NCBI RefSeq assembly: GCF_020382885.2 | Contig: NC_058506.1 | Span: 3,844,001-3,908,000 of the forward strand | Direction of reading: 5' to 3' | DNA: 64,000 nucleotides | Origin: Scatophagus argus | Lineage: Eukaryota > Chordata > Actinopteri > Scatophagidae | Part shown: one piece after another, positions 1 through 64,000 of the stretch | Numbering within the stretch: position 1 is the first letter of the stretch | Layout of the letters: each line of letters opens with the position of its first letter | Notes under the pieces: model-generated | Database searches by the model: none | What the model was told of the DNA's origin: nothing | What the model saw: the letters and a program-made list of their open reading frames with translations, nothing else | Position numbers and translations under genes: made by a program

Positions 1-3000
1 TGGGGACCAATGCTTTGTAGGAAGGATCAGCGAGTGCTCCGCTCATGAAGCCAAAACTGGAGCCTCCGTGGAACATGTAGAGGTTGAAGGACATGCCTCG
101 CCTCAGAATTTCTCTTATGGTGGACACCATATCTGTCAAGAAGTTCAACGTGTTCACTGTCAACAAATTTACTCCTTAAGAATATCAAAGTTCCTGAACA
201 AGGAAACCCCAATGCAGTTTTTTCAGTCACACAAACATTTTTGACTCTTTGCTGAGCTATACATCAGGAACACAAGCAACTCGTTCAAAAATAGGTTGGT
301 CCTGAATTTCACATTTAAATTTGTATTTACAGTGTGTTGACATGCAGCTGGCATTCCCTGTGTGTGAAGCAAAGCAGTAGGAAAATATATACCACAATGA
401 CAGAAAACATTTGCTTAAAGAAGTTAAGGGTGACTTGCGATTCAACACTGTGACTTGACTTTGTCAGTATGTTTTTTTCAAGGCTGAAACCAGTATTTCT
501 AAGTCTGCAGATTTTTTGGGTTTAAAATTGTGTGGGAAAAAAAGTTTCCAGCTACATTTAAGTCCCATTATATTTTACAAGGAAACCCATTAATGTAAAG
601 TTATGTTTTTTAGAATAAGTGTGAAAACCGGTGGCCAGCTATTTAATAGTAAGACACATTGACATTATAACCTTGTGTGAAGAAAGTGAGGAAAAAAGCG
701 TACAAACTGTAGTAGTTGTATGTAGTGCTATGCTGTATGTAGTTTTAAATAGTTTATTCCAGGGTTCTCTGCATTTCTTCACATAAAGATTAGAATTATC
801 CATATATATATATATTTAATTTTCACCTTTATATAGTTAATGGTGATGAGACAGGAAATAAAGGAAGAGAGAAAGGGGTTTGTCACACAGCAAAGGCTAG
901 TGGCTGGAACTGATTCCATCCATTGCAGTTACATGGTATGAGCTTTAACCAGTCAGCTACCAAATCTAAAATTTTGCTTCATCTTGCTCATTCATTTTGC
1001 TCATTGGTGCAGTGTGAAAACAACATTTCAACACTCAATCCAGGGATGGTCCAGCTAATTGAGAATAAGAAGTAAGCACAGAGAAAAAGTCGTCTTTTTC
1101 ACCTATAAAGATAATCAATAACAGTTAGAGAATTCCTTACCTTCGGGTGGAAGTACATGGTGAAGTTCACCCCACACATCATACCAGCCAGTCCAGTAGT
1201 CCATCACCAAAATGGGGCTGTTAGGCTGGCAAACAATGCAGAGAGAAGGGCACAATCACACACATTCTCAGAGACAGACAGTGAAATGATGTGGTAAAGA
1301 AAGATACACACCTGGACAGCATTTAGATCCTGGATGTCTCTCTGATTGAGCTTCTGCAGCTTTACTGATCGGATGGCTGCAACACAGGAGACAGGAGATC
1401 AGAAGGTAAGTTTTGTGTGTGTGTGTGTGTGTGTGTTATTAATACACCGTACCTCCATCCACACTCCCCGACTTTAATGTGTTGTGGTTGTCTGATGTGA
1501 GCAAGAGCTCGCTGATCCCTCGGGACTGTAAAGCCTTTCAAAACAAAACAGAATGTAGATGTGAACATCATCAGTTTGATCCATTCTATCATCAGTCTCT
1601 GTTTGTATATTTGTGTTTTGATGTCATGTTAAGATGGCATATTAATTAAGCAAACCATCACATCACCTCTTTAATGAAAAGCATGTAACTTTCATCCTTC
1701 ACAAAGGATCCATACTCGTTTTCAACCTGTACAGCAATAATGGGACCTCCTTTCTTGAACTAGGAAACACACAATCATTTCATTTTAAGGGAGAGAAGAA
1801 ATGAACTGGAGTTACAGCTAACTTGTGTTGAGCTTTAGTGCCAACAGTGACCTGCAGAGGGACCATTTTTGGTATTATTTTGTCAAAATAAGTATTGACA
1901 GCCTGAGTGAAGCCTGGGTAAGTTGTCCTCAGTCTCATGCTGCCGTCACTGAGGAGCCAGCTGCAAAGAGGCAGAAAACAAGATGCTTAATTATGACTAA
2001 ACCCACAGAGCTGCAAGAACAAAAGAGGCACAGTAAGTCTAACATAGTGAACAAAGCTTCACACATTGGGCAAATCTTCCAGCAAGATGCAACTTTTTCA
2101 CCCCAGCTGCACTCAACTTAATTCATTTATTCAGGGACAAACTAATCAGAGCTTGTTGTGTAAAGCACTGGACAGGTTTTGGGTTTAAATCTACATTATG
2201 CATTCATGCATATAAAGAAAACTGGGACTCCTATATGCAATGATGCATACCTTTACCTTATACAAAGACAACTAACACTACCTTGGCAATCCTCCTAGGT
2301 CCAGCTCTGAGGAAACGTAGGGCCCTGGACGTAAAATCACCCACAACCCCAGTTCTGCAGCAAGATTGATATAGGCTCTGAAACCCAAATGGAGAAGACA
2401 ATCAACAAGCATTTACTATCTGCAAAAACAGCAAGTCTCAACCCCCAGTGAGACCCCATATCTTGTTGTTTGAGGAGTGTCAAATGTGCATTGCAACAAC
2501 AGCAGCAGGCTGAGGCGTCACACCCCCCCTTCACTTATCACTGCTGTGTTGTTAATTGCCTGCTAAGCTGCGGTTGTCGGGGAAATGATGCTGTTGTCAG
2601 GTGGGACCTCTCTGCCACAAGCTTCTCCCCCGACCACTGGGGCTTAGGTGATGAGAAGAAAAGGAGAGTATTCCCAACACACCTTGGAGCAGCTCATTTT
2701 GTTAGAACAGTTTGAGAGGCGGTGCACAGTTGTCTTCATTCTTATTGTGGACGTTTTTGGGTTGAACATTTGGTTCAATGACATCATGGCCTGCACTTTT
2801 TATAAGTCACTAGTTTGTCTTGTGCTCAGATCAAGGAAGAGTGACAGTATTCCTTACTCTAAATCCAGCTGTGCGTGGAAGTTGAAAACCCCTCTCTCTG
2901 GCTGATGAAGACTCCATGGCACATACCTGCAAGGATCCAGGATGTTCTCAGTTAACATTCTACCAGTGACCAGTCTTGATTAACAAACCACATCCATAGT

Positions 3001-3831
3001 AGTTTTCCTACGTAGTGAGGGTGTTGAGGCCACAGGCCTTCATTTTCAGCAAGCGGTCTCTCCAGTAAGCCCTGGGCACACGGAAATAGTGAATGGATCC
3101 CCCGAGGATGTGGAAGGGCTGTCCCTCCAGGGTGAACTGTGACGAGTTGGCACTCAGGCCCACCTTCCTGCTCATTCTCCGCAGCCCTGCTGGCATACTG
3201 GAAGAGTGTTGTCACTTATTTGTGTCACACTCACATAATATATCACTAGGCTATTGTGCTTGACTAGACCACATGACATGCTTGACTGGAATTTGCAGAA
3301 GTCCTGTTTTGGCAAACACAATCACAAAGGAGCAGGAACATATTTGAATATAGATATATATCAGATTACACCTTCGTATTAACTTTTTAAAAAATGTTAT
3401 ATGTATTTTTTCACTTCATATATTGTCCTATAATAGTCTGTAGTTAAATTCTTTCTTTCGGCAAAGAAATGTATTCTATGATAGTGATACTTGTTTTCAG
3501 TGAGATGGTAGCAAAAGCCTCCCTTAATATCGTGGCTCCATTAAAATATTTCTACTACACAGTGCGTCGGTGACAATTTATAGCACAGTATATTGCCACA
3601 CTTTATCTTTTACCATATAGCAGAAGCTTGCAGCATTGCTACGATCATTAATTCACTGTAATAAGGTATTGCGTTGGTTACAAGAAGCCTCAGAGTACCT
3701 CTGACTGAAACATATTAAACAGTAATGCTGAGAACTTACCCAAAATATCTGTACAGGATGAAGCCCACGATGCACAGGCAGATAAGTGTATATTTCCTTT
3801 TGTGCGCATTTCTTACCCTCAAGACAACCAT
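1..3831 (-). CDS. glb1l2: beta-galactosidase-1-like protein 2 (GLB1L2/3 type), 5' ten coding exons, cut by window edge
   Basis: Glycoside hydrolase family 35 protein. Coding exons in transcript order (minus): 3831-3740, 3197-3012, 2926-2858, 2377-2282, 1960-1852, 1759-1667, 1534-1453, 1376-1312, 1225-1141 and 132-1. All junctions keep frame, giving about 336 residues; the C-terminal half lies outside the window. The chosen ATG at 3831 opens a short basic stretch followed by a hydrophobic segment (about residues 14-28), a signal anchor as in GLB1L2/3. Then come [55 protein letters not shown], the acid/base motif VENEYGS (Glu199) and [13 protein letters not shown]. The wording [14 protein letters not shown] is that of GLB1L2/3, not GLB1 or GLB1L. 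Odd points: the family nucleophile position in the M-E-Y-W-T-G-W motif reads Asp (residue 273), and the usual Cys before the SE/AE pair is Ser. Activity is therefore uncertain. The exact orthology (L2 or L3) is inferred. Confidence 0.93.
133..1140 (-). other. glb1l2-like intron, 1.0 kb
   Basis: Intron between the exon ending at 1141 (donor GTAAGG) and the exon starting at 132 (acceptor CTTGACAG, minus strand). It is AT-rich, with a short TA run at 802-815 and a degenerate dispersed repeat at about 838-962. No coding signal was seen. Confidence 0.7.
838..962. repeat. degenerate dispersed SINE-like repeat
   Basis: The text 'gacaggaaataaaggaagag', a cacacagcaaaggc block, then a decayed 'ggttacatggtatg.gc.ttaacc' segment follows the order of a common teleost tRNA-derived dispersed repeat. 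Recognition is from memory and the copy is diverged, so the limits are approximate. Confidence 0.4.
1414..1436. repeat. (GT)n microsatellite
   Basis: An uninterrupted GT run just inside the glb1l2-like intron beside the exon ending at 1453. Confidence 0.95.
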
Positions 3832-5319
3832 TGATAGGATGTGAGATCCCTTCCAGTGACATGGACTCAAGTCGGGTTAAGTTTACAGCAGCATCTGAAG
3901 ACAGATAATGCTGGCGTGAGTAACGCACCGCCTCGTGGGAGTGCCCGTGAGCAGCGCCATAAAAATCTAACGCACCTCATCAACCGTGTGCCAGTGTCAC
4001 TGCTGTTTTGCGGATAGATCTAGATAGACTTCCAACAATACAAATACTTTTCTGCTAGTAATATTGATTCATTAAAGATACATTTAAATATTTATTTGTT
4101 TACAGTTAAAAACAATAGAGTAGTGCCTATAACCTTAAAGGCCTAAATTTTAACTCATTTGTGCAAACATTTTGTAGCAAACTACACCAACAAATTCAAT
4201 GTGTATGTGTGTGTGTTTAGGAAATTATTATTAAAATACTGTGTTGATAACATTGGATTAAATCCTGAATATTATGCTGAACGTCAAGCCGTCACTTGCG
4301 GCAGCTTGTGTTACTAACGTGTGACATTAGCTGTATGGATGGTACCGCAAGAAATCCTAACTTATACTACCAAAGTGTTGGGATATTTCATGTAAAGCCA
4401 GGAAACGCAGAGGGCTATCACTTTCGATTTTGTTTTCTCAGATGTAAATATATCCCAGTGTACATTCCAAGTTCCAAGTTCCATTCCTTGAATGTAATAA
4501 TTTACTAAATAGGCATCAAACGATGAGACATGACAACTAAGATTTATGATGATGCATAGGAAACAAAGTACCACGCACGCCTTCATGCAATATTCTCGAC
4601 TGAATGCATGTGTAGTAGAAAACACATGCACGTAGCCTGCCCCAGCCAAGGGCAACAGTCCACTCTTCTGTGATATGCATGTGTGCCTGGTGGTATAACA
4701 ACAGTTATGCTGTATGTGCATGTGTTTTCTAATTATTAACATCATTTTACTAATATTATTTTTGCTGTGTTGGAGACGTCTCTGGGCGGCAGCCTTTGAT
4801 CACTGACTTTGTAAGCTCCCCAGCCAATAACGCAGCACCGGGTGTGTACAGTACAGGCGTGTTTATCTGCTTGACGTCCTCCTCTTCTGAATTTACATAA
4901 AATCCAGCAATGTGGCGCCTTCCTACAGCGTTTTGCGCAGGTGTGGGCGTGATGATTTGTTTTTAGACAATTAGAAAAAAACTTTTTATTTCTCTGATTC
5001 ACTGCTTTGTAGACGCTATCCCCCTCTTCATCACACCAGGAGTTTTTCCCCTGCTGACACACGGACAGTCAGACAAACAGACAAATCAACAAACTAGACC
5101 GAAAACATGATCTTACTGGCGGAGGTATTAATAAGATAAAACTATCATAACAAAACATTAGCGGTCACTGTTTTAATATGATCCGCTTATTCCCTCTTTA
5201 AAACAGTAATTAGCTAAATTAGATGTTCCCTTTGTCTCCCTTCACCCTCCAACAAGGAGAACTACACTTCCCATGAGCCTCCGAAGTCGGAGCTTGCGCA
5301 ATGTGTTTTCCTCGGCCCT
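3832..5319. promoter_or_regulatory. head-to-head gap between glb1l2-like gene and ei24
   Basis: This gap holds the 5' leader and promoter of the minus-strand glb1l2-like gene (near 3832-4030) and the promoter of the plus-strand ei24 gene (near 5250-5320). Between them the DNA is AT-rich with no convincing ORF. A short direct repeat of GTTCCAA lies at about 4466-4490. No TATA box was seen that I would rely on. Confidence 0.6.
5261..5279 (+). promoter_or_regulatory. ZNF143/THAP11-type (SBS) promoter motif upstream of ei24
   Basis: ACTACACTTCCCATGAGCC closely resembles the ACTACAA(T/C)TCCCA..ATGC element bound by ZNF143 and THAP11/HCF-1 at housekeeping promoters. It lies about 50-100 bp upstream of the probable ei24 start. 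The match is by eye. Confidence 0.5.
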
Positions 5320-5414
5320 GGTTTCTGGTAGTGTCTGTTTGGTGTTGTTATCACATTAAAGGGGCATAAGAAAGAATTGACGAAGTTAATATAACCCTGA
5401 GCCTGTCGCATGAG
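5320..5414 (+). other. ei24: ei24 non-coding first exon (approximate start)
   Basis: The exon end is placed by the donor CATGAG|GTAAGG at 5414/5415. The start is only estimated from its distance to the SBS-type motif and the local rise in GC. Confidence 0.5.
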
Positions 5415-6880
5415 GTAAGGGAGATGTCGCGCTTAACTGTGAGGTCTGTCTCTGACTTTACGCGGTTGTTGAGCTGTTGTCCTGATGTAAAACACAACAG
5501 TTAAATTAGTTGTTGAGCGTAATAGTTACAGCTAGCTAGCAACACAGACACACAAGCTAACAGAGCACTAAACAAACCAGCGAAAGTCAGAGGTTGTGAG
5601 ACCAGATGTATCATGCTGGCCAGACTACCTACGTACATAGCGAGGGTCTTCACATATGAAACTGTTAATACTTTTCGGCACGCCAGGCCAGGGAGAGCCA
5701 GCTAACACTGACTGTACGCGATAGCCTATTTGAGCTAATACACTGAGTCAGCTTGCTAACGTTAATTTAGACAAACAGTGTCATTAGAAGACACAGGCTG
5801 AATAAACATTTGACTTTTACCTTGCTACAAAAGCTGAATAACTGACAGAGACTCGGTCCTGTTGAGAATATAAGATGTGAGGCATGGAGTTAACGATGCT
5901 ATTTAGACAAATGAAAAGGTTTGACATAAACAAGTCCGACAATAGCTGCCTTTATTAAACAGACGACAGCGTTGGTTATGTTGTACCAGTTTCAGTCAGG
6001 TTAGCTAATAGTCTGCTGACATCGGATCCTGTTAGACATGTCTCACTATTCATGAAGTTAACTACTTTGTGTTTCTGTTTGATCTCGATATAATCTACTT
6101 TAGAATTATTTGAATTCATAATATGAATCCGTATAGTTTTCATAGCATCGTGTCCAATACGAAGACTTTAATACAAATAAACATTTTAGAGAAAGATGAC
6201 AAATCGCACATTTAGCTAGATAGATACTTTATTGATATGAGAATAAAAGATTCAAGAATTTAGCATAACCTTTTTGTTCAATGTAGTTTATGTGGTAGGT
6301 GGATGAAGTAGTTTTCAAACAGTTAAAGTTACATCAGATATAATTCAGCACAAAATGGCTACTGGGTATTTCATGAATGTTTGAAAAACAGCTGCTAAAA
6401 AGCTGAACTGTGTCAGGGCCAGAAGTGTTTTTGCCATGCATGTGATAACTGTTATAATGACAGTTATTACAGGCATTACACATTCAAAACACTCCTAGCC
6501 TTGAGACAAAAGAGTTTTTGTCATGCACGTGATAACTGTTACTGTTCTTTGAAGTAAATTAATAATAATGTATTGACTGATTTTGAAAAATATACACATG
6601 AAAAATGCCAAAACACTATTAAGGGTACTAAAGGTGATGATATTGAATATTGCTCTATAAAGCCGATATGGATAGGAAATTAAGTAAACAGAGCTGACCT
6701 TAAGTGATATTGTGAACAAATTCACTACAGAATGGGCCTCTAGGAACTGTATTCTCCAGCATAACAAAATGAGTCTTCTGCGGGGTAGATCTAGTTTTAA
6801 AGGTTAATGTGTGTTTCTGGAAGGGTTCCACCCGCTAGCTCTTGTCCTCACTTTGTTTCCTTGGTTTTGGGCTGTGGCAG
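5415..6880 (+). other. ei24 intron 1
   Basis: Non-coding. The first 400 bases are rich in GCTAGC, GCTAAC and TAACGTTA words (5531-5540, 5701-5706, 5755-5763). A scrap resembling the 3' tail of a fish LINE/SINE (agatagatactttattgata) is at about 6217-6236. Nothing else was recognised. Confidence 0.6.
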
Positions 6881-6975
6881 GTTACTGGGTGAATGCCTCC
6901 CTGCCATGAGAGCTGACCATCAGGTCACCAGCCCCCCCTCCTTCTGCAGTTGATGGATCAGCAGCTGGTCCAGAG

Positions 6976-13249
<6,274 letters not shown>

Positions 13250-14485
13250 TGGAGCCGCTTGAGGGAAATATGAAAGCAGTTGATGTTCGGCTTCATTCAG
13301 TGTGGTTTCCCTGAATGGGGCTGTTATGCGGTTTAGGACAAAGGGTTTACACATTTTTTAAATCTAATCTCTGGCCGTTTGGTTCCTCAATTGCAGCACT
13401 CACCAGACACATTTTCAGTGTGACACAGAAATCGACTGCCTTGTGCCTCACACTCAAAACGCGTTACACACTCAGCTCTTGACTTGTTTTCGTTTGTGAA
13501 TTTTCTTTGTTTTTTGTTTTTTTTTTTTGTAAAATGTGCCATTTGAGTGACTCTCCTTAAATAAATTACAGCACAAGAAATCATGTAGTTTTAATATGTT
13601 TAAGCAAACTGGTGACTCACGAAGGATTTTTTTTTTTAACTTTGAAGGGCAAAGCACAGTCTTGTTTTAAGTACACTACATGTTTTCTTGATGTTGCAAG
13701 TCACATTCCTTCCTCACAGATTGAATGCTTTCTTGCACATGCTAAAATGGTGGTGTAGTAGCAGTTCCAGGAATGACTATATAGACTTACAAATGGAGGC
13801 TTTTTTAATCCTGTAAAAGCTTTGTTTTGAGCAAAATATACAAATCAGTTCAAGAGCTGCTATGAAAAAGGACTGGTGAAAATGGAAACCAAATAACAAA
13901 GTCACTCTTGTCGCGTGTTGGCTAAAGGTTTGCTTGGTGTCTAATCCCACATTTAAAATCTCACTCCGCTGTCAGATGAGATGTACATGCTGCAAATCAC
14001 GAGCTGACACCAGGAAATGAAAAGCTTTCCAAGCATTTTCAGTCTGTGTGAATTTAGTTGGTGATCGGTGAGATGATACTGCCAGACTGCTGCATCTATG
14101 TTCTATTTCACATTAACGACTGCAATGCTAAGCTCTGTTAAGCAGGAAAGAGTCACGTAGTCAGCCTTTGTATTTTAATAAATGGGTGATCAGCCTTGAC
14201 ATGCTTGTTCTAGTTTTCCCCCAGAGAGAAGAAGCAAAAACAGGTGACTGACTGTTTGGTTTTTGTGCTGTATATATAATGTTAATACATCCTGAATGTT
14301 CAACCAGAAACCCAACACATGCCTCCTCACAGCAGAGCTCGTGGCCATTGGGAGGCGCCATGATTTTAAAATGGTGTGCAATTATTGTACGAAGAGCATA
14401 GTGTTTGTGCAGACTGATACATGTGAGTGAGGTTTTGTAAAAGTAATTTGTCTAATTTCAATAAAATTGGTCAGTATTCAATATT
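13250..14485 (+). other. ei24: ei24 3' UTR
   Basis: Runs from the TGA at 13247-13249 to the AATAAA at 14460-14465. AT-rich, with T-runs near 13514-13528 and 13628-13638. No coding signal. Confidence 0.7.
14460..14465 (+). terminator. ei24: ei24 poly(A) signal AATAAA
   Basis: A perfect AATAAA about 1.2 kb after the ei24 stop, followed by a GT-rich stretch (gtgttcggggtttgg). Confidence 0.7.
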
Positions 14486-14967
14486 TTGATCACTGTGTTC
14501 GGGGTTTGGCTATACTGTGGTTAGGCCTATACAAGGCATTTTATATTCAACTATGAAAAGATGATGAACAAGGGACAATAGTATTGCACTAGTTCTAGTA
14601 TGCACTGTTCTAGTACTACAAGTATTGTATGCTAAGATGCAGTTAATCTTTGAGAAATTAAATTGACAGTGACTTTTATTATGGTCACCTGGGAAGGTGA
14701 CCCTGCCTGGTTCCAAGACAAAGCCAATCTTATGTTATATAAACCTGAAAAGAAATCAACAGTTATAAAGATGCAGCAAAAATGTTTTATTTTTCTAAGC
14801 TCAGGATTGTCTGTGACACATGTAGCTGTATCTTCTTACATTTCCAAACAGGAGGCAGAATAACAGACGAAATGTTAAGACTGCACACTATATATCCTTG
14901 TACAAACTTACAGTATACTGTCCTCTAGATTATAAATGATTATATATACTATTGAACCGGTTTTGGA

Positions 14968-14983
14968 CCAGTAGGGGGCGACA
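14968..14983 (+). promoter_or_regulatory. candidate CTCF site
   Basis: CCAGTAGGGGGCGACA fits the CTCF core CCASYAGRKGGCRS at nearly every position. It lies about 180 bp upstream of the probable stt3a start. Judged by eye only. Confidence 0.5.
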
Positions 14984-15104
14984 CGTTGCCTTTCCTTACT
15001 AAGGACACGTCACTACACTACAGCGGTAAGGTAGGAAACCAAATTTGAATGACAACCAAAAAGCCAATCAAATTTATCAGGGATTTCTAGTGACAGACGC
15101 TTGA

Positions 15105-15123
15105 CCAATAAACATACCCCACT
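15105..15123 (+). promoter_or_regulatory. near-consensus ER stress response element upstream of stt3a
   Basis: CCAAT, exactly nine bases, then CCACT. The ERSE bound by NF-Y and ATF6 is CCAAT-N9-CCACG, so only the last base differs. It lies about 50 bp upstream of the probable stt3a first exon, and STT3A is an ER glycosylation enzyme. Confidence 0.45.
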
Positions 15124-15149
15124 GCGTGCTTGGGGCAGGATTAGGTTAC

Positions 15150-15196
15150 GGTGAAGGTTGTGTGTGAATAGTGGATGAGTAGCAGGAGCAAAGCGG
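15150..15196 (+). other. stt3a: stt3a non-coding first exon (approximate start)
   Basis: The end is set by the donor GCGG|GTGAGT at 15196/15197. The start is estimated. The next exon opens at 15993 with 33 nt of leader before the ATG. Confidence 0.5.
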
Positions 15197-15992
15197 GTGA
15201 GTCTTGCAAAACATCAAATGCTAAACCGTTCAGCTTCTTTAGGAGTACAAATTTTCCTTTCAGGCTGTAATCCTGCTGCCCTTTGTGAAGGAGTTATTTA
15301 TGTTTTCAGAGAAAATCAGAATAGAGGCGCGGCGTTAGGGTGTTCAGTATACAGAAGCTAGCAGGTTAGCCTCGCTAGCTACTTACACACTTTTTAAGTG
15401 GATAGAAGCAGCATCAACACTAGCCGGCCAGATGCTGACTAGCTACAAGGTGCTGTCTAATCTATAGTAATGCCTGCATTAGTTTTAAAAGCGCATATGG
15501 TGTCTTTTTCATAATATTAGCTGCTGTTCATTTCCTTGCTCTGTAATGTTGGAAAGCGTGGGTTACAGTCAGTCCTTAAAAGCCTCGCTCTGATAGTACT
15601 GCCTCGAAAGATAGCATGAATTAACATGAGAGATCTGTTCAACTTTATGGTTTGCGTTTTCGCTTTGCGAAAGCTTGCAGTATCTGAAGAAGACAGCCAC
15701 AAATCCCTGCAGAAGTTTTCCATAGTGGGTGCTTCCTGGTTCTTGACGCCACATCTTAGTGCGTGGCCTTATCTGGTTGGGCTGGATGGACGTGGACGTT
15801 GACTCTTAACAATTGAAAGAGATTGATAGATTTTTTTTCCCCCTGAGTATTAAGTTTGCTTAAAACTTGACCTAGAAGAAATTTTCCCATTTTGCACATC
15901 TGTTTTCTAAAAGTTAAAACTGCATTAGTTAATGTTCTCCACAGCACTTCTCTTTGTACCCCTGAATCTCAGTGCTGTCTTCTTCCCATTAG
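15197..15992 (+). other. stt3a intron 1
   Basis: Non-coding, 0.8 kb. GCTAGC/GTTAGC words cluster at 15357-15380, as in other first introns of this window. Confidence 0.6.
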
Positions 15993-16025
15993 GTAGTACG
16001 GTGAGCTGTTTCTAACCTCGCCAAA

Positions 16026-23098
<7,073 letters not shown>

Positions 23099-23409
23099 AA
23101 CCTTGAGACAGCAGTGAAAACAGCCTGTTAGCGCACAGCACTGAACGCCTTCCCCTGTGGTCTGCAGATGAGTGGGAGAAGAGTACTTTTTATACTTTTG
23201 TTTTGGGGGAAGAAAATTGCATCCAAGAGATTTTGTTTTTGATGATTTTTCTTTTTCTTTATTTTGTTATAATGAAATGCCTCATCTGGGATCAGGGGGA
23301 GCTGGTGTCAAAACGTCCAGCCTGATGTCAGGAAGTGTAATTCACTATGAAGCAGTCGAAAGAAAGCAGTGTTCATTTAAGAGTGCTTTGGGTTTTTATA
23401 ATGCGGTCA

Positions 23410-23415
23410 ATTAAA
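23410..23415 (+). terminator. stt3a: stt3a poly(A) signal ATTAAA
   Basis: ATTAAA about 310 nt after the stt3a TAA, followed by a GT-rich block (tggtctgttttattttttgg). Confidence 0.6.
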
Positions 23416-23659
23416 GTGGGATTGAATGCGAACAAAATAGTGGTCTGTTTTATTTTTTGGTTCTCTCTAAATTCATAGAATACACTGAGATAACTGGCGT
23501 GGGAACTGTATGAAGTGGATTTAGACCAAGCAGTTAACAAATCTGAGACCACAATTTGCTCCTTCATCACATCATTTGTCAAGTCATTTGTTAAATAATC
23601 AAAAGGGCTCACACCTTCATAATGAAAGTAAACCAGACTCCACTCATTACTGAGAATTA

Positions 23660-23665
23660 TTTATT
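23660..23665 (-). terminator. ckap2: ckap2 poly(A) signal AATAAA (minus)
   Basis: TTTATT on the plus strand reads AATAAA on the minus strand, about 460 nt beyond the ckap2 stop. The stt3a and ckap2 3' ends converge within about 250 bp. Confidence 0.55.
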
Positions 23666-24123
23666 TGCATTGCATTGATTCAACCAATGTACTCCCAGGA
23701 TGAGCTTGAGATTATTAATGGGAGGTTATGGCATCCAGACATTGTGTCACCAGTCTTGTCTTATGGACACTATGTGGACTTTATGATAAAGACGCATTCA
23801 GGACTTGTTTTAATCAACTCCAGTATCAATGCACAACTATAAGGCAATATTCTTTTATTGTACAGGTAATAATTTTCAACTTTGTATTAAAAGGAGCAGT
23901 AGTGTTAGCCTAAGATACTGTTTCAACAAGCCTAAAATACATTCAGAAAAGAAAAAGGCAGGAATTAATGATTAAAACAGCTTAAATGACCATTAAAATG
24001 ATTTGCTCAGATATATTCAGCTCAGTGAAACCATTAGTACAAAGTGTCTTTTAGCTCCAGTCCCATACATTTCTTGAGTTGTTTTTTTTTCCTTCTAAAA
24101 ACAGCAGACCTATACAGAGCTCC

Positions 24124-26514
24124 TCACACACTGGGCTCATCTGGCAGATCTTCCAGAAGTGCAGGATTTTTCCTATAGATGTAGGCGTTAGGATTGTCAT
24201 CCATCTTCACCAGCTCGGCCAGCGACGACACACAGGGATCGTGATCGAGCAACATGGTCGGCAGGTGGGAGGATTTGCGCTGGATGCGGCAGGAACGGCG
24301 CACTGGTGTCAGAAACTTAAGATCTTTGATGCTGCCCTTTCTCTTGGATGCAGTTGTGCCGACATCATCTTCAATTGTCTTCTTGACACTGAACAAAAGA
24401 TATGTTCAAGTAAAAATACTGAATTACGTTTGAAAAATTACTTTGCGGCTAATTAATTTGTGTTTCAATAATGAAATGTGCTGGTATTGCATACGAATGT
24501 TGCTGGGCTCACCTTTGTAGGTATGGAGTGGTCTTCACACTGTACTTTACTAATGAAGCATCCTCCGTCTGTGGTGTGGTCTCAGTCACACACTCATCAC
24601 TGTGTGCCTCGTCATCGTCCGTCTCCATTTCATAACTTTCATCACTTTCTTCTTCATCTTTCACTTGCTCGACCTTCGGCTGCTTGCTGACATCTTCATT
24701 CTTCAGTTCTTCCTTTTCACATTCATCACTTGGTTCGCTGTCCTCCACTTCACCATCATTGCACACATCTGTGTCCTGTGAAAGTTCTAATGGGAACAAA
24801 AAACATTACAGGAGTGTTGGTGTGAAGTTTCTTTGTAAAGTGTGACAACAACTACAGTCAGAATAACTTATTCATCTTTAGACCAGAAATGCCAGTGGCC
24901 TGAGCAGATCAATTATTATTTTAAAGATCTGACCAAAATGCAGACGGACACAGATGAACTTACCATCATTGCATCTTGAGGGTGTTGTCATGGCCTCCAA
25001 AGCATCACAAAGGTTCACAACAATCTGTCAATATGAGAAGAGAATGTGGTTTATCAATGTCGAAGGTAATATTATTAAAACAGCAACCCTGCCCGTTTTC
25101 TTACATCCTGCACTCCATCCTGTGGATCAACAGGTGGATCTGCATCAGAGTTTTCCAGCAGATCCAGGGTGGTGTTCATAATCACTGGAGTCAGGCTGCG
25201 TGCTGACTCTGCTTCCTGTGGATCTGCACACTGAGCAGCAGCAGCCAAGTCTGGCTCGTGTGCTTGCACGCTGGGCACAGGGTTGTCTCGTGTAGCTGGC
25301 CGAGGCTGTGGTTTGAGATCAGTTACAGGTTTTACAGAGACTTTGGTTTTTAAAGGTGCTGCTGTTGTCATGGCTGGTCTCTTTAAAGTCTTGCCCTTGG
25401 AAGAAAGCCACTCTGCCAGTTTTGCTCTACATGGGGAACAAAAAAAAAATGTATTGGAGCAATTCTGATGTACAATAACACAAATGAAAATATCAAGCAT
25501 GTAAGTGATATAAATTTGTAAAAACGTTACCTTCTTTCCTCTGCAGTCTCCATGGTAAATCTGTATTGGCTTTGGCTGCTTGAAACAGAAGGTTTATTGA
25601 CCTTCTTGTCTGTCACTGGAATCTTGGGCTTTGAGGTTTGAGTCCCATTCCTCTTACTGAAAGTCACATTAGTGTTTCTGGAGCTGGTATTGCTTAGTGT
25701 TGCAGGAACGGTTCTGGCAGGAGGGTGAGCAGAGTAAAATCCAGCAGGAGGACGGCTGGTGACTGCAGGCTTGGACACCTGAGCAGGTCTGTCTAACACT
25801 GACTTAGACCTTGTTTGTGCAGGTTTTTGTGTACCATTCCCAGGAAGGTCAGCAACTGATTTGGACCTGATTTTTGACACATTTCCAACCCTCTGGCTCT
25901 CTGGTTTGGGTGCTGAAGGTTTGGGGTCTGCCTCGCCAACAGTGGCACTTGACTTCCAAATGGATCCAATCTTAGACTTGACAATCTTGCCTTTGTACAA
26001 GCCCAGAGCAGATTTTGATGATGGCACAGCAGCTGGTGGCATTGGAACTTCTGTAATCATTTTTTTGTCTTGCATAGCCTGTTCGGAGAGGAAGGCCTGG
26101 CTGTGTGTTTGCCGCTGTTTGACATCAGTAGCAGCGGCTTCTTTTCCATCTCTCTGCACAATCTTGATCTTTTTCAGAGCCTCACCAGATGTAGATCTTG
26201 TGTCCCCTTGTTTAACCTTGGCTTTAAGAGGACCATTTTTTGCCACGGTTCCCTCTTTTTTGTTGCTTTTCAGTTGAAAGGGAACAGCCGACGTTTTGTC
26301 ACTTCTGATGAAGGACTTGTTTCCATATGCCGGCTGAGCATTTTCCTTGTTTCCCTAATACAATAAAAACCATAAGACCATTAGGTTTGCTGTATTTATG
26401 ATATTAAAAACTAACAACAACCTCTGAAAAGAAGTCAATACAACAATGTGTGCATTTCAAACAACTTTAACGTACTTTTTTGAAGTTCCGTCTTGGAACT
26501 GCGACGTTGTCCAT
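24124..26514 (-). CDS. ckap2: CKAP2, cytoskeleton-associated protein 2 (spindle microtubule protein)
   Basis: Microtubule-stabilising mitotic spindle protein. Coding exons (minus): 26514-26476, 26354-25531, 25426-25105, 25024-24964, 24786-24513 and 24388-24124. The sum is 1785 nt, 594 residues plus stop; human CKAP2 is about 683. Family marks: a KEN box at residues 16-18 (APC/C degron), GLYKGKIVKSKIGSIWK (human GSYRGQIVQSKINSF), AKLAEWLSSKGKTLKRP (human RLSEWKAGKGRVLKRP), VKYSVKTTPYLQSVKK, DLKFLTPVRRS and LPTMLLDHDPCVSSLAEL. The middle is basic and low-complexity. A strongly acidic Glu/Asp tract lies just before VKYSVKTTPYLQ. The helical domain between LKRP and the acidic tract is much shorter than in human. 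CKAP2L is the alternative; the VKYSVKTTPYLQSVKK wording favours CKAP2. The gene converges on stt3a. Confidence 0.9.
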
Positions 26515-27060
26515 TGTGGGACCTCAAGTTTAACCAGTGGAGATCTCTGGAAGGACAACAAAGCAACATGTAATCGCGTGATCGCGATGAATAATTTGTG
26601 TCATTCATTTACATCATCTAGTATGACGGTATTACACTTCATATCTTATAACATTTCCAAATAAGGTTTTGTTACGCCTAACGGCTAAATTAAATGTTTA
26701 CAATGAAGCTGACTTTCAAAAATTCCCGCACACTGAAATTTCACAATAACAACTGCAGTTTTCGTGTGCTTTTTCTTTTAAGGTTTCATGAAAATAAAAT
26801 GCATAAGCAGGGAAACATTAACATTACCAAGCCGTGTCTTAGTTTGGTGCTCTGACCTAACACACGTCAACGTCCCCTGACAGAAGGGTTACAGCCGAAT
26901 AAACGGTATGTGTATTAGCAGCAACGTTAGCTGTATGTTTGGTGCTGACTGGATATGTATACAGATATTTATCATCAAGTTTAAGACAACAAAGACCACA
27001 ACGTACCCTACTGTAGCTTTCTGTCGTCCACTACGATGAAAACGTCCCTGCAAAGCAGCA
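26477..27060 (-). other. ckap2: ckap2 5' exons and intron
   Basis: The ATG-bearing exon starts at 26546 (acceptor CTTCCAG). A non-coding first exon ends at about 27007 (donor GTACGT) and starts near 27060. AACGTTAGC lies at 26923-26931 in the intron between them. Confidence 0.5.
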
Positions 27061-27129
27061 CAACTTCAGCAAAACACGTCGCTTGCCTTTTTGTGGAAAA
27101 ACCTTTTCAATTTGACTTGGCGCTGCTGC

Positions 27130-27180
27130 GCTGCAATTGGTCAAGCAAATCTCGCGAGATAAGAAAAATAACCAATACGC
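27130..27180 (-). promoter_or_regulatory. ckap2 core promoter elements
   Basis: TCTCGCGAGA palindrome at 27150-27159, flanked by two CCAAT boxes: ATTGG at 27136-27140 (minus sense) and CCAAT at 27172-27176. TCTCGCGAGA is a known TATA-less promoter palindrome, and CCAAT (NF-Y) boxes are typical of mitotic genes. Confidence 0.6.
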
Positions 27181-28388
27181 GGTCTCAATTCACAAAGCGA
27201 GTATTGATGAAGACTGGCTTTTCTTCCATCACACTACTTTCCATCCCTCCTTCTGTTTGAATGTTTGAACCTAAATAGAATTCCGCTAATACCGGTTAAC
27301 CCAAACAGCAACACGCCCAAAGCTTGACAGCCTGTGCAGCCACTGTAAAAACAAGTGAGAAACAAACTGCTTCATCAGTGTATATGAGATTAGCAAAAGC
27401 AGTTATTTTCAAGAAAGGCATTCACGTGATTGTACCATAACATACAAGAGACTTTACAAATCGCATACCACCACTGTCTTTATAGCGATGGAGTCAATAG
27501 GCCAGTCATCATCACAAAGACAATAAAATATTGAGAACAATATAAAGCATGTGTTTCAAAGCTAATGACAAGGTTTCATAGTCAATGACTGGGTTTGTCG
27601 TTTATTATGAACCGAAGATCACAAAACGTTATGAATAATACAACATGGTGTCACCGTGTTTTGAAAAATCATGGCATGTTTGTTACCTTTGGGCTTTGAA
27701 AAGATTACTGGGGATTGTGGGAAAGAAGAGAAATGCGCGGTTTGAATCGACGCATGCACGTTGTTAAATAAATCAAGTTCAACAAAATTGTTACGACAAG
27801 CAAGTGAATGTGCCTTCAAAATAAGATTATACTAACCTGTCCTATGGGCTTTAAGAACAGTGAATAGAAGAAAAAAGGGAAGGAGACAAAATGGGATTCT
27901 CTGGAATTTGTTAGGAGTTGATACAACAACTTAACATGACCTAATAAGGTCGTCAAAAATGTCAAATAGTAATACTTCTTACCACTGGAGATCCAATCAG
28001 ATTTTGAACCCAAGGCTGCACAGACATAAACATTATTACAGCTGGTATGTGTGTGCATGTTTTTAATTCAAAAAAGGAATAAAAAAAAATAAATAATGTT
28101 AATAATTAATAACATACAATTCTGTATCGTGACAACATTGTGGCTTGTTTGGTATATTTTTTGTGAATATCAATAATAAAATGTGATGTTTTGCCATAAA
28201 ACAACTGTGTTTTTACATTAGGCAGTCTCATTTGGTTACTCGAATGAAACGTATTTTAGAATGAAAGCAGAAGTCGGAAGTTATCTTGCTGCTCAACGCG
28301 ACTTAACAGCTAACTAGCGTTAGCAACATAGTTGGCTCTCCTCGTCAGGATTTCACCGAAAATAACTGGTTAATGATACAAATTTATA
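27181..28388. other. ckap2-thap12 head-to-head gap
   Basis: About 1.2 kb, AT-rich, with no convincing ORF. The right end is the thap12 leader, with GCTAAC/GTTAGC words at 28309-28324. Confidence 0.6.
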
Positions 28389-31300
28389 ATGCAGAATCGC
28401 TGTGCTGTGCTCAACTGTGCTAGTGGTAAATCCGACCCACAGCCCCTCTTCAGGTTTCCGCACGATCCAGAAAGGTAACTAATGCTAAGACAGATGCTAA
28501 AGCAACAGGAAGCTCTCAAGCTAACGTTACCCAGAGCAGTTTGTTTATTTGTACGATAAGAACAACTTTGGTTGAATTGCATAATTTTCGTTTCAGTAAT
28601 ATTTAGATCTAATGTACGCCTTTCGCCAAGTAGCGCATCCTCTTTCAAACATTTTATAAAATGTTTAAACTTCTTAAATTTGTCAGATCGCTGTGCTTTT
28701 ACTTTTTGCTAAATGTAACTACACACCTGGAACCAGCAATCATTAAACATTCTACAGATTGTTTCAAAGTTTTGGCAAAGTGTGCGTTGCAACATTTTAT
28801 GCTGTCTTGTCGAAAAGAAAACTATCCGGAACTGAAGGCACTTCTTCCCCCCTAGCTTAACGAAATACAGCACGATGACATCAACATCTGCATTTTTCCT
28901 GAAAAAAAAAATGTTTTGACACAGCAAAGTGCTAAGAAGATGAGTAAATACACGCAGAGGGCGATGCATCCATGCACATACATACAGACGTCATCACACA
29001 CTTATGGCTCCTCAGTAATGGTGGAGAGATTTTTTTTTCATTATTAATTTTTCTTTCCTGTTATTTCAATTACCTTCATTTGTTAGCAAGTCAGTCTGGC
29101 TTGTGTAACATAGAGCTTGTCGTAACTGTTCAGATCTAACATATACACATGTGTACATGGACCTTCAAATGTATGTTAAGTATGTGAAATATTTCCAATT
29201 TAGAAGTACATAATAAATGCACCACTAAAATGATTAGGCTTCAGCTTGACACAACTGTATTTTCATACAGTTCTGTTCTGGAAACATGTCCACACATATA
29301 GTAGCATGCAGATTTGCATATGACAGGAGAGAGGGCTAGTGGCCGAGGTGGGGGACTCGCTCTCTTATAGTTTCACCAGTGTTTTTCTGCTATGAAAAGT
29401 CAAAATATTCACTCTGAAAAAAGGTCTTTTACTCCCAGCATGAATTAAGCACCCCCACACCTCCTCCTATACTTGTTGTGCAGCATGTTGTGGAAAGGTT
29501 TGTTCAGTTAATATATCACTGAACCACAAATGAACCTTGAAGCCCGGCAGTTATCCTGACTTGTCATCATTTTGGTTTAACCATGCCTTTCAGGTCTAAG
29601 ACGTGGGTTGAAAAATGCCAGAGACAAGACCTCTTGGACAAATCACCAGACCAGTTGTACAGATACTACAGACTCTGTGGAAAACATTTTGAAACCTCTT
29701 CAATTCATAATGTAAGTTTTCAAGTTGGACATAATTTTGGACCAAATAGCAGAGGACAGTGTGACCTCAGAGTTTGAAGGACTTTTAATAAAACTGCCAA
29801 ACTCTAAGAGAAATTAATACAGCGTGTAGTAACACAAGTGACATTACGCATTCCTGATTTTTGTCACGCATGCGTACCAGATATGTGCACCTCTGATTAT
29901 AGGTTTTAATGTTCACATTAATAATACATTTGATTAAGTCTGTATGCTGTATAATGAATTTTTCTGACCTTTGTCAGGACGCTCAGAGTGCAGTGTTGAA
30001 AGATGATGCCATACCAACTATCTTTGAGGTGCAAAGCCAACCTCAAAATGGACAAGTGAAGCGCCATAAAGAAATGGTGGGTAAACAACATCTTAATTCT
30101 TTTAAATGGAGAAAAATAAGTTATAAAATTTGATTTTAGTTTTTATGTAATTGCATTTTTAATTTGACTTTTATTTTTCTAGTCCAAAGATGATGAAACT
30201 GAGAGTAAGGGGAGAAAAAGTAAGTATATCAAGACACACATTTTTTATTTGAAAGTGAAACAAAAGACTCTCACATGCTTATAATCACAAGATGAGCGTT
30301 TGATGCAGTTTTTATCTTTCAACTGTTAATGTTTCCCTTTTAGAAAGCAAAAAGTCTCAGGCACAGACACCTAAAGAAGATGCCCAGGCACTCCCAGAGG
30401 AAGAGCATTATAAAGAGTATCTTAAGTCATTGTTTGAAGTTCTTGTACTGTTTGGAGAGCAAAGCATTCCTCCGACCGGGCCTGGTGATAATAAACAGGA
30501 TGGGCTTAGGTCAAGCAACTTTCAGGCATTGTTAGAATATCGCATGAATTGTGGAGATGAAGTCCTTAAGAAGAGATACGATGTAAAGAAGGAGTGCTGC
30601 TCTTCCGCTCAGCTGAGTCACTTAATTGAGGTGTTAGAGACATGCATCCACAGTAAGCTGATGGAGGAAGTTAAACAAAATGGCTTTTTCTCACTCCTTA
30701 CCGATGACTTGGTGAAGATGTCAGGAGAATGGTACCTCCCAGTCTTTCTCCGTTATGTGGACCAGTCTAACTGCCAACAGGAGAGGTTTGTTGGGTTCTT
30801 GTCATTTGAAGGAGATGGGGATACCTTAGCAGAGAAACTTCTGTCAGAAATGACTGACAAATGGGGCTTGGACATGGAACAATGCAGAGGTCAAGCCCAC
30901 TCCTGCTCCGGGACACATTTTAGTAAAATAAAAACATTTGCTGCCAAAGTGATGGAGAGGTACCCAATGGCTGTGGTTACACTAAGATCTACTCATACAT
31001 TGAACATGTCACTGGCAAATGGCATGGCTTTGTCAGGGGTTCAGCTTGTTATGTCAACTCTGAGAAAGATTGAGTCATTCTTCAGTCAGTCGCCGTCACT
31101 GCAGTTGGAGTTGGAGCATGCAATTTCGATTTTTTTTCCAGACAAAGAGGAAAAAGCCAAGGAACTGAAAGAGATCTGTCAAACCAGCTGGACCAGACGT
31201 AATGATGTGTTTGAGGTGACAGTAGAAATTCTTGAGGCATTGCTGCTATGCGTGGACAGTGTTCATGACAATGAGGACATGAGGTGGAATGATGAAGTAA

Positions 31301-32157
31301 CACACAGTGCCTTAGAGATTTCAAAAGCACTAACTGATTTTGAGTTTGTCATATCATTGGTCGTGCTGAAAAACGTTATGACACTGACACAAGCATTTGG
31401 GAAGAATGTGCACGGGAAAGCGACAGATGTGTACTTTGCTGTAGCCAGTTTAAAAGCTGTTCTGCACTCTCTGAATGAAGTGTCTGACAACATTGATGTT
31501 TATCATGAATTCTGGAATGATGAGGCCGTTAACCTAGCTGCTGCCATGGAGGTCCCAGTTAAGGTCCCTCGATCATTCTTGAGGAAGCATCAGGCAGAAT
31601 CTGGAGCCATTCAGCCCGAGAGTTACTACAAGGACCACCTGTCTGTTCCCGTGGTGAACCATGTCATCAAAGAAATGAACGAACTCTTCTGCGAGGACCA
31701 CTTGAAGGCTCTGAGATGTCTGTCACTGGTCCCTGCTGTCATAGAGCAGCATAAGTCTGCTGAGCCTGACGAAGAGAGTGTGCAAGTGTTTAAAAATGAC
31801 ATCCCAAATGCAGGAAGCCTCTCTGCTGAGCTGCACTGCTGGTGGGTGAAATGGAGCAAAAAGGGCAAAGGAGAGATTTCACCCTCCACTCTGCTTGAAA
31901 CCCTGCAGCTGGCCGATGTGAAGTTCTTCCCAAACATGCTTGCAGTTCTGAGACTGATCGGCATCCTGCCTACCTTGGCTCTGGATGACCGCTCTGATGT
32001 AGTGTACAAGCGCTTCAAGATGTACATGGAGAACACGCCTGAAAAATTCAAATCAAAAAGTCTTGCTTTTCTGAACATAAACGATGATGTTTGCTATGAT
32101 CTGGACACCACAGTGGAGCTCTACATGAAGATGTACCCAGACAGAGAGGAGTCATGA
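28389..32157 (+). CDS. thap12: THAP domain-containing protein 12 (P58IPK-repressor / PRKRIR family), normal single-module form
   Basis: Human THAP12 (p52rIPK, PRKRIR) binds P58IPK and so relieves inhibition of the kinase PKR. The family is a THAP finger joined to a domesticated hAT-like transposase body. Exons: 28389-28474, 29594-29711, 29978-30076, 30183-30219 and 30344-32157, totalling 2154 nt or 717 residues (human about 761). THAP finger at residues 1 to about 65 with zinc ligands C5, C10, C57, H60, then the AIPTIF box and a short basic linker. The last exon carries the body: EYLKSLFEVLVLFGEQSIP, FFSLLTDDLVKM, WGLDMEQCRGQA, LVVLKNV, YYKDHLSVPVV, LRCLSLVPA and FFPNMLAVLRL, aligning with human THAP12 throughout. 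Exon 4 is 37 nt, phase 0 in and phase 1 out. It is followed in tandem by the larger relative at 34243. Confidence 0.95.
28475..29593 (+). other. thap12 intron 1
   Basis: 1.1 kb, non-coding. It opens with GCTAA-type words and TAACGTTA at 28522-28529. No RNA or repeat was recognised. Confidence 0.6.
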
Positions 32158-34242
32158 CGTGGTAGTAATGTGTCTGAACTAATGATCCACATTATTTAGT
32201 TAATTGTTTAGCCTTCATACTGATGTAACATCTTTTGTAGTATTTCTTTATATATAATGTACATTGAACATGTTTGTCCTTCATACTGTCTTGACCACCA
32301 TCAACTGATTCCAACTATCCAAGTCCATTCCCTCACTCCATTGTTGAAATAAGTTGCAAACATTTGTCACTATGTTTTAAGAGTGGAGCTTAATACTCTT
32401 GTTAAAGTGATTTTAGAGAGTTACTCTCTTGACTTTATTCACCTTTTGTGGTTGTCCTTAACACAGTTTTGAAAGATGGTCTGTTGCCAATCCAGAAACT
32501 TAATTGAGTTTCTGGGTAGAAATTTAGGGTATATATGAACGTACAGATATGTCTCAACCGCTGAGGTGTTTTCAGGTTCATGGCGAGTTAGAGATCAGGA
32601 CAAAGTAGTGTGATGCTTAAGGTGACGTGACCAAGACCCACAGTTCTTAGATACACACCTGCTCTTATCTATGACCGTCCATCTTGCACTTCAGACAGTA
32701 TGTCTTTGAATGGTTTTGAATGGAGTGTATACTTGTGACTTAAGAGCCAAGTCACTGTCTGCTCTGAGACTCAAACTTTCACTATAGTGTTTGTTGTTAA
32801 GGAAACCCGATTTGACTGAAGACTAAAATCATTTGGCTTACCCTGTCCTGGTTGCTGCAGTGGACGGTGTTAAAATGACTTTAAACATTATATTCTTCCA
32901 AGATTAAAGTTACATTTTTAAGTTGCATTTGATTCTTGTTGCCATGTGTTTCCTTTAGAAAGCTGATCTTTGCCTAGTGAATTGCTCTAAATTCTAGCTG
33001 TTGCCATCTGTTGTTTTTCCGTAGTGAAATGTGACAAAAGGAATCTCGTCAATCATCTGGAGCCAAAAAAATATGTGGATGACAAAATATATGCAGATTA
33101 CTTATAACTTTCTATTATTTGAATGTATTTGCTTTAGGCCATAAATTATTATTCAGCTGTTTCGTTTCCAATTGAGGCATTTTTACCATAGACATTTTAA
33201 ATGATCAGAACATATAAAGCACAGCTGGGATTTATGACACTGATGATTTCTTATACACTATGGTGTTTCAGGGCCCTGAGCAAGATTGGTTTAGGACAGC
33301 ATATTGTAGAACGCAAGTCAAACTTATTTATATGGTGCATGTTTATGACATTTAACACTTCATACCCTGAAGACACTGAGGAAAACAATTAGACTGTCAC
33401 CAGTGACTATTTCTGTATCTAAAACCTGACAGTAATTACTCACTATAGTGTAGATCCCAGTCCTTGGTGTACTTTGGTATAAGACACATGGCATAGGGTA
33501 TTTAATAGGTTACACAATACATGAAATTACAGATGACAAAAAGATTGCAAGGTAGGATTCAGGATAGGATCAGAGAAAGAGATTTAAATGTTCTACTGAA
33601 AAATACATAGGAAGTGTACCCAGGCTCTCTGGAGGGCATCAGTAATAAAGAAATGTGCTGAAGAAGAGGAACCTGCAAGTCCAAATCAGAGAGTGCTAAG
33701 TCAAAGCAAGAGTAGTTATGCATTTTAAAATGCTGATGGAACTGTCAGATCTACGTGATTTTAATGTTTTTCAAAGTGTTCTGCAGTGTCAGGAATGATA
33801 CAAGCAATGAATACTGATCGAGATTTTAACTGAGGAATTAACCCAGGAATTCTGGGACACGCGCTGACGGGCTTTGCTCAGTTAAAATGGAATAGGATGT
33901 GATTTATCTTGACAAAGAAACTCTTTGGTCAGTGCCGTTCTGCCCTCTACTGGTTACCATTTTTACTGCACAATCCAGTTCCTGGTTGATAGGATAACAC
34001 GCTTTCGGCGACTCTTGGCTCTCCACGCAACATCAAGTTTTGAAAGCATGGAATTAATAGACTCTTAGGTTGCCGAAGAGACGTTAAGCGGAAATAACAC
34101 TGAAGCTCAGCTGTGTCGATTGCAGGTTTTGGCTAAGGCATGACTCTTTAGACTCCTGCAGGTTTTCCCCACAGTAGACCTGTCTGCTTGCAACCGCCAG
34201 CTAAGCTAGCTAACTTGCTAGCTAGCTACATTGCAGTTCAAA
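32158..34242 (+). other. thap12 3' UTR and gap to the second THAP12-type gene
   Basis: The 3' UTR probably ends after ATTAAA at 32903-32908. From there to about 34100 no ORF was recognised. A CTCF-like match is at 33940-33953. GCTAGC-rich leader sequence precedes the next ATG (34204-34228). Confidence 0.55.
33940..33953 (-). promoter_or_regulatory. candidate CTCF site
   Basis: The minus strand reads CCAGTAGAGGGCAG, a full match to the CTCF core CCASYAGRKGGCRS, between the two THAP12-type genes. By eye only. Confidence 0.5.
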
Positions 34243-35762
34243 ATGAGTGACTGCTGCGCCGCAGCGAACTGTGACTATCAACAAGGGGAATCTGAAAACT
34301 CTACTCCGCTTTTCAACTTTCCTCTGGATCCGGAGCGGTAAGTGGTCTTATTTCATTGATATGTGGGTCAAATTAGCCACTTAGCATGCAAAATGAATGT
34401 GTTAGCTATCCTATCCACTGTTAGCTTAACATCATGTTGGCTAACAGTGACACAACTCTGTGGAAAATGGCGCAGACTAACGTTACTCATGAAAGAAAAG
34501 TCCGTGTGAAATACTATCCATTCGCTCCTTTAGGCTTGGATACAGGTTCTGAATTGTAATATTGTTTCTACGCTTTATCATATATGTTCATCCATTCCAC
34601 AAACCAAGGGAAATCATAGTTTAAAACTTTTTATGTTGTAAGCTATTTTCAATCGCTATCGTTTCACGACACTTGCTGTCTCGATAGCCCGGTAACACTA
34701 CTAAGACTGATGTTAGTTTAGCGAAATTGAGTTCTCTTCCATTGCAAATGCTACTCGGCCTCACTGAGACTACCGTTACCAAATTGCGTGAATCACATCG
34801 TGTTTTTGCAGTGTAGTGCGAGGCGAGCAATATAAACTTATTTTCAATACTTTTAACAGGTGATGTCTGACGCTAACAGTAGTCTAGCGCCTCCTTGTAT
34901 CCTGCTGCTACATCTCGCTTGCCCCGATGTTTTCACTTTGGGATTTCTGTAGTATTGTGCAATAGTTCTCTTAGTTTTTTCTTGCTAAAAAACAAATCCC
35001 TCAGGATCGTAATTAAATGACAGATGCAGTTCAGTTAATGTCCAAGTTAGAGGAAAGATTAATAGATCACAAAATATAAAAATATTTAATGACCAGTCCT
35101 CCCATGAGTTTGTCTTTCCCCCGCTCCCACCTAAAATGCTGTGTTAAATTGAGAGAAATTAAATGACCTTTGCTTGTGAGAAAATACCAGCCCTAATTCT
35201 GTGCGTGCACCAATAGAATGCATTTACAGAGAGGGAGGGAAAGTATGATGGAAGATGGAATAGAAGCAAAGAGCTCAGGTACATTGGTGAAGGTTTTAGT
35301 CAGCAATCAGTTGCAACTTTATTTAAAAAAAACAGAGGCAGCATTGTGTTATTAATTCAGCTAAATACCATAGACCTGTATCAGTGAGTTGTATCAGTAG
35401 ATATACCAAATCCACCTAGTTGTTGTAGACATGATCTCTTGTTACATAACTGCTCCATGCACATGCATCAGAGTCATTGCTCACAAAGTTGTATATGGAT
35501 GTTATGTTTATTGAAAATGTACTTGCATTCACTCAATGATAAAATCTTTCAATACAGCAGTTGGCAGTTTTAAAGGTTGCTTCAGTTGCCAGCTGAAGCA
35601 GTTAGCCTCTACAGTTGTTAGGGCCTACAATGACATAGTGTTTCTCTGTCTGCACTTGTAATAACAGCATTAAATTCCTAGTTGTTTTTCATACAGTAAG
35701 CATGTTGAACTTTCTCAGATGAGAAAAGGATGTCACCTAAATATTGAATAAATATATGTATA

Positions 35763-35797
<35 letters not shown>

Positions 35798-38700
35798 GAA
35801 GTTTTTGTTCCTCTACTGTATCATACCTAAGTATGTACACGAAGAAAGTAGTGCAGCTCAAGCTGTCCTCTCAGTTGCTGTCTATAATGTACCATGTAGA
35901 TCTTATAATACTGATGCCCATAAAAAGAGAAACCATGACTCTGCACCACCATGCTTCATTTATAAGTGTGTGCTGTGACACATTTTACCTTAATCAAAAA
36001 ATTGCAGTTCCATTTAGAGTAAAATAGACCATAAAGCAGGGTATGTTTTAGGGCGTGGCTACACTGTGACTGACAAATCGCTACTTCAGCATGCCCTCGG
36101 ATTTTCAGTCGGATTTAATCAGGGTAGAGTCATAGCAATGTGCACCCTCTTGTCCAAATATGGTCACTTCTGGTTCCAAAAATGAGATGGTTACGTACAT
36201 AATGCCAAATTTGAGGTTTAAAAACCATAGTCCACAGATTGGTGGTTGGCAGTGAGCTTACACCTGTTGAAACTGAAACCATCCTTGACCAGCTGTTGGT
36301 GTTTATCCCTGTTTGTCGGGTCATTATTCAGTTTATTTTTATTATTCATTATAATAATTTAATTGAATTATTCAAATTTAAATACAGAATATTAATTCAC
36401 AGAATCATTTAGCTAAGGCCTGTTTTAATCATTAGGTCTGTGGTTGGGAGCCTAATAATTTATCCTTTTGTCCTCTATTTTTCAGCTGCAAACAATGGTT
36501 GACCAGTTGTTGTCGTCAAGATTTGGCATCAGAACCTCCCGAGCGGTTGCATACACTGTACAGACTTTGTGCAAAGCATTTCGAGCCTTCTATGATCTCT
36601 CATCAGGTAAGATGCAAACCTGTTTGCCGTTATAATTAGAAACCCATCTGTACAATCAGTCAGTGTAATGCAGTCCAATAAAATCTCACCAAAAACTACA
36701 TATTCAAAAAATCCCAAGCAAAGCAGCAAAGACTGAACCTTCAAAGCTACAGTACCAAATGGAGATGTGACTCAATTAACAGATCAACAACATTCAAATA
36801 TGCAGGAAGAGACGCAGTTGTTTGCTGAGTTTCATTACGACCCTCGAACGAGAAACAACAATCGGCACCCTTTCTGTAGAATCATTGATGCCCCAAACGT
36901 CCCAAACACTGAAAAATAATGAGAAAATAGGAAAATACGGGTAGATAGAGTCTCTGTGGATCGGGACGCTTCTAGTGGGTCATAATTGAAAACTAACACT
37001 GTCAAATTGCCAATAATGGATTTATTACTTAACATTTGTGTACGCAGTGATGTCCAGTGGTGTTATATATTGTGTGTATAGTTAGACTCCTGAATTCCAA
37101 TATAATATGGTGTGAGCTTGTTGGCAGGAAATTCCAGATTTCATATTAACTATAAGGGAAAAACATAAAAGTGTGATCTACTGCTTTTTCATTTTTAGAG
37201 CGCCTCCAGTTGTGTCTTAAGGGAAGATGCTGTTCCAACAATATTTGACCGAACAATGCCTGTGAATAATCAGTCTGCCTGCAACAGGAAACGAGCTAGA
37301 GATCCTGTAAGTGTTGCATTCAATGTTTAAAATTATCTTACTTTTTCATCAGACTTTAAAACAGGGAAAAAAATGCAAATCTGTAATTATCCTTTTCACT
37401 TACCTAGCTGGAAGAGGACCCTACTTCTGTGAAGAAAACAAAAGGTACAGTTCAGTTCACTCTCCTCATTCAAGGCCCTTCAGTTTTAATCTGTCTTAAA
37501 ATGTATGAGCTATTGTTGTAAATATTACTTCATTCACTCATCTCAACCTTTGTCATTTTTTTCTTTCTCCCATCAGAAAATACAACAACAGCAGAAGTCC
37601 CTGAAGGGATGAGAGAAGTATCTGGAGAGAACAGTGCAACATTTGAACTGCGAGAAGATAACCAAACTCAAGAGGATATAGCCAGGTCCAAAGCAAAAGA
37701 GACTCTAAAGGTCTATTTTAAGGAAATCCTGGCACTGACTGGATTCAGTATCAATGGTGCAAACATCAACACTGAAGAACCAATTGGAGGTGCAAGAGGT
37801 CAGCAGGCTCTTAATCGTATATGTGTGGAGAAAATCGACAAGAAGGAAGTCCTCCAGTTCAGTGAGGACCTTATGCGGGAAGAGATCCAAAACAGCCTCA
37901 GACTTGCACGATTCTTCTCCATTCTGCTGCAGGATGTGACGAATATAGAGGGAAAGGAGCAGATCCCAGTTTTCATCAGGTCTGTCACAGTAGATGGGTT
38001 TCCACAAAAGCACCTCATTGGGTTCTTACCATGCGACATGGATGCAGAGAATCTGTTTTACATGCTTCTCTCAGAGTTGCGAAACAAGTGGGGGCTGAGG
38101 ATGGAGCACTGCAGAGGACTGACTTATGTGGTCACAGGCACTATGTGTCAGAAAATGCGAGACCTTACATGCAGGATTCTGCAGGAGTTTCCACAAGTAG
38201 TTTTGTCACCGAGTGATCCATATGCTTTCAACATATGGATTATTCGTTGCATGCCTGTGCCTTCCATTCAAAATGTTGCAGACACAGTAGAGGAGGTGGC
38301 CTCGTTACTCAGGAGAACACCAGAGCTGTGGAAAAGACTGGAAGGAAAGATCCAGATGACATACGGGCATGTAAAAGGGGAAGCAGAAAGGATTAAGACA
38401 GCCGTCAGTGAGAACTGGGAATATGGCACTGATGCCTTCCAGACCATGTTAGACATTCTGGAGCCGTTCCTGAACTGCATCAATGAGATGATTTCAAAGG
38501 TAGATGAAGATACTGCTGAGCAAATGGCCAAGCTCAAGCCAGTTTTGAAGAATTTCAATTTCATCATCACACTTGTTGTTCTGAAAAACACTCTCTGTTG
38601 TGTGAGCATACTCAACTCAAGTCTCAGGGGAATAATTAGCATCAGCAGTACCTTGCAGTACACAATTTCCAATGCCTTAAAGCTGGTAAGCAAATACCAA

Positions 38701-41700
38701 CAGGAGCTTGCAATATTCCACAGGAAGTGGTTTTCAGATGCAGTTGGCAGAGCAAAGAAGCTGGGAGTCGAGGTCATTAAACCAGAGATGGACCAAGGAG
38801 ACACAACTGAAACACCACTGGAGGACTTTTACAGAGAAAGTCTTAGTCGGCCTATCTTGCAGTATCTTGTTGCAGAGGTGAAGAGAGTATTTAGCACAGA
38901 GATGGTGAGGATTCTCCGATGGCTCTCATTAGTGCCATCGTACATGGCAGACCACAATTTCAGCATTCGCAGGGACAAAGTAGCAGATGCTAACTTGAAC
39001 AACCTTGCGAGGCCTGACACATTCTACGAAGAGCTTGGTTCTTGGGAAGTGAAGTGGAGGCATGCAAGCAAACGGAGGATCCTACCAACCACAGTGTTTG
39101 CTACACTCAAGATTCCTGATATTGGGTTTTACCCGAATGTGCAGAGCTTGTTGAGGGTGTTGGGCACTGTTCCATGTGTAAATGCAGAGGCCGATGTGTA
39201 TGGTCAATACCACATGGTACTGGAGCGGTGCCACTCCTACCTGGGAGCCACACCAGAGGACCAAAGAAAATGCAGCAAGGCGTATATCTTCGTAAACCAA
39301 GATGTGCATTTCAATGTCGAACAAATGGTGGAGTCATATGTTCAGAAACATCCAGACATCCTGCAGTTGCTGCAAATTGTGAGTTCATAAGCAGAGTGCT
39401 ACTGAAATTTTATTGCCCTCTTTAGTGATTGATTAAAAAAAGTTACAAGTAGTTAAAATCATATTATTCTGTGTATGTGTTACAGGATGACGACTCAAAG
39501 GAGAAGCCTCCCCAAGGTGAGATAATTTTGAAATTGTTTACCATTTCAGCATGCTGCAATTTTAGTTCATCAAACAGCTATTCCTTCTGATTAATACAAA
39601 ATACACAATTTAAGAGACTGTTGTTCCTGAAATAGAACTTTAGACACAAGAATGGGCCAATAAAAAAGTATTCATCAACGCATTGATGAATACTTTTGAA
39701 AAAAGAGTTTGGAATTAAATTACTATTGGTCTTGCAAGGAAATATTTGAAAATGTAACTTGAATATTTGTGTTAAATTGCAATGTTTAATATGCACAGTT
39801 ACTAATTTGCTGTAAAAATTTCAGTTTACAAGATAATTCCCAAATCTCATTTCAGTGGCATCCCACGGGAACCATGCTGAGAAGGACACTGAAGAAGAAT
39901 TAGACCTCCTTAACTTAGAGATGGATGCTGAAAGGCTTGTGGAAATGAAGTGTGCAGAGACTGATAGAGAAGCTCTTAAATCTGCCTTGCAGGCTGCAGT
40001 GACTGCTGCATACAGTAGTCAAAGCAGGCAGCATAGTGACACTTCTGCTCAGGATGGAGAAGTTGAGTATGTCACGAAGTCTGAAATGAAAGAAGTTCTC
40101 ACTGTGTGTGAGAATGCTGTCCGGGAGGGAATCCTCATGGAAGTGGGGAGTTCGTTCTTTTCATTGTTCATTGACCGTGTTGTGAAGCTGGGGGAGAAAG
40201 ACTATCTTCCACTTTTCTTGAGGTTTGTGGACAGTTTTGATGTCATGCGACTGGAGTTGATGGGATTCCTTGAGGCGGATCTTGATTGTGATGCGATGGT
40301 ACAGCGTCTCATGGAAATAGTAACAGTCAAGTGGCACCTTGACTTGAATAACTGCAGAGGCCAAGCATACCTGGGGTCTGGAGATGTTTCTTATAAGCTG
40401 AAAGCCTTTGCCTGCAAAGTCCAGGAGAAGTATCCTCTTGCCATAAGCACACACTGCTCTTCTTACTCTTTCAACACATGGTGGTCAAAATCCATCCCAG
40501 TGCCCGCTATTAAGAGAGCCTTGGATACATTTGAAGATGTCTTGATGTTTTTTGGCAGCAGCACTGCTCTACTAAAACAGCTAGACCATGTAATAGCCTT
40601 TGGTCTGAGAGAGAGTTATGAAAAAGTGCAAGAGTTTCAGGGGAAGTTCTGTGCCCTTTGGCAAGAGAAGCATGATTCTTATGAGGTGTTTGTTCAGATG
40701 CTGGAGACCCTGGTTGAATGTCTGGAGAAAATTAAAAACAACCCACAAAGATGGAAAGCCTTTGTTTCCGAACAAGCTGCGGCACTGCTCCGCAAGGTAA
40801 TGGAATTCGATTTCATCATTGCCATGGTGGTCTTGAAGAATGCATCCTCCTTTACCAGAGAACTGAGTGCAGGTCTCCAGAAGGACCACTTCAGTGCTGC
40901 ATCCCAGCTTTGCCAAATAAGTGGTATTGTGGCCACTCTGAACAGAGTAAAAACAAATATGAAAGTGTTTCACCAGAACTGGTTTGATGAGGCTTGTGCC
41001 ATGGCACAGAGTCTTAGAGTGCAGATTGAACTGCCTGAAAGCTCATTGCCAAGAGATGGCATGATGAAGCCAGTCAATTTTTACAAAGATGGCTTAAGTG
41101 TGCCTCTAGTAGATAACCTCATCAATGCTGTGAAGGATCATTTTTCAGAGGACCACAAAGAAGCTCTCAACTTCCTCTCCCTAGTTCCATGTTCAGTCAC
41201 AGTGAGTTACATGTTTGAGAGCTTGAAATCAAAGCCTCCTCTCTACAGCAGTGATCTTCCTGATGCTGACAACTTCTTCACAGAGCTGTGCTGTTGGAGG
41301 GTGACGTGGAAGACCAAAGTTGCATCCGTCACCATACCAGGCACAATATTTCACACATTGCGTCTCCCACTCATGCAGTACTTTGGGAACATCAACACAC
41401 TCCTTAGGATTATGTCTGTGCTCCCCAGCACAGCGCTGGAGGACTGCGGTGTTGTAATGCGCCACAAGAAGTTTCAGGACTACCTTAGAAATACAAATCC
41501 CAAAGACAGGTCCCCGTGCTTGGCTATGCTGCAAGTGAGCACGGATTTCAGCAGAGACCTGGACCACATGGTGACCCAGTGTTTGAAGGTTACTCCACAA
41601 GCCTTGGAGGGTATCTGTCTGGTACGCATATTTATTCTTTCATACAAATGACTGTTACAGTTATAGTTAATTGACATTTTTTTCTCCATGTTTCATTATT

Positions 41701-44700
41701 TATATGAATGTCAGACTAATTTTTATTTATCTGGATATATTTGCAGGACAAGGAATCTAAAAGTTTCATCAAAAACTCTGACAATAATATGGATGGTATG
41801 CTTGTTTTTTCATTACATTTATTAATGAAACCTAAGAGATAATTTCTAACTTAGATTCCAAAAAAGTTGGGACGATGTGTAAAATATGAATTAAAAACAG
41901 AATGCTATGCCAATTTGCAGATTCTTTTAGACCTATATTTACTTGAACATTCATCCTGATGTTTTTGAAATTGGGATTGTTTTTTTTGTTTTGTTTTGTT
42001 TTGTTTTTTTGCCATAATTTGAATGTTGTTTCTTATTTTTTCTCGTCTCTGTGATTATATTTAGTTGACTGTGTCAAAGAAGAGACTGAAGAGCCTGACA
42101 TTCAGCTGTCTCCTCACAAGATTGAGGACCAAGACATGAAACCAGCAGATGAGAATGGGCACGCAGGAGATAATCGTCAAAGCTTGGCGACGGTATTCAG
42201 GCTGGCTGCACTACTGGGTAAAAAGAACAGCAGTTTCTCTGACCTCTCAGAAGAGGACAGAGAGCTTTTCATCCAGGAGCTCTGCATGTGCCACTGGTTT
42301 GGAAGTCAGAGCAAGTGCACACCTTGTATAGGTGATGATGAAATGGTGAACCTCTTCATAAATGGAATCAGAGATGTCATACTCAAGGAAATACACGAAT
42401 CGCCGTTCTTCTCACTCATCACAGACAAACCTGTGAAAATTGCTGACAAGACACACATACCTGTTTTTGTCAGGTATGTTGGAGAATCTACTCCAAAAGT
42501 AGAACTCATAGGTTTCTTACCCTTTGATGAAAGCTGTCATGTCGATACACAAGCAAATAACCTTGCAAAGATTCTCACTGAAGACTGGGGCTTACCAATG
42601 TCTCAGTGTCGTGGACAAGCGTTCATGCACTTGGGCTCAGGTTATCAAAGCCTGAAGAAAATGTCTTTGGATTTTCTCAAGAGTTATCCTCTTTCTGTTG
42701 TGACACCCAGTGAGTCTTGCGGTCTTGCCCATTGGCTGGCAGGAAGTGTACCTTGCCCCTCAGTGGCAAAAATGCTGGATATCACAGAAGATCTGCTGCT
42801 TTTCTTTGATGAATCTCCTTGTCTGGAGGGACAACTTGCTCAAGCTGTTGACGGGCTTTTGAATATGCCGAGAGAGGCCCTGGAAGAAATCCCAGAAACA
42901 TGTTTTTCAAGGTGGAAAAAAAGAGAGGACTTCTTTGACATTCTCGTTGACACGTTAGAAGGCATTCTCAGCTGCCTAGACGCTGTTAGCTCTAGTGCCA
43001 CAGGTTCCAAGTCAATGCATGCACAAGTTCTCTCTACTGCTCTGAGAAATATGGATTTCATTGTCACCCTCGTGATTTTGAAGAATGCTTGTGCTCCTCT
43101 TCGTAACTGTAGCACTGTCTTCCGCTGTGGAAACCCTGCTGATATTCTCTGTGAAGTGGAAAAAATCCCCTCTATCATAGAGACTCTAAACAAGCTGTTA
43201 GAAAATGTGAACACTGTTCATTCTACTTGGTTTGAGCAGGCGTTCCAGTTAGCAACCAAGGTAGCTCCTGAACAGGTGTGCTTCTCAGAGGAAGCCAACA
43301 ACTATGAATCTCCAGAGATATATTACAGGGAAAATTTGAGTGTTCCTCTCCTCAAAAGTCTTGTCGATGAAATGAAGTACAGCTTCTCAGACAGCCACTT
43401 AAAGGCACTGTCAATTCTGTCTTTGCTGCCTTCTTGCAATCCCATTCTGTCAGAGTCCACAGACAGGCCATTCAGCCTCTACCTTACAGATCTTATGGAA
43501 TCTGAAGCGGCCGAGCATGATATCAACGCCTGGGCCACTGTCTGGAGAGAAAAATACCAGGATGTTGCTCCTCCAACATCTATTGCTGAAACACTCATCC
43601 ATCAAGAGTCAAAAAGCCACCCAACTGTTACCTTACTGCTGAGGCTAGTAGCTGTCCTGCCTAGTGTCAGTATGGAGTGTGACCTGATGAAGACCACTCT
43701 GAATTCCATGAGAGATCTGTTGAAAAACACTGTATGCAAAGGCAGCAGAATGGATCGTGTGATGCTCCTCTCTCACAATACAACATTGCAGAGACTACCG
43801 GAGGTCATTGAGAAGTGTGTGGAAGTTGATCCAGAGAGTAGCCCTTGTCTTTCCCAGGTAAACTTAAAGTTGTTTTAAAATAGTTTTTGTTTAATCACCA
43901 CGTTGGAGTTGCACCATTTTTACTGCCATGTAATCGGTTCCATGTATTTTTACAGCTGATGGGAACTTTACAAAGACAGAAGTTGGACAGGGGTAAGTGC
44001 ATTCGTGGCAACTTGATGCAAATATCACTGTGTCTTTAATTGTCATGATGAGTAAACAAAAACCAAACTAATTTTGGAGCAGATAGTCGTGTATGCATGG
44101 CATTAACGTTTATTTTTATTCTTTAAATCAGGAAACACTGAAGTAAAACCAACTGGATTGCATTCCTCCAGCGAAGCAGAGAAGCCCACCGATGGAGGGG
44201 TGAAATCAGCTGAAGGACAGAGAAAAGCAGTGTCTTTCTATGAGCCACAACTTCGTGAACAAATCCTCAAGGAACTCTGGGACTCTCAGTTCTTTACTGT
44301 TATAACTGAGCAAGCTGTTGAAATTGAGGGTGAGCACTATGTGCCGTTGTGCATCAGATACTTAAACAAAGAGGACATCCAGTGTGAGGAAACACTGGCT
44401 TTCATCCCTTTTGGTGACGACCCAGTGGTCCTTGCAGATGCTATTGAAACTGCCCTGTCTGAGAAGTGGGGGCTCAACATGGAGTATTGTAGAGGACAGG
44501 CCTTGTTGAGTTTTGGCAAAGTAGGAGCTCAGATGAGGGCTGTAAGTTTAGCTATAGCTAAGAAATATCCCCAGGCCATAAGAACTGTCAGCTCTGCTTT
44601 GTCTCTTAATGTATGGCTGGCCAGATCCTCTCCTGTTGAAGAAGCAGCAGATGGAGCAGTTCTCATAGGCAAAATATTTCACTGGCTCACAGAGGATGCA

Positions 44701-45630
44701 GAACGCCAGCACAAACTGGAAGACATGATCATTCATGTGTTCCAGCATGATGAAGGAAAGGGCAACGAGCTGAGGGACAGACTCATCAAAAACTGGGAGA
44801 AGAGTCATGACATGCACGAGATGATGGTGGAGACTTTAGAAGCTGTCATGCTCTGTTTAAATGAGCTGAAAGGAGAGGGAAGTACTTCAAACCAGCAGCA
44901 AGCATCACAGTTCTTCTATGCCATCAGAAACTTTGAGTTCATCTTATCCACAGTGGTGCAGAAGAACGTCTTGAGTCTAACTAAAATGCTAAGTCAGTCA
45001 CTTCAGGGTAAACCCTTAGATATGTTACTTGCTGTGAATAATTTGCCTGATCTGAAAGCATCCCTCAGTAAACTGAAGGATGATGTTGACAGCCATCACA
45101 AGGCCTGGTTCGAGGAAGCTGTTGCTCTGGCTTCTAAACTCCATGTGACAATGTTGCATTCAGTGCTCCTGGAGCCATTGAGTGAGTTTTGCAAAGAATC
45201 AGTAAGTGTGAAGGTTATAGAGCACTCAATAGCAGAAATTGATGACCTCTTCACTGAAAAGGTGTTGGATACCTTGAGGTGTCTGGAGATTGTGCCTTAC
45301 GCAATGTCCAAAGTAGAAACCAGCATTCTTAGTGGTCTTGTTTTCCGCCTGTACAAGGAGGACTTGCCAGATCAGGTCTCTCTCCACTCTGAGATGAAAT
45401 CATGGAAGGAGAAATGGTTGGATCCCCTGGCAGGTTATCTCCCAACCACTGTGCTCGATACACTCAAGACATCACAGATAAGAAGTTTTAGTAACATTGA
45501 AACTCTCCTCAGACTCCAGGTCATCTTGCCATTTTCTAGGAGGGAGAGCAACTTCAGGCAGGGAAAACGGAGTTTACAGGAGTTTATACAGCAGGAAAAA
45601 CGATCCCTCGCTGAGCTACATCCTCTTTGA
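34243..45630 (+). CDS. giant THAP12-type protein: one THAP finger plus four tandem hAT-like body modules
   Basis: Tandem relative of thap12. Exons: 34243-34337, 36486-36606, 37199-37306, 37408-37444, 37577-39378, 39486-39516, 39856-41621, 41747-41795, 42065-43857, 43956-43992 and 44132-45630. Every junction is GT-AG and in frame, and the sum is 7338 nt, about 2445 residues, three times human THAP12. The THAP finger has ligands C5, C10, C60, H63 and an AVPTIF box. Then come four body modules (about residues 121-721, 732-1320, 1337-1934 and 1947-2445) joined by 10-17-residue linkers, each linker its own small exon. Each module repeats F-F-S-x-x-x-D/E, CRG (38110, 40353, 42607, 44488), V(V/I)xKN, a (Y/F)(Y/C)(K/R)(D/E) S-V/R-P block and a (S/E)(L/I)(V/L)P block. 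Modules look only distantly alike, so the duplication is old. Function is unknown; a role near P58IPK/PKR is inference from family only. Confidence 0.88.
34338..36485 (+). other. intron 1 of the giant THAP12-type gene, 2.1 kb
   Basis: Non-coding. The first 160 bases are dense in TTAGC/GCTAA words with TAACGTTA at 34478-34485. A (TA)n run lies at 35766-35793. No gene recognised. Confidence 0.6.
35766..35793. repeat. (TA)n microsatellite
   Basis: A run of alternating TA in intron 1 of the giant THAP12-type gene. Confidence 0.9.
37577..39378 (+). repeat. THAP12 body module R1 (exon 5)
   Basis: 1802 nt, phase 1 in and phase 0 out. Full length at both ends: it opens with the helical ETLKVYFKEILALTG region like thap12 and ends with VEQMVESYVQKHP. 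CRG reads CRGLTY at 38110. The ancestral stop is replaced by the donor ATT|GTGAGT. Unspliced reading stops four codons later, and an ATTAAA lies at 39432-39437. Confidence 0.9.
39664..39697. repeat. perfect 15-bp inverted repeat (hairpin), 4-nt loop
   Basis: AAAAGTATTCATCAA, loop CGCA, then TTGATGAATACTTTT. It lies in the intron between the first linker exon (39486-39516) and module R2. AT-rich flanks. Confidence 0.95.
39856..41621 (+). repeat. THAP12 body module R2 (exon 7)
   Basis: 1766 nt, phase 1 in and phase 0 out, preceded by a 31-nt linker exon at 39486-39516. It keeps FFSLFIDRVVKLG, CRGQAY at 40353, VVLKNA, FYKDGLSVPLV and FLSLVPC. The N-terminal part is acidic and unlike that of R1. 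It ends CTG|GTACGC; unspliced reading stops about 10 codons on. Confidence 0.9.
41980..42010. repeat. (TTTTG)n T-rich simple repeat
   Basis: Repeated TTTTG units within the intron just before module R3; it could act as a long polypyrimidine-like tract. Confidence 0.85.
42065..43857 (+). repeat. THAP12 body module R3 (exon 9)
   Basis: 1793 nt, phase 1 in and phase 0 out, preceded by a 49-nt linker exon at 41747-41795. It keeps FFSLITDKPVKIA, WGLPMSQCRGQAF with CRG at 42607, VILKNA, YYRENLSVPLL and SLLPS. It ends CAG|GTAAAC; unspliced reading stops after five codons. Confidence 0.9.
44132..45630 (+). repeat. THAP12 body module R4 (last exon), shortened at both ends
   Basis: 1499 nt, preceded by a 37-nt linker exon at 43956-43992. 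CRG (44488) lies only about 356 nt from the exon start, against about 500-540 nt in thap12, R1, R2 and R3, so the N-terminal helical region is missing. The C-terminus stops at 45628-45630, about 30 residues before the usual end. The next frame stays open to 45763. Confidence 0.85.
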
Positions 45631-45896
45631 GTTGAAAGGTCTTCCATCATGGCTAGCAGATGTGAGCAGTGCGTTTGAGATGTCACCGTCACCATACTTA
45701 CCAACTAATGTCTCAACTCTAATTGAGGTCCCAAGGCCTGAACTCAATATTTGTGTACATTAATGATCTAAATTCTTTGAGATTTCCTTTTGTTGTTATC
45801 CTGCAAACTAAGCCCTGTGTTATGTTTTGTTTTTTTATTTCGTAGTTTGTACAGTTGTACTACCCAATGGGACCAAAGTCTTGGCAAAAACGAGTA

Positions 45897-45916
45897 AATA
45901 AATATATATAAATAAA
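45897..45916 (+). terminator. poly(A) signals of the giant THAP12-type gene
   Basis: Two AATAAA hexamers, 45897-45902 and 45911-45916, about 270 nt after the stop. A further AATAAA is at 46246-46251. Confidence 0.6.
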
Positions 45917-46368
45917 AATGAAAATCATTGCTCCACTGACGGTTATCAAAGCTTGTGTGCCTTGATGCAAAACTAATAATTCATCCCATGTATCATGATA
46001 ATACAGATGTTGAAAAATGTCCCATTGGCGTTGACTGACTTCTGTACAGCTGTCATGAATTCATTATAATTATGAAATTGCACCCTTACCTTCCCTGGGC
46101 ACAAATAGAAATTGTTAGTTCCATCGTGTCTTCTGATGATTTCCCACGTTTCCTGTCTCTTTGCAGGGATGAATTTGCTGTATACGTATCTTTGAAAGAA
46201 TGTTTCCTTAATAGGAAAACCTTCATATATATTTGTCAGAAAAGTAATAAAACGCTTTAAAAACATGTTTTGCCTTTCGTTTTTGTCATTTCTTTCCCCG
46301 AGTTATATTTGTAGGCTTGGAATGTTTTGGTGTTATGTGATGTCTGTAGTCACGTCTGAAAGGCAACG

Positions 46369-46379
46369 CTAGATGGCGC
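46369..46379 (+). promoter_or_regulatory. candidate CTCF core
   Basis: CTAGATGGCGC fits SYAGRKGGCRS, but the CCA at the front of the site does not match. Lies just downstream of the giant THAP12-type gene. Confidence 0.35.
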
Positions 46380-46654
46380 AGTGAGGCTGTTGTTTACTTG
46401 CATCAGGGCAAAAGAGTCTGATTAGAGGTGGCTGTCCGGCTAGATGAATATACCTGTTCGGTTTAGCACTACATGCGTTTTTTAAATGTTCAATCATAAT
46501 ACCTAAACGGATGGTGTTGGCAATAATTGAGCTGGTAGCCACTGGCTACTAGGTAGTAGAGCTGTTATCCAGTTTTTCATATTGCTTGTAATATTTTACT
46601 TATTACGTCTGGTAAACGAAAAGACATCCGATATATATTTAACACCACAAAGGA

Positions 46655-46656
<2 letters not shown>

Positions 46657-46692
<36 letters not shown>

Positions 46693-46695
46693 TAC
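46657..46695. repeat. (TA)n(CA)n compound microsatellite
   Basis: About 12 TA units followed by about seven CA units. Confidence 0.95.
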
Positions 46696-49600
46696 AGGGA
46701 GAAAGAGAGAGCTGTGATGTGGTTACGGGGCATTTCAATTGTCCTGCCCTTCTTAAAGGTAAGTGAATGTGTACAGGCTCCCAGTGTTAATGATTGGTGA
46801 CTGAAAATAGGCAGTTCACCCTCTAGTTTAGGTCATGATGTATAAAAATACCTGGCATGATTCACGTACTGATCAACAAGGATGTGGCTTTAGAGGGAGT
46901 GTTTTTAAGGTCCTACCAGCACCACATTATCTCCAGATACCTGGTAAATATTTATTTTCCAATTACTTTTTGTCCTCGGAATGGTAGGTCCCTGCAGAGG
47001 TGGCTACGTGAGGTAGACGGGGTTGATTAGTACTTGCCAGAAATGCAAATCATCGCTTTCGAGCTCCATTGTTACCGCTGCGGTTTGGTTAATATGTAAT
47101 TTTTAGGAACAAGTGTGTTCTGTGGGTCTGCTGCAGGACAGCGTATGCCTTCCTTGTCACTTATTTGCTATGAATTCCAATCTGGTGTATAAGTCTTTCA
47201 AATTTCAATAACCTACAGCTACTCTAAATTATAAAAGGAAAGTGTCTAAGCTGTTACTTTATACATGCAACTGATGTCCAGTGATGTCCCTCCAAATGTT
47301 ACACTAAATTTGAATCTGAGAGAAACACTTACGATTAATTGGACTGTTTAAAAAAACATTGCAGTTTTCCTCAACAGAACACCCGATAATAAAATTTCTG
47401 AGTGTTATTAACTGACTGAACCTACACTGACACAATACCCCAGGGCTAATTTAAGTCACTCTAAGTTCAAGTCTAAGAATTGATCACACATTAAACAGGG
47501 ACTAAACTAAAGTTTTTTTTGTCAACCTGTTTGTCAACCTGAAACTGTGATATATAAAATACATATTATTCAAATCTATTGAATATCCTTTTGTGTTCGT
47601 TGATGTGAAGCCAGCTTATCTTTAACACTGATAACCTCAGTGAGTGCACTTTTCAAAGACACATATATTCTTCCTGTGAGCTGTAACAGCAGATGCGTCC
47701 CTGACAAAGCCCTGATTGTCGGTGCTCGGCTCAGTGTGAAAGGAGCATCTCTGTGTCCCCGCTCAGCTGCTGAGCAAACGGATCTGTCTCCGCCGTGGGC
47801 CGCCAGCAGCAGAGTTTGCAGGTCCCACTAAAGCCATGTGCAGCACGGGATCACACCAGCATCGTCTCACAACCCCATCTCCACACATTCTGCCCAGAGC
47901 GATATACATCCTACAAGCTGTCTTTTATTTATTTACACTTTGGATGTAGAAATGGACATTGTTCCATTTCAAATCTCAGGTGCAGCATGTGTGTTTGAGC
48001 ATGAAGAACACATCCTCCATTTTTAAGCAAAACAAGGTATTGCCATAATTGACCCGTGCACCAGGTTTCCTGCTGGAAGTCAAGGTTCTGCACTGATATA
48101 AGACCTGTGGCACTGTGTAATCATGTCCATACACAGTCAGGGTTTAACTACACTCTGGAGGGGAAGACACAGGGTTTAAATGGATTTTATTTCAAGGTTT
48201 CCTTTCAGGGAAAATTGGCAGCACAGGCCAGAATTTGCCTCATGCTACCAACAAAACTTGTGGTTTTAATTATTTAGATGTCACTTTGGTGATTGCATAC
48301 TTCATTTTTACTTGCCATAATAAAGCAAAAAAGATTTTAAACTTAAGTAGGTGAAATGCAGTGAGTGTGTTTAACCATTGCTGAGGTGTATATAAGAGAT
48401 CATCTAATCATGATGCAGTAAATAGAATTTATTTTCTGACTGCTTTTGAGCTTTGCTTGATTGTCTGAAATGACTCCTGTCGAAACAGTCAGCACCCCTC
48501 TTGGACCTGAGCGAAAGCATCCGTTTATTCGATCCTCGAACATTTTCACAGAGAAATGGGAACGCTACTTAGAATTTAAAATGCTTCTGTAATCCTTAAA
48601 TGAGTATGCTTTAATCATTTACGCAGACGCTATGGTGCTCTCATTCCTCCATCAACCACCCTCTGAGGGGCTAAATCCATAAGAACCAGATGTATTTGCA
48701 CAATTTATTTGTTGTACTGTTCAGAGGCCTGCAGCCGGGCTGGTGTCTGTCCTTGTGATTCCTCTCTTGCTCTTCGGCTTTATGTTTACTGGGTGGTGCG
48801 AGCTGAGGTAAATGAACGTCTGTCAGTGAATGGAGCACCCCAGACTCTGCTGAAGCCATCACCCCACCCACATGGCTCACCTCAGTCCCTCTGCCCTCAA
48901 CACCTTTTGCACCCCTTCAGCAACACCTCTTCAGACACAGCATATAGCTTTTCACAGTGGGATAAATGATCTGCATAAGTTTGTAGGACAGTGTTGCTAC
49001 CCTAGACATTAGAGGAAATGTGTTTTTTATAAGGAGAATACACCCAAAAAGAAATTCACACGTGTTAATTTTTAAGTGTTGTGTATGGCTCAGTTTTGCT
49101 TAATGACTTGTACCAGATAAGCAGCAAAGAGACCCGCTGTTGTGCTGATGTCATAAGACAAATCTTCACAGCTGAAATAAATAAAACAAACCTCGAGACA
49201 TTTTTGGAGCATACAGACACATCTTCTTATTCACACTGGTAAGCGCGGCTTGAGATATAACTTACTGGATGAGAAGAAGCGCAAAGTGAGAGCTTTCACT
49301 TCTTTTTTGATTCCGTCTTGAATTCATTTTCACTGAAACAAATTCAAATCCTGTCAGTGTGTTGATGTTCTCAGTTCCACTTTAGGTGGCATGGTTTGTG
49401 TTAAAGCAAGTTAATCACTGACGTAGAAAAATGTAATGAAACATCTGCTTTAGAGTGGATTTTTCTTTTTAAAATGTGTTTGGTCTTTGGAGTTGGTTTT
49501 AATACAGTGAATGCACTCAGGTCCAGTTTATTACGCTCTGGTGATGTGACAGGACTATCATGTGCTTGAGCAGTTGTGTTACTGGAATCTACTCCTCTCT

Positions 49601-50024
49601 TGGCTGGTTAAGCTGTAATGAGGGCAACTTTTATATCCTCAGCTCAACTCAGAACAGCCATGGTGATTTTAGGGAATAAACCTCCAGCGCTGGTTAACTC
49701 TTGGGCTGTAGGTTTGCCATAAACTTCCTAAACCAAAGACATAAACCCATAGCTCATGGTGTACATGTAAAATTGTGTGTTTTAGTACGTTCATTTCAAA
49801 TTTAAATTACGATTATTACTTTGTAGATTCAGGTTATTAATCAAAAAATATAATTAGCAAATAAAATATGAAAAACGATTCTAGATTAGATTGTATAAAG
49901 CCATCATAAAGTCTGCTTGTTCACCAGCTGCTGCATTTAAGTTATCGCTGATGAACACACAAATTCATCAGTAATTATAATCAAATAATATACTGTATAT
50001 TACTCTGAAATGGGTTAAGATTCT

Positions 50025-50174
50025 ACAGAAAGAGTACTTTTACCTTTAGTCATACATTTCTATGCTGTCACTGTATTTTGTGCTCAGGAACACCTTGAAT
50101 GCGGGACTTTTGCTCGTAACAGCACATTTCTACATTGCTCAACTAAAAGATCTGGGTACTTCTTCCACCACTGG
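50025..50174. repeat. fragment of a teleost CAGTGGTGG-ended repeat, right part
   Basis: 'gagtacttttacctttagtc', 'gaatgcgggacttttgctcg', 'aaaagatctgggtacttctt' and then 'ccaccactgg' follow the right end of the same fish element whose left part is seen at 20630. The terminal CCACCACTG is the reverse of the CAGTGGTGG end. Confidence 0.55.
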
Positions 50175-51579
50175 TGTACGATGTCCTGCAGGACCACATG
50201 ACATGTTCAAAGGTGCCACCCATCTGCCACTTGAAAGAGCTCTGTCCTCAAAGCACAATAGAGACAGAGGTTATAAACAAATGGTATACAAAAGATGTGG
50301 GTCCAGTCAGACAGACTGGACAGAGCTTGTTGTTTCTGTGGCCATCCCCGCTGTGAGCTACTGCAGCTTACACAGGAGGAACACCAGAGGGTGATGGGAT
50401 TTTCACATGGCTGATCCGAAGCTGTCACTGTCCATCTGTGGGTCTGATTTGACAGTTTTTACCCTTGGAATGCTGTTGATGATACATAATGTTCTTGTTA
50501 TTTGTTAGTAATCAGCTGGCAGCAGAGCCCTGTGCCGTTCGGTGTCTGGTTGGAGATAAGAGGCAAAATGAAAACTAACCATTACGGACATGCTTCACTG
50601 ATTGTTTCCATTTGAAAATTCCTTTTTAAGTTCTTGCTTTATTCTATTTATGGTGGCCGTTAATCAAACTCTTGGTTTTAATTTTGATTGGAAAATTATT
50701 TATGGTCAGATGGGTTTAGCTGGTAATAGAGGACAGACAACAATGAGCGTACCTCATCAGAGAGCTGAACCTTTATTAGTTTATCATGGTGGCTTGCCAA
50801 AATCGACCAAATAAAGGGGAGTAGATTTTTTAAAATGTGCTTATGTGAATCTTTTTTTTGCATTGTGTAATGCGGGTTTTGGCATTAAAACTGAACTAAC
50901 TATTTCCCTCTCTTTTATATCATCTTGAAACATTTACAGCAAGGAAAAAAAATTAACATTAAACTTTTTCTCTTGCCAGTGAAGTTACAGATGCATTTGC
51001 CTCGTTCACTGAGCTCTGGTTTTATACGTATCCTGATGGGAGCATGGGAGTATTTTCCAAGGGTATAATAGTAACTCTGCACCCATTCAGGCTCTGATCC
51101 TCCTGGGTGAAAGTTGAGTGTCGTTACTTCCACCCCTGGCGAGCTCCAGATTTGTTATATTGGCTCGATCCTCTTGAGAGTCGAAGGACAATGGCACAAT
51201 TCTGTGAGCCCGAGGACTCATTCCTCCCAAGCGTTAGCACTGTATTCAGCCACAGCTGGGTCAGCTCCATTCTTAATTTTGTCCATTTAAAAATTGCATA
51301 CTTTTCTTTTAAGTTGTGAGAACATTTTTGCAACACAATAACTGTGATATACGGTTTGCAATGTAAAGTTTTGTTGTTGTTTTTTTTTTTTTACCAACGT
51401 TTGAGAAATTACACTTTTTATTTATGTACATTTACATTTTGGGTTCTTAAAATATTTCATTGTGGTTATGTTATACCACAATCAAAAGGAATTCATCTAA
51501 TTTGCTGATGGAAACTCATTTAAAAATAAGCCTCCAGCTCAGGCTCAAACCGCATCTGGACTGAATGACAGTTTGTAGT

Positions 51580-51600
51580 AAAATAAATAAATAAATAAAT
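51580..51600. repeat. (AAAT)n simple repeat
   Basis: Five AAAT/AATA units in a row. Confidence 0.9.
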
Positions 51601-53689
51601 GTAAAGGCTTTTTTTCCCCAGTTGTCCCAGCATGTCAAAAGCTGATTATTGTGACAATTACAAAGGACAATATAACTGTAATAATATCTCAGTAAAGCTG
51701 GTTTGGAGTGCAGATGTGGAATATCTATCACAACTCATCTCTGACGCCACCGTTATGTGACATGGGTCATTTCATTATCATGAACTCTGTGTCTCCCACA
51801 GAAGGTGTCCTTCCTCTCTGTGTTGCTTGGCAGGTGAGATGTGAAGATCAAGGGGCTGCATGTTGATCCTAGCTCAGGAATGAAGAGCCTGAGTGTAAAA
51901 AGTTTCTCTGCAGACGGGTCCGGTCCTGCTGGAAGCTCCACAACTCCCACACACGCTCCGATCTGTGCCCATTCGCAGCTGAGTGCCATGTAAAACACAT
52001 GGAGTCTCCCTGGAACCAGGATCATCGCCCCACTGTAAATAAGATACATACATACATGTGGGGCTATCATACTGTGTGGAAAAGGTTGCTGTGGACCCTG
52101 TTTGGCGAATAGATTTAAACAAAAGATCTGGGTGTTCCCAGAGGAAGAGGGATTGTTGTGGTCTGTAAACGTGTCTGCTCCAGAGACAGCATGACAACAC
52201 CTGATCTGCTGTTCCCGGTGGAGCTAGGCCAGCAATGTTAGCTATACCAGTTACAAGGTCAAGGTCTGGACAACAGCTCACTCCTGCCTTTGTCTGAGCG
52301 CTGGAGGTGCAGCAGATTCTCAGGAAAACTATACATTACTTTCCCACAGCTGGCTCTGCGGCATATCACTTACAGTGTGGTCAATATGTAAGGAAATCAA
52401 CCAGTGGAGAAAAACGTATGCTGGATATAATTTGTGTGTACTTGGAACAGCACAATATCATGTCACGTTGTATTGCAATATACTGTAACTATTCTATGGC
52501 ATCCACGCTAATTTATAAAATAAATTTTTCAGAGCATCATTCCCACTTCAAATTGAAAATATTCCAATGTCAAATTCACTTTTGTCTAAAAAACACATTA
52601 TATTTCAGAGTGGATAAAGACAGGAAGTCTGTGACCATGGCTTTTACTTTAAACATTACATTAACATTTATTATAAAGGCAGTTTTCTTACACTCGAGAG
52701 ACTGTGCAGGGCCAAACCTCCCGGCAGCCGAGACATTGTTGAATTTTGGTTTTGGTTTGAGCACATATAAAAAACAGGAAAAAAAAAATCATTCAGCAAC
52801 GGCTGACTGTAAAACATTGTTTCTAAATGGATTTGGATGAAAAGCATACATGGACAATTTCACTAGAATTATTCAATTATGCCATATTTTCCCACAGGGC
52901 TGTTTATTTGATCTGGACACACAGGCCTACAGAACATTTCTTGTTTAATTTCAGTGCTTGGAACAATAACGGCACTTTTGTCATTCATTTGAGCCGATAC
53001 ACTACATATGTTTGTGTGTCTTTTTAAATCTTAAGAATTAAATGTACTTACATAACTTATAAAAGGCTACATGAACGTTTCATCCTGACCTGAACGCGTC
53101 TGTTTATTGTTACTTAGATCATAGACGTTGTTGTACTGCTGAAACTAATACAGGACTTTTTGTATTTTATTATTATAGAACAAATGCAATTCTGACTATA
53201 TTATCAGTGCTCCTTGTAAATGGTAAATAGTTCTCTTTCTAAAGAAGAACACGGCTCTGTGTGAGTGGCTTTTTCTTTTCACAGGAACTATTGTTCCAAT
53301 CCAAGTCCGTGGACAGTTGCTTTTTGTACCAGCTTAATCTAACATTTAATCGAATATTTTATAGCTCTGAAACATCCTGTGTAGAATAATTGGTGACAGG
53401 GAAATATTGGCCGCTGTTAAGCATAATGATAAGGTCACTACACAGTGTCCTTGGAGAACTTCTGCAATTTAATGGCATTTTATGGGAGTAGACTATGATA
53501 CCAGAGCAGCAATAAAAATGCCATTAAAATAAGGTCACCATATCGACTATTCATCATCGCAGACACACGGTAACTCACTTCACCTCCCTGTGGGAATATT
53601 ATGGGACTATTCCACAGTATTTTCACTACATCATTCCAACTGCATCACAGTACACGTCCGAGTAACTCAGCTCTGCTCTGCTCTGGTCC

Positions 53690-54067
53690 AGAGTGCTTTC
53701 TTATGCTAATGCTGGTCTGACATCAGCAGTGAGATCAAAGCAGGGCAGGGGTACTTTAGAGCTGAGTCTGCCCCCACTCAGGCTCACTCACTCAAACCTC
53801 TCTCTCTCTCTCTCTCTCTCTCTCGTTCTCTCTGTCTGTCCCACTCACACACACACACACTCCCACTCACCGCGCTCACACACATCATGCGTACCTGTCC
53901 GGAGCTATTTTACCACCCCATGCTGGATTTTACTCATGCATCTGCGTGATACCGACAGAGACGACACTCCGAAAGGATATTCCGACCTGCTGCTGCTCAC
54001 GTTTCATTCTTTTTTCTCTCTCGCGACTTGTTTTGTCCTACGGTGAAAACTGAGCGCCGCCGCAAAG
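53690..54067 (+). other. wnt11: wnt11 non-coding first exon (approximate start)
   Basis: The end is set by the donor CGCAAAG|GTGAGA at 54067/54068. The start is a guess. A (TC)n run (53799-53824) and a (CA)n run (53846-53860) lie inside or just upstream. A 20-codon upstream ORF at 53887-53949 would precede the true start. Confidence 0.45.
53799..53860. repeat. (TC)n and (CA)n runs at the wnt11 promoter
   Basis: TC run at 53799-53824 and CA run at 53846-53860, separated by a GTTCTC..GTCC spacer. Confidence 0.9.
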
Positions 54068-55878
54068 GTGAGAAGCTTGTGCGGCTGGAGGAAAAGTTGT
54101 GTGTGCTGATCTTAGTGAGTGTAAGCGTGTGTTTGTGCACATAAGGTCTAACATGTGGGATTTGTGAGCGAGAACAGAGTTGGTAGCTTTGTTTGTCGCC
54201 AGAGTTTGGCTGGAGAGAACCGGGGGGTGAAAAGTGGAGGAAGAAATGTAACAAAGATACGTTTGGAACATGACAAATTATGGTTAACTTATTTCATTCC
54301 AGTCTAGAAAGATTCATAGTTGTTGTGTTTTAATTTCAGGTAAAAGAATATCACAGCTTGAGTTCAATCTTCTTTTTAAGATTTTTTTTTTTTCCTTTAA
54401 CGCGACATAAAAATTTCCCCTGATGAGGACTCGTGTCTTCACTAGCAGAACGACAAACTACATTATTATGGAGTTATTATAAAAAAATATCTTTGTCCGA
54501 TCTTGTTAGTTTAATCACTGCTCAGTAGATATGATTGATAGCTCGCTCGGTGCGCCCTGCCCAGCTTCTCCCGGCTTGATGAGAGACTGCCATCGGATGG
54601 TGTGTGAGTGTGAGCCTATCAGTCTTTATCTTCTGGGGGGGAAACAGGAGCTGCCGCTTAGCTCACTTTGGCCAAATGTCAATTTAAACAGTAAATCCAC
54701 TTGAGACCGCGACTTCTTAAAACAGATACGACGCCGAGAGGCAAACAATGACTGTAGGTAGGCTCTGGAAGTGCATTCTTTTTCATCTATAGTATACGAC
54801 AGGCTAATTACTTTCTTATTTTAACATACAGGCCAGCATGTTAGCGCATGAAAAGCCAACACGCAGTAGTTTCAGTTAGTTCATTTAAATAATTAATACC
54901 GGTCATTTCGCACAGTTTCGAACGCGTCTCCGCCAATCAGCGACGAGGAGGAACTGGCGCTTTAATAAGGTCCATTATCAGCTACCTGCTGTTTTAACGC
55001 GCTCACTTTAAGCTCCCTTCAAAGAGGCTCCTTATCATCGGCTCAAGGCGCTATCAGATAATACTGCTGATGCCTGCCCCGTCCTCTCATTACCGCGCCG
55101 ATCTGTGCTGCTGTCCCCTACTCTCACTCTATTTAAAATTCTTGACATTTTTACAAGAGCACCAAGGGTGAATTACTGAGTCTAAAATAAAGCAACGAGC
55201 TATTAATCACGGGAAATAGGCCCTCTTTGTCTCAATGCGTCTGCCTCAAAGTTTAGCAGAAGTTCACGTGATTTTAGAATCTAAATGGTCCAAGCGTTCA
55301 AACCTCAATGAGATACTAAATGTAACGGTATATCAGCCTAGCAGAAACAACGCAGGTGATGGCAAAACAAGAGAAAGTACAAAAAAAAGCAACAACTTTA
55401 CACTTTACACACAAGTGCCGACTCACACACAGTGTGTTCCACCTGATTTCTTTATCGTAAAGGTTTCGGTGCATCGTTTTGTTTCTTGTGTGTTTACATG
55501 CATGTGGAAGGAAGCTGAAGTGCCGTGTCACCATTTTATTTACTGTGTGCTTGAATGCATACAGTAGTGTTAGTGAACTATGGAGTGAACAGTACAAAAC
55601 AATTCTCCTCCTTCCAGTAATTATGTATGATGTAGTTCTTCTTAATTTAATACGTGAATTAGAACTAAAGCAATATTCCTCTAACAGGGTTTTTCTTTCA
55701 TTGCTTTATCAGATTTGTCTGTCATAAGGTTTGATCTATTTTTGAGATATTGTAAAGTTTCAGAGCTCACACAAAGATTTTCATGGTACTTGTCTACGAG
55801 AAAAAAAAATGAAAATGTTACAACTGACACACAGCGGCGTGGCCATGTCACTGATAATATTTATATTATTTATTCCAG
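54068..55878 (+). promoter_or_regulatory. wnt11 intron 1 with a GATA-site cluster
   Basis: Seven WGATAR matches lie between 54536 and 55061: 54536, 54616 (minus), 54626 (minus), 54975 (minus), 55032 (minus), 55051 (minus) and 55056 (plus). A TCF/LEF-like TTCAAAG is near 55018. The 54540-55140 stretch is GC-richer than its surroundings. No ORF is worth calling. The enhancer role is inferred. Confidence 0.5.
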
Positions 55879-55987
55879 GGCTTAGCGGAGGAGGCCGTGC
55901 TATGAGAGCTGACTTTTGAGTCTGAGCCAGGAGATCCAACAGCTCTTTGTATTTGTGTCCTGTGTGAAGTGGAGCCACTGTCCAACC

Positions 55988-58900
55988 ATGAGGAGTAGCT
56001 CTCATGTCCTGCCTCTTGGTGTGCTCACGGCTCTGCTGCTGTCTCAGGTCTGCTCTGGCATCAAATGGCTGTAAGTATTCTGCCGCCATCCCAGTCTTTA
56101 GGCCTGTCACTATCTTTACACTGCTTTAACAATGTCAAAACAGATGACGTCATGAAGCTGCACAGTATTTTGTTGTGCTTTGTGGCATATTTCAGTATTT
56201 TACAAAGTGGTGGGCCCATGGCAGCTTTGAAAAGGGCCCCAGCATTCCTCAAGTTGCTCCTGATCGGGAGGGAGGCTGTGTGTTCTGTACATGTGTATCT
56301 GATGAAGGGGACAGAAGATTAGCTGGCAGTTCTTCAGGTCATGAAGGGGAAACCTCTTTCTTTTATTAACTTGCGGCTCCGGTAAAAGGAGACAGGCTGC
56401 ATCGTTCACTCTGAAGCTTTCAGATGAAATGTACCCTCTGTTGTATAATAAGAACATAAGTATAGAAAATAAGATAGAGATGACGCGGCGTCATGGCGGC
56501 GCAGACATTGTCAGCGATGTCGCTGCTTACTGTGTGTAGTCTACTTAGGCCTCAATCAGCGTAAAAATACTGTCGTGGAAGGAAACTGATGCCATACATG
56601 TTGACACAAATGCTGATTGCTCGAACTGAGCACCACATTGTTTTCATGGTAAGTAAAAGTAAACAATAATTTTCACAATAATTTTAGAAAGTCTGTAAAA
56701 ATTCCCAAGTTGCTATTTTTTTGAATTTATTTATGTTTCAATTCAAGTTTTGGATGGTTTTGTTTGGCATTCTTATAAACCCTTTGAGGCTTTCTCCACA
56801 TTTTGTGTGTTCTGTTGTATATTTGAAGAGTTCATTTGTGAAAACAGATAAAAGCTATTCTTAAAATGAATAAACCAACACTAGTTTGAATGATCCCCAT
56901 GAGTGCAGAAAAAAACACAATTTAAGAAAAATAAATCAAAATAAAGATATCTGGTTTTACAATTGAACCTTTCATTTCTCCATCTGTAAAAACACAGCTT
57001 TCTGCATCGGCTGTACCAAAAATATCCATGGCTTCTTATCAGAACGAGTGGTTGTAATGCTCACAGCAGGAGAATTTAAGCAGATGTGCCCATGAGAGCT
57101 GGGATGGCATGTGCTAAATCTAAGCGAGAAATCTTACAGTCTTGATAAAGCACAGCGGTGCAATGCAAAACAGATGCGGCTGTAAACACCTGTGAGTGCC
57201 GGGTTACCACGAGCCCAGTGGAGTCACAGCTTATCATTGGGCACAGAGTGGCGGCCCCTCGGCCCTTAATGCAAAACAGGCCACGCTGCTGCCTGGTTCT
57301 CACGAACTCTCAGCAGAGTGCAACACACAGAAAGCAGAGATCAGAGCTGACCTGCTCTGCCTGTGGTTTCTCTATTAAATTAATCCCCAATAAGTTTAAA
57401 TTGTTTAAATCAAATGTGTGCACCCTTTAATAGTCTGTAAATAGATGATTCCTGTCAAACTGAGGCCACAGAGGATCGTGCATCCTGTGCTGGAAAATGC
57501 AAATGGTGAGGGTTGTGTGTAGTTTTTCATCTGACTGTGGATCAGAATTTAGTGTGGCTTTTATATTTTTTGGCATATCTTGATGCCTCTCCTGTGCTTT
57601 AACAAAAGAGAATCCGTGTGCCAAGAACGTGTCACGTATATTTTTTATGAATCCACAGCTGACTCTTCTTCGGGATTTTTGTGTGATAAGATGGCTCTTT
57701 TGTGCAGCATGTGCCAAAATATTTTCCTGCCTTAAGCATTATCTTTTTGGACTTTTCAATTGTCTGTTTGAAGCTGATGTGTATCAGAGGTTTAAAATGT
57801 GTGTACGCAAGACCCTCAGATCGCTAACACAGCACTGTAACTAAAACACCCAGCATGCTTTGTTATTTCCATGAACGTGACAATTTCACAACTCTCAGAA
57901 CAAAAAACGTGATTAAGCAATCATTCCATTGTTGTCAACACCACTGCAATTAAGAGAATATTTATTGTTGAACGCAAACTGACCAGAAATTTTTGTCTGT
58001 TTACCCCCAACTTCATGCAGAGCGCTATCACACACTCCTGCAACTTTACACATTAACCAGACTCAACACTGTAAGCTGCTGCCTGGCATGGTGTCTTCCC
58101 AAGCTCAGCTGTGTCGCAGCAACCTGGAGCTCATGCAGACCATTATCCAAGCTGCCCGCGAAGTCAAGAAAACATGCCAGAAGACCTTTGCTGATATGCG
58201 CTGGAACTGCTCCTCTATTGACATCCCCGCCGATGTCCCGAAGTATCGGCCAGACCTCGACAGAGGTAATGGTTATAACCAGTTTGGAATGACAGCGTGG
58301 ATAATGTCTGATTATGTTTCTGGTTATGCTTGGCATTTAGTGAATCTCTAAAACCAAGGTCATTGAATGCCACATGTGTTGCCATTTAGTTTATAGTGAC
58401 TGGTGAAGTGATCCTCGGCCCTTTTAATGCTGTTGGTACATTGTATATGTGTGTATTAATGTAGTGGCTATCTCTACAGCTAATACAGAAATATGTCCTT
58501 TTCAAAAGTTAGTTTGGTTTTCAGGTGAAATGTTGCTTCACATGTTCACCTTTTTGTTGGCACCTAATTATTCCATTATGCACTCATGAGTTTTCTTCAG
58601 AGACTTGTACTGAAGCAGTCTGACTTTGCTGTTTGTATGGCCCAGAGGACCTTGAGTCAGTTACTGGGTTGTGGGTGGGGGAGCTGTGCAGCACACCCCA
58701 CAAAGGACATGGCTGCCATTTGCCAAATGAAAAGCCTGTGCCAAACAGGAAATGGCTCATCTCTGCCCAGGGATGGCTTTGATCTAACCAGTCCACAGTC
58801 ATATATGATTTCTTCCCTTATTTCCAATTGCTTTCAACATGTGTGCTTTCCGTGTGTGCCAATCACCGCCAATCACAGCAGTACTCACTCTGCATGGCAG

Positions 58901-61900
58901 CATGATTAGTAATGGACTGCGCTTGATAGTTTTCGTTTTTCATTCCTTTTTTTCCCTGAGAATGAAGAAAGCTAGAGAAATAAGATAGCAGAGAAGTTGA
59001 TTACACAGACAAAACGGTTTGAGAACTTTCTACACGCTTTAGCATGCATTATGATAAATGATAGCTGACCTGTCCAAAAAGCATGAAATCTTACAGCTTC
59101 TGAGAGAGTGCACCCATCCAAATGATCATAAACAGGCTAATCTCACTAACTTTGAACGAAATCAGCCTAAATATTTACATACTGGACTGGTAGGTCCCCA
59201 TATTGAGTAAGAATCATGTTTTAAATTTCTGAATCTACAGGTGTTTTTCTATTAATGAGTGCTCTAGAAAAATGATTTGTAACTATTTCAGTAATGGAGT
59301 AGTTGTTCCTGCTTTGTCCTATGTGATGGTAAATTTGAGTTTTAGGGTGTTAGTCAGACAAAACAAGACGTCTGAAGATGTCACTTTTGGGAAACTTAGA
59401 AAATTGTGATAAAAAACCTAATAGTTGCAGCCCTAATAATTTCTAGAGATGAATGTAAGTTATACTTGTGTTAACACTGAACCCTAGAGAAAATGATCAT
59501 TGAATGACTTTGATGTCTGCTTTTTCAGTTTGCAGTTTGTCAGGTCCTAAAGAACTTGCGTCTTCATTTAATTCCTATACCATTTCCTTTTTTTTATGTG
59601 TTTCGACAGGAACCAGAGAGGCTGCATTTGTCTACGCCCTGTCCGCAGCAACCATCAGTCACACCATAGCACGGGCGTGCACTTCTGGAGATTTGCGTCT
59701 GTGCTCCTGTGGTCCTATTCCTGGTCAGATCCTAGAGCCTGGCTATCGCTGGGGTGGCTGCGCTGACAACCTGCAGTACGGTTTGATCATGGGAACCAAG
59801 TTCTCTGATGCTCCCATGAAGATGAAGCGCGCAGGCTCCCATGCCAACAAACTGATGCACCTGCACAACAGCGAAGTTGGGAGACAAGTAAGCTACATGT
59901 TCAAATATTTATTCAAGATGTTGTGTAAAATGTTCTTAAAACTAGACATTGCAGTTTAAATTGTAAATGTATTTGTATAAGAGTTGTATGACTGTCCTGT
60001 ACAAACAGTGAGCACTATCTAACCTCCATGTCCACTGTGCTCTTGTCCAGGTATTGAGAGAGGCATTGGTCATGAAATGTAAATGTCACGGTGTGTCTGG
60101 CTCCTGCTCCATAAGGACCTGTTGGAAAGGCCTGCAAGATCTGAGGGAGATCGCCATGGACCTGAAGACCAAATACCTCTCTGCCACCAAAGTGGTTCAT
60201 CGGCCCATGGGGACGCGTAAGCAGCTGGTACCAAAAGACATTGACATCAGGCCGGTGAGAGAGAACGAACTGGTCTACCTGCAGAGCTCCCCAGACTTCT
60301 GTACCAAGAATGAGAAACAGGGCTCTGTTGGCACACAGGACAGGTGAGACTACCACGTCACATAATTGTGTTTGACTGTCTGAGGAAGGGTGGGACATTG
60401 GGTGCTAATGAGCTTTTTGCTGTTATTAGCATGACTCATATCACCAACCCACACAGCTGACAAATAGGAAATTATCAGTCCTGAAATGTCTGCTCATCCA
60501 GGATGTTGACTCTGGTAAAGTGCTGTCCTGCCTGGTGGTACCGTTTAGTTTGCAAGGCTGCCTGATAACAACCAGCGCCCCCTGAGAGCACTCTGTCTGT
60601 GGCCTGTCTAAGCATGTGTTACTGAAAAGGCCACTGTGACTAGAGTCCTTGTCCCATTATCTGAAAGTGACTAATGCAGTTATTTTTAGGACTGAGTGCA
60701 CTCCAGCTGATATCGATTGGAGAGGTCTACACAAATGGGGAAATAGTTTATGGTTCCTCAAAGAAAAAGGTTAATTTACACCACTGGGCTCCAGTGTTTT
60801 AGTTGGGGCAGTGTTTAAGATAAGAAAATCTTTACTTGTCCCACAAAATGGAAATTGCCTTACTGCTGCTGGCTAGCAGGCAGCAAGAAGCCCATTTGTC
60901 TGAGGGTCTAACTCAGGCTGCAATCTGACTAAATAATGTCCAAGACATAAGGTACAAATATGCAGCACTATCTTCCAAGTTAATTGAATATCCCAGTTTT
61001 CCTAGATATGTTGCAGAGAAAGACAGATCACATCTCAGGCTTGATTATTAAGTTTTGAAATGCATGCAGAAAGCATTTTTAGGATCATTAGTGAGGTTGC
61101 TCAAGTTTCTTTCTTAACACAAATCTAATATGATTCCACCGGTGTTATCCCACTGACCTTTGTGTCAATGCCAGCAGCAAGCAGTTCTGGCTGGTTGTTT
61201 AAACCACTGAGGATAAAAAAGCTCCACAAAATGACACGTGATGTTATTGTATGTTATAAATGTCATACCTCATATGACTGTGATATCATGTGTTCTCAGC
61301 CATAGGCCACTTTACTGATAAGCAGAAAACATGCTTTATGTCAAGGACACTCATGTGCCCAATGCCCAATGTCTGCAGCCAGCCACACACAGTCTGCAAC
61401 ATTAGTGCTTTGTGCCAAATCATGAGGCACGGCTTTGCTGCCATTGCTTGAGCATGTTATGCTGATGCCTGTGTATGAGTATCTGAGATTTTAGATGTGT
61501 TGTATTGATTTTTCCTGTGTGTGCCTAGGCTGATTGTATCAGTAGAACTCTCAAGCCTTCACACATCATAACACTCCATCACCTTGTCACAATATATCGT
61601 GATTTGCTTTTGATTCATGGCCACTTGAGGATAGGTTTTTACAGACTTTGCTCTTGAATTGATGTTGCTGCTGTCTGCCTTGTTAGCTCTGACCCAGTCA
61701 CAAGACAGAGACGAAAGCAGTAAATACTCTTTCTAGAGAATAACGAGACAGTCTGGGACAGGGAAAGTCAATTTTAGCAACTGTTCCTAATGGATTAAGT
61801 GTGATCACTGATGGAAAAAAAGTGTGAAGACTTGCTAAAGAAGCTCATGCTTTGGTCTAAAATTACATTACTGTGCCTCTGCTTAAACCAGCAGATGTGA

Positions 61901-62775
61901 CCCACAGAATGCACAGTGCCGTCTTCTTGCCCCAGTTACAGAACAGCAATGATATAATGAGATCTTGCCCCTGACAAACATAGCCGTGTGGGTTCTGTCT
62001 ATTTCCCAGCTCCCACCGATGTAATAAACCTGTCTTACATTCTCAGTGAGTCTTGTCCCTCCTCCTCCTCCTCCTTCTCCTTCACTCCCACAGCAGCCGT
62101 TAGATCAGTGTCTCCCTCACCGTACTGGTCATTAACACTCTGCCATCATAAAACAATGCAATTATGTGGGGAGAGCCGGCTAAAGAAGGGGAGGGCAGCC
62201 CTGTGTATTCAGTGTAATTTATGGCGGGGTTGTTATCTGCTCATTCAAGATGCCTCAGGCTTCTGAAATGAGAGGCTGAGCATCCAATGCCCAAAGACGA
62301 GCAAACAAAAAGAAAATGAAAGAAAAAAATGTGTGGAAGAAGTACTGCACAAAAGGTTCAAGCACACCGGTCAGTCAAGCACTTTTATAGGACTATTGCG
62401 TTTCCTTCACAGGCTGCACACAGTATTTTAGAATTAAGATGTAAGCTTAAATGTCTTGGCCAGGAAACTGAACTGGAAACAGCAGGTAGTTCAAACCAAA
62501 ATTTGTCTCTGTTTTCTCCATTTCGTTGAGGCAAAAATGTATAGTTATAACACAAAACGAAATGTCAATATTTTCTTTTCTGGTCTGTGCTTTCCTCTAG
62601 GCAGTGCAACAAGACCTCCACCGGCAGTGACAGCTGCGACCTGATGTGCTGCGGCCGTGGATACAACCCGTACACGGAGAAGCTGGTGGAGCGTTGTCAC
62701 TGCAAGTACCACTGGTGCTGCTACGTGACCTGCAAGAAGTGTGAGAGGATCGTGGAGAGATATGTCTGCAAATGA
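55988..62775 (+). CDS. wnt11: Wnt11, secreted non-canonical Wnt ligand
   Basis: Secreted lipid-modified ligand acting through Frizzled in the planar cell polarity/Ca2+ branch; it guides convergent extension and heart and muscle patterning. Exons: 55988-56070, 58021-58265, 59610-59887, 60051-60343 and 62601-62775, totalling 1074 nt or 357 residues (human 354), with five coding exons as in human. Start [11 protein letters not shown] opens a signal peptide ending about VCSG, then IKWLALS and [12 protein letters not shown]. Near-identical blocks to human follow: [35 protein letters not shown], the palmitoleoylation loop [39 protein letters not shown] and [26 protein letters not shown]. All the Wnt Cys blocks look intact. 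Teleosts have two wnt11 paralogues. Linkage to thap12 argues for the direct WNT11 orthologue (once called wnt11r in zebrafish), but I cannot confirm this here. Confidence 0.96.
56071..58020 (+). other. wnt11 intron 2 (after the signal-peptide exon), 1.95 kb
   Basis: Non-coding. No recognisable repeat or RNA. The ORFs inside are short and frameless. Confidence 0.6.
58266..59609 (+). other. wnt11 intron 3, 1.3 kb
   Basis: Non-coding. Donor GTAATG, acceptor TTTCGACAG. The ORF at 58586-58909 has no recognised similarity. Confidence 0.6.
60344..62600 (+). other. wnt11 last intron, 2.26 kb
   Basis: Non-coding. Contains a CTCF-like core on the minus strand at 60574-60588 (plus-strand text agcgccccctgag) and a fragment at about 60805-60875 with the text 'aagataagaaaatctttact' and 'tgtcccacaaaatggaaatt', like the 3' tail of fish LINE/SINE elements. 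Confidence 0.55.
60805..60875. repeat. LINE/SINE 3'-tail-like fragment
   Basis: 'gataagaaaatctttacttg' then 'tcccacaaaatggaaattgc' resembles a widespread fish retroelement tail. Diverged; recognition is from memory. Confidence 0.4.
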
Positions 62776-63580
62776 GTCCCACCAGAAGCCCCCTACTTGT
62801 ACCCAGCCACCCGAGGCTACAGATTAACCAAAGCACTACAATACCAAGAGGGCTTACTTTTGTCTTAAGCTTTAGCATGTGTATCTCAAGGATGGTCTTT
62901 TCTTGTGTCAGTATCATTTTTGTATCAAATCTCCAAACTGCCAATTGGACTTCCAAGCTTTTTCGGCTTCACAAACCTGGATGTGTGGCGACAGCGCCTG
63001 TTTACGTGAAGACCGCCGTCCTCCTGGGTATTTCCTTTTTCTTGTTAATGATTATAAATCCATAACAGGGATACTGAAAGTCTATTTTATTATATCTCTA
63101 GTAAAAAGAAATAATATTGGATTTTATGCTGGAGGAGAGGGATTTTCTTTTCCCCTCACTAGACAGAGACTTATGTTTGGCTTCATTCCTTGGAAATCGA
63201 AGCGTTCTGATGGATCCATGTGGTACTTTTTTAGGTACTATTAACACATTTTTCCTCTGCATTGATGGACAATAGAGGAAAAGGAAACACAAAGGGAATT
63301 TCAAGTACTTTTCAATCATGGAACATTTTTGTGGCTGACGTTTTGGACTCTCACTCGTGTCTTGTGTGGATCTTCACATTGCCTGCATCCCTGTGGATTG
63401 AGAGACGAGCATTAAGGACTGTAAAATGGTGCATTATCTCCTTTATGTCTGACATGCAGTTTAAAATATATTCTATTTTTCATGAGCATATGAGCTGAAC
63501 TCATGGATTTTGTAAACCACTTTTGTGTGGATGTACATACTGTTATTTTGTATACTGAAATAAAGAAAGAAGTATTTATA
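62776..63580 (+). other. wnt11: wnt11 3' UTR
   Basis: From the TGA at 62773-62775 to just past the AATAAA. AT-rich; no conserved hairpin noticed. Confidence 0.65.
63559..63564 (+). terminator. wnt11: wnt11 poly(A) signal AATAAA
   Basis: A perfect AATAAA about 780 nt after the stop. Confidence 0.7.
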
Positions 63581-64000
63581 AAATAATTAAATGATCTTCA
63601 CCATTGTCTTTACACGTGAATTGCATATTTATCTCTTTCTGTGAAATGCAACTGTGTAGTTCATCTTACAGAATTTTGGCAAACACAAATCCATAAGCTC
63701 CAAGCCTAATTATTTTTAAACTGAACAACATTTCCTGTAATTTACTACAAATCTAAGCATTATAAAATAACCACCACATATAGCACAGCGTGGTTGTAAA
63801 TCAGCTTAACACAGTCGGTAATGAGTTGCAGGGTTCAACCTGACAGCCTATTGGGTTCACTCCCTGAATTACCCAAACCCTGGGAAAGTGTTTGTTTGGA
63901 CATTCCACCTCCTCACAAAGGCCATTACAAAGGGATTTTTGTGACTCCTATCACGGCTTTAACACTCAAACACTCATTTGTCTGAGAGCCAGACCTCCAA
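63581..64000. other. sequence downstream of wnt11
   Basis: No gene, repeat or RNA recognised before the window ends. Confidence 0.5.

Follow-up and report, generated by a model that had tools for sequence, protein, structure and literature searches.

How may a gene come to carry several transposase-derived bodies behind a single DNA-binding finger? This question is raised by a locus of Scatophagus argus lying within C14:3844001-3908000 (64,000 nucleotides, called the window below), which was analysed together with the genome, searched over 570.7 Mb in 48 contigs. To our knowledge, a domesticated transposase that has become a transcription factor normally retains a single body and assembles by self-association. 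A sequence-only reading of the window had proposed here a gene of eleven exons with GT-AG junctions, coding for about 2445 residues in 7338 nt, and all these figures were reproduced when the frame was rebuilt: the gene at positions 34243-45630 of the + strand (the array gene) has eleven exons with GT-AG at all ten introns, which join into one open frame of 7338 nt and 2445 aa free of internal stops. Its parts, in window positions, are the following.

34243..34337, + strand: exon 1, with the ATG and the first part of the THAP finger; GTAAGT donor, end phase 2
36486..36606, + strand: exon 2, THAP finger, with the Pfam THAP match
37199..37306, + strand: exon 3, end of the finger, with AVPTIF
37408..37444, + strand: exon 4, short exon of module 1, 37 nt, phase 0 to 1
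37577..39378, + strand: exon 5, large exon of module 1 (M1, residues 109-721)
39486..39516, + strand: exon 6, short exon of module 2, 31 nt, phase 0 to 1
39856..41621, + strand: exon 7, large exon of module 2 (M2, residues 722-1320)
41747..41795, + strand: exon 8, short exon of module 3, 49 nt, phase 0 to 1
42065..43857, + strand: exon 9, large exon of module 3 (M3, residues 1321-1934)
43956..43992, + strand: exon 10, short exon of module 4, 37 nt, phase 0 to 1
44132..45630, + strand: exon 11, large terminal exon of module 4 with the stop codon (M4, residues 1935-2445)
45631..46251, + strand: 3' region of the gene, with AATAAA at 45897, 45911 and 46246

From 1152 GT/AG combinations tried near these coordinates, eight leave the frame open. 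Among those listed, the open variants are a few codons apart, the changes falling at the boundaries of exon 8 and at the junction of exons 3 and 4, and exon 8 is likewise open in a 43-nt version with the acceptor before 41753. Some donors depart from the optimal consensus, namely GTACGC after exon 7 and GTAAAC after exon 9. The chance of each large exon staying open was estimated as 1e-13 to 1e-16, and decay of the gene is made very unlikely by the intact frames of all four modules.

An ordinary THAP12 gene of 717 residues had been claimed next door, and it was indeed found upstream of the array on the same strand.

28389..32157, + strand: one-body THAP12 of C14, 717 aa, with exons 28389-28474, 29594-29711, 29978-30076, 30183-30219 and 30344-32157

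For this five-exon gene ten open boundary variants of 713-717 aa were obtained. The genome contains a second THAP12 on C5 (L039, C5:18208000-18217999, complement of 6670-9806), a protein of 753 aa encoded by five exons with the same start phases, the body of which is 48% identical to that of C14 THAP12. No array was found beside it, since the whole array protein, searched by tblastn against 30 kb around the C5 gene (L039-L041), matched that gene only. Other parts of the window flank the C14 pair. Downstream, at 57983-59959 of the + strand, two frames have Pfam wnt matches (E 2e-11 and 3e-25); this sequence, as we presume, resembles WNT11, which would fit a conserved THAP12-WNT11 neighbourhood. 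Upstream of THAP12, at 25075-26354, there are long minus-strand frames, which gave no Pfam match at E up to 0.01 and which, we assume, resemble CKAP2.

Comparison with C14 THAP12 clarifies the nature of the large exons. The statement that each of them reads as a THAP12 body with the CRG, VVLKN-like, SVP-like and LVP-like blocks in the same order was borne out by the alignment, with some variation in the blocks themselves: SRP stands for SVP in M1, VILKN and LLP are present in M3, and VVQKN, VSVK and IVP in M4. When the four large exons were aligned to each other and to THAP12, as the same reading had suggested, all pairs proved to be homologous far above shuffled sequences. In Smith-Waterman comparisons of ten pairs (C14 THAP12 body and four modules) the scores were 76-152 SD above 100 shuffles each, with z of 89-152 for the modules against the C14 body; blastp of the modules against the same body within the five-sequence set gave E of 2e-62 to 3e-95 over 446-521 aligned columns. 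Identity between modules is 24-28%. Thirty-five columns are invariant in the two THAP12s and four modules, and 23 of these 35 are also shared with one or both of two hAT transposases from the genome, which are considered below. The last module is the shortest, 511 residues against 599-614 in M1-M3, that is 88-103 fewer. It is reduced at both ends: at the N-terminus 45-65 fewer residues precede the FF block, and the chain stops 27 residues before the aligned ends of M1-M3 (window 45560-45630), so that a C-terminal stretch is missing from the last body.

The organization of the exons indicates what was multiplied. An ordinary THAP12 body in this genome consists of a 37-nt exon (phase 0 to 1) and a large exon, which starts in phase 1 and ends at the stop codon; the lengths of exons 4 and 5 are 37/1814 nt on C14 and 37/1907 nt on C5. 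In the array gene the same pair occurs four times (37/1802, 31/1766, 49/1793 and 37/1499 nt), each time with phases 0-1 and 1-0 and with start phases matching those of the THAP12 exons, while the ends of M1, M2 and M3 fall within a few residues of the aligned C14 THAP12 end. Because the pairs repeat with matching phases, the array looks like a tandem amplification of the THAP12 exon 4-5 pair. The C2CH finger pattern (C-x4-C...C-x2-H) occurs only once in the joined product, at its N-terminus. Thus the suggestion that a THAP12-type body has been multiplied behind one finger stands, and the multiplied unit can be specified as THAP12 exons 4 and 5.

The finger itself lies within residues 1-108 and is recognized by Pfam THAP (PF05485) at residues 5-88 with E 4.3e-17; AVPTIF, a motif of THAP fingers, is found at residue 83. 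It is closer to the finger of C14 THAP12 (52%) than to that of C5 THAP12 (46%), and the lengths of exons 2 and 3 (121 and 108) are equal to those of C5 THAP12 (121 and 108) as against 118 and 99 in the C14 neighbour. A bipartite NLS-like match spans residues 103-120 across the exon 3/4 junction, and the same pattern has no match in C14 THAP12. Over the whole genome the Pfam THAP model was registered at 65 places, 23 of them with internal stop codons. This search missed the split fingers of the window, and therefore undercounts THAP genes whose fingers are split.

A search of the genome with the THAP12 body gave 17 matches. Six of them are the two THAP12s and the four modules, and the other 11 are weaker (E 1e-18 to 9e-4); with M3 and M4 as queries there were ten and nine matches, none of which was a further module. 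The weaker matches on C8, C16 and C3 (12.9 Mb) were read as protein. Pfam identifies those on C8 and C3 as hAT transposases. The proteins of C16 and C8 are the same, the C6 copy is the same as the C8 copy in DNA, and a C22 fragment resembles the C3 one. Beyond this genome, 30 stretches of viral contigs and 67 of prokaryote genomes fitted a pattern, and tblastn confirmed none of them. The C6, C8 and C16 loci (L028, C6:24396047-24400729; L029, C8:22398819-22403501; L030, C16:5610208-5614890) represent three copies of one hAT transposon; compared over 16 windows of 250 bases, they come to 100% identity (rounded) in every one. Such identity points to very recent movement. A stop-to-stop frame of 721 codons is present in L029 and L030, and in L029 D, D and E are in place and both DUF4371 and Dimer_Tnp_hAT score over the cut-off.

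The bodies had also been called domesticated hAT transposase bodies, and this claim was sustained in part. The modules do align along most of the body with two hAT transposases of the same genome (L029/L030 and L031), sharing with them the QAYDG/CRGQAYDNG block, a Trp and the C-terminal LPV block; the Trp, situated after the insertion block, is kept in eight rows of eight (two THAP12s, four modules, two hATs). Module identity to the two hATs is 14-20%, compared with 25-32% to the C14 THAP12 body. The features that would be expected of a transposase are weaker or missing. DUF4371 bit scores are 14.1 for M1, 27.5 for M2 and 31.2 for C14 THAP12, all below the gathering cut-off of 32.1, with M3 and M4 unlisted, and Dimer_Tnp_hAT had no match at E up to 1 in the four modules or the C14 THAP12 body. 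Both comparison hATs (L029, L031), taken as a control, are over the cut-off for the two families. A profile of the five bodies run against solved structures likewise gave no chain at E up to 1.

To find the catalytic positions, the sequences were aligned with L029 and L031; each of these two hATs has D, D and E in the columns that we take to be those of the hAT catalytic triad. The first Asp is kept in C14 THAP12, M2 and M3, with G in C5 THAP12, Q in M1 and E in M4. The second Asp is absent from six sequences of six (S in C14, K in C5, and V, L, M and L in M1-M4), and so is the Glu (D in C14, N in C5, and D, C, D and N in M1-M4). The latter loss is the weaker of the two because the Glu column belongs to a gapped part of the alignment. 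An active transposase was thereby made unlikely, as both residues are missing in each module and in the two THAP12s. The modules are probably catalytically dead, and since these two residues are lacking in all four of them, the array protein is probably a scaffold rather than an enzyme.

The order of events was approached with trees of eight rows (two THAP12s, four modules and two hATs as outgroup), for which alignments without the THAP finger were used; the two hATs entered them without their first 120 and 150 residues. For the LG+G4 tree, columns filled in fewer than six of the eight rows were dropped, leaving 563; the mixture-model tree had its own alignment and column filter. In the best trees of both kinds the modules stay outside the C14/C5 THAP12 pair, which has bootstrap values of 90 (LG+G4) and 92 (mixture). 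Grouping of the modules with C5 was rejected (p-AU 0.007 and 0.039, respectively), and grouping with C14 was not (0.127 and 0.073). Monophyly of the modules relative to the hAT outgroup has bootstrap 72 (SH-aLRT 86.5) in LG+G4 and 76 (76) in the mixture analysis, and with the outgroup removed the branch that separates both THAP12s from the modules receives 100 (99.9) under LG+G4. Because long branches and the hAT outgroup pull the modules to this position and the bootstrap for their monophyly is low, their placement outside the THAP12 pair is weak evidence. The module branches measure 0.87-1.39 substitutions per site as compared with 0.45-0.49 for each THAP12, and those between modules only 0.12-0.19. 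Judged from these lengths, the modules would have multiplied within a short span long ago and since then changed more than THAP12; branches about two to three times longer than those of THAP12 could mean relaxed constraint. The C5/C14 pair is perhaps, as we assume, a duplicate from the teleost genome duplication, and if so, the array is roughly as old or older, and it should be widespread among teleosts.

Other explanations of the same anatomy differ considerably in their probability. The most serious, though in our estimate unlikely, is that the locus yields mainly shorter proteins, consisting of the finger with one module or terminated early, and the four-module chain is rare. Since each short and large exon pair of modules 1-3 begins and ends in phase 0, splicing can leave out a whole module without loss of frame; isoforms carrying fewer bodies are therefore possible, and shorter ones could dominate. 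Reading through the donors of exons 5, 7 and 9 would meet in-frame stops after 9, 27 and 18 nt, and poly(A)-like hexamers are present at 39432, 39659, 39714 and 41890. However, early in-frame stops are common in AT-rich introns, the four hexamers observed in the six inter-module introns are near the chance level (3.0 expected), and ten introns of ten have GT-AG junctions. That the large exons are separate genes, each with its own promoter, is much less probable. A single large exon does encode most of a body, but the spacers between consecutive large exons are merely 477, 443 and 274 bp with the short exon included, the short exons share their phases and the sole finger pattern is N-terminal. 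CpG o/e, which is 0.88 where THAP12 starts and 0.58 where the array does, amounts to 0.18, 0.39 and 0.63 in the three spacers. This also speaks against separate promoters, although the argument is weak because the third spacer is not below the array start.

Still smaller is the probability that the modules stem from separate hAT insertions or represent a relic in decay. Transposons with a related body are present in the same genome, and module monophyly with the hAT outgroup has the modest bootstrap values given above, but the modules are nearer to C14 THAP12 than to these hATs and share the exon 4-5 structure of THAP12, and their frames remain intact despite the long branches. As to duplication of the exons by assembly error, its probability is negligible: the modules are too strongly diverged, more than 70% of aligned residues differing between them, and a DNA search of the genome with module 1 listed one place.

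The array gene is thus best read, on the evidence of exon structure and homology, as a multi-body, single-finger THAP12 paralogue. Its likeness to THAP12 (THAP0, PRKRIR, DAP4) includes one N-terminal THAP finger, body homology, the five-exon plan in exons 1-5 (finger on three exons, a 37-nt exon of phase 0-1 and a large body exon) and the adjacent locus. C5 THAP12 has the same exon start phases and equal lengths of exons 2 and 3, but one body rather than four. In comparison with both THAP12s of the same genome, the array has four bodies instead of one, the extra exons 6-11 and a shortened last module; because four modules are joined in frame and the single body typical of THAP12 is not what it has, the gene was classed as a multi-body paralogue and not as THAP12 itself. 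As far as DNA can tell, this structure is real and unusual, and it may already carry an automatic database annotation. A multi-body THAP12 gene was not found in titles and abstract openings of the open-access literature among the matches listed, which mostly leaves subscription papers outside, and no paper joining THAP12 with teleosts was found there. No multi-body case appears in the accessible part of a paper on transposon-derived transcription factors (PMC10027918).

One can assume that a single explanation covers these data: one gene with one THAP finger and four diverged, probably dead hAT-type bodies, produced by duplication of exons 4-5 and encoding a nuclear scaffold. We consider this reasonably probable, though by no means assured. 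As the exon anatomy suggests, with in-frame stops lying shortly past the donors of exons 5, 7 and 9, a splice donor would have arisen next to the stop codon in what was then the last exon, and the unit intron-short exon-intron-large exon of a THAP12 copy would then have been repeatedly duplicated in tandem. The protein would be a nuclear single-finger multi-body scaffold offering four body surfaces per chain, so that body contacts made between subunits in THAP12 or in a hAT transposase would sit on one chain. The accessible texts on related proteins give some context. Human THAP0 (THAP12) is reported to homodimerise via residues 1-488 (PMC6402169, in the portion available), and PRKRIR is catalogued as a hAT-derived gene with 4 coding introns (available part of PMC3257199). 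In the available part of PMC13404843, human THAP12 is described as nuclear, having an internal bipartite NLS, binding promoters and activating complex I assembly genes including NDUFAF3, NDUFAF4 and BOLA3. The hAT transposase Hermes is a tetramer of dimers according to the accessible section of PMC10368747, and this octamer may serve as a model for several hAT bodies working as one assembly. Compared by description only, Hermes self-assembles with one BED finger per body, whereas in the array the bodies are on one chain with one finger.

In the scaffold that we propose, the bodies might pair with each other or with THAP12, altering the number of fingers per complex at THAP12-type promoters; alternatively, the array protein might compete with THAP12 at such promoters, and the diverged modules might bind different partners. 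A bolder and quite tentative version, to which we would give only a small chance, is that of an ancient fish gene in which a self-assembling transposase-derived factor became a single-chain tetramer that sets the finger-to-body ratio of THAP12 complexes, tuning or opposing THAP12 at promoters of mitochondrial complex I genes, with in-frame skipping providing forms of one to four bodies.

The divergence of the modules predicts an old gene that is present in many related species. With four bodies tethered to one finger, it would offer a direct test of whether the retained transposase body matters for oligomerisation. If the proposed history is true, it would reveal a route from a transposon gene to a large modular scaffold via amplification of a phase-matched exon pair.
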